Source of the DNA: Bacteroidota bacterium
Lineage (GTDB): Bacteria > Bacteroidota > Bacteroidia > AKYH767-A > 2013-40CM-41-45
Assembly (NCBI GenBank): GCA_004295015.1
Contig: SHNE01000022.1
Coordinates: 1 to 64,000, forward strand
Direction of reading: 5' to 3'
Length of the DNA: 64,000 bases
In this document: positions 1 to 64,000 of the stretch, in pieces
How positions within the stretch are numbered: the stretch's first letter is position 1
Layout of the letters: every line of letters starts with the position of its first letter
Translations under genes and position numbers: made by a program
The notes under the pieces: model-generated
The model's input: only the letters and a program-made list of their open reading frames with translations
Database searches by the model: none
Told to the model about the DNA's origin: nothing

Positions 1-319
1 GAAATATTATACGAAATAAATTAGTTTACAGAATGTTTGCCGTAGTTAAAAGACAAGAGCCATATGTAAAAAATCATGTGTATAATGCAGCCTGATTTGG
101 AAGTTAGAAGATCTTAGAATACGAATAATCTTTTAATTATTGTTTTTCAATTATAATATAAACTCAATTTGTATTGAGAGTCTTTGTTAGGTTTGTGTAA
201 AATTTAATTCGTGCATTCGTGGCACATTAATCTCAGTCCAAAAACTCCTTCTATAAATTAGTTAGAGCTTCGTTTGTGGAACAATATATTTAATTCAATT
301 GTTTGATTATGCTCTATCG
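1..319. other. AT-rich intergenic region, no gene seen
   Basis: I find no convincing reading frame or RNA gene in this AT-rich stretch at the window edge. It lies downstream of the minus-strand LVIVD-repeat gene. A short string at about 208-226 (AATTCGTGCATTCGTGGC) resembles intergenic sequence that I remember from other Bacteroidota genomes, but that is from memory and untested. No clear terminator hairpin is visible for the gene ending at 320. Confidence 0.4.
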
Positions 320-1717
320 TTATCGTTGTATTTGCACTTTTTGACTGAACGATTTCGATTCGTTTTGGATTTGTAGTATATAAAATCCCTCAGGTAAAGA
401 ACGGGTGTCAATTTTAATATTATTAACTTCAATGCCCGACCAATCTTGACTTTGAATTATTCTGCCACTTAAGTCAATCAGTTTTGTTTGAACTGATTTA
501 CTTTCTGAACTGAAATTTTTTATTCTTATTTCTGAATTGGCCGGATTTGGATACGTGGTCATGCTTAGTTCACGTGGCCCGTCATTTCTTCCTGTGAGTA
601 ATGACATGTCAAGAACAAAAAGTCCAAGTTGCATATCGCTTGCAAGTAATATTCCACTCGGCAAATCAGTATAAACCGACCAGCAGCCCTGGTAAGGTGT
701 ACCCGGATATGTACCCGGAGGATTTTGTGGGTGTGTATCGAAGAACCCGTTTTTTACCGGAGCAGATGGTGTGCTGATATCATAAGTGTAAACGCCATCC
801 TGATAATAGGCCATGTATAAGATATCATCAAGCACATAAGGGTTATGTGGCGTCGCGCCCGGATTTGAATAAAAGGTGTCAACGACTGTAGGAGCAAGCA
901 TGTCTGTCACGTCTACCACTTTCACAGCCATCCCTGCCGGAACTTCATCGCACATATATAATATGCTATGGTCTTTTGATAAGAAGCTACTGTGATTATA
1001 GCCCTGATCAGGATAGGTAGTCAGTGATCCCAGTTGAATAAATTGATTGCTGGCTTCATCAAAGTGAAAAATGTAGAGGCCATCATAACCACATGATGTA
1101 TAGACCGTATCGTTCACAACATACATGTCATGAACCTGACTGATAAAGGGATAATCCTGATCAAGTCTTCTCAGTAAGACCGGATTCTCCGGATCAAGCA
1201 GTGAGTACACATTCATCGAGGAATAACTTTGTCCCGGTGCGCTGACACTCGCTACATACATGTGTGTGCCATCGATGTAAAGCGTGTGAGCGCTTTCTAT
1301 GATGCTGGTGGTGTCATGAATTAGATGAACGGAATCAGGTAGATAGCTGAGGTCGGCGATTTGAAAGGTGTTATTGCCACCATCTGCTATTGTGTACAGG
1401 TAATTTGCATAAGTTTTATATTCATGCCAGATGCGTGCAGAGCTTTTTCCCGGTACATAGTCTCTAAGGACCGGAACGAGCGGATTACTAACCTCTATAA
1501 TATAGGTTCCGGCGGTGGAACCTATGATGGCATATTCGCGAAGGCTGGCAAGATCAGCCCATCCCCAGCATGCCTGATATCGGATTCCATAAACGGGTTC
1601 AGCTGCGACAGTACTGTCGTCAAACTGACTCATTAAAGTGATATTCTGATGATCGAATTGTGCGAAAGAAAGAAGCTGTGTACAGACAGCAGCTATCGTA
1701 ATGATAATTTTTTTCAT
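320..1717 (-). CDS. Secreted LVIVD-repeat (choice-of-anchor B-like) protein with T9SS sorting domain
   Basis: This 465-aa protein begins with a signal peptide (MKKIIITIAAVCTQLLSFAQ). The middle, about residues 45-375, is a propeller-like series of segments of the type 'TYIIEVSNPLVPVLRDYV', 'TYDISTPSAPVKNGFF' and 'VKVVDVTDMLAPTVVDTF'. These match the LVIVD-repeat / choice-of-anchor B pattern, in which each blade reports a value for a named item. The last 80 residues (from about 'TTYPNPANSEIRIKNF') form a type A T9SS C-terminal sorting domain ending in 'SFSQKVQIQR', so export across the outer membrane by the type IX system is expected. The substrate is unknown. It appears monocistronic, 114 bp from the purine nucleoside phosphorylase gene. 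Confidence 0.85.
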   Translation of the reverse strand: MKKIIITIAAVCTQLLSFAQFDHQNITLMSQFDDSTVAAEPVYGIRYQACWGWADLASLREYAIIGSTAGTYIIEVSNPLVPVLRDYVPGKSSARIWHEYKTYANYLYTIADGGNNTFQIADLSYLPDSVHLIHDTTSIIESAHTLYIDGTHMYVASVSAPGQSYSSMNVYSLLDPENPVLLRRLDQDYPFISQVHDMYVVNDTVYTSCGYDGLYIFHFDEASNQFIQLGSLTTYPDQGYNHSSFLSKDHSILYMCDEVPAGMAVKVVDVTDMLAPTVVDTFYSNPGATPHNPYVLDDILYMAYYQDGVYTYDISTPSAPVKNGFFDTHPQNPPGTYPGTPYQGCWSVYTDLPSGILLASDMQLGLFVLDMSLLTGRNDGPRELSMTTYPNPANSEIRIKNFSSESKSVQTKLIDLSGRIIQSQDWSGIEVNNIKIDTRSLPEGFYILQIQNESKSFSQKVQIQR

Positions 1718-1831
1718 CGTTGCTTAATTTGATTAATTGATTTCTGTTGATTCAAATGCAATTTACAATTTACCGAGACGCCGGAATATATTTTAACGTA
1801 AAATCAATTCCGGAGTCAAATCAGCGCAGCT

Positions 1832-2644
1832 TTAGAGGGATTTGACCAATTCTTTGATGATGCCCGTCATTTTTCCCTCGGCAGCTGTTGCCACTTTTAA
1901 TACTTCCTCATGGCTGACCTTTTGCGCCTCTTCGAATCCTCCAAGATCTGTTACAATAGAAATTGCAAAACATGGAATGTTTGCATGTCTGCCAACAATA
2001 ACTTCAGGCACCGTTGACATGCCAACAATATCGGCGCCGATGGTTCGGATATATCTGTACTCAGCAGGTGTTTCAAAGCATGGACCGGAAACGGCTGCAT
2101 AAACTCCAAGATGGGCACGATGCCCAAGTTTATCTGCAATTGCTTTAGCTTTTGAAATCATAATCGGATCATAAGGCTCACTCATATCCGGAAAGCGCGG
2201 GCCAAGTTCGTCGTAGTTTTTACCTATGAGTGGATTGCTTGGCAACAAATTGATATGGTCGTTAATAATTACAATATCGCCGATTTCATAAGCGGGATTC
2301 ATGCCTCCGCTGGCGTTTGACAACAATAAGGCTTTAACTCCCATGGCAATCATAACGCGGATGGGAAAGGTGACTTCCTGCATTGAATATCCCTCATAGA
2401 AATGAAAACGTCCTTGCAAAGCCATGATATTTTTACCACCCAGTGTTCCGAAAATCAATTTGCCGGTGTGTCCTTTTACTGTTGACACAGGAAAATTCGG
2501 AATTTCTGTATAGTCGAACGAATGAGCTATCTCTACTTCATTTACCAGGCCTCCAAGACCACTTCCAAGAATGATGGCATAGTCAGGTTGAAACTTGATG
2601 TTCTTCTTTAAAAAATCTGCTGTTGTTTTAATTTTTTCTAACAT
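1832..2644 (-). CDS. Purine-nucleoside phosphorylase (trimeric PNP family)
   Basis: At 270 aa this has the usual length of the trimeric PNP / MTAP family, which cleaves purine ribonucleosides with phosphate to the free base and ribose 1-phosphate in the cytoplasm. Visible motifs are the phosphate loop GSGLGG (residues 27-32), GHTGKL (58-63), the strand 'LLLSNASGGMN', 'GPCFETPAEYR' (purine-binding Glu) and 'GMSTVPEVIVGRH'. The residue aligned with human Asn243, a 6-oxopurine specificity determinant, is Asp233 here ('SIVTDLGGF'), so adenosine-type substrates may be accepted. The start overlaps the end of lpxK by 17 bp, indicating co-transcription behind lpxK. The family call is firm; exact substrate preference is not. 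Confidence 0.93.
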   Translation of the reverse strand: MLEKIKTTADFLKKNIKFQPDYAIILGSGLGGLVNEVEIAHSFDYTEIPNFPVSTVKGHTGKLIFGTLGGKNIMALQGRFHFYEGYSMQEVTFPIRVMIAMGVKALLLSNASGGMNPAYEIGDIVIINDHINLLPSNPLIGKNYDELGPRFPDMSEPYDPIMISKAKAIADKLGHRAHLGVYAAVSGPCFETPAEYRYIRTIGADIVGMSTVPEVIVGRHANIPCFAISIVTDLGGFEEAQKVSHEEVLKVATAAEGKMTGIIKELVKSL

Positions 2645-3695
2645 AGTCTAAAATGAGTTTATTAACTTTTTCTTCATCCTGATGAAAGACAACTTCAATC
2701 GGAATGTAAAATATGGGTAAATGATTTACAAGACTGTTTATTTCCGGATTGCGTAGACGCATGGCATCCTTCTCCGTTGTCACAATTATTTTACTGGCAT
2801 TGGCAATGTTATCATAAGTTTCCTGGATTTTACGAATGTCTTTTTCTGAAAATTCATGATGATCAGGAAAAATGAGCGTCTCAAGTTTATCAGTATGCCT
2901 GCGAAGATACTCCATTATTCCTGATGGATTAGCAATTCCTGTTACCATCAATATGGTGAATCTCTTGTCCATATAATATTTTGCACTCATCAGCATTCCG
3001 CCATCTCCACCTATTACTTTGTTGAAATCACCATAGCGGTAATAAGAAAAGAATACCTGCTGGTGAGGATAAGGTTTGATTTCCTCAATTACCCGTTTCC
3101 TTTCAATAGGCACGAGTATAGATGGAGATTTACTAATCACAATAATATCTGCCCTTTTCCTTCCTGCATACCATTCCCTTAGATTCCCTGCCGGGAGCAG
3201 AAAGTCTTGCTTGAAAACATTTTCATATTCTATAAGTAAGATACTTAAACCCGGCTTTAGTTTTCTGTGTTGATAGGCGTCATCCATTAATATGACTTCA
3301 GGAGCGGAAGGAATTCTCAGGATATGTTCTATTGCACTCACCCGGTCCTCTCCAACAGCCACTTGAATATCTTTGTATTTACTATAGTACTGCATAGGTT
3401 CGTCACCTATCATTGCCGTCGTAGCAGGTGAATTTACGAGCATGAATCCACGGGTCATTCTACCATAGCCTCTGCTGAGGGTGCATACTTTTTTGCTATT
3501 CTTTAAAAGCCTTATAAGATATTCGACATGCGGAGTTTTTCCCGTTCCACCTGTGCTCAGGTTGCCAACAGAAATGATGGGAATCCGAAAGGAAGTCGAT
3601 TTCAGAATAGCCCGATCGAACAGAAAATTCCGCACGGCGATAACAAGGCCATAAATAAGGGAAAACGGCCATAATAACAGCCGTAAATTTTGCAT
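2628..3695 (-). CDS. lpxK: Tetraacyldisaccharide 4'-kinase
   Basis: LpxK phosphorylates the 4' position of the tetraacyldisaccharide-1-phosphate intermediate of lipid A synthesis at the inner membrane. The chosen product (355 aa) starts at the ATG at 3695 with 'MQNLRLLLWPFSLIYGLVI', a membrane-anchoring N-terminal helix as is normal for LpxK. A longer frame reaching 3815 would add 40 residues with no family match and would overlap the divergent gene. The P-loop 'VGNLSTGGTGKTP' is followed by 'LSRGYGR', the DDAYQHR motif ('VILMDDAYQHRKL') and 'ADIIVISK', all diagnostic. It overlaps the purine nucleoside phosphorylase gene downstream. Presence of lpxK indicates a lipid A-bearing outer membrane. 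Confidence 0.95.
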   Translation of the reverse strand: MQNLRLLLWPFSLIYGLVIAVRNFLFDRAILKSTSFRIPIISVGNLSTGGTGKTPHVEYLIRLLKNSKKVCTLSRGYGRMTRGFMLVNSPATTAMIGDEPMQYYSKYKDIQVAVGEDRVSAIEHILRIPSAPEVILMDDAYQHRKLKPGLSILLIEYENVFKQDFLLPAGNLREWYAGRKRADIIVISKSPSILVPIERKRVIEEIKPYPHQQVFFSYYRYGDFNKVIGGDGGMLMSAKYYMDKRFTILMVTGIANPSGIMEYLRRHTDKLETLIFPDHHEFSEKDIRKIQETYDNIANASKIIVTTEKDAMRLRNPEINSLVNHLPIFYIPIEVVFHQDEEKVNKLILDYVRKN

Positions 3696-3769
3696 CGTGC
3701 AAATTACGAAAATTCGAGTGATTGCAATTTTTCCGTAGTATTGAGGGAAGATTAAAAGTCCATTTATCG

Positions 3770-4864
3770 ATGAAAATAAAAGAATTAACAGAACACCTCG
3801 AAAATTTTGCCCCACCCGTCCTGCAGGAATCGTATGATAATGCAGGTCTTATCATCGGAGACCCTGAAACGGAGATTAAAGGGGTGATGATTTGTCTTGA
3901 TAGTACCGAAGCGGTTTTGGATGAAGCCATACAAACCGGATGTAACCTGATCCTTGCGCATCACCCGATAATTTTTTCAGGTTTGAAAAAGATAACAGGA
4001 AAGAATTACATCGAAAGAGTGGTCCTTAACGCGATTAAGAACGAAATAGCCATTTACGCTTCCCACACAAACCTTGATAATGTTCGCGCCGGTGTCAATG
4101 CGAAAATTGCAGAAAGGCTGGGGCTGAAGGATCTGGAAATATTAAGCCCCAAGACCGGTATTCTGCGTAAACTGGTCACTTATTGCCCTCTTGATAGGGT
4201 GGAAGAGATTCGTAATGCGCTCTTTAATGCAGGGGGCGGAACGATTAGTGACTATTCAGAATGTAGTTTCAATATCATCGGCACCGGTACTTTCAAAGCC
4301 GGCGCATCTTCCTCTCCATACCTTGGAAAAGTAGGGGAGCGTCACCGGGAAACGGAAGAGAGAATTGAGCTTGTTTATGAGTTTTGGAAGGAGCCGGCTC
4401 TCATAAAAGCCTTGCTGAATACACATCCCTATGAGGAAGTTGCATACGATATATATAATCTGGAAAACGCGTTCCAGTCAGTAGGATCAGGAATAATAGG
4501 AACACTGCCAACTGAAATGCCTGAACGCGAATTCCTCCTTTTCCTCAAATCTGCCTTAAAAACCGACTGTGTACGCCATTCCGGAGAAATTCGGAGAAAT
4601 ATCCGAAAAGTGGCTATTTGTGGTGGATCAGGCAGTTTTCTCTTGAATTCTGCAATAAAAAACAAGGCTGATGCCTTTGTAAGCGCTGATTTTAAGTACC
4701 ACCAGTTTTTTGATGCCGATGGGCACCTACTTATCGCAGATGTAGGCCATTATGAGAGTGAACAATTTACAATGGAGCTCTTAAATGACATTATTTCCAA
4801 AAAAAATCCTACATTTGCCGTCCGTTTAACAAAGGTTATCACAAATTCTGTTCATTATACATGA
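3770..4864 (+). CDS. Nif3-like dinuclear metal centre protein
   Basis: This 364-aa protein belongs to the Nif3/YbgI (DUF34) family. These form hexameric toroids with a two-metal site; the biochemical role is still debated, and the label 'GTP cyclohydrolase 1 type 2 homolog' is not well supported. The metal ligands are visible in 'ILAHHPIIFSGL', 'ASHTNLDN' and the C-terminal 'IADVGHYESE'. The middle (about residues 125-230) is the extra PII/CutA-like domain found in longer family members. The start is set at the ATG 3770 ('MKIKELTEHLENF'), which leaves a 74-bp divergent spacer to lpxK. The zinc-ribbon gene follows 57 bp after the stop (21 bp if the GTG/ATG pair at 4883-4886 is used) and is probably co-transcribed; this pairing is common in Bacteroidota. 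Confidence 0.93.
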   Translation: MKIKELTEHLENFAPPVLQESYDNAGLIIGDPETEIKGVMICLDSTEAVLDEAIQTGCNLILAHHPIIFSGLKKITGKNYIERVVLNAIKNEIAIYASHTNLDNVRAGVNAKIAERLGLKDLEILSPKTGILRKLVTYCPLDRVEEIRNALFNAGGGTISDYSECSFNIIGTGTFKAGASSSPYLGKVGERHRETEERIELVYEFWKEPALIKALLNTHPYEEVAYDIYNLENAFQSVGSGIIGTLPTEMPEREFLLFLKSALKTDCVRHSGEIRRNIRKVAICGGSGSFLLNSAIKNKADAFVSADFKYHQFFDADGHLLIADVGHYESEQFTMELLNDIISKKNPTFAVRLTKVITNSVHYT

Positions 4865-4921
4865 TCCGGAGCCAAGTGAAAGGTGATGGTTCATCCGAAA
4901 CATTATCAGAAACCCGGAAAG

Positions 4922-5980
4922 ATGCCTACTAAAAAAGTCACATCTAAAGCGAAGTCTGTTAAAAAAACAGCGGCTAAGACAACGGAAAAAACAACAGCTA
5001 AAGCTCCGGCTAAAAAAGCGAAAACATCTATGAGTCCGACAACAAAGACAACAAAGACAACAAAAACTTCCGCTGCGAAGGCAGCTGAGAAAAAGAAGGA
5101 AGCAAGTCTTGCCAAGGCAGGCAAGGCAAAACTGAAAATAAAAGAGCCGGTAACATTTAAGCCGCGCAAGATCGAAAAGATCATCGATGTAAAAAGACTT
5201 GAGACCAAGCTGAATGAAATCATGCATCTTGATCATGCCGAGTTTTCGGTTGAGGAAAAATTAAAGGCATTATATATCCTCCAGGAAATTGATTCTGACA
5301 TCGATAAAATTCGTACCATCAGAGGAGAGCTTCCAATGGAAGTTACAGACCTTGAAGATGAAATTGTTGGTCTTACAACCCGTGTTGAAAATATCCAGGA
5401 AGAAATAAATTACTTAAACGATCAGGTGAGTAAAAAGCACCAGACGGTGAAGGATTCCAAGGAACAGATTAAAAAATACGAATCACAGCAGGAGAAAGTA
5501 AAGAATAACAGGGAATTCGATTCTCTTAATAAGGAGATTGAATTCCAGAACCTCGAAATCCAGCTTGCTGAGAAAAGATCGAAGGAATTTTCTGTTGAAC
5601 TGATCACAAAAAATGCAGTTCTGGAAGAGACACAGTCGGTGCTTGATGAGAAGAATGCAGTTCTCAAAATGAAGCAGGCCGAGCTTGAAAGCATTATTGA
5701 GGAAACGAAGAAAGAGGAAGACCAGCTCCAGAAAATATCCGAGAAAGCCCGCACCATCGTTGATGAGCGCTTGCTTACTGCCTATACCCGTGTTAGAAAG
5801 AATGCGCGTAATGGTTTGGGTGTTGTTGCCATTCAAAGGGATGCTTGCGGTGGTTGTTTCAATAAAATCCCACCACAGCGTCAGCTCGATATTCGTCAGC
5901 ATAAGAAAGTCATCGTCTGTGAGCATTGTGGAAGAATCCTTGTAGATCCTACAATTGCTGACGAGGTACCGGCTGAATAA
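4922..5980 (+). CDS. Coiled-coil C4 zinc-ribbon protein with Lys-rich N-terminal tail
   Basis: The C-terminal two thirds match the bacterial coiled-coil/zinc-ribbon family (DUF164/CT398-like). A long heptad-rich helical hairpin (about residues 110-285 from the ATG at 4922) is followed by a C4 ribbon with Cys pairs in 'DACGGCFNKIP' and 'VIVCEHCGRIL'. The first 75 or so residues are unusual: almost entirely Lys, Ala, Thr and Ser, resembling a histone H1 tail. An upstream GTG/ATG pair at 4883-4886 would add 12-13 residues; I prefer 4922 because the Lys-rich tail starts there. The gene lies behind the Nif3-like gene. Related proteins are thought to scaffold nucleic-acid or secretion machinery; no function can be assigned here. 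Confidence 0.88.
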   Translation: MPTKKVTSKAKSVKKTAAKTTEKTTAKAPAKKAKTSMSPTTKTTKTTKTSAAKAAEKKKEASLAKAGKAKLKIKEPVTFKPRKIEKIIDVKRLETKLNEIMHLDHAEFSVEEKLKALYILQEIDSDIDKIRTIRGELPMEVTDLEDEIVGLTTRVENIQEEINYLNDQVSKKHQTVKDSKEQIKKYESQQEKVKNNREFDSLNKEIEFQNLEIQLAEKRSKEFSVELITKNAVLEETQSVLDEKNAVLKMKQAELESIIEETKKEEDQLQKISEKARTIVDERLLTAYTRVRKNARNGLGVVAIQRDACGGCFNKIPPQRQLDIRQHKKVIVCEHCGRILVDPTIADEVPAE

Positions 5981-6030
5981 GGCATTGTCGGGCTTGTTAA
6001 TTAAGAATAAGTCATCTGTATAAATATTTC

Positions 6031-6065
6031 AAAGGGATTTCAAATGTTGAAATCCCTTTTTTATT
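6031..6065 (+). terminator. Strong intrinsic-terminator hairpin overlapping the next start codon
   Basis: A perfect 13-bp inverted repeat (AAAGGGATTTCAA at 6031-6043 and its complement at 6047-6059) has a 3-nt loop and is followed by a T-run. It lies 50 bp after the zinc-ribbon gene, as expected for its terminator. The loop trinucleotide is ATG, which is also the first candidate start codon of the following TPR gene. Confidence 0.75.
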
Positions 6066-7579
6066 TTCGGTGTGTGAGATACCGGCTTTTAATCATTTTA
6101 TGTTTTATCAGTTTTTCCTCTCAAGGGTACTATGATCTGAATCCCAGATTACGTACAGCCTATACCAAAATTATTGGACTCCGCCTGGCGGAAGGGCGAG
6201 ATCTGCTGCAGAAGGAACGGATGAGTAATCCGGGAAATCACCTCACTGTACTGTATGAAAATTATGTCGACTTCCTCATTGCCTTTATCACAGAAGATGC
6301 GGAACTGTTCAAACAGTTTAAATCAAATTCCACAGAGAGAATAAAACTACTCTCCAAAGAGGAAAAGGAAGGCAGTTCGCCATTTCATCTTTACGCACTT
6401 GCCGAAATGACTTTGCAGGAGGCCATGCTTAAAATCAAGTTTCATGAATACCTGGCCGGGGCCACCGAAATCAGGAAGGCTTATAAAATGATTCAGCGTA
6501 ATCAACTAATCTTTCCCTCGTTTATACTCAATAACAAACTGGACGGATTCGTACACACCATGGTGGGTGCAGTTCCCCAGGAATACCGTTGGCTCATAGA
6601 GCTGGTAGGGATGGAAGGCACCGTGTCAGGAGGTACTCAGGAGTTGAAAGATTTATATGCAATGTTGGATGGATCTGAATTCGAATGCTACCGTGAGGAA
6701 GTCCTGTTTTATCTTGGTATCATTCACAATGCATTTGCACAGGATGAGATTGAAGCAGATGAATTGTTGGATCTGATGATGCCATTTACAAAAAGTAATC
6801 CCCTGCTTCGCTATAGCTACACGAATATTGCAATGAAATGGGGGCGCAACGAAGAAGCGCTTCCACTTTTTGAAATCATGCCTTCTGATAAAGGAACTTT
6901 TCCTTTTTATTATTTAAATTATAAACGAGGACTGGCACGCTTGCGTAAATTGGATTTAGGAGCAGAAGAGGATTTTAAATTTTTCCTGAAAAATTTTGCC
7001 GGCATCAATCACCGGAAATCAGTGTCACAAAAACTTGCCTGGATAGAATTACTCAGAGGCAACAAGCTAAAATATGATTATTACATAAAACTATGCTTAA
7101 GTAAGGGGGAGATGAATGTTGACGAAGACAAAGACGCCTATCAGGAAGCTGTTTCAGGAGAGGTTCCGAACATTATCCTGCTCAGGGCCAGGCTCCTTTT
7201 TGATGGAGGCTATTACCGACAATCATGGGCTGAAATTGCCGGTAAACCCGTTGATTCATTTCCACGATTCAAAGATCAACTTGAAGTAACTTATCGCCTC
7301 GGTAGAATTATGGAGAAACTTGGAATTATGGATAAGGCTATTCAATACTACACACAAACGTATAAGAATGGTATCAGCCAGTCATATTATTTTTCTGCAA
7401 ACAGCGCCTTGCTTCTGGGAGCGATCTATGAGGAAAGGGAGAATTTTAATCTTGCATTGGACTACTATAAAAAATGCCTCAGTCTTCGCGGACATGAATA
7501 CCAAAATAGCATCGATCAAAAAGCCCAGGCAGGAATTGATCGAATTAACGAACGCCTGAAACCACCCGGCAAAAAATAA
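6044..7579 (+). CDS. Secreted tetratricopeptide-repeat protein, function unknown
   Basis: The 511-aa product has an N-terminal hydrophobic export signal ('YRLLIILCFISFSSQG') and is otherwise helical with tetratricopeptide-like repeats. These are clearest near the C-terminus: 'RLGRIMEKLGIMDKAIQYY' and 'LLGAIYEERENFNLALDYY' have the W/L-G-A-Y spacing of TPR helices. TPR proteins scaffold protein-protein contacts, here probably in the periplasm. The ATG at 6044 sits in the loop of a terminator-like hairpin. A GTG at 6074 ('VRYRLLIILCF') would give a cleaner signal peptide and leave the hairpin intergenic, so the true start may be 6074. I do not recognise a specific family. Confidence 0.8.
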   Translation: MLKSLFYFRCVRYRLLIILCFISFSSQGYYDLNPRLRTAYTKIIGLRLAEGRDLLQKERMSNPGNHLTVLYENYVDFLIAFITEDAELFKQFKSNSTERIKLLSKEEKEGSSPFHLYALAEMTLQEAMLKIKFHEYLAGATEIRKAYKMIQRNQLIFPSFILNNKLDGFVHTMVGAVPQEYRWLIELVGMEGTVSGGTQELKDLYAMLDGSEFECYREEVLFYLGIIHNAFAQDEIEADELLDLMMPFTKSNPLLRYSYTNIAMKWGRNEEALPLFEIMPSDKGTFPFYYLNYKRGLARLRKLDLGAEEDFKFFLKNFAGINHRKSVSQKLAWIELLRGNKLKYDYYIKLCLSKGEMNVDEDKDAYQEAVSGEVPNIILLRARLLFDGGYYRQSWAEIAGKPVDSFPRFKDQLEVTYRLGRIMEKLGIMDKAIQYYTQTYKNGISQSYYFSANSALLLGAIYEERENFNLALDYYKKCLSLRGHEYQNSIDQKAQAGIDRINERLKPPGKK

Positions 7580-7595
7580 TTCGCTGCAGGAATTA

Positions 7596-9053
7596 TCAGA
7601 ATTTTACGCCGAAAGTCACCATGAAATTATGTGATGTGATGGTGTTTGTTACCCCCGGAACTTCCTCTGATGCCAAACTATATGGCTGGAAGTATTCTTT
7701 GCTTCGGTGATAAACATAACCAAAATCAAGGAAGGTATGATTATCTCTTATGCCAATACCTGCGCTGTAATTTACTTCTGAAAAGTCGTAACCTGAGACT
7801 TTATACGCAGGTGCGATAGGTGAACTGGTAAATGCCGTTCCTCCACGCAAACTCAAATTGGCAAATCGCCATTCAGTTCCAACTCTAAGCATTCCACTTT
7901 CACGGTACTTTTTTCTTATGAGAGAATTGCTTTCATTGAAGCTTGCATCCGGAGAATCAAATCTCGATCCGCTTAAATCGGAGAATTCATAATCAGCACT
8001 CAGCAAACCATGTTTCCCGAAAACGAAAGCAATGCTTCCTGTAGCTTTGAAAGGAGTAGTCAGTTCATAATCGAACTCTCCCAGATTTTCGCTCTGCCTC
8101 GTGGCACCACTGTCGAAACGTGATTTTATCTCACTGCTAAAATTGTCGTTGAGGCTGTACCAGGTCGGCGTATGAACTGATCCGCCAACTCTCACCCATT
8201 CATTGACTCTGTAAATTAATCCGAATTTAAAATTGAAACCAACACCGCGGGTAGTAAGGTTTTGTCTGAATTCAAAAGAAGAAAGAGAGTCAATCAGCTG
8301 ATCCCTGTCGGTTTCTTCGAAGGTGGTTTCTTCAATGTAACGCAGCGATGAGAAGCCCAATGTTCCACCAATATACAACCTGTTGCTGTAGTTTCCTCCC
8401 CAGGTAAAATCCACTTCACCTATAGCGCCTCTGCTTTCTGCATTCCTTCGTTGAAGAACGTTTCCGTTTGGCGCTGCTGCTGTGTAATTGTTCAGTGAGT
8501 CGTCATTTATCAAGTAAGTATCCCATGCAAGATATTCATAGAATGGATCGAGTTCTGTTCCCGGAATTCCCTGAGCGTTTTGAGCAAAATAATCGGTAAT
8601 TGAATTGTTTTCATTGAAGCCTTCGAAAGAACTTCTGCTATGAAAATTGCTTGTCCGGTTATATCCGAAACCAAAGTTCCAGCTCTTCCAGCCGGGTATG
8701 CTTTGGTCGTTGGTAAGCTTCTTCGTGTAGATAAATCCAATGTTTCCAAAGTTGAAATTAAATTTACTCTCTTCTTGCGCAGAGTTTAAAAATTTCGAAT
8801 CGGTATTGCTTACATATATAGATGGAGTTAGACTGAATTCTGATCCGCGGTATATTCCTATCCCCGCCGGGTTTGTAGCCAGCGTGGAGAAATCTCCACC
8901 CAATGCACCAAAGGCGCCGGACAAAGCGGCGGAACGTGCCGTGCCGCCCACTGAAAGTCTGGAATATCGGAATGCATCAATATCAGTTTGTGCTGATGCA
9001 TAGTTAAAGCCTAAGAGAATAGAAAGAGAAAGTAATGCTTGTATCTTTTTCAT
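7596..9053 (-). CDS. OMPP1/FadL/TodX-family outer membrane protein
   Basis: The product (485 aa from the ATG at 9053) has a signal peptide (MKKIQALLSLSILLGFNYASA). It is followed by the hallmark N-terminal hatch region of FadL-type barrels, 'GGTARSAALSGAFGALGGDF' then 'STLATNPAGIGIYRGSEFSL'. The rest alternates short amphipathic strands rich in aromatic and Gly residues and ends in 'HNFMVTFGVKF', with the terminal Phe typical of outer membrane barrels. Family members move hydrophobic molecules across the outer membrane; the substrate here is unknown. A start at 9080 would add nine residues ahead of the signal peptide and is less likely. It lies downstream of a lipoprotein gene but is separated from it by a terminator-like hairpin. 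Confidence 0.88.
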   Translation of the reverse strand: MKKIQALLSLSILLGFNYASAQTDIDAFRYSRLSVGGTARSAALSGAFGALGGDFSTLATNPAGIGIYRGSEFSLTPSIYVSNTDSKFLNSAQEESKFNFNFGNIGFIYTKKLTNDQSIPGWKSWNFGFGYNRTSNFHSRSSFEGFNENNSITDYFAQNAQGIPGTELDPFYEYLAWDTYLINDDSLNNYTAAAPNGNVLQRRNAESRGAIGEVDFTWGGNYSNRLYIGGTLGFSSLRYIEETTFEETDRDQLIDSLSSFEFRQNLTTRGVGFNFKFGLIYRVNEWVRVGGSVHTPTWYSLNDNFSSEIKSRFDSGATRQSENLGEFDYELTTPFKATGSIAFVFGKHGLLSADYEFSDLSGSRFDSPDASFNESNSLIRKKYRESGMLRVGTEWRFANLSLRGGTAFTSSPIAPAYKVSGYDFSEVNYSAGIGIRDNHTFLDFGYVYHRSKEYFQPYSLASEEVPGVTNTITSHNFMVTFGVKF

Positions 9054-9063
9054 AATTATTTTT

Positions 9064-9111
9064 CTGAAAAATGCCCGCATGTTTAAAGAGACTGCTCCAT
9101 CATGCGGGCAT
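9064..9111 (-). terminator. Intrinsic terminator between lipoprotein and porin genes
   Basis: A perfect 11-bp inverted repeat (9101-9111 with 9071-9081, arm ATGCCCGCATG) surrounds a 19-nt loop. Read on the minus strand it is followed by a T-rich run. It lies 33 bp beyond the stop of the Tyr-rich lipoprotein gene, so it should end that transcript before the porin gene. Confidence 0.7.
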
Positions 9112-9143
9112 CGGGGGATTAATTTTGGTTAATACAATAATTT

Positions 9144-10898
9144 TTATCTGCGTGGACTCCCGCTTTTCTTATTATCACCGGAAGACTGACGCGAAGGAGC
9201 CGGCGTGGATGTTCTTTGAGGAGTGCTGCTCTTATTTTCCTGTTTGTACTGTCTTGGTTCATTGCGCGGTTGTACCATAGGAGTGCGTGATTCCTGACGT
9301 GGACTGATTACTTTAGCGGGACTCTGTTCACGTGTAGGAGTCTGGTACTGATTTGCCTTTCCTGTATTCATGCTCCTTGAGTTATTATTCTGTGCAGGTT
9401 CTGTCTTCATCAGTTGATCTGTTCCTTGCTCAGGCGATTCGGTATTATTATTTGACTGAGGTTCATTTCTGCGTGGGGAATCGCTGTCAGATTTTTTGGT
9501 CGGCGTCACCGGTTGCGTCCTCACAGGATTTTGTTTGACCGGTTGATTGGAACGTGATGGCTGTGTTTCCGCTGGTGTATTGGAACGACTTGGTTGGCTT
9601 TGAGCAGGATTGCTTTTTTGTATCGGCTGTACAGTATTCCTTCCATCTTTGGATTCCTTGTTTTCTGTCGGTGTTACACCACGAGAACCCGGATTTGTAT
9701 TCTGACGAGCAGGAGTGACTGAATTATTATCTCTTTGCGCAGGAGTTGTTTCAACAGGAGTGTTTTGTTTTCCTGTGTTAGCAGGCTTCACCTCACCCTG
9801 GTTTGATCTTTCCGATGGATTTGCCGGCTGTACGCTATTGTTCGATTTGTCGGTATTGCTCCTGGTATCACCGCTATTGTTAGGTGTCTGCCTGATTTCA
9901 TTACTCCTTTGAGGTGTAGTCGAAGGCGTCTCTCCTGAAGGGTTTGTTTGTCCGGATTTTCCTCTCGCAGGTGAATCACCAATGACATTCTGGTTTCTTG
10001 TGTCTGTATTTCTTTTTTCCTGAGTTTGTATGCTGTTGATGCGACCATCCTTAACGGCGACTTGATATTTTTCTCCGAGCGACACAGGACTCAAGCTGCT
10101 CTGGCGGGCTGCTGAACGCGGACTGTTACTGGAACTTCCACCACGTGGACCATAATAGGTGCTCGAGTTATCATAGCTGTTATAGTAATAGGGTGTATAA
10201 CCTTGTCCATAATAACCATCGTAGTATCCATGGTTATAGCCATTGTAGTAACCTGAATTATAACTATGGTGATAAGGACTGTAAAAACCATGATAGTAAG
10301 CACCCGGATAGAATCTGTCATAATACCAAGGCGAGTACCAAGGAGTAAAGATTGGACTATAACCTATGCTGATTCCGATTCCTCCATAGCAAAATGGCGA
10401 GCTGTAGTAATAGGAAGGAGCCCACCAGTTATAGGTAGAATAAATACTCACACCCCATGAACTAGGGTAGTAGTCATAGTAATATGAATTGGTATAGTAG
10501 GGATCATAATAACTATATCCTATTGCAGGACTGTAAAAGCGACGAATACGGGATGAGTAAGAATAGTCGTAGTAATCGTCGTTGTAATAATTGTTTGTTA
10601 TGTATGTATTGCCCTGCTCATCCTGATAATAATCAGAAGTGGTATTAGAAGGCGAAGTTTGCGTAGCCTGATCTTGTGTGTTTGTATTCTGATCGTAATT
10701 GTTTCCGCTGGTTGAGTAATCCTGAGCAGGAGCCGGAGGAGTAGAAGGATAGGTTGCAACTGCCGGAGCAGGTTGTCCCTGTTCGCTGGAAGAATAATAA
10801 ATATCATCCGGTGCCGCTGTTCCTGCCTTGTATGTTGAAGAGCAGGATGCTAAGAAGAGCGCGGCGGAAATGAGCAGAAGGCTGTGTATTTTTTTCAT
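9144..10898 (-). CDS. Tyr-rich, low-complexity lipoprotein
   Basis: This 584-aa protein has a lipoprotein signal peptide with lipobox 'LASC' (Cys19). After a Ser/Thr/Gln-rich linker comes a strikingly Tyr-rich region (about residues 90-255) full of short runs such as 'YYNDDYYDYSYSS' and 'GYYNGYNHGYYDGYYGQGY'. A Ser/Pro/Asn/Gln/Thr-rich, probably disordered, basic tail follows, ending in 'GDNKKSGSPRR'. There is no catalytic domain that I recognise. Similar Tyr-rich lipoproteins occur in other Bacteroidota and are sometimes mis-annotated by composition. It should be anchored in the outer or inner membrane, and its biased composition suggests an adhesive, structural or scaffolding role, which is inference only. 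Confidence 0.85.
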   Translation of the reverse strand: MKKIHSLLLISAALFLASCSSTYKAGTAAPDDIYYSSSEQGQPAPAVATYPSTPPAPAQDYSTSGNNYDQNTNTQDQATQTSPSNTTSDYYQDEQGNTYITNNYYNDDYYDYSYSSRIRRFYSPAIGYSYYDPYYTNSYYYDYYPSSWGVSIYSTYNWWAPSYYYSSPFCYGGIGISIGYSPIFTPWYSPWYYDRFYPGAYYHGFYSPYHHSYNSGYYNGYNHGYYDGYYGQGYTPYYYNSYDNSSTYYGPRGGSSSNSPRSAARQSSLSPVSLGEKYQVAVKDGRINSIQTQEKRNTDTRNQNVIGDSPARGKSGQTNPSGETPSTTPQRSNEIRQTPNNSGDTRSNTDKSNNSVQPANPSERSNQGEVKPANTGKQNTPVETTPAQRDNNSVTPARQNTNPGSRGVTPTENKESKDGRNTVQPIQKSNPAQSQPSRSNTPAETQPSRSNQPVKQNPVRTQPVTPTKKSDSDSPRRNEPQSNNNTESPEQGTDQLMKTEPAQNNNSRSMNTGKANQYQTPTREQSPAKVISPRQESRTPMVQPRNEPRQYKQENKSSTPQRTSTPAPSRQSSGDNKKSGSPRR

Positions 10899-10961
10899 AA
10901 TGTTTCCTTTCCTTTATTTTAAGCTTGTGTGAATGTTATTTTCTCAGGGGAGATAAATTCT

Positions 10962-10969
10962 TACTTTTG
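10962..10969 (+). promoter_or_regulatory. Candidate -7 element for proS
   Basis: TACTTTTG matches the Bacteroidota primary sigma factor -7 consensus TAnnTTTG exactly. It lies about 50 bp before the proS ATG. No good -33 TTTG is visible at the normal spacing, so the call is tentative. Confidence 0.4.
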
Positions 10970-11020
10970 TTTCATAAAAAGCAAACACCGTACCAAAGCG
11001 GTATTTTTAGGTAATTTAAA

Positions 11021-12493
11021 ATGGGCAAAGACTTTCCAACGCGTGCAGAAAACTATTCACAATGGTACCAGGATCTGGTAATTAAAGCCGATTTGGCTGA
11101 AAATTCGGCTGTTAGAGGCTGTATGGTTATCAAACCCTACGGTTATGCCATATGGGAAAAGATGCAGGCCATTTTGGATAAAAAATTTAAGGATACAGGC
11201 CATTCAAACGCATATTTTCCACTTTTTATACCTAAGTCCTTTTTCAGTAAAGAAGCATCTCACGTAGAAGGCTTTGCCAAAGAATGTGCCATCGTTACTC
11301 ATTATAGACTTAGAAATGCAAAAGATGGTTCCGGTGTGGAAGTCGACCCTGATGCAAAATTGGAAGAGGAGTTGATTATTCGTCCAACTTCAGAAACGAT
11401 TATATGGCATACTTACAGAGGGTGGATACAATCTTACCGTGATCTTCCACTTTTAATTAACCAATGGGCGAACGTCGTACGTTGGGAGATGCGGACAAGA
11501 TTGTTTTTGAGAACTGCGGAGTTTCTTTGGCAGGAAGGGCACACAGCCCATGCTACATCTGAGGAAGCTATCGAAGAGACAAAACGCATGCTGGATGTCT
11601 ATACCGACTTCGCAGAGAATTCCATGGCGATGCCGGTATTGAAGGGAGTGAAAACGGCGAGTGAACGTTTTGCCGGTGCGCTGGACACCTATTGTATAGA
11701 AGCTTTGATGCAAGACGGAAAAGCATTGCAAGCAGGAACATCACATTTTCTCGGGCAAAATTTTGCAAAGGCTTTCGATGTGAAGTTTACTAACAAAGAA
11801 GGAAAGCAGGATTTTGTTTGGGCAACATCGTGGGGTGTTTCTACCAGACTTATGGGAGCACTTATCATGGCGCACAGTGATGATGAAGGATTGGTTCTCC
11901 CACCAAAGCTGGCCCCAATTCAGGTTGTCATCGTTCCTATCTACAAGAATGAAGAGCAGCTTAATGCCTTGAATGCAGTAGCTGATAAAATTTCTGCAGA
12001 ACTTCGTGAGAAAGGAATTTCCGTTAAATATGATAACCGGGATACACACAAGCCGGGATGGAAATTTGCTGAGTACGAATTCAAAGGTGTTCCTGTTCGA
12101 ATAGCTATTGGTCCCCGCGATTTGGAGAACGGAACTGTTGAGGTGGCACGACGTGACACAAAGGAAAAGTCGGTGATGCAGATCACGGATCTCACTTTAA
12201 AGATAGTTCACTTGCTTGATCATATTCAGGATAATCTTTATAGAAAAGCATTAACCTTTCGTGATGATAATACACATCGTGTAGATACCTACGAAGAATT
12301 CAAAAAGAAGCTTGATGAAGGCGGATTTATTCTAGCCCACTGGGATGGAACTGCTGAGACGGAGCAGAAAATAAAAGAAGAAACAAAGGCTACTATTCGA
12401 TGTATTCCATTGAATTCAAAAAAGGAAAGTGGAAAATGCATTAAGACAGGGAATCCTTCTGAGATGCGAGTTGTTTTTGCAAGGGCATATTGA
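11021..12493 (+). CDS. proS: Proline--tRNA ligase, archaeal/eukaryotic type
   Basis: At 490 aa this is the short ProS form without the bacterial editing insertion (type 3, archaeal/eukaryotic-like), which is normal in Bacteroidota. It charges tRNA-Pro with proline using ATP. Class II synthetase features are clear: '[13 protein letters not shown]', '[14 protein letters not shown]', the motif 2 region '[17 protein letters not shown]' with '[11 protein letters not shown]', and motif 3 '[20 protein letters not shown]'. The anticodon-binding domain follows from 'VVIVPIYKN'. The C-terminal ProS extension ends in 'RVVFARAY'; its zinc ligands look incomplete (Cys at 'IRCIP' and 'SGKCIKTG'). The gene stands alone on the plus strand, divergent from the lipoprotein gene. 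Confidence 0.97.
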
Positions 12494-12528
12494 TCGTTAG
12501 ATGTCAACGAGATTAAACCTATGCTTCG

Positions 12529-12536
12529 TATATTTG
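12529..12536 (+). promoter_or_regulatory. Candidate -7 element before unknown gene
   Basis: TATATTTG fits TAnnTTTG and lies 38 bp before the ATG at 12574. No matching -33 TTTG is seen, so this is a weak call. Confidence 0.35.
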
Positions 12537-12573
12537 TATTTGCTTTTTTGAATCCATTCAATTATTCAAATAA

Positions 12574-13272
12574 ATGTCAGAGCCCACACCTAAAGAAAAA
12601 ATCATCGAGCTTTTGCGGGAGAAAATTGCATTAAAGCAGGAAGTTTCCGATTTGATTCATGAGGTGTTTGATGATTTGAAGGATATTCTGAAAGAAATGT
12701 TAGCCGACCTTCAGCTGGAGATGGCAAAGCTGAAAAAAGTTATCCCGATGTCTTACCAGGAGAAGGGTGATTTTGAAGTTGTGCTCACTATTGCCGATGA
12801 CACCTTGGTTTTTCTGATGCATACAAATGTATTTACATTTGATAAATCACATGAAATATGGAAGAATTCCTATGTAGAAAAGAATCCACTCTGTGTTTTT
12901 TGCGGGAAGATTTATATTTATAATTTCCTTTCGGATTCCTTTAAGTATAACCGGACGAATGATGTAGGTTATCTGATTGGGAGGATATTTATTAACCGGC
13001 AGAAGCATTTCTTTGTGGAAGGCAAGAAGCAGCTTGGTTTTCTCTTCAATGATTTCCAAAATGACATCCTGGAAAAGAAACGGCTTAGGGAAGTGTTGGA
13101 GGCTTCAATTTTGTATGCCCTTGACTTCGATCCATACACTCCACCATACGAGCAACTGACACCGATCTCGGTTCAGGCAGTCTTAGAAACAAGTCTTTTG
13201 ACAAAGATCGCCACGGGAAAACGCTTAGGCTTTCGTTTTCAGGCAGATACAGGCAGCATAGAAATGCCATAA
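12574..13272 (+). CDS. Conserved-looking hypothetical protein
   Basis: I do not recognise this 232-aa cytoplasmic protein. It has no signal peptide or membrane segment. The first 55 residues are a charged, probably coiled-coil helix ('IIELLREKIALKQEV', 'DDLKDILKEMLADLQLEM'). The rest is a compact mixed fold with 'NPLCVFCGKIYIYNFLSD', 'DVGYLIGRIFINRQKHFFV' and 'LGFLFNDF'. The CxxC is isolated, so a zinc ribbon is unlikely. The codon pattern and length support a real gene. It follows proS by 80 bp on the same strand and precedes tRNA-Glu by 73 bp. The translation-related neighbours are suggestive, but I assign no function. Confidence 0.75.
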   Translation: MSEPTPKEKIIELLREKIALKQEVSDLIHEVFDDLKDILKEMLADLQLEMAKLKKVIPMSYQEKGDFEVVLTIADDTLVFLMHTNVFTFDKSHEIWKNSYVEKNPLCVFCGKIYIYNFLSDSFKYNRTNDVGYLIGRIFINRQKHFFVEGKKQLGFLFNDFQNDILEKKRLREVLEASILYALDFDPYTPPYEQLTPISVQAVLETSLLTKIATGKRLGFRFQADTGSIEMP

Positions 13273-13294
13273 TTTTTTCAAAAAACTGCATAGT

Positions 13295-13325
13295 GTTGCT
13301 GATTTTCAAAAAAAAGTTACCTTTG
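13295..13325 (+). promoter_or_regulatory. Bacteroidota-type promoter for tRNA-Glu
   Basis: GTTG at 13295-13298, a 19-nt spacer and TACCTTTG at 13318-13325 closely match the Bacteroidota consensus (TTTG, 19-ish nt, TAnnTTTG). The expected start of transcription is a few bases upstream of the mature tRNA at 13346. Confidence 0.7.
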
Positions 13326-13345
13326 CGCTCCCCAATACAAAAAAT

Positions 13346-13417
13346 GGCCCGTTCGTCTAGGGGTTAGGACGCGTCCCTTTCACGGATGAAACACGAGTTC
13401 GATTCTCGTACGGGCTA
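13346..13417 (+). tRNA. tRNA-Glu (anticodon TTC)
   Basis: A complete cloverleaf is visible. The acceptor stem is GGCCCGT/ACGGGCT, the D arm GTCTAGGGGTTAGGAC, and the anticodon stem CGTCC/GGATG with loop CTTTCAC gives anticodon TTC. The T arm is ACGAG-TTCGATT-CTCGT and the discriminator base is A. Positions 1-72 form a G-U pair. The 3' CCA is not encoded. Confidence 0.96.
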
Positions 13418-13584
13418 CTAAGGTTAGTGTGAGTGTGGAGTTTGAGTGTGGAGGAATTGTATTCCTTGAGACTTGGATTTTTACTCACACTTTTTTTGGC
13501 CTTACTAATTATCGGCTTTGATACTGAATCGCACAAGCTTTATCTACTTGTTCGCCATTTGACTTTGGTATCATGGCCTAGCCG

Positions 13585-13615
13585 ATTGAGATATAAGATT
13601 TTGTTTTTATATTTG
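13585..13615 (+). promoter_or_regulatory. Candidate promoter for T9SS propeller protein
   Basis: ATTG at 13585-13588, a 19-nt spacer and TATATTTG at 13608-13615 fit the Bacteroidota promoter pattern. They would give a leader of about 65 nt before the ATG at 13687. Confidence 0.5.
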
Positions 13616-13686
13616 AATAACAATGATCGCTTGAGCGCAGCTTTCCTTTTTAATTCGTTTATTGAAATAAATTTAAAATCTGATCT

Positions 13687-15387
13687 ATGAAGAGATATAT
13701 CCTCTTTTTTTATTTTTTGATTTCGGTACTAACTGCGAATTCTCAAGGTGTCAATCTAAGTTTGTCCAGCTCAAGTCTCAATATAATCGTAAATGAATCT
13801 GATACAACTTCACTTTCAATACAGGCTTTTGGAGGATTTAACCAGCAGGTAATTTTGACATATGCTTGTCTTACTGGAAATTGTAACGGACTAAGTATTA
13901 GTTTTAACCAAAGCGTATTAACTTATCCCTATACAAATGGCGCAATTCTTACGGTGTCAGTCACCGGAAATTGTGTCCCAGGTCAATATTTATTTAGCAT
14001 AATTGGAGCCAATGGTCCGGTTTCAGCAACGGAAACATTGACGATAAATGTATTTCCGGATCCTTGTCAAATTAATAGTATTAATCATTTTCTCCCTAAT
14101 AACACTCGGGCTATCTGGGTGGGGAATACGAATATTTGGCTTTCAGATGGTTTTGAATTAAACAAGTTCAACCGTAGTTCCTGGACAACATACACAACCA
14201 CAAACTCTCAACTGCCGGGTTTCGTGTGGGACATGACCGGAGATTTAAATGAAAATATTTGGCTTGCAACAAGTGCCGGTATTGCTAAATTTGATGGAAC
14301 ATTTTGGACTATTTACAATAGCTCGAACTCCGGATTGACGGCTAATTACTGCAGCAGTATAGCCATTGATAGTCTCAATAATATTTGGATTGGATCCGGT
14401 GAGCAAGGCGACTTTTATTACCGGAGAGGTGCTTTGACTAAATTTGATGGAAGTACATGGACAACTTTTGATAGTTTAAATTCTCCACTTCCTTCAAATT
14501 CAATACAAGAACTTTCCATTGATAGAAATGGTATTTTATGGTTCTCCGTTCATTCATATAGCACAAACTCACATCAAATTGGTAAATTTGATGGAACTAA
14601 CTGGACTTTTTATTCTCCCCTTGATTTTTGCGTTCCTAACGCTAAGTATATATCAAAAGTACGAGTCGATTCTCTGGGCTATGCCTGGTTTGGAATTGTT
14701 GACAAATGTTATAATCCCAATACTGTACGAGGCCTTGTTAGAACCGATTGGAATACATGGGAGATTTGGATGGATTCTACTACTGTTCCGTTCAATCATT
14801 TTATTTATGATTCATCCTGTAACCCAATACTTCAGGATAGAAGCTCTGTTCTTCCCCCTTATGGTGTGGGGAGGATTGTAATAGATGACAAAGATGTTGT
14901 TTGGGCTCCTTCAAGTAAAGTATGTGGCGGAGGAAACGGGCTTACTCGCGTTCAAAATGGGAATTTTAAAATATTTAATACAACCAATTCATTGCTCTTT
15001 GGCAAATCGGTTTGTAGTTTGTATTCATTCAAGGATACTGTATGGATCGTTTCGACAAATGATTATCAATCGGGCGCTTCTGATAAATTACAGTATTTTA
15101 CCTGTACATCTATAATAAATAATATACCTGATCATCAATTAAACGATGGGATCAAAGTTTTTCCAAATCCTGCGATAAATCAATTTACTGTTTTCGTCGA
15201 TCTGATTTATAATTTGGAACCATTCCTTCTTAGTGTTTTTGATCTTTCCGGTAAAAGAATTTTCTCTCGGGAAATCCATACAGGATCAAATATAATTATG
15301 ACCGATGATTTATTTGCCGGCTTCTATTTTTACAAAGTTCAAACAAATCGAAGTTCCTATTCGGGAAAATTAGTCATAGAAAATTAA
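13687..15387 (+). CDS. Secreted beta-propeller (regulator-propeller-like) protein with T9SS sorting domain
   Basis: This 566-aa protein has a signal peptide (MKRYILFFYFLISVLTANSQ). An Ig-like domain (about residues 22-125) is followed by propeller blades (about 135-475). The blades repeat the pattern 'NIWLATSAGIAKFDGTFWT', 'NIWIGSGEQGDFYYRRG' and 'GILWFSVHSYSTNSHQIGKF', which is the 'IWxGTxxGLxxFDGxxW' signature of two-component regulator propeller repeats, here outside a sensor kinase. The C-terminal 85 residues ('IKVFPNPAINQFTVFV' to 'SGKLVIEN') form a type A T9SS sorting domain, so it is probably surface-exposed or secreted. The ligand is unknown. Single gene with its own promoter-like element. 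Confidence 0.88.
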   Translation: MKRYILFFYFLISVLTANSQGVNLSLSSSSLNIIVNESDTTSLSIQAFGGFNQQVILTYACLTGNCNGLSISFNQSVLTYPYTNGAILTVSVTGNCVPGQYLFSIIGANGPVSATETLTINVFPDPCQINSINHFLPNNTRAIWVGNTNIWLSDGFELNKFNRSSWTTYTTTNSQLPGFVWDMTGDLNENIWLATSAGIAKFDGTFWTIYNSSNSGLTANYCSSIAIDSLNNIWIGSGEQGDFYYRRGALTKFDGSTWTTFDSLNSPLPSNSIQELSIDRNGILWFSVHSYSTNSHQIGKFDGTNWTFYSPLDFCVPNAKYISKVRVDSLGYAWFGIVDKCYNPNTVRGLVRTDWNTWEIWMDSTTVPFNHFIYDSSCNPILQDRSSVLPPYGVGRIVIDDKDVVWAPSSKVCGGGNGLTRVQNGNFKIFNTTNSLLFGKSVCSLYSFKDTVWIVSTNDYQSGASDKLQYFTCTSIINNIPDHQLNDGIKVFPNPAINQFTVFVDLIYNLEPFLLSVFDLSGKRIFSREIHTGSNIIMTDDLFAGFYFYKVQTNRSSYSGKLVIEN

Positions 15388-15642
15388 GACTCGGCTATCG
15401 AAACTCAAACTTACAATATTCTCTTTTTTTATCTCACTAATCCCACTAATCACAAAAATCTCAGTTCAGACTTTTTTCTTGTTAGTTGAGTTTTTTAAAT
15501 TAAACATTCAATTAAGAATTTTTTCAATCATTTCAATTTAAAAACCATATTCTTCTGGTCATCGAATCGGTCTTTGCTTATTAATTTTGTCCTGCCATAA
15601 TTTGATGAAATAAAATTTGTTTGTCAGGAATGGTTCGAAAAA

Positions 15643-16479
15643 ATGAAACGTATGAAAAAAAAGATTAGCCTGAGGGAGTCGATGGAACAACTCAAATTTG
15701 AAAATGAATTGGAGAAAATCAAATTGCAACTCGAGCATGGTGCAGAATTCATTGACATGACTGAGAATTCTATTCCGGCTGAGATTGAAAGCAAGTTCCT
15801 TAAACATGTGAAACAGTTTGAAGAATCGCATAAGAAATGTAAGCGGGTTCAGATTTATGACTTAATAGGAAGGCCTGATTTTAAAAGGCCCGGTGATGTC
15901 ACTGAACTAAATGTTGCAGATGAGTTAGGGCACATCAGAGAAATTTTGATCGATAGTCACGTCGTTATCGATACAATTTGCGACGTTGATGATTTAATAT
16001 TGTACCAATTTATAGTTGAAGAATTGTTCTTTGAAGAAGTTGATGATATAAGGATTGAAGGGATGTTTCACTGGTTTATATATGAAGAATTTCATCCGAA
16101 CCATGATTACGATATCCGAAACATTTGCAGGGAATTCGTCAGCAGTTTATTTGATAAGGACCCGGAAATATATTCTTCAAATTTTTACCTGGCAGATGAG
16201 ATATTTACGCTAAATGGAGTCGTTGAACAGTCTGAAATTATCAGAAAGCTAAATGAATTCAGGGAGTCATATAGTGATATAAAATTAGTTGATTATGAAG
16301 TTGACTCAGTAAAGATTGGTGAAGAGGAATCAGTGCTTTTTTTCACTCTGTCAAATTCCCTGACTATTGAAGGAACCGATGAAGTAGTAAATGTTAGGGG
16401 CAGCGGGAGCTTTGAATTGGTGTATGAATTTGATATATGGGTCATCAGGCGTTTGTCCATTCCCGGAGTATTAATATAA
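15643..16479 (+). CDS. Acidic hypothetical protein, possible NTF2-like C-terminus
   Basis: I do not recognise this 278-aa protein. It lacks a signal peptide and is very acidic overall. The N-terminal 40 residues look coiled-coil ('RESMEQLKFENELEKIKLQ'). The middle has 'VAEEL'-type helices and a motif 'MFHWFIYEEFHPNHDYDI'. The last 105 residues ('YLADEIFTLNGVVEQSEII' to 'WVIRRLSIPGVLI') alternate strands in a way that resembles NTF2/SnoaL-like folds, but this is a weak impression. A possible promoter (TTTG at 15573, TAATTTG at 15598) lies just upstream. The gene is flanked by intergenic spacers of 255 and 152 bp, so it is probably transcribed alone. Confidence 0.7.
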   Translation: MKRMKKKISLRESMEQLKFENELEKIKLQLEHGAEFIDMTENSIPAEIESKFLKHVKQFEESHKKCKRVQIYDLIGRPDFKRPGDVTELNVADELGHIREILIDSHVVIDTICDVDDLILYQFIVEELFFEEVDDIRIEGMFHWFIYEEFHPNHDYDIRNICREFVSSLFDKDPEIYSSNFYLADEIFTLNGVVEQSEIIRKLNEFRESYSDIKLVDYEVDSVKIGEEESVLFFTLSNSLTIEGTDEVVNVRGSGSFELVYEFDIWVIRRLSIPGVLI

Positions 16480-16631
16480 GTTTTAACTAATTTTTTCTTG
16501 GGGTCAGATGTGAGGTCCTTTTGAGGGAATTGTTACTTATATTTTGGCAATTGTCTTCAGGAATGGATTTTTTGTTTTGAATATTTTTTTGTTTCTTGTA
16601 GCTTAAATAAACTCTCCCAACACGTATACTT

Positions 16632-17240
16632 ATGAAAAAATCATTGCTTATTGTTTCCTTTATATGCTTCTTAAGTACTGCAGGACTGATTGCAGAAAAT
16701 CTCCATGTGGATGTCTACCAGGTAGATGTTTCAAATAGTAGCCTCCAGTGGTTTGCTGCTAAGTTTACCGGGAAACATGAAGGAACCGTTAAATTATCAG
16801 CCGGTGAGATAAATAGTAATCATGGACAGCTTACCGGATTTGTGGAGATTGATATGAATTCAATTGTAGATACTGATCTGAAGGACGAAAAGATGAATGC
16901 GAAACTTACCAATCATCTTAAGTCAGAAGACTTTTTTAATGTTGCAAAATTTCCGAAGTCAAAGTTTGTCATTACTTCAATAGTTCCCTTAAAGGCAGTG
17001 GAGGAAGGTGCAACACACAAAGTGAGCGGCAATCTGACGATCAAGGATAAAACGAATCCTCTTAGTTTTAATGCTACATTAATTATGCAAAGTAATAAGC
17101 TTACATGTGTTGGCTCTGCAGTGGTTGACCGTTCAAAGTTTGATGTACGATATGGTTCAAAAACATTTTTTGAGGATATCGGCGATAAAGTCATTTACGA
17201 CGAGTTCACCATCAAATTTAATTTGGTAGCTACACGATAG
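16632..17240 (+). CDS. YceI-family periplasmic protein
   Basis: The 202-aa product has a signal peptide (MKKSLLIVSFICFLSTAGLIA) and the YceI lipocalin-like fold signature. The series is 'VDVSNSSLQWFAAKFTGKH', 'GTVKLSAGEI', 'FVEIDMNSI', 'KLTNHLKSEDFFNVAKFP' and 'KSKFVITSI', then 'VSGNLTIKDKTNPLSFNAT' and 'VDRSKFDVRYGS'. YceI proteins form an extended beta-barrel that binds polyisoprenoid or other amphiphilic lipids in the periplasm. Length is typical. The DUF3817 gene follows by 80 bp on the same strand and may be co-transcribed. Confidence 0.93.
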   Translation: MKKSLLIVSFICFLSTAGLIAENLHVDVYQVDVSNSSLQWFAAKFTGKHEGTVKLSAGEINSNHGQLTGFVEIDMNSIVDTDLKDEKMNAKLTNHLKSEDFFNVAKFPKSKFVITSIVPLKAVEEGATHKVSGNLTIKDKTNPLSFNATLIMQSNKLTCVGSAVVDRSKFDVRYGSKTFFEDIGDKVIYDEFTIKFNLVATR

Positions 17241-17320
17241 GAGCTTGTTGATTTAATTTTCAGCCTGACATTTAAAGCTGAGTCATACTTTTTCATTCAC
17301 AGTTCCAATACTATTTCGTG

Positions 17321-17635
17321 ATGAGTTTTCGTTTTTCCAAAACTCCCCTGGGGAGGTTTAGAATGATTGCCTTGATGGAGGGAGTGTCATTCATACTTCT
17401 ATTAATGGCAATGCCATTGAAATATTTGTACGGGCATCCTGAGTATGTAAAAGTGATCGGATGGATTCATGGCCTATTGTTTATCTTATATGTCCTCGCC
17501 TTAGTTAATGTCAAAATGAGCAATGGATGGTCAATCCTTAAAAGTGTAATAGCCTTTTTGGCTTCCTTGTTACCTTTCGGAACATTCATCCTTGACATAA
17601 GTCTGCGGAAGGAAGAGAATTTACCGGTCTCCTGA
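17321..17635 (+). CDS. DUF3817 integral membrane protein
   Basis: This 104-aa protein starts at the ATG at 17321; a GTG immediately before it is less likely. It has three predicted membrane helices ('MIALMEGVSFILLLMAMPL', 'VIGWIHGLLFILYVLALVN' and the segment ending 'LASLLPFGTFILD'). The pattern 'F-R-x-I-A-x-x-E-G-x-S' followed by 'PLKY', 'GWIHGLLF' and 'PFGTF' is typical of the DUF3817 family (YdzA-like), which has no known function. Its closeness to the YceI gene suggests, weakly, shared expression. Confidence 0.85.
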   Translation: MSFRFSKTPLGRFRMIALMEGVSFILLLMAMPLKYLYGHPEYVKVIGWIHGLLFILYVLALVNVKMSNGWSILKSVIAFLASLLPFGTFILDISLRKEENLPVS

Positions 17636-17795
17636 GTATTGGCTTTCGTTGAAAAGCGTTGATTTTTCTCTTTTTATTAGCCAAATGGTTGATAAATCCG
17701 GCCATTTATTGTTGTGACTTAAGGTTGAATATGTATATATTGTAGGTTCAAATTCCACGTTTAAACGGTTAAAAGGGTAATCGGGCTCTTTGTAG

Positions 17796-17819
17796 ATTTA
17801 AGCAAGCGATAGCTTAAAT
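17796..17819. repeat. Perfect 8-bp inverted repeat upstream of hybrid kinase
   Basis: ATTTAAGC at 17796-17803 and GCTTAAAT at 17812-17819 are perfect complements with an 8-nt loop, 60 bp before the hybrid kinase start. There is no T-run, so an operator or leader structure is more likely than a terminator. Confidence 0.4.
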
Positions 17820-17878
17820 TGTAAAATTCCGTTTGGTTCTGGAGTTGAGAGGTCGTTATTTCATTCGTATAGCTTTTT

Positions 17879-19555
17879 ATGATTCAAAAAGATCCCGGGC
17901 TTTACGCCTGTAGTTTATTCCTGAGTTTGGATGATGCCGTTATCGAAGAAATTCTTTCAGGCTCAGAAAGTAAAGACTATCCAATCGGGGCAGTTCTCAT
18001 AGAAAAGGGAAAAGTGCCGGACGCATTGTATATAATCCGTAAAGGGAAAGTAGGGATTTATAATGAAGATATATTGCTTGCTCAGTTGGAGCCTTACTCC
18101 ATCATGGGAGAAAGTTTTCTGGCTGATGCTTCTGCTACTGCCACGACCGTTACATTAACGGATGTTTCTACTATTGAAATCAAGAGGGATCAGTTTTATA
18201 ATCTCTCTGTTAAACATCCGAGACTTGTTTTTAATATTTTCAATATAAATTTCCAGCGCCTCAGAAATTCAAATGATGCGGCCTTAAAAGAGGCGCATGA
18301 GCGGGAGGCTAAACTCGAGAAATTAGTTAACGAGCGGACAAAAGAATTGTTTGAAACGATGGAAGTTTTAAGGTTTACAAACAATGAATTATCTGTCACC
18401 AGGGATAATCTGATCGAAACACAAAAGTTCAGACAGCAGTTCTTAGCGAACATGAGTCATGAGATTCGCACTCCAATGAATGCGATTGTTGGTTTGACAA
18501 ATTTACTTATCAAGAGTCCCCTAAATGAGCAGCAAGAAAAATATTTGAATGTGATCAAGAAAAGCGGAGCTAATCTCCTCGTTATTATAAATGATATTCT
18601 TGATCTGGCAAAAATAGAAAGCGGTAAAATGGAACTTGAGTCTGTTCCTTTCCCACTCATTGCTACTGCGCAAAACATTCAAACCATTCTTAGTTTGAAA
18701 GCAGAGGAGAAGGGTGTTAAAATGTTTGCCGAAATTGCCGAAGATGTGCCTGAATATGTTCTTGGCGATGAAACACGAATTACACAGGTGATTATGAATC
18801 TTGCGGGGAATGCGATAAAATTTACCGAGAAAGGAAGTGTTACTTTGTCCATCAGCGTAGTGAACAAAGATCCGGAAAATTGTTTGGTGTTGTTTAGTTT
18901 GAAAGATACAGGTATTGGTATTCCTGCTGATAAACTTGATACTATTTTTGAAAGTTTTGGTCAGGCATCGTCTGAGACAACCAGAAAATTTGGGGGAACG
19001 GGACTGGGGCTAACGATTTCCCGGCAACTGGTAGAGATGCACGGCGGTGAATTAAAGGTGCGTAGTACCATTGGGAAAGGTTCGGAATTTTACTTTTCCA
19101 TACCGTATAAAATAGGAACAAAACCGCTTGAAGAAGTGAATGGGAAGCTTGGGGAAGATGAAAGACTTAGTGGTAAGAAGATATTACTGGTAGAGGATAA
19201 TGAATTCAATCAAATGGTGGCAGTAGATACTCTTCTGGATCTTTTCCCGGATCTACAGGTGGATGTGGCACTTGATGGAAAAGAAGCCTTGGCCATGCTG
19301 AACTCGAGTGATTACAGCTTTATTTTTATGGATATTCAAATGCCGGTAATGGATGGTTATGAAGCCACTAAGGAAATTCGGAAGCTTAAAGACGAGCATA
19401 AAAAAAATATTCGAATTTGTGCCATGACTGCAAACGTTACCAAGGAAGAGATTGATAAATGTTTATCTGTTGGTATGAATGACTACCTCATGAAACCATT
19501 TGATCAGGAGGTACTGAGAGAGAAAGTGCTTCGGAATGCATTAAATAGTGAGTAA
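17879..19555 (+). CDS. Hybrid sensor histidine kinase/response regulator with cyclic-nucleotide-binding-like domain
   Basis: This 558-aa cytoplasmic protein has no membrane helix. Domains in order are a cNMP-binding-like beta-barrel (about residues 15-120), a coiled-coil linker (140-180), HisKA with phospho-acceptor His194 ('FLANMSHEIRTPMNAIVGL'), HATPase_c with 'GNAIKFTEKGS', 'DTGIGIPADKL' and 'GGTGLGLTIS', and a receiver domain with phospho-acceptor Asp485 ('FIFMDIQMPVMDGYEA') and the conserved 'MTAN' and 'KPFD'. In the cNMP domain the phosphate-binding cassette has Gly77-Glu78 but lacks the Arg that normally contacts the cyclic phosphate, so cAMP binding is doubtful. A phosphorelay His-to-Asp role is clear; no HPt partner is encoded in the window. 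Confidence 0.92.
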   Translation: MIQKDPGLYACSLFLSLDDAVIEEILSGSESKDYPIGAVLIEKGKVPDALYIIRKGKVGIYNEDILLAQLEPYSIMGESFLADASATATTVTLTDVSTIEIKRDQFYNLSVKHPRLVFNIFNINFQRLRNSNDAALKEAHEREAKLEKLVNERTKELFETMEVLRFTNNELSVTRDNLIETQKFRQQFLANMSHEIRTPMNAIVGLTNLLIKSPLNEQQEKYLNVIKKSGANLLVIINDILDLAKIESGKMELESVPFPLIATAQNIQTILSLKAEEKGVKMFAEIAEDVPEYVLGDETRITQVIMNLAGNAIKFTEKGSVTLSISVVNKDPENCLVLFSLKDTGIGIPADKLDTIFESFGQASSETTRKFGGTGLGLTISRQLVEMHGGELKVRSTIGKGSEFYFSIPYKIGTKPLEEVNGKLGEDERLSGKKILLVEDNEFNQMVAVDTLLDLFPDLQVDVALDGKEALAMLNSSDYSFIFMDIQMPVMDGYEATKEIRKLKDEHKKNIRICAMTANVTKEEIDKCLSVGMNDYLMKPFDQEVLREKVLRNALNSE

Positions 19556-19729
19556 GTATTGATTATTGTTGTTTCTGAATATCAAATGTTGCATTCGTGA
19601 ATAAACATATAGCTTATAATTAATATATTTCTATAAAAATCATCGAAGATAGTTCTATCTGTTTCTGTTAAAAAAATCATTTGTATGAAGCAAGCACAGT
19701 TAGAATTACTTTCAGGATCATTGATAACA

Positions 19730-20314
19730 ATGAACAGATACGAGAAAGCAAAAACGGATATACTTGATTATTTAAAATTGAGCCTCCCCGATACTCTTTA
19801 TTATCACAGTTATAGTCATGTATTGGATGTATTAAAGGCAGCGGAATATATTGCCGAAAAGGAAGGTGTAAGCGAGAGTGACCTGGAGCTGCTCCGGATT
19901 GCGGTCCTGTATCACGATTCAGGTTTTACTGTTGATTCAAAGGAACACGAAAAATTGAGTTGTGAAATAGCACATAACCGATTGCCTGCTTTTGGTTTCA
20001 GCTATAATGAGATTGAAAAAATTTGCCATATTATTATGGCCACAAAATACCCTCATGCACCGGCCGGTTTATTGGAGGAAATAATTTGTGATGCTGACCT
20101 CGACTATTTAGGGCGTGATGATTTTTTTGAAATTGGAAGAACATTGCTGAGTGAGCTCAATGAAGCAGGTCGTTTTAAAACAGAAAAAGACTGGAATCAT
20201 TTTCAGGAAAAGTTTCTTAGTTCACATAAATATTTTACAAAAACTGCCAAGGAATTGCGTCGGGATAAAAAACTTGAGCACCTTGAAAAAATAAGAGAAA
20301 GTTTGAAAGAATGA
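19730..20314 (+). CDS. HD-domain phosphohydrolase
   Basis: The product (194 aa from the ATG at 19730) is a metal-dependent HD-superfamily hydrolase. Ligands are visible as 'YYHSYSHVLDV', the eponymous HD in 'AVLYHDSGFTVDSKEHEKL', and the downstream 'CDADLDYLGRDDFFEIG'. A start at 19685 would add 15 residues; the shorter form begins 'MNRYEKAKTDILDYL', as related proteins do. HD hydrolases act on nucleotides or phosphate esters; the substrate cannot be told from the sequence. It lies 130 bp behind the hybrid kinase on the same strand and ends 25 bp from the convergent adenylate cyclase gene. Confidence 0.85.
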   Translation: MNRYEKAKTDILDYLKLSLPDTLYYHSYSHVLDVLKAAEYIAEKEGVSESDLELLRIAVLYHDSGFTVDSKEHEKLSCEIAHNRLPAFGFSYNEIEKICHIIMATKYPHAPAGLLEEIICDADLDYLGRDDFFEIGRTLLSELNEAGRFKTEKDWNHFQEKFLSSHKYFTKTAKELRRDKKLEHLEKIRESLKE

Positions 20315-20338
20315 ATTTAATTCTGTGTAAACGGAGTT

Positions 20339-22351
20339 TTAATTTTTATTTCCGTCAACAAAATACATGTCAATCTCGCCTTTGTTTTTTGCTTTAACTT
20401 TTCCTCTGTGTGTACACTGAAATTTATCTTTAATGAATTCGTATGTCGGGCCACTTATATTTACCCGGCCAACTTCTCCACTTGATTCCATACGTGAAGC
20501 TGTATTTACTGTGTCGCCCCAAATGTCGTAGGCGAATTTTTTAATCCCAACAATCCCTGCAACCACAGGTCCTGTATGTACGCCGAGTCTAAGTTCAAAG
20601 AATGGTTGTCCTTTTGCTTCACGTTCTGCTTTATTTTTGGCAATAAATTCCTGCATTTCCAGGCCTGCTTGCACAACATCAATGGCGTGAGTTGAATTGC
20701 TAACCGGTAAACCCCCTGCACACATATAGCTGTCACCTATGGTTTTTATTTTTTCAATACCATACTTTGTGATGATTTTGTCAAAGGCGCTATAGCAATA
20801 GTTGATTTCCTGAACCAATTCTTCAGGACTAAGTTTTTCACTTGCCTGCGTAAAGTTTTTGAAGTCGGTGAACATTACACTCACAAGATCAAAGCTTTTT
20901 GTTTTAGCTTTTCCTGTAGCTTTAAGTTCTTCTGCAGTTTCTGAAGGCAGGATATTTAGTAATAGTTCATCGCTACGTTGTTTTTCTTTTGTGATTTTCT
21001 TTTTCTGGAAAAACACTACGACCAGAAAGATGCAGACAACAGACAGGCCTCCGATTGTTGCATTCTTAATTACCTTTTGGCGTTGTAAGTCAAGTTCCTG
21101 CAATGCCTTGTCTTTGGTTAGAAGATCAATTTGACCTTGTTTCTTTTGGATGTCGAAGGTGAATTGAAGTCCTTGTAGTTTTTTATCAGTGTCTATATCG
21201 TAAAGCTTGTCTTTTGTTTCTGTGAATAGTTTTTGATAGTTATATGCATTTTTATAATCACCCAATTTCGCATAGGAAAGTGCAAGTCCGCCATAGGTGT
21301 TTTTTAATTCCAGGTTAGTTCCACCCATTTCAATAGCAAGTTTTTCTGCTTCTTTGTATGAGTTAATGGCAAGTTTCGCAGCGCCTTGTTTGAAATAGGT
21401 GTCTCCGATGCCTAATTTAGCCTGAGTCATATCCAATAATGTCTCAAGTTTTTTAGCAATTTCGAATGCTTCGTTTTGATATTTTACGGCTTTGTCAAAT
21501 TCGTTTCTCCGGGCGAAGATGCGGCCAATCCAATTCATGGCTGCCGGTAGGTCTTCACTGTCAACAAAATAATTCCTGGCCTTTTCAAAATAGAATAATG
21601 AAAGGCTGTCTGATTCGTTGGCAATACTGTCAATTTGAAAGTCATTATATGACTTCTTGATTCGGTTTTTTTCCAGGTAGGCAGTGTCTTGTCTGAAATA
21701 GATTTCTCCAATATTAATACATATAGTTCCAAGAGCGTCTTTTGTTTCCCGCTCGTCCTGCTTGGAATAGGCTTCCATAAGAGGGAGGGCTCTAAAATAA
21801 TACTCCAGTGCTTTATCCCAGGTTAGTTCTTTATTGGAATAAACACCTCCAATATTTGAAAGTGCAGATACGATACGAAGTGTATCGTCTAATTTTTCGG
21901 AGACTTGCAGGGATTGTAAATATAAATCCAATGCCTTAGTGTCATCCCCTTGATTAAAATATACTGCACCTTCATTACTCAATATATTTGCCACACCTAC
22001 CTGATCACCAAGAGAATCAAAAAGTGCAAGTGACCGTTCCCAGTATTCCAGAGTTTCGAATGATTTACCTTGTAGGTAGTATCCAATTCCAACAGATTTT
22101 AAAGCGGTTGCTGATCCTTTCAGGTAATTAATTTTGATTGCCAGATCATTTGCCAGGTGTGCAAATCGAATGGATTTTTGGGGATCGCTACCATAATATA
22201 TTTTAGCCAGATCCAGAATCGCCTTTACTTTTGTTGAATCGTCTTTTGCTGTTGTAATGAATTTCTGGAGACTGTCTATTTCAGCTTCTTGAGCATATGT
22301 GAAATTCCTGCCGATAAATATTAGGATAAAGAGGAAGATCCGTTTTTTCAT
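20339..22351 (-). CDS. Class III adenylate cyclase with periplasmic TPR sensor domain
   Basis: This 670-aa protein has a signal-like N-terminus (MKKRIFLFILIFIGRNFTYA). TPR repeats follow (about residues 40-375; e.g. 'GGVYSNKELTWDKALEYYF' and 'AKLGIGDTYFKQGAAKLAI'), then a coiled coil, one membrane helix ('TIGGLSVVCIFLVVVFF') and a C-terminal class III cyclase domain. Catalytic metal Asp residues are in 'SVMFTDFKNFTQASE' and 'KTIGDSYMCAGG'. The base-selecting pair is Lys ('IEKIKTIGD') and Asp ('FAYDIWGDTVNTASRM'), which points to ATP rather than GTP. Conserved Asn and Arg of the second motif are present. The architecture suggests a sensed periplasmic cue controlling cAMP synthesis inside the cell. 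Confidence 0.92.
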   Translation of the reverse strand: MKKRIFLFILIFIGRNFTYAQEAEIDSLQKFITTAKDDSTKVKAILDLAKIYYGSDPQKSIRFAHLANDLAIKINYLKGSATALKSVGIGYYLQGKSFETLEYWERSLALFDSLGDQVGVANILSNEGAVYFNQGDDTKALDLYLQSLQVSEKLDDTLRIVSALSNIGGVYSNKELTWDKALEYYFRALPLMEAYSKQDERETKDALGTICINIGEIYFRQDTAYLEKNRIKKSYNDFQIDSIANESDSLSLFYFEKARNYFVDSEDLPAAMNWIGRIFARRNEFDKAVKYQNEAFEIAKKLETLLDMTQAKLGIGDTYFKQGAAKLAINSYKEAEKLAIEMGGTNLELKNTYGGLALSYAKLGDYKNAYNYQKLFTETKDKLYDIDTDKKLQGLQFTFDIQKKQGQIDLLTKDKALQELDLQRQKVIKNATIGGLSVVCIFLVVVFFQKKKITKEKQRSDELLLNILPSETAEELKATGKAKTKSFDLVSVMFTDFKNFTQASEKLSPEELVQEINYCYSAFDKIITKYGIEKIKTIGDSYMCAGGLPVSNSTHAIDVVQAGLEMQEFIAKNKAEREAKGQPFFELRLGVHTGPVVAGIVGIKKFAYDIWGDTVNTASRMESSGEVGRVNISGPTYEFIKDKFQCTHRGKVKAKNKGEIDMYFVDGNKN

Positions 22352-22427
22352 AGTCAGATAAAGTAGATAATAGACCTTAAAATTGAATTAAAGGATAATG
22401 CGAGGTCTTCTGAACAGAAATGCAATG

Positions 22428-22462
22428 TAAAAAAAAGAGGGTTATAAAACCCTCTTTTTTTA
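22428..22462 (-). terminator. Intrinsic terminator of the giant protease gene
   Basis: A GAGGG/CCCTC stem extended by complementary A and T runs (22431-22441 with 22450-22460) surrounds an 8-nt loop. It lies about 20 bp beyond the stop at 22481. The A/T flanks make it potentially bidirectional. Confidence 0.8.
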
Positions 22463-22480
22463 TTTGTTAATCGCTGTTTA

Positions 22481-25400
22481 TTATTTTCGTATGACGAAAA
22501 ACTTTTGCACCGATTTTTTTCCATCCATTGTGACTGCAAGGAAATAAACTCCCGGTGACCACAATGAAGATTCAATATTCAGGCTATGTTCGCTATTTGC
22601 TTCAACGAATCTGTCGAACAATACTTCTGATCTGGATCCATTGATTTGATATACTTCAATTAGCACCTGATCGCTTGTACCTGTGATAAATTTTAACACT
22701 GCATCTCTTGTGGCTGGATTAGGATATAGTTGGAAACTCATTACTTCATCCATTTCAGGTGCTTCCAAGCGGCAGTTAGTATTTACCGAAACTGATTTGT
22801 TTTTAGGTAAACTTAAACCGCAAAGGTTTTCTGCACGTACAGTTAGTGTTGTTGAATTTGAAGTTCCCGGACTAAAGTTAACAAGGGCTGTTGTGCCTGT
22901 TCCCTGAGGTGTAGGAATAACTCCATTTGTTGCATACCAGTGATACGTTATGGTTCCGGGTACTGTAGATGCTGTATATAGTACAGAGCTTTGGCTCTTG
23001 CAAGAAGTTGCCGGCCCATCAAGACTTGCCGGAGCCACAAGTAATGCAGAGACAGGTAAGCAACGTGATATGGAAGCTCCGCATGCATTGGTTGCGCTTA
23101 CGCATATAGTACCATTACCTGTGAAGGCTGCAGTATAGTTTACGGTTATAGATGTACCTGTGTTTGAGATAATATTAACGCCTGAAGGTACAGTCCAGTT
23201 ATATCCTGTAGCTCCGGTTACGGAAGCTATACTGTATGTTACACCGTTGGTCAGACATAATCCTGTATATGGTCCGGTAATTCCTCCCGGTTGTCCGGGG
23301 ATGGATCTGATTGTAAATTCACGAGTAAATGTTCCACATGCATTACTTGTGGATATCGATAACACTCCACTGGTAAACGATGGTCCAAAATTGAAGCTTG
23401 CGCTTGTACCGTTTTGCGAAGCAACACTCACATTGCCGCTAACTACCTGCCAATTGTAAGTGTCAGTCCCGATAACAGGTGCCATTGAATAAACTACTCC
23501 ATTGGTTCCTGCACAAACGTAAGTAGGTCCATTAACTGCATTGCCATTTACAGGAAGTCCCGTAATAGTCATTGATCTTGTTGAAGTACTTCCCAGGCAA
23601 TTAGATGCATAAACCATTACTCGTCCTTGTCCAAATGTTTCATTAACACTCACCACGATCGAATTGGTACCTTGCCCGCTTAGCAATGTAGCACCTGATC
23701 CGGTTACTGTCCATGTATAACTGGTCGCATTTTGTAGCGGACTAATTGAATAAGTATGAAGGGCAGGTCCGCATGCTATGGATGGTCCGGCAATGAATCC
23801 CGGATTTGATGGTCTAAGAGAAAGCACGATGATATTTGTGCTGGATATTTGACCACTACCACATAAGTTTTCAGGCTGAACACTCAAGAAGCCACCATTG
23901 AAGGTGCTTGAGAAGGAGAGTGTAATTGAAGTTGTAGTCGAAGACCCTGTAGCTCCTGCAGGTACTGTCCATACATATGAAGTAGCACCTGAGACCGGAG
24001 CGATAGAATAAGTGACGCTGGTACTGCGACACGCTCCAGGAGGTCCTAAAATTGCTCCTGCAGGATCAGGCGGAACACCGGATCCGTTTACGGTTACATT
24101 TACAACTCCGGTACATCCGGCTGCATCTGTAATCGTCGCGGAATAAGGTCCTGCAGACAAGCCGGTAGCAGTTTGTAAAGTTTGTCCATTCGACCACAGG
24201 TACGTATAAGGAGCAGATCCACCGGTAGGGTTTACCGTAGCAGTTGCATTCGCTAATCCGCAAATTTCACTCGTACTGCTGGCTGTACCTTCTACTTTAG
24301 TTGGTTCCAGTAATTCGAAGGTGCCTGTGGCAATATTGCCATTATCATCAATTACAGTAAATGTTTGTACGCCTGCCACAACTCCACATACATTTCCGGT
24401 ACCGATATAAGGAGCAGTTCCACCGGTTACGGTGACATTAACACATCCCGTTCCGTTGAAACACTGTATCGGACTTGCCTCTTCAACCGTTACGTTGATA
24501 ACAGGCGGAAGCATGGTCAGTGTACCAAGACCGTAGGTGATATCAAAATTATTTGTTGAAAGCAATGCGCCCGGAACAATCTTGTGTACGCCGGCTGTAG
24601 TACCGGTGATCATATTAATTGAATAGAACGTTTCCAGTGAATCTCCCGGAGGGGCATTTACATCTTCTTCATCGATGATTACAAGCACGTCATCATGTGA
24701 AGGATCATCAACGTCAACACTATTGACAATTGCTCTGCCATTCACAATGGCCCGAGCATTAACGATTGGCCGGCCATTGACGATAGCCCTTCCGTTCACG
24801 ATAGCTCTTGCATTTACAATAGCTCTTGCATTTACAATAGGCCTTGCGTTCGCAAGAGGTGCAGAGTCAGGATTTAATTGATAGTTAAAGATAGATTCAA
24901 CAGCTACATCAATAATATTGGTGGTGTCATATTCAACTATGTTGTTGACAATAGCTCTTGCATTTACAATTGGTCTTCCATTCACAATAGCTCTTGCACT
25001 TACCATGAAGCTTAATGTTTCTATATCTGCATTAACGATGGCGCGTCCATTAACGATTGCTCTTGCATCGACTAGGGCAGTAGCATTCTCAGCAAGGTTG
25101 TCTTGATGTTCGTTAACAAGGTCAGTGAGGAATATCGCGCGGATGGCCGGTTCAATTTTCGAATCGTCATAATTATAGCTAAAGGAGAATCCATTAATTT
25201 TTTGCCCTTCCGTTAGGGTGGTATCATTTGGTGTAATTTCCAAAGGAAGTTTTTCGATTGACAAAATTGCGTTGACGAAACTGAAATTATATTGTTCAAG
25301 AATTCCGACATCAATGCTGTCAGCCGGATTCAAAACGCGCATTGAAGGTTGGATGAAATACGAACCAACATTACTCAGGCTGTGAGCCGGGGTAAGAAAA

Positions 25401-28400
25401 AAGATTGTGTCTAATCCAATATCAGACATAGTCAAACCCGTATTTGCAAGCGGTATGCTGTCAATTGTTACTGATACAGAAAAAGCCGGAAGCGTTTCAC
25501 CAAATCTTTTTGATGTGTCATTTGCTGTAACAATGACCATGTGTTTAGTGCTTGGGAAGAAGAATGCGGAATCTGAATGGCCACCATCATTCATATTTAT
25601 TGCGGCCGGAGGAGTATAAACTTGCACCGGCGGGTTACCCATAAATGGAGGGAAAGAAGCCAAGAGTTGTGTTGAACTTATCATTGTTGTTGGAAGCGGA
25701 TCACCTCGTAAGAGAACTACGGATGTTGGCGTGTAAAAATGACCGTGAACATTTACATCCATGCTTTGTGTTCCTGCAATAATTGTGGTGTCAACAATAT
25801 TTAAACTACTGATAATTGGTTTACCAATTGCAAACGATTGCAGAGCAGCATCAGCTTGAATAAATCCGAAACCGGTGCTGTCATCATATCCCACTGTAGG
25901 TCCCATTTCAAGAGTGGTAGTTTTGAGAATGGTTCTGATTTCTTCCGGGGTTAATTCAAGGTTGGAGAATTTTCTCTTTCCTTCAATGAGCAATGCAGCT
26001 ACAGCAGCAGCGTGAGGGGCCGCGGCAGAGGTGCCGAAGAAGTTAGGTAATAAATCACCGTCGATATCTGGGCCGCCAAGCATAACTGTTGTATTTCCTC
26101 CATTAGGTCCTACAAAGTCCGGCTTCATCCTATTCACACCATTGATCAAAGCGCCTCCAATTGAAGAGAAAGTAGCAATAGTCGGTTGAGCCAGGGTGTC
26201 GTTGAAGGCAGGTGTATTCAGGTATAAAGCTGCTCCTACTGTCATAGCTCCTGAAGCATTAGCTTGTCCAACAATGGTTGAAGATTCAGTATTGTATTCA
26301 TTAATTACACCTTCACCACGGAAAATAATATACTTGAATTTTACGTTTGAGCTTCCGGCAACTTTTGTGATCATGATATTTGCATCTGTGTTCCCTCTAA
26401 CGGAAAATGACAATACTTCTACCGGATCACCGTTGATGTTATCTCGATTAAAACCGAAGAGTACGACTCCGCCATTATCAACTAAATAAATATCTAAATC
26501 AGTAGCTGCACCAGGCAGTTGTCCCAAAGAATACAAGGAATCTTCCCATTGCAAAACAATAGTATATGCTCCACGAGCAAGTGAGAGATTTTGATAAATA
26601 TCGCCGCCACCAAAATTATGTGGAACGCCAAATACACCAGGGGGAGTTGGGGCCGGTTGGAATGTTCCTTCGTATGATTTTTTTCCGTAGTTACCTGCAG
26701 CAGTGAAATAAGCAGTTCCTAGGTCTGTGACATAGTTTACAGCCTGAGCTACGACACCATCTTGGTAGAATGGTTCTGTGATAAATGTGATATCATCAAC
26801 TATTACGTCACAAAGATCCTCTTCACTTAGTTGCTTGATACCATTTGCTAAGTCACCCGCACTAATGAAGCCGGTTCGAAATGCAAGCTCAGCATCCGGT
26901 GCGACGTCGTGCACAATTTGCAGCATGGCCCGACCTTCATCGGTTCTTAATCCGAAAGGATATTCCTTTCTGACAGTAACAGGGATTGTATGGCCAAACA
27001 GGTTTCCGATTCCCGGCAAATCGCCGTTGCCAACGTCTGTCAATGCCGGATTTCCAATAATTGTGTTATAGCTGTCTGAAAGAACACCAACTTTTACGCC
27101 GGCGCCACTTAATCCGAATGAACTTCTTGCTCTGTCTCCGCGGATGGCAACATCACCATCACTATAAGCCAGCCCTGTTGCTCCGGAACCAATCACCGGT
27201 GGATAATATGGTCTTCCAAAGTTCAATAGCGTTGGGATACTATCAAGTTTTCCAAGATTTCTAATTGGATATTTTCCGGTAATGATCAAGGAGCTAAGAC
27301 CGTTGTCGACGGTATCAGTCAATCCGTAATCAGGTGTAATCAATAATGTATACAAGGAATCACGCATCCCTTCAATTGCAATAAATTCCATGAGTACACT
27401 ATCGCTCCTGAATAAGAGGAGGTTTTCGTTCAAAGTGTCTTGGGCTATTGTATCAACATTCTGAAACAAAGATGTAAGCTCTGAACCAATAATATTTGCA
27501 ACGTGTCCGCTATCGGGTGGTGTAACAGCAGGAACGATACAGGTAATTACGGTAACGTTTGCTGTTGTTACTGCCATACAACCGGATATGTCAGTGACAG
27601 AATAGAAATAAGATCCGGTTAGTAAACCTGTTGTAGCAGCACCTCCCAAAGTGTATGGTGGTGTTCCTCCTGCAGGAGTTAGTGCTACACTTCCGGTGCT
27701 TCCAATACATACATCTTGTGCTGTTGGGTTTGCTGTTAATGTGAGTTGTGAAGCTTGTGTGATTGTCAGGCTACAGGTAGCGCTACAACCATTCGCATCA
27801 GTTACGGTAATTATATAAGTGCCTGCAGAAATTCCGGTAAATGTTCCTGTGCCTGTATATGGGGCTGTTCCACCGGAGGCAGAAACACTGTAGGATCCTG
27901 TATTTTCACCGAAGCAAAGCACATTTGAAATTACAGTACAGGAAGCTGAAAGTGTTTGTGGCTCTGTGATAGTTGCCCCACATGTTGTTTGACACCCATT
28001 CGCATCTTCAACATTATAATAATATGTACCGGCTGATAATCCGCTTAGCGGGTTACCAAAGATTGTATAGGGAGGAGTTCCTCCGCTTGCAGTTACGAGT
28101 GAAACTCCATCGGAAGCACCATTGCAACTAACACCTGAAACCTGCGATCCGAATGCATCCAGATAATCTGGTTCTGTAATAGTCGCTGCAGTTGTTGTAA
28201 TACAACCCAAAGCATCTTCAACAGTATATACAGTAGTACCTGCACTCAGTCCGCTAAATATTCCGGTTCCTGTATAAGGTGCGGTTCCGCCACTTGCATT
28301 TATACTGATTGAACCATTGTTTCCATTCCGGCAACTAACATGATTAATAACTGTCACAGATGCAATTAAATTACAGGAAGGTTCATTTATGGTCACTGAA

Positions 28401-31400
28401 CAAGCAGCGCTTGAGGATCCGCAACCGTTTGCATCATCGACGTAATAATAGTATGTACCAGCACTGAGATTTGAATGCAAACCATCATCTCCGGAATAAG
28501 GTGGAGTGCCGCCGCTTGTCACGACTAGGGCAACTCCATCATTTCCTCCGTTTACTGAAACATCATTAACCGTTGAGCAATTAAACTGAAGGGGGTCAGG
28601 CTGGGTGAGCGTTATCGTCACTGTATCTTCGCATCCAACAATATCTACTACAGAGAACGTGTACGTGCCAGCATTCAAGGAATAAATCATGCCGGTTCCG
28701 GTGTAGGGAGCAATTCCACCTGAAGCATTTACTTCTATTACTCCATTGTAATATCCATTGCAACTTGGCTCCTCGATGATAGAAGCACTGGCAGTAACAT
28801 TACATGGAGCCTGGTTTATTGTAACGGAACATGAATTTGATGAGGATCCGCAACCATTCGCATCATTGACGAAATAATAATAGGTGCCGGCATAGAGATT
28901 TGTGTGTGACCCATCATCGCCACTATATGGAGGGGTGCCACCTGTGGTTGTAACCAAAGCTTCGCCATCATTGCCTCCATAAATTGACACATCGCTTACT
29001 GTTGAGCAGATGAACTCTAAAAGGTCCGGTTCTGACACAGTCACCGGCAGCAGGCCACTGCCACAGCCATTTTGATCTGTTCCGCCTACATAATACTGGC
29101 CCGGTGCCAAACCATTAAATCCTCCTGAATTATTTGTGAGGTACAGACTATTCGGACCATACAAATAGTATTCGTATCCTGTCGGGAAATTTATTAAATC
29201 TGTCCTTGGAGTTCCTCCTGAAATGCCACTAAAATTTATTTGTCCGTCATCATACCCATTGCAGCTAACGTTAGTTGAATTTGCAGTGCCTGTAATGACA
29301 AGGCTTGGCTGATTTATAAGGAGTGAATCAGAAACAGAACAACCGAGTGAATCCGTTACAGTATAGCCAACAATCGTATCGCTTCCGGCAAATCCATTGA
29401 GCACAAATTGTCCCGTACCTGAATAAGGCATTGTACCACCGCCAGCACTGACATAGATTGTCGAAACATATCCATAACAATCGGGTTCTGATGCTAAGAG
29501 TTCGATAACAGGATTTTGATTTACACTAACCGTTACAACCTGGCACATTCCCGGAGTTACGCAGGAGCCTTCCCCTCTTACATAGTAAGTTGTTGTTGAG
29601 ATTGGGCTTACATTTGCAGAGGTTCCGGATGCAATTGGTGTTCCTCCACAATTCCCTGTATACCAATACCAATTGGTTGCACTGTTTAAATTGCCACTGC
29701 TGATAGAAAGTGTTACGGTTCCGCCACTACACACAGAGGTGTCCTGAACCGTCGGTACATCAGGTGCCATGCACGCTGACGGAAAATAATTAGCATAACT
29801 ATTTTGCCCGCCAAATGCTCCTGCATCATTTCGACTTCCATTGATGTCAAGATAAGGGACAGCCGGATGGCCTCCATCGATTGCATCGCTGCCTGCTAAT
29901 AAAACTCCTGCTGAATTGATGCTTGAATTGGAAAGGTCAGTGTTAGTTGTATCAGCGCTAAAATTGGCGAAGCCTGCACCTGCACCGTTAGCATTTCCGT
30001 AATTGGAATAATTATATGCAAATTGACTAAATGTAATATCACCGACATTCCACAATGTATACCTGGAATTTAGAAGAAGATTGTTTAAAAGTGAAATAGT
30101 GTGCGTAGACCCGATTTGGAAAAAGTAACCGGGTGAATCTCCATCAGTCTGAATGGTATTGTTAATGGAGGAATTGCCCGGAGAGCTGCCTAGTTTAAGG
30201 TCCCGGAAATACAAAACTGCATTAGAAGTGCCATGAGTTCGCAGAAAATTATTTGATACATCCACATATTGAGTATTGCTCCAAAAGCCAATTGTTCTGC
30301 CACCACCTTGAACATCAAAATGATTTCCTCGTACCAGGACAATGTCGTTGGATGCGGAATTTGAGCTTAAGATGTTAGTGATTTCATAATAGCCTGCCAC
30401 TGAAGATGAAATGTAATTGCCTGTCCATCTTCCTCTATATAACGTCATCATGGTTACGGCAGCGTTGCTGAAGATTGAGTCGTTTTCAACAATAAAATTG
30501 ATATTATTCGGTGATCCATGAACCTGTCCGGTCACTTTGCAATTTGACAATCGTTCTCCAGGAGCAGATGTACCATAATTCGTTACAATACCGTTTATAT
30601 CTGCTTCGTGGATTTGCCATCCTGTTCCCATACTGATATTTCCACTAATTTTATATTTGATTCCTGGTGTTCCACTGATAAACTTAATATCAGACAAGGC
30701 AATACCGTTTATCGTTTCTAAGTAGGCAAATCCACCGGATTTAGGAAATATTTTTATTACTACTCCATTACCGGCATCAGTTAGAGCTGCATTAATGTTT
30801 GGATACTCACCATTCGTTCCATTGGCATTAACCAACAATGTGTCAACTAAGCCATCGCAATTGTTATCCAATCCATCCATAAGTTCAGTCGCTCCCGGAT
30901 AAATCCCTGCAATTGCATCATTGCAATCAGAATTATCAGCTACATAACCTGATGGTTGGTTGCATGAGAGTGAATCCACGGTCAAATTTCCAAATCCATC
31001 AGCGTCTGAATCAAGGTACCAGGTTGAAGGGGTACATGCAGGTTCTCCGATGTGGAAATCACCCAAATCAGAAAAGTTGTTCAATGTAATCGTATTGCTT
31101 CCTCTTGAAAGTATATTAACAGGTGTCCAGTTGGAGGGGCTTAATGTTTTTCTTGCAATGAAATTGTTAAAGTTAGTTGAAGTGTCATTTTCCGCAGCAT
31201 CCCAGTTCAAAGTAAGATATGCATTGCTAAAGCCCGAAGCTGTAGATGTGCATCTCCAATAACGATTGACATTCTTTGCAGGATCAATTCCGGAAGTTAA
31301 TACGTCGGGATGATTACCGGCATTTGTAGAAATGGTAACAGCACCCGGAACTGTAACATCAATTAAAGATAATTGAGTAAAGCGAAGTCCATTTGCATCA

Positions 31401-33109
31401 CCAACCTGATAATAATGAGTAGTAGTTCCAACAGGAAAATAGAATTCCAGATTTCCGTCTACATATCCTGCAGGTCCTGAATTATTTTGTATCGATGAGC
31501 CGGGTGCCATAATAAGTTTATATGGTCCGGTATGGAGAGTACCATAGTTGAAATTCAACAAAGTTGTTATAGTTTGATTACCTCCAAGAGTAAGCCCGGG
31601 ACCAAAATTAAACATCAGAAGAGTGCTGATTGTACCTGTACCGTAAAGTGTTTGAGGTACAGAACCGAAAAAACCCATGTAAGGCAAATCAATAGTTCCA
31701 TTGTTGGTACATGAAGCCGGGACATAAGACATGGGGCCGGAGCCGGAGACCAAAGCTCCGCTGGTGACGTTAAAGGTTGCGGTTCCATAATATCCAATTT
31801 GCCCGTTTTGGCGAAGGTCTACACCGGGACCATTTGCAATCGTTAAAGTACCGGCATTAACCTGGATCACTCCTCCGGGATTAATTGTTGTTTCATCTAT
31901 GGTTAGATTACCATTGATTGAAACTGTATACGGGTTGAGGATGGTGATAGAGTTATCGGAAAAATTAGGAGAATGGGTTGCTGCGACCCATGAGGAGCCG
32001 TTGTAAATCTGCCATGTAGACGCTGCTTCCCAGTTGCCGGAGTTTGCACTTCTGAAACTTCCTGCTATTTCGTCAACTACTCCATTACAGTTATCATCAA
32101 TTCCGTTAACAATTTCGATAGCTAATGGATGCACGTTGACATTTCCATCATTACAATCAGATGAGTCAGAAACATAACCTGATAGTGGTGCACAAGATAA
32201 AGTTGGGGCGAACAGATTCCCGTACCCGTCATTGTCTGTATCTGCATAGTATCGTATTGCTGGCGTGGATGCAGGTCCGTTGTTTACCCAATTGGATATA
32301 GTGCCCGTTAGTGCAAAGTTTGTGAGGCTCATCTGATTTCCATTTCCGCTTGCATCAGTTAATGTGCTAAGACCGGAGTTGTTTCCATAGGGCGTACCTT
32401 GGTTGAAGTGGTAATTGGCTATGAGGTTATTTTCGATGGTTGTTATTTCGCAACTAAATGTGTTTTGGATTTCACTCTGTGTAAGAGCTCTGCTCCAAAT
32501 TCTTAATTCATCTACAGAGCCGCCAAAGGGTTCAAAAAATCCATCCCATTGTGAGCCAATAAAAAGTTGCGCTACCAACGGGTTTGCAGGTGCGGAATTG
32601 GTTGGATTGGGAATGGCAAATCCGGCTGTAGCACGGAGAATCCCGTCCAGATAGAGGAAGGTATTTGTATTTGTTCGAACTACTGCATAATGATGCCAAT
32701 TCAGATCTGTCGGCCAGGCAACACCGGTATTATACCAATAATCTCCTACTCTGAGTGTGTCCGTATACAATTGTCCAATGTAAAAAAATCGGCCTTGGGA
32801 TATGAGGGTTTTGAGTTGTCCGGATTGAAAGTTGTCTTGCTTTGCCCAAATCGAGACAGTGTATTCACCTGTCGTAGGAATTAACTCTACCGGACCATTG
32901 ATAACGTCATCTATCCCATCAAAGTGAAGAGCTTGAGAATTTCCTGTCTGCGGGTTAATTAAATTAAACAGAATAAAAAGAAAAAATAATTGAACCACTC
33001 GCAATGCGTGCTTCAATTTTAAAGGAGATTGATTTGTTTTTTTCTGTTTGGCGTTTTTGCTGGTGGAGTTAATTTGATTCGTGTTTCTGAACGTAGAAGT
33101 TAAATTCAT
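22481..33109 (-). CDS. Giant T9SS-exported multidomain protein with S8/S53-like protease domain
   Basis: This 3542-aa protein has a long N-terminus with a hydrophobic export segment ('VVQLFFLFILFNLI'). Domains in order: LamG-like (about 58-225), a MopE-type metal-binding motif (285-350), a second such motif (697-757, 'DNSDCND' and 'GLDNNCDGLVD'), a parallel-beta-helix-like region (760-1115), an Ig-like domain, and about eight SprB-type repeats (1200-1857, 'SCNGYYNG...GGIAPYTGTG'). A propeptide-like region (1860-1975) precedes the protease domain (1993-2424) with Asp2012, Glu2058 in place of His, Asn in 'AAGNYG' and Ser2361 in 'GTSAAAPHA'. An IPT-like domain, MBG domains carrying the RAIVN hexad array (2681-2796), SprB and Ig/PKD-like domains follow. 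A T9SS type A sorting domain (3457-3542) ends the protein. It is probably a cell-surface or secreted adhesin/protease. Confidence 0.9.
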   Translation of the reverse strand: MNLTSTFRNTNQINSTSKNAKQKKTNQSPLKLKHALRVVQLFFLFILFNLINPQTGNSQALHFDGIDDVINGPVELIPTTGEYTVSIWAKQDNFQSGQLKTLISQGRFFYIGQLYTDTLRVGDYWYNTGVAWPTDLNWHHYAVVRTNTNTFLYLDGILRATAGFAIPNPTNSAPANPLVAQLFIGSQWDGFFEPFGGSVDELRIWSRALTQSEIQNTFSCEITTIENNLIANYHFNQGTPYGNNSGLSTLTDASGNGNQMSLTNFALTGTISNWVNNGPASTPAIRYYADTDNDGYGNLFAPTLSCAPLSGYVSDSSDCNDGNVNVHPLAIEIVNGIDDNCNGVVDEIAGSFRSANSGNWEAASTWQIYNGSSWVAATHSPNFSDNSITILNPYTVSINGNLTIDETTINPGGVIQVNAGTLTIANGPGVDLRQNGQIGYYGTATFNVTSGALVSGSGPMSYVPASCTNNGTIDLPYMGFFGSVPQTLYGTGTISTLLMFNFGPGLTLGGNQTITTLLNFNYGTLHTGPYKLIMAPGSSIQNNSGPAGYVDGNLEFYFPVGTTTHYYQVGDANGLRFTQLSLIDVTVPGAVTISTNAGNHPDVLTSGIDPAKNVNRYWRCTSTASGFSNAYLTLNWDAAENDTSTNFNNFIARKTLSPSNWTPVNILSRGSNTITLNNFSDLGDFHIGEPACTPSTWYLDSDADGFGNLTVDSLSCNQPSGYVADNSDCNDAIAGIYPGATELMDGLDNNCDGLVDTLLVNANGTNGEYPNINAALTDAGNGVVIKIFPKSGGFAYLETINGIALSDIKFISGTPGIKYKISGNISMGTGWQIHEADINGIVTNYGTSAPGERLSNCKVTGQVHGSPNNINFIVENDSIFSNAAVTMMTLYRGRWTGNYISSSVAGYYEITNILSSNSASNDIVLVRGNHFDVQGGGRTIGFWSNTQYVDVSNNFLRTHGTSNAVLYFRDLKLGSSPGNSSINNTIQTDGDSPGYFFQIGSTHTISLLNNLLLNSRYTLWNVGDITFSQFAYNYSNYGNANGAGAGFANFSADTTNTDLSNSSINSAGVLLAGSDAIDGGHPAVPYLDINGSRNDAGAFGGQNSYANYFPSACMAPDVPTVQDTSVCSGGTVTLSISSGNLNSATNWYWYTGNCGGTPIASGTSANVSPISTTTYYVRGEGSCVTPGMCQVVTVSVNQNPVIELLASEPDCYGYVSTIYVSAGGGTMPYSGTGQFVLNGFAGSDTIVGYTVTDSLGCSVSDSLLINQPSLVITGTANSTNVSCNGYDDGQINFSGISGGTPRTDLINFPTGYEYYLYGPNSLYLTNNSGGFNGLAPGQYYVGGTDQNGCGSGLLPVTVSEPDLLEFICSTVSDVSIYGGNDGEALVTTTGGTPPYSGDDGSHTNLYAGTYYYFVNDANGCGSSSNSCSVTINQAPCNVTASASIIEEPSCNGYYNGVIEVNASGGIAPYTGTGMIYSLNAGTYTFSVVDIVGCEDTVTITLTQPDPLQFNCSTVNDVSVNGGNDGVALVVTSGGTPPYSGDDGLHSNLSAGTYYYYVDDANGCGSSSAACSVTINEPSCNLIASVTVINHVSCRNGNNGSISINASGGTAPYTGTGIFSGLSAGTTVYTVEDALGCITTTAATITEPDYLDAFGSQVSGVSCNGASDGVSLVTASGGTPPYTIFGNPLSGLSAGTYYYNVEDANGCQTTCGATITEPQTLSASCTVISNVLCFGENTGSYSVSASGGTAPYTGTGTFTGISAGTYIITVTDANGCSATCSLTITQASQLTLTANPTAQDVCIGSTGSVALTPAGGTPPYTLGGAATTGLLTGSYFYSVTDISGCMAVTTANVTVITCIVPAVTPPDSGHVANIIGSELTSLFQNVDTIAQDTLNENLLLFRSDSVLMEFIAIEGMRDSLYTLLITPDYGLTDTVDNGLSSLIITGKYPIRNLGKLDSIPTLLNFGRPYYPPVIGSGATGLAYSDGDVAIRGDRARSSFGLSGAGVKVGVLSDSYNTIIGNPALTDVGNGDLPGIGNLFGHTIPVTVRKEYPFGLRTDEGRAMLQIVHDVAPDAELAFRTGFISAGDLANGIKQLSEEDLCDVIVDDITFITEPFYQDGVVAQAVNYVTDLGTAYFTAAGNYGKKSYEGTFQPAPTPPGVFGVPHNFGGGDIYQNLSLARGAYTIVLQWEDSLYSLGQLPGAATDLDIYLVDNGGVVLFGFNRDNINGDPVEVLSFSVRGNTDANIMITKVAGSSNVKFKYIIFRGEGVINEYNTESSTIVGQANASGAMTVGAALYLNTPAFNDTLAQPTIATFSSIGGALINGVNRMKPDFVGPNGGNTTVMLGGPDIDGDLLPNFFGTSAAAPHAAAVAALLIEGKRKFSNLELTPEEIRTILKTTTLEMGPTVGYDDSTGFGFIQADAALQSFAIGKPIISSLNIVDTTIIAGTQSMDVNVHGHFYTPTSVVLLRGDPLPTTMISSTQLLASFPPFMGNPPVQVYTPPAAINMNDGGHSDSAFFFPSTKHMVIVTANDTSKRFGETLPAFSVSVTIDSIPLANTGLTMSDIGLDTIFFLTPAHSLSNVGSYFIQPSMRVLNPADSIDVGILEQYNFSFVNAILSIEKLPLEITPNDTTLTEGQKINGFSFSYNYDDSKIEPAIRAIFLTDLVNEHQDNLAENATALVDARAIVNGRAIVNADIETLSFMVSARAIVNGRPIVNARAIVNNIVEYDTTNIIDVAVESIFNYQLNPDSAPLANARPIVNARAIVNARAIVNGRAIVNGRPIVNARAIVNGRAIVNSVDVDDPSHDDVLVIIDEEDVNAPPGDSLETFYSINMITGTTAGVHKIVPGALLSTNNFDITYGLGTLTMLPPVINVTVEEASPIQCFNGTGCVNVTVTGGTAPYIGTGNVCGVVAGVQTFTVIDDNGNIATGTFELLEPTKVEGTASSTSEICGLANATATVNPTGGSAPYTYLWSNGQTLQTATGLSAGPYSATITDAAGCTGVVNVTVNGSGVPPDPAGAILGPPGACRSTSVTYSIAPVSGATSYVWTVPAGATGSSTTTSITLSFSSTFNGGFLSVQPENLCGSGQISSTNIIVLSLRPSNPGFIAGPSIACGPALHTYSISPLQNATSYTWTVTGSGATLLSGQGTNSIVVSVNETFGQGRVMVYASNCLGSTSTRSMTITGLPVNGNAVNGPTYVCAGTNGVVYSMAPVIGTDTYNWQVVSGNVSVASQNGTSASFNFGPSFTSGVLSISTSNACGTFTREFTIRSIPGQPGGITGPYTGLCLTNGVTYSIASVTGATGYNWTVPSGVNIISNTGTSITVNYTAAFTGNGTICVSATNACGASISRCLPVSALLVAPASLDGPATSCKSQSSVLYTASTVPGTITYHWYATNGVIPTPQGTGTTALVNFSPGTSNSTTLTVRAENLCGLSLPKNKSVSVNTNCRLEAPEMDEVMSFQLYPNPATRDAVLKFITGTSDQVLIEVYQINGSRSEVLFDRFVEANSEHSLNIESSLWSPGVYFLAVTMDGKKSVQKFFVIRK
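24722..25069 (-). repeat. RAIVN hexapeptide array (18-bp coding repeats), giant protein 1
   Basis: Three in-frame blocks of six-residue units (A/G)-R-(A/P)-I-V-N are encoded: block A at 25031-25069 (2 units), block B at 24944-25000 (3 units) and block C at 24722-24850 (7 units). The typical DNA unit is TTTACAATAGCTCTTGCA on the plus strand, but units differ at synonymous positions, so the peptide rather than the DNA is conserved. The array sits within an MBG-type domain after the protease. Confidence 0.9.
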
Positions 33110-33418
33110 AGCCGTTTGTGTGTTTATGTGTAAATCTTAAGAAGAGTAAATGCATCACCAGGTGTAATTAAAAAAAATTCCAGAAATGATTCCTTTAGAA
33201 AATCCCCGGAATCAAAACTTCTGATTATATTAAAATTAGAGTCAGTTCGGTTTAAATTTAGTGATAATTTAATTAAGAGAATAGACTTGTTGAAAAGTGT
33301 GAATAATTTAATAATTTTTTTTTGGCTAATGTGTCGTATTTATTGGTGAATAAGGTCAAAATACTTGTTTAAGATGGTAAAGTTCAGTGCCATATAAATA
33401 TGGTTTCAGTCTTTGTAT

Positions 33419-33436
33419 AGCAGGCTATAGCCTGCT
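33419..33436. repeat. Perfect 18-bp palindrome
   Basis: AGCAGGCTATAGCCTGCT is self-complementary with no mismatch. I noticed no second copy in this window. It could be an operator, a dispersed palindromic repeat of the REP kind, or a chance element. Confidence 0.5.
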
Positions 33437-33535
33437 TTGCCTGTGTTAAAATAGTATAAAGTTGGACTATGCCAATAATCATACCACGATGTTTTGGTTT
33501 TCTGATCTTAACGAGAACGAAAATTTTGAAAAAAT

Positions 33536-33568
33536 AAAAGCGAATGAATTTGCATTCATCCGCTTTTA
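33536..33568 (-). terminator. Intrinsic terminator of the second giant gene
   Basis: AAAAGCGAATGAA pairs with TTCATCCGCTTTT across a short loop with one mismatch and A/T-rich flanks, 22-54 bp beyond the stop at 33590. Confidence 0.7.
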
Positions 33569-33589
33569 TACAAATTTAAACCTGAACTC

Positions 33590-36500
33590 TTAGTTGCCTT
33601 TTATCACCTTGAATATCTGTATATCCTGATCTGTATTAAGCAGAATAAAATATATTCCTTCGCGGCATGTTGACATATCGATTTCAAAAACGGAACCTTC
33701 GTTTTTCTGTGTCACAGAAACTGCATAAGTCTTACCTAATAGGTCTATGAGTGAAATATTTTCCTTGTTGAGCAAGATTTGACCTGCATCAATTGTGATT
33801 TTGTCTTTTACCGGATTCGGAAATACTTCTATCTCAGAAAGAACCTTTTCTTGATCATCTGATTGTATGAGTCTGAGATGTGCAGCACATCTTGACGAGT
33901 TCACACTTGCTTCACTAGCAGCAGCAGTTTTTTGATTTCCCTGATAGGTCTTTACGGACCAGGTTAGTTTTAGACCATCAAAGTAAATTTCAAAGTTTCC
34001 GCCACCAGGGAGAAAGACAATTGGTTGAACGCCGCTAAAGAAACCTAATGAGCTAATTGAATTGTCAACGCCAATCGGAACATAAATAGGCGTGCTGTTC
34101 GCGTTTTCATAGGAGAAGCGAGCGAGGTAGGAGAAACCTGAAGGATGGTTCACCAAAGTGTCTACGCAATTCAAGATTGGTTTTACTTTTTTAGCGCCAT
34201 TGCCTTTCGGATTGATGTATAAATAACCCGGAACATAAACTATCTGGTAATTGCCGGGCTGACTAAGTACAAGGTTTTTAGGAGTAATCGTATACACGCC
34301 GGGAGCTCCTACACAATTTGGACTTACCGTATAACTAGGTTGACACACAATCGTATTCTGCCCTCCGGGAACAAATCCGGTAATGGTAGAAGTTTTGCTT
34401 GGTATTGATGATCCCTGAAAAATATATTTAGTATCAGCAGTGACTGTGAGCGTTGCTTTTGTAATTGTGAGCGTACCATTAACATTTGTAATGGTATAGT
34501 TGAGAGCTGTACCACCGTTTACCGTTATCGGATAATTCCCTACGACCGATAAAGAGTTGGCGCTTGTGCTTGCTGTTGGCTCTGTGATATTGCTCTCTGA
34601 ATCTCCATTTACAAAACCTGAATAAGATACTGTCAGCAATGGAATTGCAGCTCCATACACCTTTGTTTTGTTAGAAGCGGTAGCAATAAGCGTCGCCTTC
34701 GTCACTGTTAATATTCCATCGTGTAATTCAAAATCGTAATTATCTGAAGAACCGCCACTCAATATGATAGGATAAGTATTCACCGCTGAGGTCTGGTCTG
34801 CAATCGAGCTGCCGGTAGGCTCTGTGATATCCGAAGGGTCGTCTCCATTTTGAAAGCCGGAATAGCTTACATCAAAGACAGGATTTGCAGATCCGTATAC
34901 TTTCGTTTTGTTATTAGCAGTTGCTGAAAGTGTCGCCTTGCCAACCTGAATTATTCCATCTTCATACTGCACTGTATAGTTCGATGGGATTTTCAATCCA
35001 AGATTAGATGGTCTCACGTCGAATGTTCCGGCAGGAATATTATTTGCGGGAATTGTCTGATCCAAATTATCCAGCACTGTATAATCCGGATCGGATGCAA
35101 CAACACTATCCAATACATCATCATACTTCAATCCGGAAAGGGTAGAAGTGAAGGAAGGAGTTTGTCCATAAACAGATTGCACACTGTCTGCTTTGAGTGT
35201 GAGAACAGCAGGTAGAATTGTCAGTTGCCCTAATCCATAGGTGATGTCAAAATTGTTTGACAGCAAGGAGCCGGGCACGATAGTATGCACACCGGCAGTA
35301 ATTCCTGTGATCATATTAATTGGTTTGATCACATCAAGTTCATCTCCCGGAGGGGCATCAACATCCTCTTCATCAATAATTACGACGGCATCTTCATTGG
35401 AGTTGTCTGTGACCGTGGAGTTCACTAAAGGAGATCCATTAACAATCGGACGGCCGTTAACAATTGCTCTGCCATTCACAATAGCTCTTGCATTTACAAT
35501 AGCTCTTGCATTTACGATTGGCCTTGCATTCACCAGTGGAGAGGCGGCAGAATCTAACTGATAGTTGAAAATGGATTCGACGGCAACGTCCACAAGATGT
35601 GTGGTGTCCATGATGATTCCGTTCACAATCGGTCTGCCATTTACAATGGCTCTGGCATTTACAATTGCGCGGGCACTGACCAGGAAGCTCAGGTGTTCAA
35701 GATCGGCATTTACGATAGCACGTCCGTTTACTATTGCTCTTGCATCAACCAGTGCAATGGCATCGGCCATATCCGCAGTATGCTCTGTCTCCAATGAATT
35801 TAGAAATGCAGTACGGTTGGCCGGACTGATTTCTGTCTCATCATATGTATAAACAAACCCGAGCTCATCGATCTTGTCGCCATAAGTCATCACCGTATCT
35901 TTAGGAGTGATAAGCAGCGGCATTTTATCAATGCTCAATAATCCGTCGGTGAAAGTATACGTATAACTTTCCAGCAGAGCGATATCATCCGCATTGGTAG
36001 GATCCAATTCACTGATAGATGGTCTGATAAAATATAGTCCTACGTTGCTAAGATCTGTGGCCGGTGTAGAGAAGTTCAGACTGTCGAGCCCCAGTTGTTC
36101 GAGGGTGTAGCCGGCAGTCATGTAAGGCACTCCATCCACTTCAATGCTTGCAGTAAATTGAGGTAAAGCTTCTCCGAATTTTTTAGACTTGTTTTCAGCA
36201 ACAACCACAATATTCTTTTTCACCGGGGTAAAGAAAAATATTGAATCAGAATAACCACCATCATTCATTGATGGAGTGATAGGTGGTGTATAAACCTGAA
36301 TCGGAGGATTACCGGTGAATGTAGGAATGACAGCAGACAACTGTGAAGAACTAAGTACGGTGGTGGTTAACTCAACACCTCTGAATAGAATTACACTCTG
36401 AGTAGTCAGAAAGTTACCCTGGACAACTACCGTTAATGGCTGTGTTCCCGGTTGTATGGTTGTGTCTGTAGCATCTAAGTCCAAAATTTCAGGAGTAGGC

Positions 36501-39500
36501 GCTGCAAAGGTTTGCATAGCAGCACCGACGTCAACAAAACCATAACCTGTGATAAAATCAAATCCCGGGCTATTCATATCGATGGCCGTGCTTGTCAGCA
36601 GCGAACGGATATCGGCAGGTGAGATAGTCTGATTGTAGAATTTCTTTTTTGCCGACATGAGCAAGGCAGCTCCGGCACCTGCGTGAGGTGCTGCTGCAGA
36701 AGTTCCGAAAAAGTTAGGGAACAAATCACCGTCAATATTGCTGCCGCCAAGTTCAACAGTTGTATTCACGCCGTTTGGTGCACAGAATTCGGGCTTATTC
36801 CTCACTACGCCATTCACAGGCGTTCCTCCAATGGATGAAAACGATGCCACTGTAGGAGGGTTGACTCCGTATGCAGGAGTGTTCGAATAAAGCACTGCTC
36901 CAACTGCCATCGCTCCGGCTGAGTTAGCCTGACCAACGAGCGTTGAATTTCCTGAAGTGTATTCGTTGATGGCGATCTCTCCTCTGAAAACAACATATTT
37001 GAAGTTTACATTATTCGTTCCTGCAGCACGTACAATCATAATGTTTGTAGTAGCATTGGCTGTAACGGTAAAAGGCATTACTTCCAGCGGGTCACCGCCT
37101 AAATTGTTTCTGTTGAAACCAAAAAGTGTAGTTCCATTATCATAGGTAAGATAAATATCAAGATCATTGTTGGTTCCTGTCTGAGTTTGGCCCAATGAAT
37201 AAATTGAATCGAGCCATTGTAGTACAATTGTATAGGTTCCGGGTGTAAGTGATATGCTTTGATAAATATCACCTCCACCGAAATTGTGCGCCGATCCTGT
37301 CAAAGCACCCGGTGCAGGTGCCGCATTGAAGACACTTGCATAGGATTTGTTTCCATAGTTACCTGCTGCAGAAAAATAAGATACTCCTTGACTCGTAACA
37401 AGATCTGCTGCCTGGGCAACAACTCCATCCTGAAAGAATGGCTCAGTGATATACGTTACGTCATCAATAATAATATCGCAGGTATCCTTCTGAAGTTTTT
37501 TAATGCCTTCTGCAAAATCGCCGGCGCTGATAAATCCGGTACGAAATGCGAGCCTGGATTTAGGTGCAATATCATGTACGATCTGTAACATCGCTCTTCC
37601 TTCATCGGTCCTTTTTCCAAAAGGGTAGTCAAGCAATACAGAAACCGGATTTGGATTGTCCGGGTTTCCTATTCCGGGTAAGTCGCCATTAATGACATTG
37701 GTGAAAGCAGGGTTGCCGCTGATGGTGTTATAGCTGTCTGAAATAACTCCGATTTTTATTCCTTCACCGCCAACATTAAATCCGTTTCTTGCGAATAGAG
37801 AATTCATTGCACTGTCTCCTGCAGATTGTACGATTCCACTGGTGGCAAGTGCAGGATAGACAGGTCTTGCATACCGTACGTATTGAGGAATGCTGTCGAG
37901 CTTTAAAAGGTTTGCAATAGGGAATTTACCGGTTATAATTAATGTGTTAGGTCCGTTATCCACGAGATCTGTCATTCCATAATTTCCTGTCTGCAACAAA
38001 GCAAGCAAAGTTTGATACTGACCTTCGATAGCAATTACTTCAACCATTACACTGTCAGATTGCAAAACGAAAATTTCATTTGCAGAATCATTGATACTGT
38101 TGTAGTGGGTATAAAGTGAATTTAATTCAGAACCGATAAGGTCATCAAGTTTTCCATTGGCAGGCGGTGGGTAATAGGGAAGAATGCAAGGAACTAAAAT
38201 GGCTAAAGCCGAATCCTGTGCGGAACATCCATTTGAAAGATTGGTAACAGTCACTATGTAATTTCCCGGTGATACTATTGTAGCACTTGAGCTGTTTGCT
38301 CCTGAAAAAACGGCAGCGCCTCCTTGTTCATACCAAGAGAATTGAGAGTTTGGAGCCGATGATGTAGCTTGTAACTGAGTTAGGGTTTGTGTACAACTTA
38401 GCTGCATATCAGGGCCGGCACTTACAGTGGGATTAGTATTATCGAGGCCGACCTGCACTGTATCGGTTGAGCTACAGCCGCCGGATGGATTTGTAACGCT
38501 AAGGATATAGGTGCCTGCAGCATCAACTAGTGGAGTAAGTGAATTTTCTCCGGATACAATGTGACCATTAGATGTTGTCCAGTTGTATTGCAAATTTGAA
38601 GGGCTGGATGATCCATTCAATTGAACTTGCGACAAAGAACAGGTAAGGTTCAGGTCTTGTCCCGCATTGGCAATCGGAGGTGTGCAGGATTGAAATGGCT
38701 CATGAATGAGAGTGACATTGCATTGAATATTGACTTGAGTCCCACTCCAAAAGGCTCCTGTGAGTGTGCTGTAACCTGACCCGGATCCAATCAAAATAGC
38801 TGCATATGGCGCCCATACCGTACCTGACCATTTAGATCGGGAATTTGAAGAACTTCCGTTTGCTACAATAAATGAAAAGGTACTGTAATTTGTCCCGTAA
38901 CCATTCCCATGAACTTCTGTGAAGATTTTGGATGCGCTACCACCATTAATAATACTTGTACTTACTTTTCCTAAATCAACATCGCCATGCACATAAATTT
39001 TAATCGTTCCGGTCTGATCACCGTTAAAATCAAAGACAAAATTATTTGTATTGCCTGAGTTTTTAATATAACTGAAAACATAAATTCCGGTTCCGCGGAG
39101 GGTAATCGTTTTCCCGCCGGAGAGCTGGATCTTTCCATAATTGCCCGGTGTAATACTGGCAGAATTAGTAAAGTTAGTCGATCCTGCAGCCGGAAAACTG
39201 AGAATTGGGGGAAGGCTTGGCAAAGCGGGTAAGCTAGGTGTTCCGGTAACATTTCCTCCTGCCGGATTTGGTCCTGAATAGGTGGTACCGGTCGGATGAG
39301 TCACTTTTCCGCTAACGGTACCACTGCTGACCTTAATATTACCCTTGACATCTATGTTTCCTCCCAGGATTGCGTTTGATCCAACCTGCAAGATTGTCCC
39401 ACTTGCATTGGAAGTGTTGGAACTGGAAATTTTCCCATACACTTTATTACTATTAGCTAATTCAATTTTCCCTTTTCCATGAATATCATTTTGAATGATA

Positions 39501-39754
39501 ACAGGTCCAGTTGTCTTAACCAGATTGTAGCTGCCAACAAAACCGCTGTTGACAAGCGACGATGAACCGATTTGAACAGCTGTTCCCGGAGATGTTGGGT
39601 TCGTACAGCCGGGTGTACTTCCATTTCCTCCGAAGAGGACGAAGTCGGTCATTTGAAGAGACTGTGATGTACCTCTAAGTGAAGTAAGGAGAATTAAACT
39701 TACAAGCAGGCTTACTTGCACCAAAATACGATTGGAGAGTTTGTGTGTTGTCAT
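33590..39754 (-). CDS. Giant T9SS-exported S8/S53-like protease, paralogue of the neighbouring giant
   Basis: The ATG at 39754 gives 2054 aa with a clean signal peptide ('MTTHKLSNRILVQVSLLVSL' onward). A start at 39793 would add 13 charged residues and is less likely. The N-terminal domain (about 35-355) is a Gly/Ser/Asn-rich beta region ending in 'WSGTVWAPYAAILIGSGSGY', like polymer-binding or pilus-type domains. Two Ig-like segments follow. A shared core comes next: propeptide-like region (528-635), protease (652-1085; Asp673, Glu718 replacing His, Ser1019 in 'GTSAAAPHA'), IPT-like domain, and MBG domains carrying the RAIVN hexads (1337-1445). Four further MBG-type repeats (about 1517-1845, 'KTKVYGSANPVFDVSYSGF') and a T9SS sorting domain (1972-2054) complete it. 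Only the core resembles the neighbouring giant. Confidence 0.9.
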   Translation of the reverse strand: MTTHKLSNRILVQVSLLVSLILLTSLRGTSQSLQMTDFVLFGGNGSTPGCTNPTSPGTAVQIGSSSLVNSGFVGSYNLVKTTGPVIIQNDIHGKGKIELANSNKVYGKISSSNTSNASGTILQVGSNAILGGNIDVKGNIKVSSGTVSGKVTHPTGTTYSGPNPAGGNVTGTPSLPALPSLPPILSFPAAGSTNFTNSASITPGNYGKIQLSGGKTITLRGTGIYVFSYIKNSGNTNNFVFDFNGDQTGTIKIYVHGDVDLGKVSTSIINGGSASKIFTEVHGNGYGTNYSTFSFIVANGSSSNSRSKWSGTVWAPYAAILIGSGSGYSTLTGAFWSGTQVNIQCNVTLIHEPFQSCTPPIANAGQDLNLTCSLSQVQLNGSSSPSNLQYNWTTSNGHIVSGENSLTPLVDAAGTYILSVTNPSGGCSSTDTVQVGLDNTNPTVSAGPDMQLSCTQTLTQLQATSSAPNSQFSWYEQGGAAVFSGANSSSATIVSPGNYIVTVTNLSNGCSAQDSALAILVPCILPYYPPPANGKLDDLIGSELNSLYTHYNSINDSANEIFVLQSDSVMVEVIAIEGQYQTLLALLQTGNYGMTDLVDNGPNTLIITGKFPIANLLKLDSIPQYVRYARPVYPALATSGIVQSAGDSAMNSLFARNGFNVGGEGIKIGVISDSYNTISGNPAFTNVINGDLPGIGNPDNPNPVSVLLDYPFGKRTDEGRAMLQIVHDIAPKSRLAFRTGFISAGDFAEGIKKLQKDTCDIIIDDVTYITEPFFQDGVVAQAADLVTSQGVSYFSAAGNYGNKSYASVFNAAPAPGALTGSAHNFGGGDIYQSISLTPGTYTIVLQWLDSIYSLGQTQTGTNNDLDIYLTYDNGTTLFGFNRNNLGGDPLEVMPFTVTANATTNIMIVRAAGTNNVNFKYVVFRGEIAINEYTSGNSTLVGQANSAGAMAVGAVLYSNTPAYGVNPPTVASFSSIGGTPVNGVVRNKPEFCAPNGVNTTVELGGSNIDGDLFPNFFGTSAAAPHAGAGAALLMSAKKKFYNQTISPADIRSLLTSTAIDMNSPGFDFITGYGFVDVGAAMQTFAAPTPEILDLDATDTTIQPGTQPLTVVVQGNFLTTQSVILFRGVELTTTVLSSSQLSAVIPTFTGNPPIQVYTPPITPSMNDGGYSDSIFFFTPVKKNIVVVAENKSKKFGEALPQFTASIEVDGVPYMTAGYTLEQLGLDSLNFSTPATDLSNVGLYFIRPSISELDPTNADDIALLESYTYTFTDGLLSIDKMPLLITPKDTVMTYGDKIDELGFVYTYDETEISPANRTAFLNSLETEHTADMADAIALVDARAIVNGRAIVNADLEHLSFLVSARAIVNARAIVNGRPIVNGIIMDTTHLVDVAVESIFNYQLDSAASPLVNARPIVNARAIVNARAIVNGRAIVNGRPIVNGSPLVNSTVTDNSNEDAVVIIDEEDVDAPPGDELDVIKPINMITGITAGVHTIVPGSLLSNNFDITYGLGQLTILPAVLTLKADSVQSVYGQTPSFTSTLSGLKYDDVLDSVVASDPDYTVLDNLDQTIPANNIPAGTFDVRPSNLGLKIPSNYTVQYEDGIIQVGKATLSATANNKTKVYGSANPVFDVSYSGFQNGDDPSDITEPTGSSIADQTSAVNTYPIILSGGSSDNYDFELHDGILTVTKATLIATASNKTKVYGAAIPLLTVSYSGFVNGDSESNITEPTASTSANSLSVVGNYPITVNGGTALNYTITNVNGTLTITKATLTVTADTKYIFQGSSIPSKTSTITGFVPGGQNTIVCQPSYTVSPNCVGAPGVYTITPKNLVLSQPGNYQIVYVPGYLYINPKGNGAKKVKPILNCVDTLVNHPSGFSYLARFSYENANSTPIYVPIGVDNSISSLGFFSGVQPIVFLPGGGNFEIYFDGLKLTWSVKTYQGNQKTAAASEASVNSSRCAAHLRLIQSDDQEKVLSEIEVFPNPVKDKITIDAGQILLNKENISLIDLLGKTYAVSVTQKNEGSVFEIDMSTCREGIYFILLNTDQDIQIFKVIKGN
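35420..35746 (-). repeat. RAIVN hexapeptide array (18-bp coding repeats), giant protein 2
   Basis: The same three-block layout is present: block A at 35708-35746 (2 units), block B at 35621-35677 (3 units) and block C at 35420-35530 (5 units plus a degenerate GSPLVN). The gap between A and B encodes 10 residues in both giants, and that between B and C 30 here versus 31 in the other. A 35-bp stretch (35481-35515) is identical to 24801-24835. Confidence 0.9.
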
Positions 39755-39882
39755 TTGTGTTACTAAGTTTTTTTTTGTGTTTCGACGATGCACTCAGAAG
39801 AGTAGAGGGCACCGAATTTTTGAAGAAATTTTTAAATGATGCAGACTTTTTTTGTAGGCTTATAAAAGTCTGAAAATCAGTT

Positions 39883-39890
39883 CAAATATA
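39883..39890 (-). promoter_or_regulatory. Candidate -7 element for the second giant gene
   Basis: On the minus strand this reads TATATTTG, matching TAnnTTTG, about 130 nt before the ATG. A -33 TTTG at normal spacing is not seen. Confidence 0.35.
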
Positions 39891-40069
39891 GTGATTTGGA
39901 ATCAAAAAAGGGTGTTTTCTGAAAATAAGTTGATTAAATAAATCATCGAAAAAAGCGTAAAAACGAAGACAACGAAACTTCACCATGCGAAATAAAACGT
40001 TGGTCAAAAACTGAAAAAAATTGTGACGTCGTTATAGGGTCGCTTTTTCTTTTTCAGGGTTAGTTTTTT

Positions 40070-41836
40070 TTAATGCTTAACTAATTTTTTATGGAAGAAT
40101 TTATCTGCTCCTGATTCTTTGATACGAACAATGTAAAATCCATGTGTAAGATGGTTCAGGTTAGAACGGAGTGTTGTTGATCCAAGGATTTCTTCAAACA
40201 CTTTTTGTCCGCTCAAATTAAAAATCTCAAAATAAGACCCCAATAATTCAGCAGGAATGGATATTGTCAAATGATCTCTTACAGGGTTAGGGAAAATTTC
40301 AATGTGCAATTCGTCATCGTTTTCACTGACTGAAATGGTGCTGTAAAAGAATGCCGATGATTGAATAATACATCCATTGCTATAGGTGGTGCTGACATAA
40401 TAACTTTGGTTAAGACTTGGAACGACAAATGGCAAGGTGTCTCCGTTGAGAATGGCTCCGTTCTCATACCATTGAAATGGCCCGCCACCTGATGCGAATA
40501 ATGTATCATTCATTAGACTTATGCTGACTTCTGCTGCAGGGAGTACGTTGATTGTAGTGTTGTCTGTTGATGTACAACCATTGTTATCAGTCACAAGCAA
40601 TGAGTAATTCGTGCTCGCTATTGGGTTTGCAAGTGGATTTGATACAGTAGCTGAGTTTAAGCCTGATCCAGGTGACCAGCTATATAAATATGGACTTGTT
40701 CCTCCGCTTGCGCTCTGGCTTCCTCCAAGAAGTATGCTCGATCCTTCGCAAATGGTTTGTACAAGGCCGGCATCTGCTGTCAGAGCGACCGAGGGTTGAG
40801 AGATCGCAACCGAAGTTGTCGTGGTACAATTTAATGAATCTGAAATACTAAGCGCATAATTTCCGACAGGTAAATTATTAATTGTGGAGGTGTTGTTGGA
40901 AGGAAAATCAGCCCAGACATAGGTGTATGGTGTAATTCCGCCGCTTACATTTACTGTTGCCATTCCATTTGACCCGCCAAAACATGAAACGTTTGTTTTA
41001 GAAAATGCGCTTTGAATGTTGGAAACTAAAAGTGAAACCGAGCTTGACTGACTGCTTCCGCATGCATTGTTTGCAACCACAGGAAGTGTACCCGAAGCAT
41101 TACCGGCTAAAAGTGAAATCGTATTTGTGCTTGACGTTCCTTGCCATCCTGAAGGATTTGTCCAGGTATAACTTGTTGCTCCTGCTACAGGACTGACTGA
41201 GTAAGTGTGGTTGGAGCCGGAACAAATGGCTGTGTTACCTGAAATTCCGGACGGCTGATCAGGAACAGTGCAAACCTGCTCGTTAATAGTGATGCTTGAT
41301 TTGTATACATAGTCATTGTTGTCATTACCGTTTCCATCAGCTGCTACTCCCGCAAAATAAAAGCCAACAGGACCGGTTCCGGATGCGGGTGCCGTCCAGC
41401 TGAAATTGAAGGTTTTGGAACCACTCATTGCTCCTGCATTAAGTTGGTGAACAACATTCCGTCGGGTGACAGCATTTACCACTCTCGTTTTAATTTGTGT
41501 GGCTGCTGCATCTGTAATGTTCAGTGTGCCGGCATTATCATTAAGGCTGGTTAAAGCTTCGAAAGCAAAACCAAATAAATTGTTAGTAGAACGGGCAACT
41601 GTAACACTAAGGTTATATGTTTGTCCTGCGATATATTCATTTAGAGGCATTCCTGTGTTTTGCAGACTGATTGAACCACCACCCGTATTTACAGGAAAAG
41701 AACCATGACAAGAAGTGCAATCGTTTTCGCCCGGAGAACCGGTGTATCCTGCTCTTCCGTCGTCACTCATTTTTTCGCTTGTCAGGAAAAAAATACAGAC
41801 AAAAGGAATTAGTGCAACAATACATTTTCTTAGCAT
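40070..41836 (-). CDS. T9SS protein with choice-of-anchor V-like domain and CxxCH motif
   Basis: The ATG at 41836 gives a 588-aa protein starting 'MLRKCIVALIPFVCIFFLT'; a TTG at 41848 is less likely. After the export signal comes 'SPGENDCTSCHGSFP', a CxxCH motif that could covalently bind heme c. A domain resembling choice-of-anchor V / Reeler-like domains follows (about residues 50-190, 'SVTVARSTNNLFGFAFEAL', 'GPVGFYFAGVAADGNGND'). Ig/PKD-like segments (195-275), SprB-like repeats ('CFGGSNGMATVNVSGGITPY') and more Ig-like strands precede a T9SS type A sorting domain (last 80 residues, 'IEIFPNPVRDHLTISI' to 'FFHKKLVKH'). Location is extracellular or surface; function unknown. Confidence 0.87.
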   Translation of the reverse strand: MLRKCIVALIPFVCIFFLTSEKMSDDGRAGYTGSPGENDCTSCHGSFPVNTGGGSISLQNTGMPLNEYIAGQTYNLSVTVARSTNNLFGFAFEALTSLNDNAGTLNITDAAATQIKTRVVNAVTRRNVVHQLNAGAMSGSKTFNFSWTAPASGTGPVGFYFAGVAADGNGNDNNDYVYKSSITINEQVCTVPDQPSGISGNTAICSGSNHTYSVSPVAGATSYTWTNPSGWQGTSSTNTISLLAGNASGTLPVVANNACGSSQSSSVSLLVSNIQSAFSKTNVSCFGGSNGMATVNVSGGITPYTYVWADFPSNNTSTINNLPVGNYALSISDSLNCTTTTSVAISQPSVALTADAGLVQTICEGSSILLGGSQSASGGTSPYLYSWSPGSGLNSATVSNPLANPIASTNYSLLVTDNNGCTSTDNTTINVLPAAEVSISLMNDTLFASGGGPFQWYENGAILNGDTLPFVVPSLNQSYYVSTTYSNGCIIQSSAFFYSTISVSENDDELHIEIFPNPVRDHLTISIPAELLGSYFEIFNLSGQKVFEEILGSTTLRSNLNHLTHGFYIVRIKESGADKFFHKKLVKH

Positions 41837-42134
41837 GCTTTCAGGCAAATGATGTGGTTAAGATTTTGAGGACAAAAGTCAGAATCCGTGGCTTGATACA
41901 GAATCCGAATTTCAGAAATTTATTGATTATTCCGGTGCTTTCTTGTAATTATTTATTTCAGATCTGATCGGAAGAGGAGACTCCAGTGCATATTTGGAAG
42001 TAGACTCGATAGTTTTCGGATGGTTTAATTGAAGCTAATTTTCAATTAGAATCTAATCCCCTGATTCTAGCCCGGTTTTATCCCGGCTTGAATAAACAGG
42101 GTGTATAGTATGTAATAGATTCTTAAATTGCTCC

Positions 42135-43703
42135 ATGAAATTTGAGAAGTATTTATTTTATCTTCTGGTGCTGGTTCATTTGTTACCGGTTCTGATGCTG
42201 CCATACTTTGTGACGCACGATGGTCCGGCTCACGTGTACAATGCCAATCTGATACACCGAATGCTCTTTGATCAGAATCCCGGTGGTTTTGAGTTTTTTC
42301 ATTTTAACCCCCAGATTCTTCCCAATTGGATATCACACGTTCTCCTAGGTGTTTTTAATCTGATAATGGATGCAGCCTTGTCAGAGCGACTGCTGCTTGC
42401 TATCTATTTTGTAAGCTTTCCTCTTGCGTTTCGAGCCTTGATTTTATCGGTTAATCCTAATGGTTTTGCAGGTACTTATTTAATCTTTCCATACATACAG
42501 GCCTTTTCAATATTAACCGGTTTATTTAGTTTTTGTCTTGGCCTCAGTGTCTTATTTTATGTATTGTATCTGTGGCAAAAATCCGAACCCGACGGAACTC
42601 CTAAAAAATATTTTTGGTTTTCAGTATGGATGATCTTGATTTATTTTTCCCATTTGTTTGTTTTTATTCTTGCCATCCTTTCACTCGGTGTTCTTATTTC
42701 ATGGAATCATCTTCTTAAGCATCAGAAATCAATAAAGAAAAGCCTTTCGGGAATTTCGCTATGGTGGAAAGAAATACGATGGCTACTCTCAGTGTCTGTG
42801 ATTCCGATCTTACTAACCCTGGTTTTTGCCTATAACCAAGCCTCCAAGACTGATACTGAAGCCCCGGATTTTAATACCTTACTACAACTCTTTATTGATG
42901 TTCGTCCCATAATTTCGTTGAACTACGAGTTGGAAAAGGTCTATTCCAAACCTTTATTTTTTGTCTACCTTATCATGATTGTGGCTGCAATCATCCGGCG
43001 TGTCTTGAGAAGTAGAAAAGAAAAAATGCCTGCCTCTGCAGACGCTTGGTTTATTTTATTTTGCCTTATGACTTTCTTTTATTTCATTCTTCCGGATGAT
43101 ATTTTTTCCGGAGGCATTGTAGCCATTCGCTTTTCATTGATGAGTTATTTGTTCCTCATCGTATGGATAGTAGCCTATGCTCCACCCAGGTTCATTGCTG
43201 TCGGATCCTTACTTTCAGTGCTTGCCTCAATATTATTGCTCGTTCAACGCTTTCCTGCATTGAAGTCTTTGTCTGATGATGCAGCCGATTATGCGACTTG
43301 CGCGGAGAAAATAGATGAAGGGAGTAATCTGCTCACATTGAATTATTCCGATAACTGGATGCTTGATAATGTTTCAAGTTACATTGCCGGTGACCGAAAT
43401 ATTATTTTGCTCGACAATTATGAAGCAAAGCAGGCTCATTTTCCAATAATGTGGAAGGAAAATCGCAGCCCTGAAAGCACAGGATTAATAGCTGGAGGAA
43501 GGAGCAGACCATGTCTTGATTTGAATAAATACAAAGCAAAGACAAGTTTGGATATTGATTATATTCTTGTAATGAAACGTCCGCATGAGTTGAACGATTC
43601 ATGCACTGTATTGGTTGATCAGCAGCTTAAGGCATTTTACAAAGAGGTTTTTGTTACGCCGAAACAAAAAGGCGTGTTGTATAAACGAATGATTGAGGAA
43701 TAA
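42135..43703 (+). CDS. Multi-pass membrane protein, possible GT-C type glycosyltransferase
   Basis: This 522-aa protein has about ten hydrophobic helices spread over residues 5-380, then a soluble C-terminal region of about 140 residues ('SSYIAGDRNIILLDNYEAK'). The first extracytoplasmic loop contains 'YFVTHDGPAHVYNANLI'. An acidic motif in that loop is typical of GT-C glycosyltransferases that use lipid-linked sugars, and the overall layout fits such an enzyme. No catalytic signature allows a firm call. It has no close neighbours on its strand, with 265 bp before the DUF2911 gene. 'Integral membrane protein of unknown function' would be the cautious name. Confidence 0.75.
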   Translation: MKFEKYLFYLLVLVHLLPVLMLPYFVTHDGPAHVYNANLIHRMLFDQNPGGFEFFHFNPQILPNWISHVLLGVFNLIMDAALSERLLLAIYFVSFPLAFRALILSVNPNGFAGTYLIFPYIQAFSILTGLFSFCLGLSVLFYVLYLWQKSEPDGTPKKYFWFSVWMILIYFSHLFVFILAILSLGVLISWNHLLKHQKSIKKSLSGISLWWKEIRWLLSVSVIPILLTLVFAYNQASKTDTEAPDFNTLLQLFIDVRPIISLNYELEKVYSKPLFFVYLIMIVAAIIRRVLRSRKEKMPASADAWFILFCLMTFFYFILPDDIFSGGIVAIRFSLMSYLFLIVWIVAYAPPRFIAVGSLLSVLASILLLVQRFPALKSLSDDAADYATCAEKIDEGSNLLTLNYSDNWMLDNVSSYIAGDRNIILLDNYEAKQAHFPIMWKENRSPESTGLIAGGRSRPCLDLNKYKAKTSLDIDYILVMKRPHELNDSCTVLVDQQLKAFYKEVFVTPKQKGVLYKRMIEE

Positions 43704-43968
43704 TTAGAAGAATTGCAAATGCTGAATTAAGCTTGATATCTGCGACGATTTTGTTCGGATATTTTTCATGCGAAATCCGGTTGTGTTCATAGTCATCTAT
43801 CTGAATCTATTTTAACTCTTCTAATTTATAAACTCCCGGAGAGATTGGAAAACCGATTGAATTATTATAATTTCAAAAATTAATTCCTTGATTTGAGGGT
43901 TTTTAGAAATAAGTAAATATTTTTTCGCATTAAAAACTTACCTTGTAGGCATACCAAAAAACTATATT

Positions 43969-44808
43969 ATGAAACATATCTATTCTTTAAGCTCAGCCAT
44001 TTTAATTTTCTTGTTTTTCTCTATTGGTTCTTATGCGCAATTGCAATTGCCTGCGCCAAGTCCAAAAGCAAGTGTAAGTCAAACAGTTGGTTTGACTGAT
44101 ATTTCTATTGAGTATAGCAGCCCTGGAGCTAAGGGTCGGACTATATTCGGTGATCTTGTTCCTTATGATGCCATCTGGCGTACCGGTGCTAATTCCGCCA
44201 CTAAAATCACTTTTAGCAAAGATGTAAACATTGCAGGAACAAAAGTAAGCAAGGGTACTTATTCCATTTTTACAATTCCCGGAAAAACCGAGTGGACGAT
44301 TATCATTAATAAAAATGCGAACGCATCTACTTCAGAATATAAACAGGCAGAAGATGCAGTGAGACTAACAGCAAAAGCTGAAGTTGCTCCGATGAGAGAG
44401 CGTATGGCTTTTCAAATTGTTGATTTCGATGATTCAAAAGGAACAGTTAGCCTTGAGTGGGACAAAGTGCGTGTAGGTTTCACGGTAGAATGTGCAACAG
44501 ATGAGCAGGCACTCGAGAACATCAAAAGCAGTCTGGGTGGAACCTGGAGAACTTATAACTCTGCTGCAAGGTATATGTTGGAGAAGAAAGATTATGAAAC
44601 AGCTTTAAAATATGCCAATCAATCGATTCAGCTTACTGAAGACTGGTTCAACGTATGGGTAAAAGCTAGTATACTTTCTAAGATGAACAAGAATAAAGAA
44701 GCCTATGATCTGGCCCTTAAAGCAAAGACTTTAGGAGATAAAAATGTTGAAGGTTTCTTCTTCAAGACACAGGTTGAGGAAGCAATAGCCAAATGGCCTA
44801 AACAGTAA
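43969..44808 (+). CDS. DUF2911 domain protein with C-terminal TPR-like helices
   Basis: The 279-aa product has a signal peptide (MKHIYSLSSAILIFLFFSIG, cleaved near 'SYAQ'). The DUF2911 domain follows (about residues 30-170), with the hallmark 'ISIEYSSPGAKGRTIFGDL', 'VPYDAIWRTGANSATKITFS' and 'GTYSIFTIPGKTEWTIIIN'. This family is abundant in Bacteroidota and has no known function. The last 80 residues form TPR-like helices ('DYETALKYANQSIQLTEDW', 'NKEAYDLALKAKTLG'). The protein is expected in the periplasm. It is monocistronic and followed by a shared terminator. Confidence 0.9.
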   Translation: MKHIYSLSSAILIFLFFSIGSYAQLQLPAPSPKASVSQTVGLTDISIEYSSPGAKGRTIFGDLVPYDAIWRTGANSATKITFSKDVNIAGTKVSKGTYSIFTIPGKTEWTIIINKNANASTSEYKQAEDAVRLTAKAEVAPMRERMAFQIVDFDDSKGTVSLEWDKVRVGFTVECATDEQALENIKSSLGGTWRTYNSAARYMLEKKDYETALKYANQSIQLTEDWFNVWVKASILSKMNKNKEAYDLALKAKTLGDKNVEGFFFKTQVEEAIAKWPKQ

Positions 44809-44840
44809 TTGTTTATTTCTGGGACTTGATCCTTTAAAAA

Positions 44841-44880
44841 ATAAAAATGCGGAAACAGAAATTGTTCCCGCATTTTTATT
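44841..44880. terminator. Probable bidirectional terminator between convergent genes
   Basis: AAAAATGCGG at about 44844 and its complement CCGCATTTTT at about 44868-44877 form a stem extended inward by partly matching bases (AAACA/TGTT). A/T runs lie on both sides. It stands between the convergent DUF2911 and symporter genes and could serve both. Confidence 0.75.
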
Positions 44881-44913
44881 TTGCAGCTTCTGGCTTGAGC
44901 GGGTTATTTTGAT

Positions 44914-46626
44914 TTATCTCCTTGCATCAGGTAAAATCTTTGATCTGCCCGGATCTGCTAAATGGAAGAGATAAGCGAAGAATACAACCAATACACAGCC
45001 AATAACGTTAAGCCATAAGAAGGCAGTAAGATCAAGCCAAAAGCTTAACAGTACAAATGCCTCCGCTGTAAGCGCTGCATAAAAAACTTTTGATCCTTTA
45101 ATCTTTTTAAAATAAAAAGCAACGACAAAAATTCCGAGTATAGTTCCGTAAAAGAGAGAGCCGAGTTTGTTTACTGCTTCGATTAAACTTCCCAATTGAT
45201 TGGCGAACATGGCCACCATGATAGCATACATGCCCCAGAAAACGGTTATCCATCTCGAAGTTCCGAGATATTCTTTTTCGCTTTTTTCTTTTTTTGAAAA
45301 TCTCTTTACTATATCTATTACTGTAGTCGAAGCGAGGGCATTCAGCTCTGAGGCTGTTGATGACATGGAAGCAGAAAATATTACGGCAATAAGCAATCCT
45401 ATTAATCCTGCAGGCAAGTATTTAGTCACGAATGACAGAAATATATAATTCGTGTCGTTCGTTTCTGCCAGAGGGTCATTTTTTTTCATTAACACCATGG
45501 CTTCCGTACGGATTTCTTTCATCTGTTCTTCCTTTGCCAGCATGCTCGTCCCAAGTTGATGACGACTCTCTTCATCACCACTACGAATTGCTTTCGTCAA
45601 TCCATCCAGTTGAAGCTTCTTTTGTTCATAAAGATCCTGGTACTGTACATTTAAATTTTGAAATTCCGATGAGTACTTGCTTTTCGCCATTTTACCCATC
45701 TCAACCTGATTAAAGTGTAATGGCGGTTGATGATATTGATAAAATACAAACAACAATGCACCAATCATAAGGATCAGAAACTGCATTGGGATTTTTATTA
45801 TACCATTGAAAAGTAATCCAAGTCTGCTTTGTCCGACGCTTTTTCCACTGAGATATCTTCCAACCTGACTTTGATCAGTACCGAAATAGGCAAGAGCCAG
45901 AAAAAAACCGCCAATTATTCCTGACCAGATATTGTATTGATTTTTTAAATCAAAAGTAAAATCAATAGCATTTAGTTTTCCCATTGAGCCGGCAACTTTG
46001 AGGGATTCGTGTAATGTTAGGTTGTCGGGTATTAAGTGTACGACCATATAGCCGGCAAGGAACATTCCAATGAAAATCACGGCCATTTGATGAAGCTGAG
46101 TTATACTTACCGCTTTAGTTCCGCCTGCTACTGTATAGGTAACAACAAGTCCCCCGATGATAATATTTGTCCAATAAATATTCCATCCCAGTATGCTTGA
46201 CAGGATTATTGAAGGAGCATAAATGGTGAGTCCGCATGCCAAACCTCTTTGAATCAGAAACAGGAAGGCTGTGAGTGCTCTTGTCTTAAGGTCGAATCGG
46301 TTCTCAAGAAATTCATAAGCGGTATAGACTTTTAATCTGTGGAAGATTGGAACGAAAGTGATGCTAAGAACAATCATTGCCAGTGGCAATCCGAAGTAAA
46401 ACTGAACGAAGCGCATGCCATCCGTATATGCTTGTCCGGGAGCGGAAAGGAAGGTAATTGCACTTGCTTGCGTTGCCATGATGGAAATTCCGACCATATA
46501 CCAGGGCATACTTTTATTGGCAAGAAGGTAACCTTCTATGTTTTTATTTCCACGGCTTTTCCAGATTCCATAGACAACTATGAATAATAATGTTCCGGAA
46601 AGGACAATCCAATCCAGAGCGCTCAT
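44914..46626 (-). CDS. Sodium:solute symporter (SSS family)
   Basis: This 570-aa inner-membrane transporter has about 13 predicted helices. Its N-terminus contains the SSS signatures 'NIEGYLLANKSMPWYMVG', 'SIMATQASAITFLSAPGQAY' and 'TYTVAGGTKAVSITQLHQM', and the C-terminal half has 'VIFSASMSSTASELNALAST' with the Ser/Thr cluster of the second sodium site. Between helices (about residues 302-395) it carries a roughly 90-residue charged insertion that looks helical ('LYEQKKLQLDGLTKAIRSGD'). The substrate is unknown. The start overlaps the 46-aa membrane-protein gene by 4 bp (ATGA), so translation is probably coupled, and the PIG-L gene lies upstream in the same apparent operon. Confidence 0.93.
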   Translation of the reverse strand: MSALDWIVLSGTLLFIVVYGIWKSRGNKNIEGYLLANKSMPWYMVGISIMATQASAITFLSAPGQAYTDGMRFVQFYFGLPLAMIVLSITFVPIFHRLKVYTAYEFLENRFDLKTRALTAFLFLIQRGLACGLTIYAPSIILSSILGWNIYWTNIIIGGLVVTYTVAGGTKAVSITQLHQMAVIFIGMFLAGYMVVHLIPDNLTLHESLKVAGSMGKLNAIDFTFDLKNQYNIWSGIIGGFFLALAYFGTDQSQVGRYLSGKSVGQSRLGLLFNGIIKIPMQFLILMIGALLFVFYQYHQPPLHFNQVEMGKMAKSKYSSEFQNLNVQYQDLYEQKKLQLDGLTKAIRSGDEESRHQLGTSMLAKEEQMKEIRTEAMVLMKKNDPLAETNDTNYIFLSFVTKYLPAGLIGLLIAVIFSASMSSTASELNALASTTVIDIVKRFSKKEKSEKEYLGTSRWITVFWGMYAIMVAMFANQLGSLIEAVNKLGSLFYGTILGIFVVAFYFKKIKGSKVFYAALTAEAFVLLSFWLDLTAFLWLNVIGCVLVVFFAYLFHLADPGRSKILPDARR

Positions 46627-46763
46627 GAATAGATTTTTTTAAAAATGTAGAAAAGGACTATCAGCAGAATAAGGTTGGCGATGACTGCAAAGTATAAATT
46701 CTTCCATGATTTTAGTATGGGAGGATTATCTTCTTCATGTGACTTTGTTTCTTCTTTATTCAT
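46623..46763 (-). CDS. 46-aa single-pass membrane microprotein coupled to symporter
   Basis: This short frame starts at the ATG 46763 and reads 'MNKEETKSHEEDNPPILKSW', then a single hydrophobic helix ('LYFAVIANLILLIVLFYIF') and a basic end 'KKIYS'. Its TGA overlaps the symporter ATG in an ATGA arrangement, and it begins 59 bp after the PIG-L stop. The acidic N-terminus, single helix and Lys pair give a clear membrane topology, and the 4-bp overlap argues for real translation. It may be an accessory subunit of the symporter, which is inference from position. Confidence 0.75.
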   Translation of the reverse strand: MNKEETKSHEEDNPPILKSWKNLYFAVIANLILLIVLFYIFKKIYS

Positions 46764-46821
46764 ACAGGATAATGTTCAGTTTTAATTTCTGTCCGACTTG
46801 TTCTTGAGTTAATGCAAAGGA

Positions 46822-49311
46822 TTAGTCATGCTGAGGGTATCCGGCAGAGATAAGATTAACAAATAGCCGAAATGCACCAGGTACTCCTGCAGGAAGTTCT
46901 CTGAAAAAAGAAAGACCTGTATAAATGTAATGCCCTTTTCCATAGCTTGAATAAATGAGCGCTCCTTCCTGCGGATTTTCACCCTGATCGTTCATTGAAA
47001 GAAGTGTTTCATATTTTGGATCGAATTCGCCCGCGAAATATAATCCTCTCTCCTGAATCCAATCTTTAAAATCCGTTGTTTGAATTTTATTTGGTTGGTT
47101 AAATAATTTGTGCTCAGGCTTAAGAATCCTGACTTCTGCATTCTCATCAGTTACTCTGTCGCGTGTAATTTTGAAAGGGTAGGGACCTAAATCTGCTTTA
47201 AGGCTGCTTAAAAAATTACTCGTATTGTATTGAACCAATAGTGTCCCTCCGTTTTTCACATATTCCATAAGTTTTGGTTGATAAACATTCATTCTGTCAT
47301 TCGTGTTGTAAAGACGAATTCCTGTTATGATAACATCGTAACCTGAAAGATCGCCTTGGCTTAACATTTCATCATCAAGCACCTTTACCTGATAACCAAT
47401 TTGAGATAATGCCTGTGGAATGTTATCACCTGCTCCTTCGATATAAGCTACCTTAAGAGGAAGAGTACTCAAGTCCATGTGAATCAATTCAGCCTCGGCA
47501 TCCTGAACGAGTGTTTGGATTGGGATGTGGTCGTGTTCAATCCGTGTAATAGTTTTGCCGGAAATTTTACCTTTAATATTAACGCTAGCGTGAAGGGTGC
47601 CACTTCCATATTCTTTTGGTGGGAAGATTCTAAATGTGAATTTTGATTCAGCATTTTTTTCTTTTAGTTCAAATGGGAAATTAAGCGGTTGAGCCTTCCA
47701 TCCCGGAGGAAGATCCAATTGAATTGTGCCTTGCACATCAGGTTTGTTGGCTCTTAGTGAGATGTTGAAATCCTGGTCCCTGTTGTCTGAGAAGAGGTTT
47801 GTTTTATTTACCGGGTGTATGCTTACAGCGGGCAAAAATTCTATCGATCGGTATAATTCTCCCCGTACCGGGTCAACCCATTTATAAACCACCGGTCTTA
47901 GTACACTGATTGTATCATTGCCGATTTTTATTTCGAATTGTACTTGTAGAGGTGCTGCAGTTTCGGGTATCCCAATCATTTTTTGATCGTTCGAGTTGAA
48001 CAAACCAATTGAATTTCTTTTTTCAAGCCAGTATGGATTTGTGCAGGGCTCGTTTTCAGGTATCCTGATTTTTCCGCTAATGCCGGTCATTTCATTGAAT
48101 GACAAAAGCAGCGATACCGTTGTGTCCATTTCGTAGCCGGGCGTATGTACTCTTAATAGTGTAGAAGGCTCATTGCTTCTGAAGATAAGGTTTGCGTTAA
48201 TGTTTAAGCTGTCGCCCGGAACTACAGAATATGTTTCGGAGCTGGCTTCAATAAAAAAACCGGAGCATGCAAGAATAAGTTCTTCCGTTTCTTTTAGTTT
48301 TTGATTTTTCCAATACTGATCTTTAATATCCTGCTTGATTAGATTCCTGACTTCAAGCAATCCCCTGATGCTGGCGGACGGATCTTGTGCTTGAAAATTT
48401 TCTATGACTTCAGATAGTTTGATGGAAATGTCTGATGATCCGGCAACTCTCTTCCAGGTTGTTAGTATACCGCTAAATTCATCTCCTTCAAATGCATCCC
48501 CTGCTAAAAATTTTATGTAGTCATTTTGTTTTCCTCTGTTTTTTGCTGCTCCGAAACCCTGACTCTTGTGCATGCTTCTGCTTTCTGAGGCCATCTCCCC
48601 ATAGGATTTTCCCAAAAGTTCATTGTATTTACCAATGTCAACAGGAAGGATATCAGCCTTGCCTTTAACATCTTCGTCTTTAACTCTGAACATATTCCAA
48701 AAAATTCTTTTGGCTTGCCAGGTATTCACATACTTTAATTGATTCGAAAATTTTGTAGGATCAGCAGCTGCAGTAAATGCTTCCAGGCCAAGAATTGCGG
48801 AAGCAGTATGGTGGCCGTGTCCTCCTTCACCTGTTGTCGGGAAGCGCAAAACAATTACATCAGGTTGAAATTTTCGTATGGTCCAGACAACATCAGAAAG
48901 TATTGAGTCTTTATTCCAGATGCCGAAAGTTTCTTCAGGGTTTTTGGAGTATCCGAAATCAATGGCACGGGTGAAAAATTGTTCAGCGCCATCAATCCTT
49001 CGCGCGGCAAGCAACTCTTGAGTTCTTATCACTCCCAGTAAATCGCCTTGTTCTGTTCCAATAAGATTTTGTCCGCCGTCTCCTCGTGTCATTGAAAGAT
49101 AGGCTGTCCTGAATTTTTTCTCGTCTGAATAGTAGGAGAGTAAACGTGTATTTTCATCATCCGGGTGAGCAGCAATATACAGCACCGACCCAAGTGTATT
49201 GAGTTTGTTCAGCCGAAGGAGGATATCAGCAACATCAAGATTGGCTTGCTGTGCTTGAAGCTTTATTGAAGTAATAAAAAAAAGGAGCAGGAAGGAGAGG
49301 AGTCTACACAT
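46822..49311 (-). CDS. Large PIG-L (LmbE-like) deacetylase family protein
   Basis: This 829-aa protein begins with a signal peptide (MCRLLSFLLLFFITSIKLQA). The PIG-L/LmbE domain (about residues 25-260) shows the zinc site 'LYIAAHPDDENTRLL' and the second motif 'GEGGHGHHTASAI', both intact. Such enzymes hydrolyse N-acetyl groups from GlcNAc-type substrates. The remaining 550 residues include beta-rich Ig-like segments (about 345-610) and a C-terminal ThuA/GATase-like region (about 620-829, 'YDVIITGIRLYNTNDRM', 'VKNGGTLLVQYNTSNF'). Export suggests action on extracellular glycans or glycoconjugates. It heads an apparent operon with the 46-aa protein and the symporter, so it may process a compound the symporter imports. 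Confidence 0.9.
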   Translation of the reverse strand: MCRLLSFLLLFFITSIKLQAQQANLDVADILLRLNKLNTLGSVLYIAAHPDDENTRLLSYYSDEKKFRTAYLSMTRGDGGQNLIGTEQGDLLGVIRTQELLAARRIDGAEQFFTRAIDFGYSKNPEETFGIWNKDSILSDVVWTIRKFQPDVIVLRFPTTGEGGHGHHTASAILGLEAFTAAADPTKFSNQLKYVNTWQAKRIFWNMFRVKDEDVKGKADILPVDIGKYNELLGKSYGEMASESRSMHKSQGFGAAKNRGKQNDYIKFLAGDAFEGDEFSGILTTWKRVAGSSDISIKLSEVIENFQAQDPSASIRGLLEVRNLIKQDIKDQYWKNQKLKETEELILACSGFFIEASSETYSVVPGDSLNINANLIFRSNEPSTLLRVHTPGYEMDTTVSLLLSFNEMTGISGKIRIPENEPCTNPYWLEKRNSIGLFNSNDQKMIGIPETAAPLQVQFEIKIGNDTISVLRPVVYKWVDPVRGELYRSIEFLPAVSIHPVNKTNLFSDNRDQDFNISLRANKPDVQGTIQLDLPPGWKAQPLNFPFELKEKNAESKFTFRIFPPKEYGSGTLHASVNIKGKISGKTITRIEHDHIPIQTLVQDAEAELIHMDLSTLPLKVAYIEGAGDNIPQALSQIGYQVKVLDDEMLSQGDLSGYDVIITGIRLYNTNDRMNVYQPKLMEYVKNGGTLLVQYNTSNFLSSLKADLGPYPFKITRDRVTDENAEVRILKPEHKLFNQPNKIQTTDFKDWIQERGLYFAGEFDPKYETLLSMNDQGENPQEGALIYSSYGKGHYIYTGLSFFRELPAGVPGAFRLFVNLISAGYPQHD

Positions 49312-49328
49312 AAAATCCGGATATGAAA

Positions 49329-49336
49329 CAAAGATA
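49329..49336 (-). promoter_or_regulatory. Candidate -7 element for PIG-L/symporter operon
   Basis: On the minus strand this reads TATCTTTG, a match to TAnnTTTG, 18 bp before the PIG-L ATG. No good -33 element is seen. Confidence 0.35.
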
Positions 49337-49423
49337 GGATTTTCAATTGGAAAGCACTTATGTTTTCCTGTGCTAAAATGATGTTAAAAATGATTTTAAC
49401 TACTATAAAAGCATTTTAAAAAG

Positions 49424-49456
49424 AAAAGCTCCGAACAATTGTTGTGCGGAGCTTTT
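49424..49456 (-). terminator. Intrinsic terminator of T9SS propeller gene
   Basis: AAAAGCTCCG (49424-49433) and CGGAGCTTTT (49447-49456) form a perfect 10-bp stem, 22-54 bp beyond the stop at 49478, with a T-rich run on the minus strand. Confidence 0.8.
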
Positions 49457-49477
49457 GTGTAGGTATTTATAAATCTT

Positions 49478-51541
49478 TTATTTTTTCACAAAACGGGTAT
49501 TGGAAATTTCAACTCCGTCCAGAAGTCTAATAGCATATATACCTGCTGTTAGGTTTTCCGTATTCAGTTGCAATGTGCTTTCGCCGCGATGCATTACACT
49601 CGTCAAAACAAGCTGACCGGTCATGTTGATGACGGATACTTGAGCTGGCTCGCTTAATGGGGCATCCAACCTGAGTGTGGCAATGTTACCTGCAGGGTTT
49701 GGAAAAACATCAAGTGCTGATACATTTGAATTGCTTTTTATTCCTACAGAAAGCCCGTCGATTCTGCCGACTATATTGGTAGTAGCATTTACATACCATA
49801 TTTTTCCATCAGGCCCAATTTTTATACCCATTATTCCGGGCGTTCCTGTAACAATTCTTCCTAATTCAACACCGGTTGATCCGGCTGTACTATAAATAAT
49901 AATGTCACCACTTGCATAATCAGAAACAATCAGGCGATCTTCAATAATGTCTATTCCACTTGGCGTTACCAGTCCAGTGTTCGCAAATACACTCCAGCTG
50001 GCTCCGGTATAGCTGGAGTATTCCGCCACCGCTTCATATTGAGTTAGGTTTGCTGCAAAACTTCCGCTATGTATGTCCATTTTCAATATGCGGTCATTAT
50101 TTGTATCAACGATGTATAACATTCCGCTCTCTTTGTCAAGCACTAAATGACTGGGAACATGATATGTCGGTTCTCCTTGCAAGCCCAGGCCTTCGTAACG
50201 GCGTATGACTGCATCACTGTGATCATCGTTACCCGGGCCATGGTCTTCTTTGAAATCGTAGCGTACCGGATCCCCGCCATCCTGGTCGAATACCCAAAAA
50301 ATATTATCTGCCTCATGACATATTCCCATACCATATGGTGTTTGATGCAACATGTCTAAATGGCTTCCATTACCACCTGAAGGTTGAGCATAGATGGCAG
50401 CATTGCTCGACCAAAGACTAGGGCCGGTAAAAGGTGCACCTCCATTATGGTTAGCATCGTACACTCCCGGAGAAGTAGCAAAATTTTCATTATCACTGAA
50501 TGCAATTCCTGTTGGTAAGGACATGAAGTGCCAGGCATTTCCGTCTTGCTGAAGCAGAGAAGTTTGTCCTGCTTGCCCGGCGTTGCTGAATTTTACTGTT
50601 TCACCACCACTGTTTTCCGTACTCTTATTGATTACCCATAACTCATTTCGTGTAAGTACAGGATGGAAATCAAGATCACGGGGAACACTGACACCGTCTG
50701 CAGAATTTCCGATAACTGTCAGAATGGGAGTAACACCTATGTAATCATCAATTATATTTGGAATTCCGGGACCTACTGTGAGTGTCCTGTAAGCTGTATC
50801 ATTGTTATTGTTTAAATCGGCATTTCCATTCAGGTTGCTTGCCCATACCTTAATTGTATAGACGCCATTGGACATGGCCGGCCATGCAATTGAATTAGTA
50901 ATATTTGATCCTGTAAACGGAGCTAAAGAAAGTCCGCTGACTGATGAACTGATTGCTGTTCCATTGTCGATAGAATAATGCACGTCCATCGATGAAATAG
51001 TTACGCTTCCCCGATTGAAGAACTCAGCAATTACAGGAACATTGCCAATGTTCACATAACTTGCCAGTTGGATTCCTCTACATGACATGTCAAAGGCAGG
51101 AGGAGGTTCAGCAGTAAATATTAAAGGAGTACCTGCGTTTGCGCCACTGCCTGTTAATCCGGTATAGACCGGAAAGCCATTAATTTTTACGGTGAAGGTC
51201 AAGCCTCCGTCGCCATAATCATCCACAAAAATAATTTTGTAGTTGGCGCCTTGGCTGAGGCACCACGGACCTTCTTGAATGATTGAATTGTTAGGATAGC
51301 CTCCACTGGGATTATTTTGAAGACTTCCTCCGTTACAACCTACGGCAGAATTGCCTCCTGAAAATATGGTTCCTGCACCGCAGGAATTGACGGCAGGAAC
51401 TAATTCCCAATAGCATTCTCTTGCATAGGTGTCCGTTGCAACATCGATACTCACTTCAACTTCACCGATCGGACATTGTGAAAATCCGTTTAGGCTTAAT
51501 AAAGTTAAGGCCAGAAAGGCAGGTAGTCTTTTATACATCAT
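49478..51541 (-). CDS. Secreted NHL/propeller-type protein with T9SS sorting domain
   Basis: This 687-aa protein has a signal peptide (MMYKRLPAFLALTLLSLNGF). An N-terminal beta domain with 'KIIFVDDYGDGGLTFTVKI' comes first (about residues 22-145), a pattern seen in many T9SS proteins. A CARDB-like domain follows (155-255, 'VPVIAEFFNRGSVTISSM'), then a propeller-like region (about 265-600). The propeller has NHL-type blades such as 'HVPSHLVLDKESGMLYIVD', 'NDRILKMDIHSGSF', 'TPSGIDIIEDRLIVSDYA' and 'GIKIGPDGKIWYVN'. The last 80 residues ('LDVFPNPAGNIATLRL' to 'ISNTRFVKK') are a T9SS type A sorting domain. The natural ligand is unknown. Single gene with a terminator downstream. Confidence 0.88.
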   Translation of the reverse strand: MMYKRLPAFLALTLLSLNGFSQCPIGEVEVSIDVATDTYARECYWELVPAVNSCGAGTIFSGGNSAVGCNGGSLQNNPSGGYPNNSIIQEGPWCLSQGANYKIIFVDDYGDGGLTFTVKINGFPVYTGLTGSGANAGTPLIFTAEPPPAFDMSCRGIQLASYVNIGNVPVIAEFFNRGSVTISSMDVHYSIDNGTAISSSVSGLSLAPFTGSNITNSIAWPAMSNGVYTIKVWASNLNGNADLNNNNDTAYRTLTVGPGIPNIIDDYIGVTPILTVIGNSADGVSVPRDLDFHPVLTRNELWVINKSTENSGGETVKFSNAGQAGQTSLLQQDGNAWHFMSLPTGIAFSDNENFATSPGVYDANHNGGAPFTGPSLWSSNAAIYAQPSGGNGSHLDMLHQTPYGMGICHEADNIFWVFDQDGGDPVRYDFKEDHGPGNDDHSDAVIRRYEGLGLQGEPTYHVPSHLVLDKESGMLYIVDTNNDRILKMDIHSGSFAANLTQYEAVAEYSSYTGASWSVFANTGLVTPSGIDIIEDRLIVSDYASGDIIIYSTAGSTGVELGRIVTGTPGIMGIKIGPDGKIWYVNATTNIVGRIDGLSVGIKSNSNVSALDVFPNPAGNIATLRLDAPLSEPAQVSVINMTGQLVLTSVMHRGESTLQLNTENLTAGIYAIRLLDGVEISNTRFVKK

Positions 51542-51569
51542 TTGGTTTTTGATTATGAAGGAGAATCAC

Positions 51570-51577
51570 CAAAGATA
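51570..51577 (-). promoter_or_regulatory. Candidate -7 element for T9SS propeller gene
   Basis: On the minus strand this reads TATCTTTG, matching TAnnTTTG, 28 bp before the ATG at 51541. No -33 match is seen at normal spacing. Confidence 0.35.
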
Positions 51578-51839
51578 ATCAATCCAAGAATATGAGATAA
51601 TCTAATTTGCAATGGAGGCATAATTTTATGTTGAAGCTATCAGCCATAGAGATCAAAATGCTTGACCGGAAACTTTCACTATTCCATGAAAAGTCTTGTT
51701 TTTACTCTTATCACTGTACTGAAAAAAAATATTTTTTTAGCTCTGAATCATCTTGCAGCAAGGGTCTGAAACCTTTGAAATCCGGCAAATCATTGCCTTT
51801 TAAAATGCTATCCGTTTAGTTGTCAAACCATTCCGTTTC

Positions 51840-51870
51840 TTTGTTTTTTCAAAACATTGCCGTAGGTTTG
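51840..51870 (+). promoter_or_regulatory. nuo operon promoter (TTTG, 19 nt, TAGGTTTG)
   Basis: TTTG at 51840-51843, a 19-nt spacer and TAGGTTTG at 51863-51870 match the Bacteroidota primary sigma factor consensus in every fixed position. This is the best promoter in the window. The predicted transcription start falls within the palindrome just downstream. Confidence 0.75.
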
Positions 51871-51873
51871 ATT

Positions 51874-51887
51874 CTGATAATTATCAG
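51874..51887. promoter_or_regulatory. 14-bp palindrome at nuo transcription start, candidate operator
   Basis: CTGATAATTATCAG is perfectly self-complementary and begins 3 bp after the -7 element, where the transcript should start. A bound repressor there would block initiation. The core GATAATTATC recalls Fur-type boxes, which is only a resemblance. Confidence 0.5.
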
Positions 51888-51988
51888 TAATATAGGACCG
51901 GAGGATTCAAGCATTTGACGAAATTGTTAAATTGTGAAGAATACCTTCAAAGAATAAAATGTTCAATACTTCAATCTAAAGTTAAGCA

Positions 51989-52339
51989 ATGGGACCGGGT
52001 TCAATGATTATGTTAATACTTTGTGGTATCGCCTTTTCGGCAGGCGGTATTCTCTTGTCAAAAGTATTGATAAAGAAATCTTACAACCCTCAAAAAGGAG
52101 AGGCCTACGAATGTGGCGTTCCTACTGTTGGAAAAAGCTGGATACAACTTAATGTTGGATATTATCTGTTCGCATTACTTTTTCTGATATTTGATGTCGA
52201 GCTGGTATTTCTTTATCCGTGGGCCGTTGTTGTGAAGGAAGTTGGTTGGCCCGCATTGATTGAAATTCTGATTTTCCTATCTATATTATTTTTAGGATTT
52301 CTTTACGCCCACAGGAAAGGAGCATTAAAATGGATGTAA
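51989..52339 (+). CDS. nuoA: NADH-quinone oxidoreductase subunit A
   Basis: This 116-aa inner-membrane subunit of respiratory complex I has three predicted helices. It shows the family motif '[16 protein letters not shown]' with the conserved loop Cys, and '[20 protein letters not shown]' in the second helix, with the conserved acidic residues. It is the first gene of an eleven-gene nuo run on the plus strand. Its end overlaps nuoB by 10 bp. NuoA helps join the membrane arm to the quinone-binding site. Confidence 0.97.
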
Positions 52340-52842
52340 AGGAAATACCAAAAAAGCCTGAGACTTTTCCGGGGGAAGTTCATCCGACACCGGGCGGTGG
52401 AATTTTAGTCACAGCACTCGATGACGTAATTAATTGGGCCAGGTCAAATTCACTTTGGCCATTGGTCTTTGGTACGAGTTGTTGCGCAATTGAAATGATG
52501 TCCACTGCATCTGCAAAATATGATTGGTCACGCTTTGGGTTTGAAGTGGCAAGGGCATCTCCACGACAAGCGGATGTGATTATTATTGCCGGAACAATCG
52601 TCAATAAGATGGGGCCGGTGTTAAAACGTTTGTACGATCAGATGCCTGATCCAAAATATGTAATTGCTATGGGTGCCTGTGCAACTTCGGGCGGACCATT
52701 CTTTTATAATACCTATTCCGTAGTGAAAGGTGCTGATCACATTATTCCGGTCGATGTATATGTTGCCGGTTGTCCGCCCCGACCCGAAGCCTTATTGCAT
52801 GCGCTTATATCTCTTCAGGAAAAAATTCGTGGAGGCAAATAG
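52330..52842 (+). CDS. nuoB: NADH-quinone oxidoreductase subunit B
   Basis: The 170-aa product carries the N2 iron-sulfur cluster of complex I, the last electron carrier before quinone. Ligands are seen as the adjacent Cys pair in '[13 protein letters not shown]', one Cys in '[11 protein letters not shown]' and one in '[12 protein letters not shown]'. The chosen ATG overlaps the end of nuoA, indicating coupled translation. Length is slightly short of the E. coli protein but normal for Bacteroidota. Confidence 0.97.
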
Positions 52843-52877
52843 GGGTAGATTAATTTGAGACAATTATAATAACCGGA

Positions 52878-53333
52878 ATGACTTCATCAGAACTTAAAGA
52901 ACAACTGCTTCAACTTCATCCTTCCCTTTCGTTCGAGGAGGGTGCCGAATGGTTGCACACAAATGTGGAAGCTGTTGATTGGATTGGTTTGGCCGGCACT
53001 TTGCGAAACAATCCTATACTTTCATTCGATTTTCTTTTCTGTGTAACATGTGTGGATTGGAAAGCACATTTATCGATGGTATATCATCTTCGATCTACGA
53101 AACACGGGCATACATTGGTAGTTAAGTCAAAACTGAACAGAGAGAATCCCGAAATTGAAAGTGTGTCAGGAGTATGGCGAACCGCAGAATTTCATGAGCG
53201 TGAAGCGTATGATTTATTTGGTGTTAAATTTTTAAATCATCCGGATCTCCGTAGATTGTTTCTAACGGATGATTGGGTGGGATGGCCACTCAGAAAAGAT
53301 TACGAGGATCCTGTAAATATGATTAAGCTATAG
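52878..53333 (+). CDS. nuoC: NADH-quinone oxidoreductase subunit C
   Basis: This 151-aa peripheral-arm subunit (30 kDa subunit family) has the signature 'GVWRTAEFHEREAYDLFGV' split by the usual conserved acidic residues, followed by 'HPDLRRLFLTDDWVGWPLRK'. It is separate from nuoD rather than fused as in E. coli. It starts 35 bp after nuoB and ends 26 bp before nuoD. Confidence 0.96.
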   Translation: MTSSELKEQLLQLHPSLSFEEGAEWLHTNVEAVDWIGLAGTLRNNPILSFDFLFCVTCVDWKAHLSMVYHLRSTKHGHTLVVKSKLNRENPEIESVSGVWRTAEFHEREAYDLFGVKFLNHPDLRRLFLTDDWVGWPLRKDYEDPVNMIKL

Positions 53334-53359
53334 ACGCTGAATGTTTATAAAATAGAAGA

Positions 53360-54475
53360 ATGATAGAAGAGGTAGGTACAAGTACGGACGGAGATCTGAT
53401 AATAAATATCGGGCCGCAACATCCATCAACACATGGAGTGTTGCATCTTGTGGTTACTTTGAATGGAGAAACGGTAAAAAAGGTAGAGCCACACCTCGGT
53501 TATATTCATCGGTCAATCGAGAAGATGTGCGAAAGTTTGTCATACCGACAATTTATTTATGTGACTTCAAGAATGGATTATCTTTCATCTCACATAAATA
53601 ATCTTGGTTGTGCGCATGCAGTTGAGAAGGGGCTTCAGGTTGAAATTCCTGAACGTGCCCAGGTTATCAGAGTGTTGATGAGTGAACTTACTCGGCTTGC
53701 TTCTCATCAATTATGGTGGGGCGCTATGGCTATGGATATCGGGGCGATCACACCATTCTTTCATGCCTTCAGAGAGCGCGAAATGATTAACGACATCATG
53801 GAAGAAACATGTGGTGCGAGACTCACCATGAATTATATGGTTCCGGGTGGTGTTATGTACGATCTGCATCCTGATTTTCAAAAAAAAGTAAAGGAGTTTG
53901 TGCAATTCTTCCGTTCTAAATTTGATGAGTATGATGAATTACTTACAGGCAATGTAATTTTTCAGGCACGTACAAAAAATGTTGGAATAATATCAAAGGA
54001 AGATGCGATTTCATATGGTTGCACCGGACCTGTAGCTCGTGCTGCCGGTGTAAGTTGTGATGTGAGAAAATTGTTTCCATATGATGTGTACGGTAAATTG
54101 CAGTTTGATGAGGTGTTGATGGAGGCCGGAGATTCATTTGCAAGGTATCAGGTGAGGATGGGAGAGATGCGCCAGAGTCTTTCAATTATTGATCAACTGA
54201 TAGATAATATCCCCGAAGGTGAGTTTCAGGCAAAGACAAAAGCGGTATTGAAGTTACCCAAAGGAGAATATTACTCTATCGTTGAAACCGCAAGAGGGGA
54301 GTTGGGAGTGTACATTATTTCAGAAGGAGGGATGACACCTTACAGAATTAAATTCAGATCCCCCGGCTTTAGCAATCTTTCAGCTCTTGATCATATGGCC
54401 AGAGGCTCAAAAATAGGTGATCTTGTAGCCATCATGGGGACGCTGGATTTGGTTATTCCGGATATTGACAGATAG
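53360..54475 (+). CDS. nuoD: NADH-quinone oxidoreductase subunit D
   Basis: The 371-aa subunit (49 kDa family) forms the quinone pocket with NuoB. Motifs include 'GPQHPSTHGVLHLVVTLNGE', 'PHLGYIHRSIEKMCE' with the conserved His, 'MTPYRIKFRSPGFSNL' and the terminal 'GTLDLVIPDIDR'. The next gene, nuoH, follows after only 20 bp. In complete Bacteroidota operons nuoE, nuoF and nuoG usually lie between these two, and here they are absent with no remnant. Confidence 0.97.
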   Translation: MIEEVGTSTDGDLIINIGPQHPSTHGVLHLVVTLNGETVKKVEPHLGYIHRSIEKMCESLSYRQFIYVTSRMDYLSSHINNLGCAHAVEKGLQVEIPERAQVIRVLMSELTRLASHQLWWGAMAMDIGAITPFFHAFREREMINDIMEETCGARLTMNYMVPGGVMYDLHPDFQKKVKEFVQFFRSKFDEYDELLTGNVIFQARTKNVGIISKEDAISYGCTGPVARAAGVSCDVRKLFPYDVYGKLQFDEVLMEAGDSFARYQVRMGEMRQSLSIIDQLIDNIPEGEFQAKTKAVLKLPKGEYYSIVETARGELGVYIISEGGMTPYRIKFRSPGFSNLSALDHMARGSKIGDLVAIMGTLDLVIPDIDR

Positions 54476-54495
54476 ATAAAAGATTTATAGCGTAT

Positions 54496-55572
54496 ATGCT
54501 AAGTATAGAAAGTATCACAGGTTCGATTCAGGATTTCCTCTTCGCAAATTTGCCGGGCTTTTTTGCAGTGCTCGTACAGTTTGCTCTGGTAGGGATTTTT
54601 GTAATTAGCTTATTTGCTGTCCTCGGACTTGTACTTGTGTTTATGGAGAGAAAAGTTTCTGCCTATATGCAGATTCGGGTCGGTCCGAATCGGGTTGGCT
54701 TTAAGGGGACTGCACAAACATTGGCTGATACATTGAAGTTGGTGCTAAAAGAAGGTCTCACACCTATAGGCGCTGATAAATTTCTCTTTAACCTCGCACC
54801 ATTTGTTGTGATGATCGGCGCCATGCTATTAATGGCGCCAATTCCGTTTGCCAGAAATGTTCAGATATGGGATGTAAATATCGGCGTCTTGTACATCTCT
54901 GCAATTTCGTCAATTGCAGTGATAGGAATATTAATGGCCGGTTGGGCAAGTAATAATAAATATTCGCTGCTTGGTGCCATGCGTAGTGGTGCTCAAATAG
55001 TAAGTTATGAATTATCTGCAGGTTTATCTATTATCGCTATTGTAATTCTTTCAGGGAGTCTCCAGCTTTCTGAAATCATTGCTTCTCAGGAAAATGGATG
55101 GTGGATTTTTAAGGGACATGTTCCGGCTCTCATTGCATTTGTGATTTTTATTATTGCTGTTACCGCTGAAACAAACAGAGCTCCCTTTGATATGGCTGAA
55201 GCGGAATCAGAACTTACAGCCGGATTTCATACAGAATATTCAGGTATGCGTTTCGCCTTATTTTTCCTGGCGGAATACGTAAATATATTTATTGCCTGCG
55301 CCATTGGTGCTACATTGTTCCTTGGTGGTTGGTTGCCATTTCATATTGGAAGTTGGACAGCTTTTAATCATATCATGGATTATATACCTTCATCAATATG
55401 GTTTATGGGGAAAACATTCTTCCTGATATTTATTATCATGTGGTTTCGCTGGACTTTCCCGCGGCTGAGAATAGATCAGTTGTTGAATCTTGAGTGGAAG
55501 TATTTATTGCCGATCAGTTTGATCAATGTATTAATTATGACAATAATTGCCATTTTAGGATGGCACTTTTAA
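54496..55572 (+). CDS. nuoH: NADH-quinone oxidoreductase subunit H
   Basis: This 358-aa membrane subunit has about eight helices and the complex I ND1 motifs 'MERKVSAYMQIRVGPNRVG', 'GTAQTLADTLKLVLKEG' and 'NRAPFDMAEAESELTAGFH', followed by 'TEYSGMRFALFFLAEY'. It links the quinone site to the proton-pumping arm. It starts 20 bp behind nuoD and is followed by nuoI after 28 bp. Confidence 0.97.
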   Translation: MLSIESITGSIQDFLFANLPGFFAVLVQFALVGIFVISLFAVLGLVLVFMERKVSAYMQIRVGPNRVGFKGTAQTLADTLKLVLKEGLTPIGADKFLFNLAPFVVMIGAMLLMAPIPFARNVQIWDVNIGVLYISAISSIAVIGILMAGWASNNKYSLLGAMRSGAQIVSYELSAGLSIIAIVILSGSLQLSEIIASQENGWWIFKGHVPALIAFVIFIIAVTAETNRAPFDMAEAESELTAGFHTEYSGMRFALFFLAEYVNIFIACAIGATLFLGGWLPFHIGSWTAFNHIMDYIPSSIWFMGKTFFLIFIIMWFRWTFPRLRIDQLLNLEWKYLLPISLINVLIMTIIAILGWHF

Positions 55573-55600
55573 GTCGTATTATAGTTGAAGAGATGGTGCT

Positions 55601-56080
55601 ATGAGTTTTATAAAAGAATATATAAGGACAGTATACCGGGCGGTTTCTTCTCTTTTGAAAGGGATGAAATTGACGGGCTATTATTTCACGCATCATAAAG
55701 AAATAATCACGCAGAATTATCCTGAGAACAGGGATACGTTAAATCTTCCTGAGCGTTTCAGAGGTGAAGTAGTTCTCACGCACAATGAGGATAATGAACA
55801 TCGTTGTACAGGTTGCACAGCCTGCGAGTTGGCTTGTCCGAATGGAACGATAAAGATTATCACACAATTTGATGTGAATGAGGAGGGAAAGAAGAAGAAA
55901 GCCCTGAATACATTTATCTATCACCTTGAACTATGCACCATGTGCAATTTATGTATAGTTGCTTGTCCCACTGACGCTATTAAAATGGCTCAGAACTTTG
56001 AGCACAGTGTATATGACAGAAGCAAGCTCACCAAAACTTTGAACGCACCTGGCTCGAAACTAATGGAGGGAGTAGAATGA
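55601..56080 (+). CDS. nuoI: NADH-quinone oxidoreductase subunit I
   Basis: The 159-aa ferredoxin-like subunit carries clusters N6a and N6b. Both 4Fe-4S motifs are intact: 'CTGCTACELACP' and 'CTMCNLCIVACP'. The N-terminal amphipathic helices ('VYRAVSSLLKGMKLTGYYF') and the 'RFRGEV' segment are typical. Its TGA overlaps the nuoJ ATG by 4 bp (ATGA), so translation is coupled. Confidence 0.97.
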   Translation: MSFIKEYIRTVYRAVSSLLKGMKLTGYYFTHHKEIITQNYPENRDTLNLPERFRGEVVLTHNEDNEHRCTGCTACELACPNGTIKIITQFDVNEEGKKKKALNTFIYHLELCTMCNLCIVACPTDAIKMAQNFEHSVYDRSKLTKTLNAPGSKLMEGVE

Positions 56081-56595
56081 TGGATGCAACAACAGTAATT
56101 TTTTATATCCTGGCAGCATTGATTCTTGGTTCCGGCATGCTTGCTGTGAGTACGAGAAAAATATTCAGAGCTGCCATCTATCTCTTGTTTTCATTGACAG
56201 GAATTGCAGGATTGTATTTCTGGATGCAGTATGAGTTCCTTGCCGCTGTTCAAATCATTGTATATGTGGGTGGAATTGTCGTGTTAATAATATTTTCGAT
56301 TTTCCTGACTCAGACCAGTGGAATGGATATGCCTGCCGCCCTGAAAAGCCGAAAACTGTTTGCAGCTCTGGCTGTAATCTGCGGTTTTCTTCTGACGGCA
56401 ACACAAATTTCTCAGCATGGATTTGTAGGTTCAGGAATTCAGGCTGCTGATACAGGAGTGAGAGCAATCGGACATGCTATGCTTAATACAGGTGAGGGAG
56501 GTTTTGCTTTGCCTTTTGAAGTTGTAAGTATCTTGCTTTTATCAGCAATGATAGGTTGTATTGTTATCGCAATTAAAAACCCTGAAAGATCATGA
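56077..56595 (+). CDS. nuoJ: NADH-quinone oxidoreductase subunit J
   Basis: This 172-aa membrane subunit has five predicted helices, with 'AAIYLLFSLTGIAGLYFWM', 'EFLAAVQIIVYVGGIVVLI' and 'LPFEVVSILLLSAMIGCIVI' matching the ND6 family pattern (pi-bulge helix 'VQIIVYVGGI'). It overlaps nuoI at its start and nuoK at its end by 4 bp each, a tight coupling typical of these subunits. Confidence 0.95.
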   Translation: MMDATTVIFYILAALILGSGMLAVSTRKIFRAAIYLLFSLTGIAGLYFWMQYEFLAAVQIIVYVGGIVVLIIFSIFLTQTSGMDMPAALKSRKLFAALAVICGFLLTATQISQHGFVGSGIQAADTGVRAIGHAMLNTGEGGFALPFEVVSILLLSAMIGCIVIAIKNPERS

Positions 56596-56906
56596 GCCCG
56601 GTCGGATTAAATCACATCTTGTTTCTGAGTTCTGCCCTTTTTTTCATAGGGGTATATGGTTTCCTCACCAGAAGAAACCTCGTGACATTGTTGATGTCAA
56701 TTGAACTTATCCTCAACAGTGTTAATATTAATTTTGTCGCCTTTAATAAATACCTCTATCCTGAAAATCTGGATGGATTATTTTTCTCCATATTTATTAT
56801 TGCCATTGCTGCTGCAGAAGCGGCTGTCGCTATTGCCATCATCATTAATTTATACAGAAGTCATCAATCAATTGACGTAGAGGATGCAGATTCGCTTCGT
56901 TATTGA
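56592..56906 (+). CDS. nuoK: NADH-quinone oxidoreductase subunit K
   Basis: The 104-aa three-helix ND4L-like subunit shows 'GVYGFLTRRNLVTLLMSIEL', with the conserved membrane Glu, then 'ILNSVNINFVAF' and a second conserved Glu in 'AAAEAAVAIAIIINLYR'. These glutamates are part of the proton path. Its ATG overlaps the end of nuoJ. A 33-bp gap precedes nuoL. Confidence 0.96.
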   Translation: MSPVGLNHILFLSSALFFIGVYGFLTRRNLVTLLMSIELILNSVNINFVAFNKYLYPENLDGLFFSIFIIAIAAAEAAVAIAIIINLYRSHQSIDVEDADSLRY

Positions 56907-56939
56907 TGAATGACCGGAAAAATGCTGAACTGAATAGAT

Positions 56940-58874
56940 ATGCCTGATACACGAGTGATTCTTATTCTATTGTTCCTTCCATTGTTGAGTTTTCTCATCA
57001 ACGGATTGTTCGGGCGAAAGCTTCCGGGTTCACTGGGCGGTTTGCTCGCAACGGCGACATTGTTTGTTTCTTTTTTACTTAGTTTGTCAGCTGCTTATTC
57101 TTATTTTTTTGGTTCTGTAGGTATCACCGGTGCCTATGAAACCTTAATTCCCTTCCAGGTCACCTGGCTTCAGTTTTCAGAATCCTTCTCCATCAACATG
57201 GGAATTTTAGCTGACCCGATCTCTATGATGATGATCGTAGTGGTGACATTTATATCGCTAATGGTTCATGTGTTCAGTTTGGGATATATGAAAGGGGAGG
57301 AGCGATTCGCAACATATTATTCCTTCCTTTCTCTCTTTACTTTCTCAATGCTTGGATTGGTTTTGTCTTCAAATATTTTTCAGACGTATATTTTCTGGGA
57401 ACTCGTAGGAGTATCATCCTTTTTATTAATCGGTTATTATTATCAAAAACCATCGGCAGTCGCGGCCAGTAAGAAAGCATTTATTGTTACACGCTTTGCT
57501 GACCTTGGCTTTCTTATCGGTATTCTGATTTTATCTTATTATGGAAAATCATTTGACTTTGTAACGCTCACAGAACGTTTGGTTCCCGCAGCCTCTACGT
57601 ATAGTCAGGCTGCAGCTGCTGCCGGATTTCTTGGGATTTCAGCTCTTACCTGGGCACTTGTATTAATTTTTGTTGGGGGTGCAGGGAAATCAGCGATGTT
57701 TCCACTGCATATATGGTTACCTGATGCCATGGAAGGTCCGACTCCGGTTTCTGCGTTAATTCACGCTGCCACCATGGTTGTTGCAGGAGTTTATTTGGTA
57801 GCCAGATTGTTCCCGATATTTTCACTTGCTTGTCCGGGAGCCTTGGATGTGGTCGCATGGACAGGAATTATTTCAGCTTTGTTCGCCGCCTTGATTGCTT
57901 GTACACAAACTGATATTAAAAGAGTTCTTGCCTATTCTACCATGTCACAAATTGGTTATATGATGTTTGCGCTAGGTGTTTCAGGGTATGGAGCTGAAGA
58001 AGGCTTGGGTTATATGGCCGCAATGTTTCACCTCTTTACTCATGCAATGTTTAAAGCTCTTCTGTTTCTTGGAGCCGGGGTGATCATTCATTATGTACAC
58101 AGCAACGATTTGAAAGATATGGGTGGATTAAGAAAAGCATTGCCCATTACAGGAGCAACTTTTTTAATTGCCTGTTTGGCCATTGCCGGTATTCCTCCGT
58201 TTTCCGGTTTCTTCAGTAAGGAGGAAATATTGCTCTCGGCCTATAATTCAAATTATACAATTTATATCATCGCCTTGATCACTGCAGGGCTTACTGCATT
58301 CTATATGTTCAGATTGTATTTTTCAATATTCTGGAATAAACCGCAGGTATCAGCAAATGAGCATAAGCATGAAGGAACTTTATCCATGTTGATACCACTC
58401 CTTATTCTGGCAGTCTTCGCAGCTTTCTCAGGTTTCATTCCTTTCAGTAGTTTCGTAACAAGTGATGGAATTCCATTCGAAACGCATTTACATCTTGAGT
58501 TTTCTATTCTTCCTGTGTTACTTTCTGTTTCAGGAATTGCAATTGCCTGGAGGTACTATAAAAAACCTTCAACCGTACCGGCTTCTGTCTCGCAGAAAAC
58601 CGGTAGTTTATATAGGACAATAAATAAGAAATTCTATATCGACGAGATTTATTTGTTCGTCACCAAGAAATTGGTCTTTCAATTAATTGCCCGGCCGGCT
58701 GCTTGGTTTGATAAAACGATTGTTGATGGAATGATGAATACCGCTGCGGCAGCAGCTCAGGTATTTTCTTTGTCAATAAGTGGATTACAGTCCGGCAAAC
58801 TGCAACATTATGCTTACTATTTTATTGGAGGCGCGATTGGGCTTGCAATTCTGTTTATTTATTCAATAGCCTAA
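56940..58874 (+). CDS. nuoL: NADH-quinone oxidoreductase subunit L
   Basis: At 644 aa this is the largest antiporter-like subunit, with about 16 helices including the long lateral helix at the C-terminus. Key motifs include 'YIFWELVGVSSFLLIGYYY' (TM5 Glu), 'GAGKSAMFPLHIWLPDAMEG' followed by 'PTPVSALIHAATMV' (TM7 Lys and gate), and 'TQTDIKRVLAYSTMSQIGYM'. The C-terminal region carries 'NKKFYIDEIYLFVTK', as in other NuoL proteins. nuoM follows within 10 bp. Confidence 0.96.
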   Translation: MPDTRVILILLFLPLLSFLINGLFGRKLPGSLGGLLATATLFVSFLLSLSAAYSYFFGSVGITGAYETLIPFQVTWLQFSESFSINMGILADPISMMMIVVVTFISLMVHVFSLGYMKGEERFATYYSFLSLFTFSMLGLVLSSNIFQTYIFWELVGVSSFLLIGYYYQKPSAVAASKKAFIVTRFADLGFLIGILILSYYGKSFDFVTLTERLVPAASTYSQAAAAAGFLGISALTWALVLIFVGGAGKSAMFPLHIWLPDAMEGPTPVSALIHAATMVVAGVYLVARLFPIFSLACPGALDVVAWTGIISALFAALIACTQTDIKRVLAYSTMSQIGYMMFALGVSGYGAEEGLGYMAAMFHLFTHAMFKALLFLGAGVIIHYVHSNDLKDMGGLRKALPITGATFLIACLAIAGIPPFSGFFSKEEILLSAYNSNYTIYIIALITAGLTAFYMFRLYFSIFWNKPQVSANEHKHEGTLSMLIPLLILAVFAAFSGFIPFSSFVTSDGIPFETHLHLEFSILPVLLSVSGIAIAWRYYKKPSTVPASVSQKTGSLYRTINKKFYIDEIYLFVTKKLVFQLIARPAAWFDKTIVDGMMNTAAAAAQVFSLSISGLQSGKLQHYAYYFIGGAIGLAILFIYSIA

Positions 58875-58884
58875 ATTCTCATTG

Positions 58885-60366
58885 ATGAATCTCTCATTGT
58901 TATTATTGGTTCCCTTGCTGACAAGCATACTGATTTTGTTTGTTAAGACTGATTCTGTCAAGAAGCTTGCACTTGGAGGTGCAGTTGCGCAATTGATTCT
59001 TTCATTAGGCTTGTTGTTTAGTTATTGGAAGGAAAGTGCAATGGCAGAGGCGGGTAAATTCCTGTTTGAGTACAAGGCGGCCTGGTTTCCGGCCTTCCAG
59101 ATTAATTATCATGTTGGTGTCGATGGAATTTCTGTTGCTATGATTTTGCTCACGGCATTTGTTGTTATGGCAGGAATTCTCATGTCATGGAAGGTAGAAA
59201 GAATGCAAAAAGAATTTTTCTTCCTTCTGACTTTTTTGGGAGCCGGAGCTTATGGCTTTTTTATTTCATTGGATCTTTTCCTCATGTTTTTTTTCCTGGA
59301 AGTGGCTGTAATTCCTAAGTTTTTGTTGATCGGCATTTGGGGGAGTGGGAAGAAAATATACAGCGCCAACAAGCTGGTCTTAATGCTGATGGCCGGTTCA
59401 GCACTTGTGTTGATAGGTTTATTCGGAGTGTATTATCATGCAAACAGTAATACAGGAGGATTCGATTTGACTCAAATTGCTTCTAATGGAATTCCTATAG
59501 ATATCCAGATGTATTTCTTTCCTTTTCTTTTTGTCGGATTCGGAATATTCACTGCCTTATTTCCATTTCATACATGGGTACCTGATGGTCACTCATCTGC
59601 ACCTACAGCTGCCTCGATGTTTCTTGCAGGCATTTCAATGAAGCTTGGAGGCTATGGTTGCCTGCGTGTTGCAACTTACCTGATGCCGGAAGCCGCTGCT
59701 CATTATTCATGGATAATTGTATTGTTGGCAACGATTGCTGTAATCTACGGAGCGTTTGCTACGTTGATGCAAACAGATTTAAAGTATATGAATGCATATT
59801 CTTCCGTGAGCCATTGTGGTTTTGTGTTATTAGGAATAGGGATGCTCACTCCAACTGCGGTAACAGGTGCTGTACTTCAGATGGTTTCGCATGGTTTGAT
59901 GACGGCTTTGTTCTTTGCCGCAATCGGGATGTTATATGAGCGAACGCATACGCGCGAAGTGGCACAATTGGGTGGCTTACTCAAGGTCATGCCATTTATT
60001 AGTACTGTATTCGTGATTGCCGGACTTTGTTCCCTCGGACTTCCCGGGCTTAGTGGATTTGTGGCGGAGATGACCGTATTTGTGGGCGCATGGGAAAGAG
60101 TCGAATTATTTTACCGTATTGCCACCATTCTTGCATGTATGTCTATTGTGGTTACTGCAGTGTATATTCTTCGAGCAACAGGAAAGGCCATCATGGGTCC
60201 AATCACAGAGAGCAAATACAATTTGCTTGGTGATGCTTCATGGAATGAAAGGCTTGCAGGTGTATTACTGATTGCCGGAATTTTGGCTATGGGATTATTG
60301 CCATTCTGGTTGAAGGATCTGGTAGGTCCTGGTGCCATTGAAATCGTTCAAAAATTAAAAGCATAG
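58885..60366 (+). CDS. nuoM: NADH-quinone oxidoreductase subunit M
   Basis: The 493-aa antiporter-like subunit starts at the ATG at 58885, just after a TTG. It has about 14 helices with 'YHVGVDGISVAMILLTAFVV', 'FFFLEVAVIPKFLLIGIWG' (TM5 Glu), 'ALFPFHTWVPDGHSSAPTAA' (TM7 region) and 'LMQTDLKYMNAYSSVSHCGF' (Lys of the second half channel). nuoN follows 15 bp later. Confidence 0.96.
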   Translation: MNLSLLLLVPLLTSILILFVKTDSVKKLALGGAVAQLILSLGLLFSYWKESAMAEAGKFLFEYKAAWFPAFQINYHVGVDGISVAMILLTAFVVMAGILMSWKVERMQKEFFFLLTFLGAGAYGFFISLDLFLMFFFLEVAVIPKFLLIGIWGSGKKIYSANKLVLMLMAGSALVLIGLFGVYYHANSNTGGFDLTQIASNGIPIDIQMYFFPFLFVGFGIFTALFPFHTWVPDGHSSAPTAASMFLAGISMKLGGYGCLRVATYLMPEAAAHYSWIIVLLATIAVIYGAFATLMQTDLKYMNAYSSVSHCGFVLLGIGMLTPTAVTGAVLQMVSHGLMTALFFAAIGMLYERTHTREVAQLGGLLKVMPFISTVFVIAGLCSLGLPGLSGFVAEMTVFVGAWERVELFYRIATILACMSIVVTAVYILRATGKAIMGPITESKYNLLGDASWNERLAGVLLIAGILAMGLLPFWLKDLVGPGAIEIVQKLKA

Positions 60367-60381
60367 CATTAGATCAGGGAT

Positions 60382-61800
60382 ATGATTACATCAGAACTTT
60401 TTTCAGTATTAAAGCATGAATTCTGTCTTCTGGCAATTCTTCTGGTGTTTCTTGTATTAAAGATCCGGGAAAGGGAGTGGAAGAACGAAACCTTAATCCA
60501 ATTAATGAATGGGCTTTTAGTTTTGAATTTTATTATTGGTTGGTTGATGAATTCTGAAGGTGTTCTTTTTGACGGAATGTTTCGCAACACTTTATTAATT
60601 GCATTTGAAAAGAACATTTTAAATTTTGCAATCCTCATTGTTCATTTGCAATCTACTGAATGGATGCGAAGGCATAAACATCTTCCTGAATTTTATATGT
60701 TGATAGTAAGTTCTATGCTCGGCATGTTTTTCCTCTTGTCGAGCGCTAACTGGTTAATGTTCTACTTGGCCTTGGAATTATCTGCAATACCATTAGCAGC
60801 TTTATGTAATTTTGACTTGGAGAAGAAAGCATCCGGAGAAGCAGCCATGAAAATGATTTTGTCTTCTGCATTTTCATCATGCATACTTTTGTTTGGAATT
60901 TCGTTAATCTACGGCAGCACCGGCACACTTGATTTTGGGGAAATGGCCGGCCGGTTATCTGCTATGCCTTTACAAATCCTGGCATTCATATTTATTTTTA
61001 CAGGATTTGCATTTAAGCTATCTGTGGCTCCATTCCATTTCTGGACAGCAGATGTATATGAAGGATCCCCTGTTCCTGTCACTTCTTATCTATCTGTAAT
61101 CTCAAAAGGAACCGTGGTTTTTGTTTTGTCAACCGTGTTCTATACTGTCTTTGGTTCCATGTCAGGTATATGGTATGATGTATTAGTTGTATCAACAGTT
61201 ATCACGATGACCATTGGTAATTTGTTCGCGCTTCGTCAAACGAATATGAAGCGATTTCTGGCCTTTTCGTCAATTGCCCAGGTTGCCTATATCCTTATTG
61301 GAGTTTCGGCCGGAAATGAACAGGGCATGGCTTCGTCCATTTATTTCGTATTGATTTATGTGTTTTCCAATCTTGGTGCCTTTGCAGTAGTCTCTCACAT
61401 TTCTGCCATGACCGGAAAAGAAAGTATTTCTGACTATAATGGCTTGTATAAAACAAATCCGGCTTTGAGTTGGTTGTTAGGAATTTCATTATTCTCTTTA
61501 GCAGGAATTCCTCCAACAGCAGGATTTTTCGGAAAATTATTTTTATTGGGTGCCGGAGCCGGAACGGGGAACTGGCCATTAATAATATTTGCTGCATTAA
61601 ATATGGTTGTTTCCCTCTATTACTACCTGCGTGTGATAAGGGCTGTATTCATGGAACCGGCTGATTCTGCTATTCCGAAACTGACTTATGGAATATCAGT
61701 CAGACTTGCAATGCTCATTTGTCTCGGTGGTATGTTGCTCCTTGGATTTACCACTGGATTATATGAGTACATTCTTTCATTAAGTTTTGGGTTGAAATAA
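60382..61800 (+). CDS. nuoN: NADH-quinone oxidoreductase subunit N
   Basis: This 472-aa antiporter-like subunit has about 14 helices and ends the canonical nuo genes. Motifs include 'LMFYLALELSAIPLAALCNF' (TM5 Glu), 'SVAPFHFWTADVYEGSPVPV' followed by 'TSYLSVISKG', and 'RQTNMKRFLAFSSIAQVAYI', with 'AGIPPTAGFFGKLFL' later. The N-terminus is slightly unusual in its charged 'KIREREWKNE' loop. A small unknown gene follows 25 bp downstream on the same strand. Confidence 0.95.
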   Translation: MITSELFSVLKHEFCLLAILLVFLVLKIREREWKNETLIQLMNGLLVLNFIIGWLMNSEGVLFDGMFRNTLLIAFEKNILNFAILIVHLQSTEWMRRHKHLPEFYMLIVSSMLGMFFLLSSANWLMFYLALELSAIPLAALCNFDLEKKASGEAAMKMILSSAFSSCILLFGISLIYGSTGTLDFGEMAGRLSAMPLQILAFIFIFTGFAFKLSVAPFHFWTADVYEGSPVPVTSYLSVISKGTVVFVLSTVFYTVFGSMSGIWYDVLVVSTVITMTIGNLFALRQTNMKRFLAFSSIAQVAYILIGVSAGNEQGMASSIYFVLIYVFSNLGAFAVVSHISAMTGKESISDYNGLYKTNPALSWLLGISLFSLAGIPPTAGFFGKLFLLGAGAGTGNWPLIIFAALNMVVSLYYYLRVIRAVFMEPADSAIPKLTYGISVRLAMLICLGGMLLLGFTTGLYEYILSLSFGLK

Positions 61801-61825
61801 ATATAAACGATAGCAATACGAGAAG

Positions 61826-62203
61826 ATGGCCATAAACCAAAATCATATGTTTGATGACCTCGATGGTGTAAAATGTGCCATCGTTGAAAAGAATGTTAGT
61901 TCTGAACGGGCAAATTTTCTTAAGGAACTGCTGGAGTTTAACGGATTTACCGTTATCATGATTCCTTCACCGCCAGCAAAGACAGCAGTAGCACCTCCGA
62001 ACACTGAAACGGATGGGCCTAAGGTGGAGCCACTAGCTACGAGCTTTACAGTCGGTGTAACCGATGTTGTCTTTAATGCAGTAAATGCAATTTTTGGCAG
62101 GTTACTCCGAACCCCGGAAGGGCATGTAGTTACATTGGCATACTGGAATCAAAAGGACAGGGCCTCACAAGACTGGATACCATATTATTCAAAGCCACTG
62201 TAG
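61826..62203 (+). CDS. Small hypothetical protein at the end of the nuo operon
   Basis: I do not recognise this 125-aa soluble protein. It starts 25 bp after nuoN and so is probably in the nuo transcript. The first part, 'GVKCAIVEKNVSSERANFL' then 'KELLEFNGFTVIMIPSPP', has a beta-alpha-beta look with a Pro-rich linker (residues 48-65). A second half follows, 'SFTVGVTDVVFNAVNAIFGR', and it ends 'QDWIPYYSKPL'. No metal or nucleotide motif is visible. A similar size and position downstream of respiratory genes does not prove a link to complex I. Confidence 0.75.
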   Translation: MAINQNHMFDDLDGVKCAIVEKNVSSERANFLKELLEFNGFTVIMIPSPPAKTAVAPPNTETDGPKVEPLATSFTVGVTDVVFNAVNAIFGRLLRTPEGHVVTLAYWNQKDRASQDWIPYYSKPL

Positions 62204-62223
62204 AGGATTTTCATGTAAATCTA

Positions 62224-63639
62224 TCAACTATAGAATACAGGAATATTTTTACTTAATGGTTTTGATTTTTCGTTCAAAGAGATTACCGGAAGTGAGAAAA
62301 AGAAAGTTGCTCCAATTCCCGGATTTCCTTCAGCCCACACATTTCCACCATGTCGTTCTACAATACGTTTCACAATGCTTAAGCCAACACCTGTGCCTAT
62401 AAACTCTTGTTCAGTGTGAAGTCTGCTGAAGACACCAAAAAGTTTTTTATAATAAGCCATGTCAAAGCCGGCTCCATTGTCCTTGATATAGTATACCTGT
62501 TCGTTGTTTTTAAAATAGTTACCGATCCGAATTAATGGATTTTCTTTTTTGGCTGAGTATTTCAGCGCATTAGAAATAAAATTCACCCATACTTGATAAA
62601 TTAGTTGCTTGTCACAAACACAATCTGACAAATTGTCTATTTGCACGGATGTTTTGTTCTCGGGATCTCTGGGTACAAGTTCAAAAACGATTTTGTCGAT
62701 AAGGTCTTTCATGGAAACGTTTTCTTTGGTCATTTCTATTCTTCCCACCTTTGAAAACTCCAGTAAATCCTCGACCAGAGTATGAATTTTTATTGTACTC
62801 GTTACAATTCTCGACAGAAGACCTTTTGCCTCCTCCGGCAGGTCCGAACCAAATTCCATTTGCAGAATTTCAGCAAGCGTTGAAATTCCTCTGAGAGGAG
62901 AGCGGAGGTCATGTGAAACAGTATGGTTGAAGGCGCTCAGTTCCTGGTTAGCATTCTCCAGTTCATTGAGCTTGGAGTTTAATTGTGCATTCAATTTTAA
63001 AATTTCCTGTTCCTGCTCTATACGATTATCTATATCCCTCACTACACATTGAAATCCTTCGACCCGATCATTATTCATGTTCAGGATTACTGTTTGTTCA
63101 ACCCAGCGTTTTTTACCTTGCTTGTCAATAATCTGGAAGTCTGATATAGTTTCGGGAATTTTTTTGTCAAATTGGTTTAGGTAAAATGCCGCAACTTTTT
63201 TAATCATCGACGGTTCTATCAAAGAAGTAAAATGTGTTCCTATGAGCTCTGCCGGATCAAATCCATATACAGTTTGAATTCGTCTGTTAAAATAATTGAA
63301 ATTTCCTCTATAGTCGGTGATGTAAATTACTTCAGCAGCATTTTCGATCAGCATCTTAAACCGTTCATCCTTTTTTTCATTTAGAATGTTAAGACTCTGG
63401 TCGGTTTTTAAACCTAGAATGAGTCCGGCTAATGCTAATACAGCCGGGGTCAGATCAATTATTTGTAATAGGGGTACTGAGAGGTGCAGTTGAATTATTT
63501 CCGCGAGGCCTATGTCGCCCTGAAGATTCCGGATTCCAAATAAGGTTCCTGCAATTGGAAATCCCAACCCGATGATAAATCCAAACAGGCAATACCTGAA
63601 TGAGTTTTTTGAAAAGTTACCGCCTTGTACAGAGTTCAT
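62224..63639 (-). CDS. PAS-domain sensor histidine kinase
   Basis: This 471-aa inner-membrane kinase begins with two membrane helices ('YCLFGFIIGLGFPIAGTLFG' and 'LTPAVLALAGLILGL') joined by a short outside loop. A PAS/PAC domain follows (about residues 90-215, 'ITDYRGNFNYFNRRIQTVYG', 'GFQCVVRDI'), then a coiled coil. HisKA has the phospho-acceptor His in 'FNHTVSHDLRSPLRGISTL', and HATPase_c has 'NFISNALKYSAKKENP', 'IKDNGAGFDMAYYKK', 'GTGVGLSIVKRIVERHGG'. No receiver is fused. The partial response regulator upstream on the same strand is a likely partner. Confidence 0.93.
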   Translation of the reverse strand: MNSVQGGNFSKNSFRYCLFGFIIGLGFPIAGTLFGIRNLQGDIGLAEIIQLHLSVPLLQIIDLTPAVLALAGLILGLKTDQSLNILNEKKDERFKMLIENAAEVIYITDYRGNFNYFNRRIQTVYGFDPAELIGTHFTSLIEPSMIKKVAAFYLNQFDKKIPETISDFQIIDKQGKKRWVEQTVILNMNNDRVEGFQCVVRDIDNRIEQEQEILKLNAQLNSKLNELENANQELSAFNHTVSHDLRSPLRGISTLAEILQMEFGSDLPEEAKGLLSRIVTSTIKIHTLVEDLLEFSKVGRIEMTKENVSMKDLIDKIVFELVPRDPENKTSVQIDNLSDCVCDKQLIYQVWVNFISNALKYSAKKENPLIRIGNYFKNNEQVYYIKDNGAGFDMAYYKKLFGVFSRLHTEQEFIGTGVGLSIVKRIVERHGGNVWAEGNPGIGATFFFSLPVISLNEKSKPLSKNIPVFYS

Positions 63640-63826
63640 TCTTTAGATAAGTAATAACACCGGTGGATATATGAATATCCGCTATTTTTCCCCGTGCTCT
63701 CCAGGTGCCCATCAAAACTCCGGTCGCAGCGGATTTCTAATGTACTAAATGGCATCCTGGTTAATAGAGCAATTTGAGCATCTTTTTCACAATAGCTCCG
63801 GGGTTAACGGCATTTATACTTTCTAA

Positions 63827-64000
63827 TTATTGATTGGTTGCAAGCAGCTCTTTATTTAGTGATTGTAATTGGTCGAGCTGAAGTGGTTTAATTAAAAATT
63901 TCAAGATGCCCGGATATTTTTTTGCCTCTTGCACATCATTCTCATCGACTGATGAGGTAAGCATAACAACTTTGCAAAAATCGCGAATTTCGCACTTTAT
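63827..64000 (-). CDS. Response regulator receiver domain, partial (N-terminus beyond window)
   Basis: The last 57 codons of a minus-strand gene enter from the right edge. They read '...KVVMLTSSVDENDVQEAKKY' then 'PGILKFLIKPLQLDQLQSL' and stop after 'LLATNQ'. The conserved Thr/Ser of strand 4 ('MLTSS') and the invariant Lys of strand 5 ('LIKPL') identify a CheY-type receiver; the phospho-acceptor Asp lies outside the window. The gene ends right after the receiver, so it is a stand-alone receiver or carries an output domain only N-terminally. It sits 187 bp upstream of the histidine kinase in the same direction. Confidence 0.8.
   Translation of the reverse strand: MKCEIRDFCKVVMLTSSVDENDVQEAKKYPGILKFLIKPLQLDQLQSLNKELLATNQ

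Follow-up and report, generated by a model that had tools for sequence, protein, structure and literature searches.

Multicopy peptide precursors are familiar from eukaryotes, for example yeast alpha-factor, in which one precursor carries several identical copies of a ligand and the receptor coevolves with it. Among bacteria, the TPR receptors of the RRNPP systems bind short peptides, and the propeptides of these systems may carry several pheromone copies, with up to 8 reported (PMC11343458). In Porphyromonas gingivalis, PorA acts upstream of the PorY kinase, and direct contact between the two was not detected (PMC7712824). No peptide-signaling system from the phylum Bacteroidota was found in the literature searched. 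For protein repeats, Persi et al. (2016, PMC5120217) describe one rule as universal, by which the copies in a protein diverge fast from one another but are preserved from species to species.

The array described here lies in a 64,000-nucleotide stretch of a Bacteroidota genome (GenBank assembly GCA_004295015.1, contig SHNE01000022.1), which is referred to below as the window. Like protein tandem repeats in general (PMC5120217), it consists of short repeats that purifying selection maintains. It reverses the usual evolutionary rule for repeats, in that the copies are alike within a protein and divergent between proteins and species, and continuing DNA copying is ruled out as the reason.

The array and the proteins that carry it

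Protein P0001 contains twelve exact (A/G)R(A/P)IVN units in blocks of two, three, and seven (Table 1), just as the first-pass annotation of the window had described, against a chance expectation of 0.0008 units from composition alone. Codon variation at synonymous sites and selection on the peptide had also been proposed there, and both are supported by a high pS (0.61) and a low pN (0.08) among nine of the P0001 units. That annotation did not include the second copy of the array in the neighboring gene P0002, the location of the array inside an MBG-like domain, or the adjacent receptor gene. A search of this genome found no RAIVN arrays beyond the P0001 and P0002 genes, and antisense matches of the array were judged incidental. 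The segment after the array, IDEEDVNAPPGD, had been regarded as conserved and acidic; it is kept as a segment and is partly acidic, but relatives have IIHESDV or IVNQSDL in its place.

Table 1. Coordinates of the array, its host genes, and neighboring genes in the window
Feature	Positions	Strand	Details
Protein with cNMP-binding domain, histidine kinase, and receiver	17879..19555	+	Cyclic-nucleotide-binding domain fused to hybrid histidine kinase; near the cyclase gene; possible cyclic-nucleotide effector, possibly cNMP to phosphorelay; relative near 4 other loci
HD-domain protein	19685..20314	+	Possible cyclic-nucleotide turnover; relative in 8 other loci
Candidate receptor P0004, 670 aa	20339..22351	-	Signal peptide, TPR domain, one TM segment, class III nucleotidyl cyclase
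P0001 gene, 3542 aa	22481..33109	-	Laminin-G-like, MopE, SprB, PKD repeats, subtilase-like domain, module, T9SS C-terminal domain
P0001 module, 249 aa	24503..25249	-	MBG-like domain interrupted by array; MBG_2 match of flanks; end regions modeled by AlphaFold at pLDDT of about 70 to 90
P0001 array, whole	24722..25066	-	Residues 2682-2796
Word array block 3, seven units	24722..24847	-	Residues 2755-2796; ARPIVN ARAIVN ARAIVN GRAIVN GRPIVN ARAIVN GRAIVN; unit starts 2755, 2761, 2767, 2773, 2779, 2785, 2791
Word array block 2, three units	24944..24997	-	Residues 2705-2722; unit starts 2705, 2711, 2717
Word array block 1, two units	25031..25066	-	Residues 2682-2693; unit starts 2682, 2688
P0001 subtilase-like domain	25820..27424	-	Residues 1896-2430; Glu replacing catalytic His
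Tandem paralog P0002, 2067 aa	33590..39793	-	P0001-type architecture; starts at GTG by ORF rule, perhaps truly farther downstream
P0002 module	35210..35923	-	About 70% identical to P0001 module; word RAIVN in both
P0002 array	about 35438..35740		Second copy of the array
P0002 subtilase-like domain	36495..38077	-	Pfam S8, E 5e-15 (5.2e-15)
P0003, T9SS-sorted protein	40070..41848	-	CTSCHG haem-type motif near N-terminus; relatives near array loci L119 and L137

In both P0001 and P0002, the domains are ordered as a subtilase-like domain, a CoaZ/IPT-like stretch, MBG_2, and then the module, and both proteins possess the T9SS C-terminal sorting domain (PF18962/TIGR04183). Across relatives, the host proteins of the arrays are T9SS proteins of about 1600 to 5100 aa. 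The module is an MBG-like domain whose halves lie on either side of the array. The array had been assigned to no named family, which holds for the array itself, as it is covered by no family model, but not for its flanks, which match Pfam MBG_2 (PF18676) at an E value of ≤0.1 in 13 of 22 relatives (best, 1.7e-7); the window module scores 22.0 bits against a curated cutoff of 25, and clear MBG_2 domains are repeated in P0002. The MBG_2 model has 72 positions and no insert, whereas the modules hold about 120 to 170 aa of array and spacers inside. PDB sequences searched with a profile of the module gave no match, and literature searches on the word sequences and the MBG domain returned nothing relevant. 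Weak Pfam matches on the array (Pam3_gp18, Multi_ubiq, and similar) were treated as periodicity artifacts. An AlphaFold model from a 22-row alignment places the MBG-like halves at a pLDDT of about 70 to 90 and the array at 25 to 45 with essentially no strands, and Foldseek found nothing in the PDB for this model at an E value of ≤0.001. A second model, from a 9-row alignment of uniform arrays, is of low confidence throughout, flanks included (pLDDT 34), and is little informative.

The first-pass annotation had also called P0001 a secreted giant protease. The T9SS C-terminal domain and the subtilase-like domain agree with this description, but Glu stands where the catalytic His is expected. Membership in S8 rests on a direct match for P0002 and is reached for P0001 only via this paralog. 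In a 38-sequence alignment, the catalytic Asp (SDSYN) and Ser (GTSaAAPH) are conserved, while DEGRAML occupies the expected His position, with Glu or Asp replacing His, and the Asp-His-Ser triad is incomplete. The oxyanion region carries Asp, which, together with Glu for His, we take to be somewhat sedolisin-like; this subtilisin/sedolisin hybrid pattern extends across the 38 aligned homologs.

About 60 related modules from Bacteroidota bear out the conservation of the array outside this genome. Within the family, 8 of 11 genomes have the module; the figures are 23 of 42 for the order and 18 of 395 for genomes sampled from the class, and farther out it is rare. The module occurs in every subtilase homolog of the order with enough contig room. 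The loci assigned to named organisms are mostly from Bacteroidota metagenome-assembled genomes (labeled Chitinophagaceae, Sphingobacteriales, and others), together with Ginsengibacter hankyongi. Divergent forms (L063, L064, L065, L074, L075, and L076) have RGTALVN units with wider spacing or eight-residue RAVxIVNG units, and a TPR receptor lies alongside these forms where tested.

One word per protein, different words between proteins

Each protein repeats one short word, which is nearly uniform within the protein and differs between proteins. The words include RAIVNG, RALVNA, RPLVNG, RVVTNG, RVVTSG, KVVTNA, PRVVTN, PRVITN, GKSIVN, GKRSVN, QRAVVS, QRVIAS, LRGIVS, and GRILSN, as well as the seven-residue SRGIANG and the eight-residue RAVxIVNG. 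Among 49 aligned hexamer-type modules, 29 different consensus words were found, and the block layout of 2 + 3 + 5 to 7 is retained across relatives while the word changes. Unit identity within a protein is 0.70, compared with 0.43 when units are shuffled between proteins (41 dereplicated proteins; reached by 0 of 1000 shuffles).

The likeness of the units resides in the peptide. Word-bearing units within a protein have a pN of 0.06 and a pS of 0.67, with synonymous sites near saturation, and codon identity among units is 0.45 against 0.38 expected from codon usage (51 genes). In two gene pairs that are 99% identical, codons match by position (0.94 and 0.89) better than along the array (0.55 and 0.61), which indicates that the array DNA is inherited vertically. 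Near-chance codons combined with vertical inheritance imply that units are not currently copied into one another and that selection keeps them alike. These codon comparisons demonstrate that within-protein uniformity is maintained without DNA homogenization.

The word is also shared between genes of the same genome. Same-genome paralogs share words at 0.79, compared with 0.53 in backbone-matched foreign pairs (P = 0.0004). In the genomes G007 and G002, the paralogs of one both carry PRVVTN in their word units and those of the other both carry PRVITN, and the nonword units of these arrays did not follow the word change. Second copies without a receptor have a word equal or nearly equal to that of a receptor-linked copy, while copies that each have their own receptor can differ in word (GRVVTS and PRVITN in G002; SRPLVN and QRVIAS in G037).

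The adjacent candidate receptor gene and its covariation with the word

The candidate receptor P0004 starts 129 bp past the P0001 stop. A TPR receptor was found within 460 bp downstream and on the same strand for 30 distinct genes spread over many families, and its placement is looser in three loci (172 bp and 2.1 kb upstream and 5.1 kb downstream). Eleven genes, mostly second copies, have no receptor within the available flank. The receptors of 30 loci have the same layout, in which a signal peptide is followed by a TPR region of about 390 residues, a single membrane segment, and either a cyclase or a histidine kinase. Most have a cyclase as output domain, five loci have a histidine kinase (HATPase_c, E value of 1e-19 or better), and no receptor has an HTH. 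The TPR and TM parts are kept where the output domain is swapped, so the sensor is the part that is retained. Both the gene linkage and the output-domain swap are established at the sequence level. Hydropathy (a signal peptide and a single TM segment) would place the TPR domain of P0004-type receptors in the periplasm.

Of the 23 genomes with the module, 17 have a strong receptor match, against 1 of the 19 without it (Fisher, 6e-6), and that one match lies at a contig edge beside the tail of a T9SS protein. The other TPR-cyclases of these genomes, which belong to a more distant subfamily, were not found beside a module, except for one next to a linked pair. The HD-domain protein and, less often, the cNMP-binding kinase encoded nearby are consistent with a cyclic-nucleotide circuit.

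TPR-cyclase genes also appear in other settings. Four lie in a row in one genome (G012, L208:2570-11296), and another (G013), which lacks the module, has at least 11 TPR-cyclase matches. In the genome of L141, the one further TPR-cyclase (L141:85-3339) comes 151 bp after a small T9SS-sorted protein of 377 aa. TPR sensors may therefore be paired with T9SS proteins more broadly than in the array system.

The TPR domains of the receptors have a mean identity of 46%, compared with 68% for the cyclase domains. In permutation tests on distance matrices (n of 16 to 22, phylogeny only crudely corrected), unit identity tracks TPR identity after the identities of the MBG backbone, subtilase, and cyclase are removed (r = 0.47, P = 0.0005, n = 16), and word identity does so under the same correction (r = 0.31, P = 0.01). 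With all receptors included and the cyclase term dropped, the correlation between units and TPR is 0.37 (P = 0.006, n = 22). Subtilase and cyclase identity have no residual correlation with unit identity. The alignments thus reveal a residual covariation between the TPR domain and the word.

A candidate peptide ligand and its comparison with known systems

We hypothesize that the array is a multicopy peptide ligand, a "password" recognized by the periplasmic TPR receptor encoded next to it, and give this function about even odds. The array would offer one short peptide in several copies on a subtilase-like protein that the T9SS brings to the cell surface, where the peptide would stay attached or be released. 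The product of the next gene, a transmembrane receptor, would bind and read the word with its TPR domain and signal inward by its nucleotidyl cyclase or, in some species, its histidine kinase. All units would be kept alike by selection because every copy must fit one receptor, and the word would drift between lineages because receptor and word coevolve. The peptide would either be cut out, putatively by the subtilase-like domain, or act while tethered; it might reach the periplasm as released 6- to 8-mers through porins, or the nascent protein might be read en route to the T9SS. A ligand with its receptor is the simplest reading that unites uniform words, lineage divergence, gene linkage, output swapping, and TPR covariation.

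Several observations weigh against the ligand reading. The surface protein does not share a compartment with the periplasmic TPR domain, except where the peptide is released or is read during transit, and the array sits in a domain whose block positions and nonword units are conserved, neither of which a simple propeptide needs. The genes lacking a receptor in the available flank and the small, crudely corrected covariation tests also count against it. The TPR domain may simply be a better clock, although the subtilase and backbone controls argue otherwise. Linkage cannot separate the array from other parts of the protein, since every subtilase homolog of the order with room has an array.

The main rival is a homotypic structural array, in which units pack on each other within or between molecules as a ladder or zipper and the word drifts as a whole; the receptor linkage would then concern the protein in general. 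Such packing accounts for uniformity without DNA homogenization and for the fixed block layout, and weak beta-solenoid-type profile matches, such as YdcK and LbH proteins, are in its favor, with LbH and hexapeptide models matching single relatives only (E values of 0.003 to 0.05) and not the window module. We regard it as unlikely: no folded array is predicted, the word is common to blocks 11 and 32 residues apart, and units may be 6, 7, or 8 residues long, with interspersed nonword units tolerated and conserved. Neither the TPR-word covariation nor word sharing between paralogs is predicted by self-packing.

The TPR domain could instead sense secretion flux, reading the array as the protein crosses the periplasm to the T9SS, so that the word would serve as an address tag inside the cell rather than as a signal between cells; the logic would be comparable to that of PorA upstream of the PorY kinase. 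This explanation draws on the same covariation and linkage evidence and on the T9SS C-terminal domain, and it brings ligand and TPR into one compartment without proteolysis. It leaves the divergence of the word among lineages unexplained, and the failure to detect PorA-PorY contact (PMC7712824) also speaks against it; we think it rather improbable.

Ordinary concerted evolution, in which a new unit spreads through the array by slippage or gene conversion and then drifts, is a very unlikely source of the uniformity. Raised codon identity in a few genes points toward it (QRAIAS, 0.93 versus 0.47; KVVTN, 0.68 versus 0.39), and episodic DNA spread may initiate new words. Against it, codons are near chance in most genes, each unit is vertically inherited in close orthologs, and uniformity persists despite synonymous saturation; gene conversion as the sole cause was rejected on this codon evidence. 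Least credible of all is the left-handed beta-helix or Asn-ladder solenoid of the first-pass annotation, with a basic Arg face paired to the acidic segment, which is suggested by the period of six, the aliphatic pair, and the turn Asn but is not supported given the low AlphaFold confidence of the array, the lack of a fold match, the 7- and 8-residue units in homologs, the variable acidic segment, and the GSALIN and GIPLVN word types that have no Arg.

With the ligand reading, a putative ligand-receptor gene pair becomes readable from sequence alone. If binding is confirmed, this would be peptide signaling in Bacteroidota, with about 30 natural words and their receptors as a recognition code open to direct testing, and one gene pair comes from a named, cultured species (G. 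hankyongi BR5-29, L031), with a receptor of the kinase type and the word GKAIVA.

Among known systems, PorA-PorXY-SigP of P. gingivalis (PMC7712824) is similar in placing a surface protein with a T9SS C-terminal domain upstream of an inner-membrane sensor; it has no repeat array and no TPR-cyclase, and its link is genetic. Yeast alpha-factor likewise combines one precursor, several ligand copies, and a coevolving receptor, and the likeness is one of analogy only, as no defined processing sites are shown here. At the level of parts, the array system would work most like RRNPP/RRNPPA of Bacillota (Rap-Phr, PlcR, PrgX, and ComR), with no homology shown between the two. In both, the gene of a secreted protein with peptide copies adjoins a TPR receptor gene, and the peptide varies between lineages along with the receptor; extracellular proteolysis is involved in RRNPP, and a protease-like domain is present here. 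The array system falls outside RRNPP in its precursor type, receptor compartment, and receptor architecture. RRNPP propeptides are short (tens of residues) and exported by Sec, in contrast to T9SS proteins of about 1600 to 5100 aa with units inside an MBG-like domain. RRNPP receptors are cytoplasmic and act after peptide import, with a mature peptide of 5 to 10 residues binding to the TPR, which is usually joined to an HTH or phosphatase-type N-terminal part; the receptors here are membrane proteins of Gram-negative Bacteroidota in which a TPR predicted to be extracytoplasmic is combined with a cyclase or kinase as output. This composition is shared by no known system. We tentatively propose, at somewhat short of even confidence, a Gram-negative Bacteroidota password system for kin-specific communication, in which a T9SS protease homolog with up to about 13 lineage-specific words of 6 to 8 residues would coevolve with a dedicated TPR receptor having cyclic-nucleotide or phosphorelay output.

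Follow-up and report, generated by a model that had tools for sequence, protein, structure and literature searches.

Genome-specific hexapeptide words in a lattice that interrupts an MBG-type domain of giant subtilase-like secreted proteins from Bacteroidota

The 64,000-nucleotide stretch of DNA analyzed here (the window) encodes on its minus strand two giant T9SS-type secreted proteins, P0001 and P0002, in each of which a module of six-residue units interrupts an MBG-type domain. We think it somewhat probable (roughly 55%), from the comparison of homologous modules, that this hexad-lattice insert would function as a repeated recognition element, with purifying selection maintaining its uniformity and gene conversion accounting for its spread. 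The lattice is composed of word slots and framework slots, and the word is genome-specific in that it follows the genome across deep paralogues. The interruption of the MBG-type domain, the presence of slots that are framework rather than copies, and the genome specificity of the word all go beyond the description of the repeats given by the first-pass annotation of this DNA.

The genes of the two giant proteins are separated by about 0.5 kb, and their main features are as follows:

33590..39793, minus strand: P0001, 2067 aa, with an N-terminal region, PKD/Ig-like domains, a subtilase domain, MBG repeats with the hexad module, and a T9SS type A sorting tail
36458..37900, minus strand: subtilase-like region of P0001, with Asp/Glu/Asn/Ser catalytic-type motifs and a Glu at the place of subtilisin's His
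22481..33109, minus strand: P0002, 3542 aa, with a laminin-G-like domain, SprB and PKD repeats, a subtilase-like region, the hexad module, and a T9SS tail

When tested as T9SS cargo, both giants were found to possess a C-terminal type A sorting domain (PF18962 and TIGR04183), and in both a subtilase-like region is followed by the MBG-type domain that is split by the hexad insert. The subtilase-like regions of the two proteins are 60% identical over 481 aa, and the protease-region tree places P0002 as a deep paralogue of P0001. Directly upstream of P0001 lies the gene for a 592-aa T9SS protein (40070-41848, minus strand) with PKD, SprB and Ig-like domains, domain types that it has in common with the giants. 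A cyclic-nucleotide signalling group adjoins the giants at 17879-22351: one of its proteins is a histidine kinase that also has receiver and cNMP-binding domains, another has an HD domain, and a third is a TPR protein that includes an adenylate/guanylate cyclase domain. At 51989-62203, some dozen ORFs follow one another on the plus strand, and by their lengths alone they suggest a respiratory complex I operon.

P0001 matches the Peptidase S8 profile PF00082 with 55.9 bits (cut-off 21.8), and subtilisin-like PDB chains match its subtilase-like region. Inspection of 46 homologous proteins revealed the Asp, Glu and Asn motifs in all of them and the strict Ser motif GTS(A/M)xxPH in 36; the motif DEGxAM is present in 46 of 46, and a catalytic His in an HGT motif in none. 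Judged by motif, a Glu occupies the expected catalytic-His position of this putative enzyme.

Hexad repeats had initially been placed at 35420-35746; they are real, and this interval coincides almost to the base with blocks A to C of P0001. The modules of the two giants have the following layout:

35186..35920, minus strand: whole module of P0001, in which the hexad insert splits an MBG-type domain
35708..35743, minus strand: block A of P0001 (A1 ARAIVN, A2 GRAIVN)
35675..35707, minus strand: A-B linker of P0001, 11 residues (ADLEHLSFLVS)
35621..35674, minus strand: block B of P0001 (ARAIVN ARAIVN GRPIVN)
35528..35620, minus strand: B-C linker of P0001 (GIIMDTTHLVDVAVESIFNYQLDSAASPLVN), whose last hexad, ASPLVN, is lattice-like
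35420..35527, minus strand: block C of P0001 (ARPIVN ARAIVN ARAIVN GRAIVN GRPIVN GSPLVN), with C6 a framework hexad
24482..25246, minus strand: whole module of P0002, with the hexad blocks spanning 24722-25066
25031..25066, minus strand: block A of P0002 (ARAIVN GRAIVN)
24944..24997, minus strand: block B of P0002 (ARAIVN GRPIVN ARAIVN)
24722..24847, minus strand: block C of P0002, 7 hexads (ARPIVN ARAIVN ARAIVN GRAIVN GRPIVN ARAIVN GRAIVN)

The source genome possesses exactly two hexad modules, those of P0001 and P0002. Exact encodings of ARAIVN or GRAIVN occur 16 times in this 3.86-Mb genome, every one inside these two modules, and reversed patterns used as a control gave 0 and 1 matches. 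Since all 16 exact encodings fall into the two modules, and since A-B linker and block B lengths are kept in most of about 45 homologous modules, the hexads are not a product of chance.

These approximately 45 homologous modules were found in Bacteroidota, and their syntax was read from a parsing set of 51 ORFs, some of them truncated or redundant. The first-pass annotation had proposed that a syntax of 2 + 3 + about 6 units is preserved in the paralogue; P0002 indeed has 2, 3 and 7 units, and most of the homologous modules agree. Its picture of a defined module with a third block that expands or shrinks is likewise borne out, as block A has two units (A1 being often degenerate) and an 11-residue A-B linker and a three-unit block B recur in most homologues. 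Block C is variable in length as had been claimed, but within bounds: it usually comprises five to eight hexads, mostly six (the mode), often seven, and sometimes five or eight. The near-equal linkers were also recovered, with the lengths first given as 10 and 30 or 31 residues becoming 11 (A-B) and 32 (B-C) for P0002 in the register used here. Among the homologues, the B-C linker is mainly 31/32, 37/38 or 43/44 residues long; these values are spaced by roughly one hexad, as would follow from a block C whose foremost units are degenerate hexads.

Random block numbers, which would imply simple slippage, were looked for, and the core family showed none. Tabulation of the homologous modules thus upholds the syntax for the core family but not for its most distant members (L035 and L128-L133), in which it breaks down; other exceptions are a degenerate A1 in several proteins and longer words in two genomes. 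L118 and L120 from genome G007 carry the 7-residue word GSRGIAN, and L128 from genome G640 the 8-residue word NGKSIVIS; the lattice is therefore not strictly hexameric. The distant member L035 (JAOZUK010000099.1) has a very long GFGMVN/GFAMVN series with an X stretch in the translation, and its block syntax is lost.

The module is present in 23 of 42 genomes of the window's order and occurs sporadically outside it, in 3 of 394 other genomes of a phylum sample; a class sample contained nine module-bearing genomes outside the order, and Daejeonella oryzae and a few other named contig records are further carriers. Searching with the subtilase region as query recovered the same genomes as the module search plus one contig-end fragment. 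Protease type and module therefore go together, and in the window's order the module accompanies this subtilase-like protease family one-to-one when contig breaks are allowed for. Viral contigs, searched with a single-protein query, yielded no relative, and plasmids no match. A literature search returned no paper with the repeat strings and none joining all four MBG/T9SS terms, most subscription journals lying outside its coverage.

Within each protein, the word slots A2, B1-B3, C2/C3 and C5 carry nearly one hexapeptide, and between proteins these slots change together (e.g., ARAIVN, AKVVTN, QRVIAS, GKRSVN), yielding 31 distinct words. In the 18 proteins whose block C has the canonical six slots, slots A2, B1-B3, C3 and C5 differ from the protein's own word at 0.11-0.33 of 5 residues and C2 at 0.78, while A2, B1-B3, C2, C3 and C5 differ by about 2.5 of 5 residues between proteins. 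The framework slots C4 (GTAVVN) and C6 (GSPIVN) usually remain constant while the word changes; in the same 18 proteins they differ from the protein's own word by 2.4 and 3.3 residues, and from the same slot in other proteins by 2.1 and 1.9. A1, C1 and partly C2 are mixed slots, and the words of L101, L123 and L109 are not fully uniform within the protein. In the four genomes searched, exact words are confined to module genes.

A protease tree based on some 760 residues preceding the module covers the paralogue pairs of 11 genomes. Two clades, I and II, are separated with support of 100/99 and in 100% of bootstraps, and each genome has one paralogue in each clade. In a permutation test, for which the words were taken manually from the parsed modules, deep paralogues of the same genome differ on average at 0.92 of 6 positions compared with 3.04 after shuffling, a value as low being reached in 0 of 200,000 shuffles, and the words match exactly in 7 of 12 same-genome paralogue comparisons. 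When 752 columns were scanned without preselection, hexad positions made up almost all of the 20 columns that best matched the genome, and none from the subtilase domain stood out as covarying with the word, eleven pairs providing little power. Two near-sister genes that are 81% identical upstream of the module carry GRAIVN and GRVVTN, respectively, in nearly every word slot, and the deep paralogues in their genomes possess the core of each genome (GRAIVN and PRVVTN). Exceptions are genome G032, with the unmatched paralogue words QRVIAS and GRILSN, and G640, which has a third copy with a divergent word. Within genomes the flanks of the module show greater likeness too, though to a far smaller extent than the word; same-genome versus other-genome identity is 0.54 versus 0.45 before the module and 0.56 versus 0.49 after it, compared with 0.545 versus 0.533 upstream. 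Since in some genomes the flanks, too, show greater likeness between paralogues, part of the sharing reflects conversion of whole modules and not selection on the word.

The hexads could have a structural role only, forming beta-solenoid-like rungs that stack into ladders which are stable because they are identical, with no recognition involved. The strict hexad spacing and the conserved block lengths fit this explanation, as do the hydrophobic residue at position 4 (30 of 31 words) and the Asn or Ser at position 6 (31 of 31). However, C4 and C6 usually keep their own sequence while their neighbours in the same run change, so neighbours need not match, and stacking within a molecule does not require that deep paralogues share a word. 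The existence of 7- and 8-residue words also speaks against it, as does the left-handed beta-helix (LbH) rule [LIV]-[GAED]-X2-[STAV]-X, which in its strict form fits 0 of 31 words, and 9 of 31 once N is accepted as well. We therefore regard a structural role alone as unlikely.

Still less probable, in our assessment, is an analogy with multi-copy peptide precursors, according to which the words would be signal peptides flanked by cleavage sites and the paralogues would feed a single receptor. Position 2 is occupied by Arg or Lys in 27 of the 31 words, so that trypsin-like excision of hexapeptides would be possible; the word is uniform within a genome and divergent between genomes, and the secreted protein brings its own protease domain. 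Yet the fixed layout of 2 + 3 + about 6 units, the conserved linkers and the framework hexads within an MBG-type domain would be unexpected for such a precursor, the words of the most distant members (GIPLVN, GFGMVN) are devoid of Arg and Lys, and the column scan gave no subtilase column that covaries with the word.

Hexad copies within proteins have a pN of about 0.11-0.13 and a pS of about 0.67-0.71; pooled over 50 proteins, pS is 0.670 and pN 0.126, a value that takes in framework and degenerate units. Identical words differ in their codons by 0.47 when adjacent and by 0.53 when non-adjacent, compared with 0.61 for random codons of the gene. Near-identical amino acids encoded by near-random codons are therefore not the result of recent slippage, although selected codon diversity could in principle stabilise repeats. 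A third-base comparison of the sister genes, aimed at point substitution versus conversion, found the synonymous sites saturated. Between the paralogues of G007, nucleotide identity is 0.82-0.91 in the module versus about 0.5-0.6 on both sides, a clear tract that we read as gene conversion across the module. For the P0001/P0002 pair, hexad codon identity is 0.57 versus 0.36 expected, with the flanks at expectation. Genomes G009, G010 and G025 share the word or its core with no codon excess left; in G010 and G025 the sharing is exact, the flanks being close to background and the codons random. In L112, Thr codons are ACG in blocks A-B and ACC in block C. Slippage and gene conversion that keep copies alike without selection would explain the G007 tract, the codon excess of the window pair, the slightly greater likeness of adjacent copies and the Thr codons of L112, but this mutational explanation is very improbable in view of the pN/pS contrast, the near-random codons of identical words, the framework slots C4 and C6 that were not overwritten, and the exact sharing in G010 and G025.

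Starting from the conversion tract, the pN/pS contrast and the sharing of words between paralogues, we infer an order of events for the favoured reading, a selected recognition element. From time to time, hexads or whole modules would be copied to other places in the same gene or to a paralogue. Purifying selection would thereafter keep some ten sites of each protein on one word, because the word would act on the outside of the cell as a recognition element presented repeatedly. Recognition in trans is favoured over pure stacking because a change of word is usually not mirrored in the framework slots and because paralogues agree. Such recognition would most likely be multivalent, and either homotypic, with the words of the same and of paralogous proteins associating, or directed at one common genome-specific partner. 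We lean slightly toward a homotypic interaction, since no other protein column appears to covary like the hexads and no other gene carries the word in the genomes tested; these are weak negatives, as a partner may have an unrelated sequence.

More tentatively, the word may be a genome-specific extracellular password that all paralogous surface proteases of a cell must share for mutual or shared-partner recognition. If so, it would provide species- or strain-specific multivalent adhesion or assembly through a code that drifts by concerted evolution, and a word that must match across the proteins of one cell would represent a short, readable and fast-changing identity code on bacterial surfaces. 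Even without recognition, the modules are a clear natural example of concerted evolution that amino-acid-level selection keeps in place, with saturated synonymous sites and with the framework hexads as an internal control.

Among known families, MBG_2 (PF18676, YGX type) is the commonest match, found weakly for 12 of 15 modules (best E 1.4e-4); the half of the P0001 module after the insert corresponds to profile positions 43-72. For member 1 the score is 17.8 bits (cut-off 25), and the match covers the C-terminal half only, the YGD start of the N-terminal half being recognized by eye. The weak score is due to the insert of about 110 aa that, unlike in MBG_2, breaks the domain and that has no Pfam model. 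Used as a profile query, the module matched no solved structure, and an AlphaFold2 model from six sequences was discarded (pLDDT 33). Left-handed beta-helices of the LbH/Hexapep type resemble the lattice in their six-residue period, their small and aliphatic residues and an Asn at a possible corner; in the modules, however, word identity matters beyond residue class, and matches of 15 modules up to E = 1 included no Hexapep family and one weak LbH_EIF2B match (E 0.31). Multi-copy pheromone precursors of the yeast alpha-factor type contain many near-identical peptides per secreted protein that differ between species. The modules share with them the many near-identical copies in one secreted protein and the divergence between species, but differ in having a fixed lattice and framework slots inside a domain family. 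In some subtilases, the sedolisin-like ones, Glu replaces the catalytic His. The protease family of the window resembles these in its Asp/Glu/Asn motifs, but it is assigned to S8 by Pfam and is fused to the hexad module.
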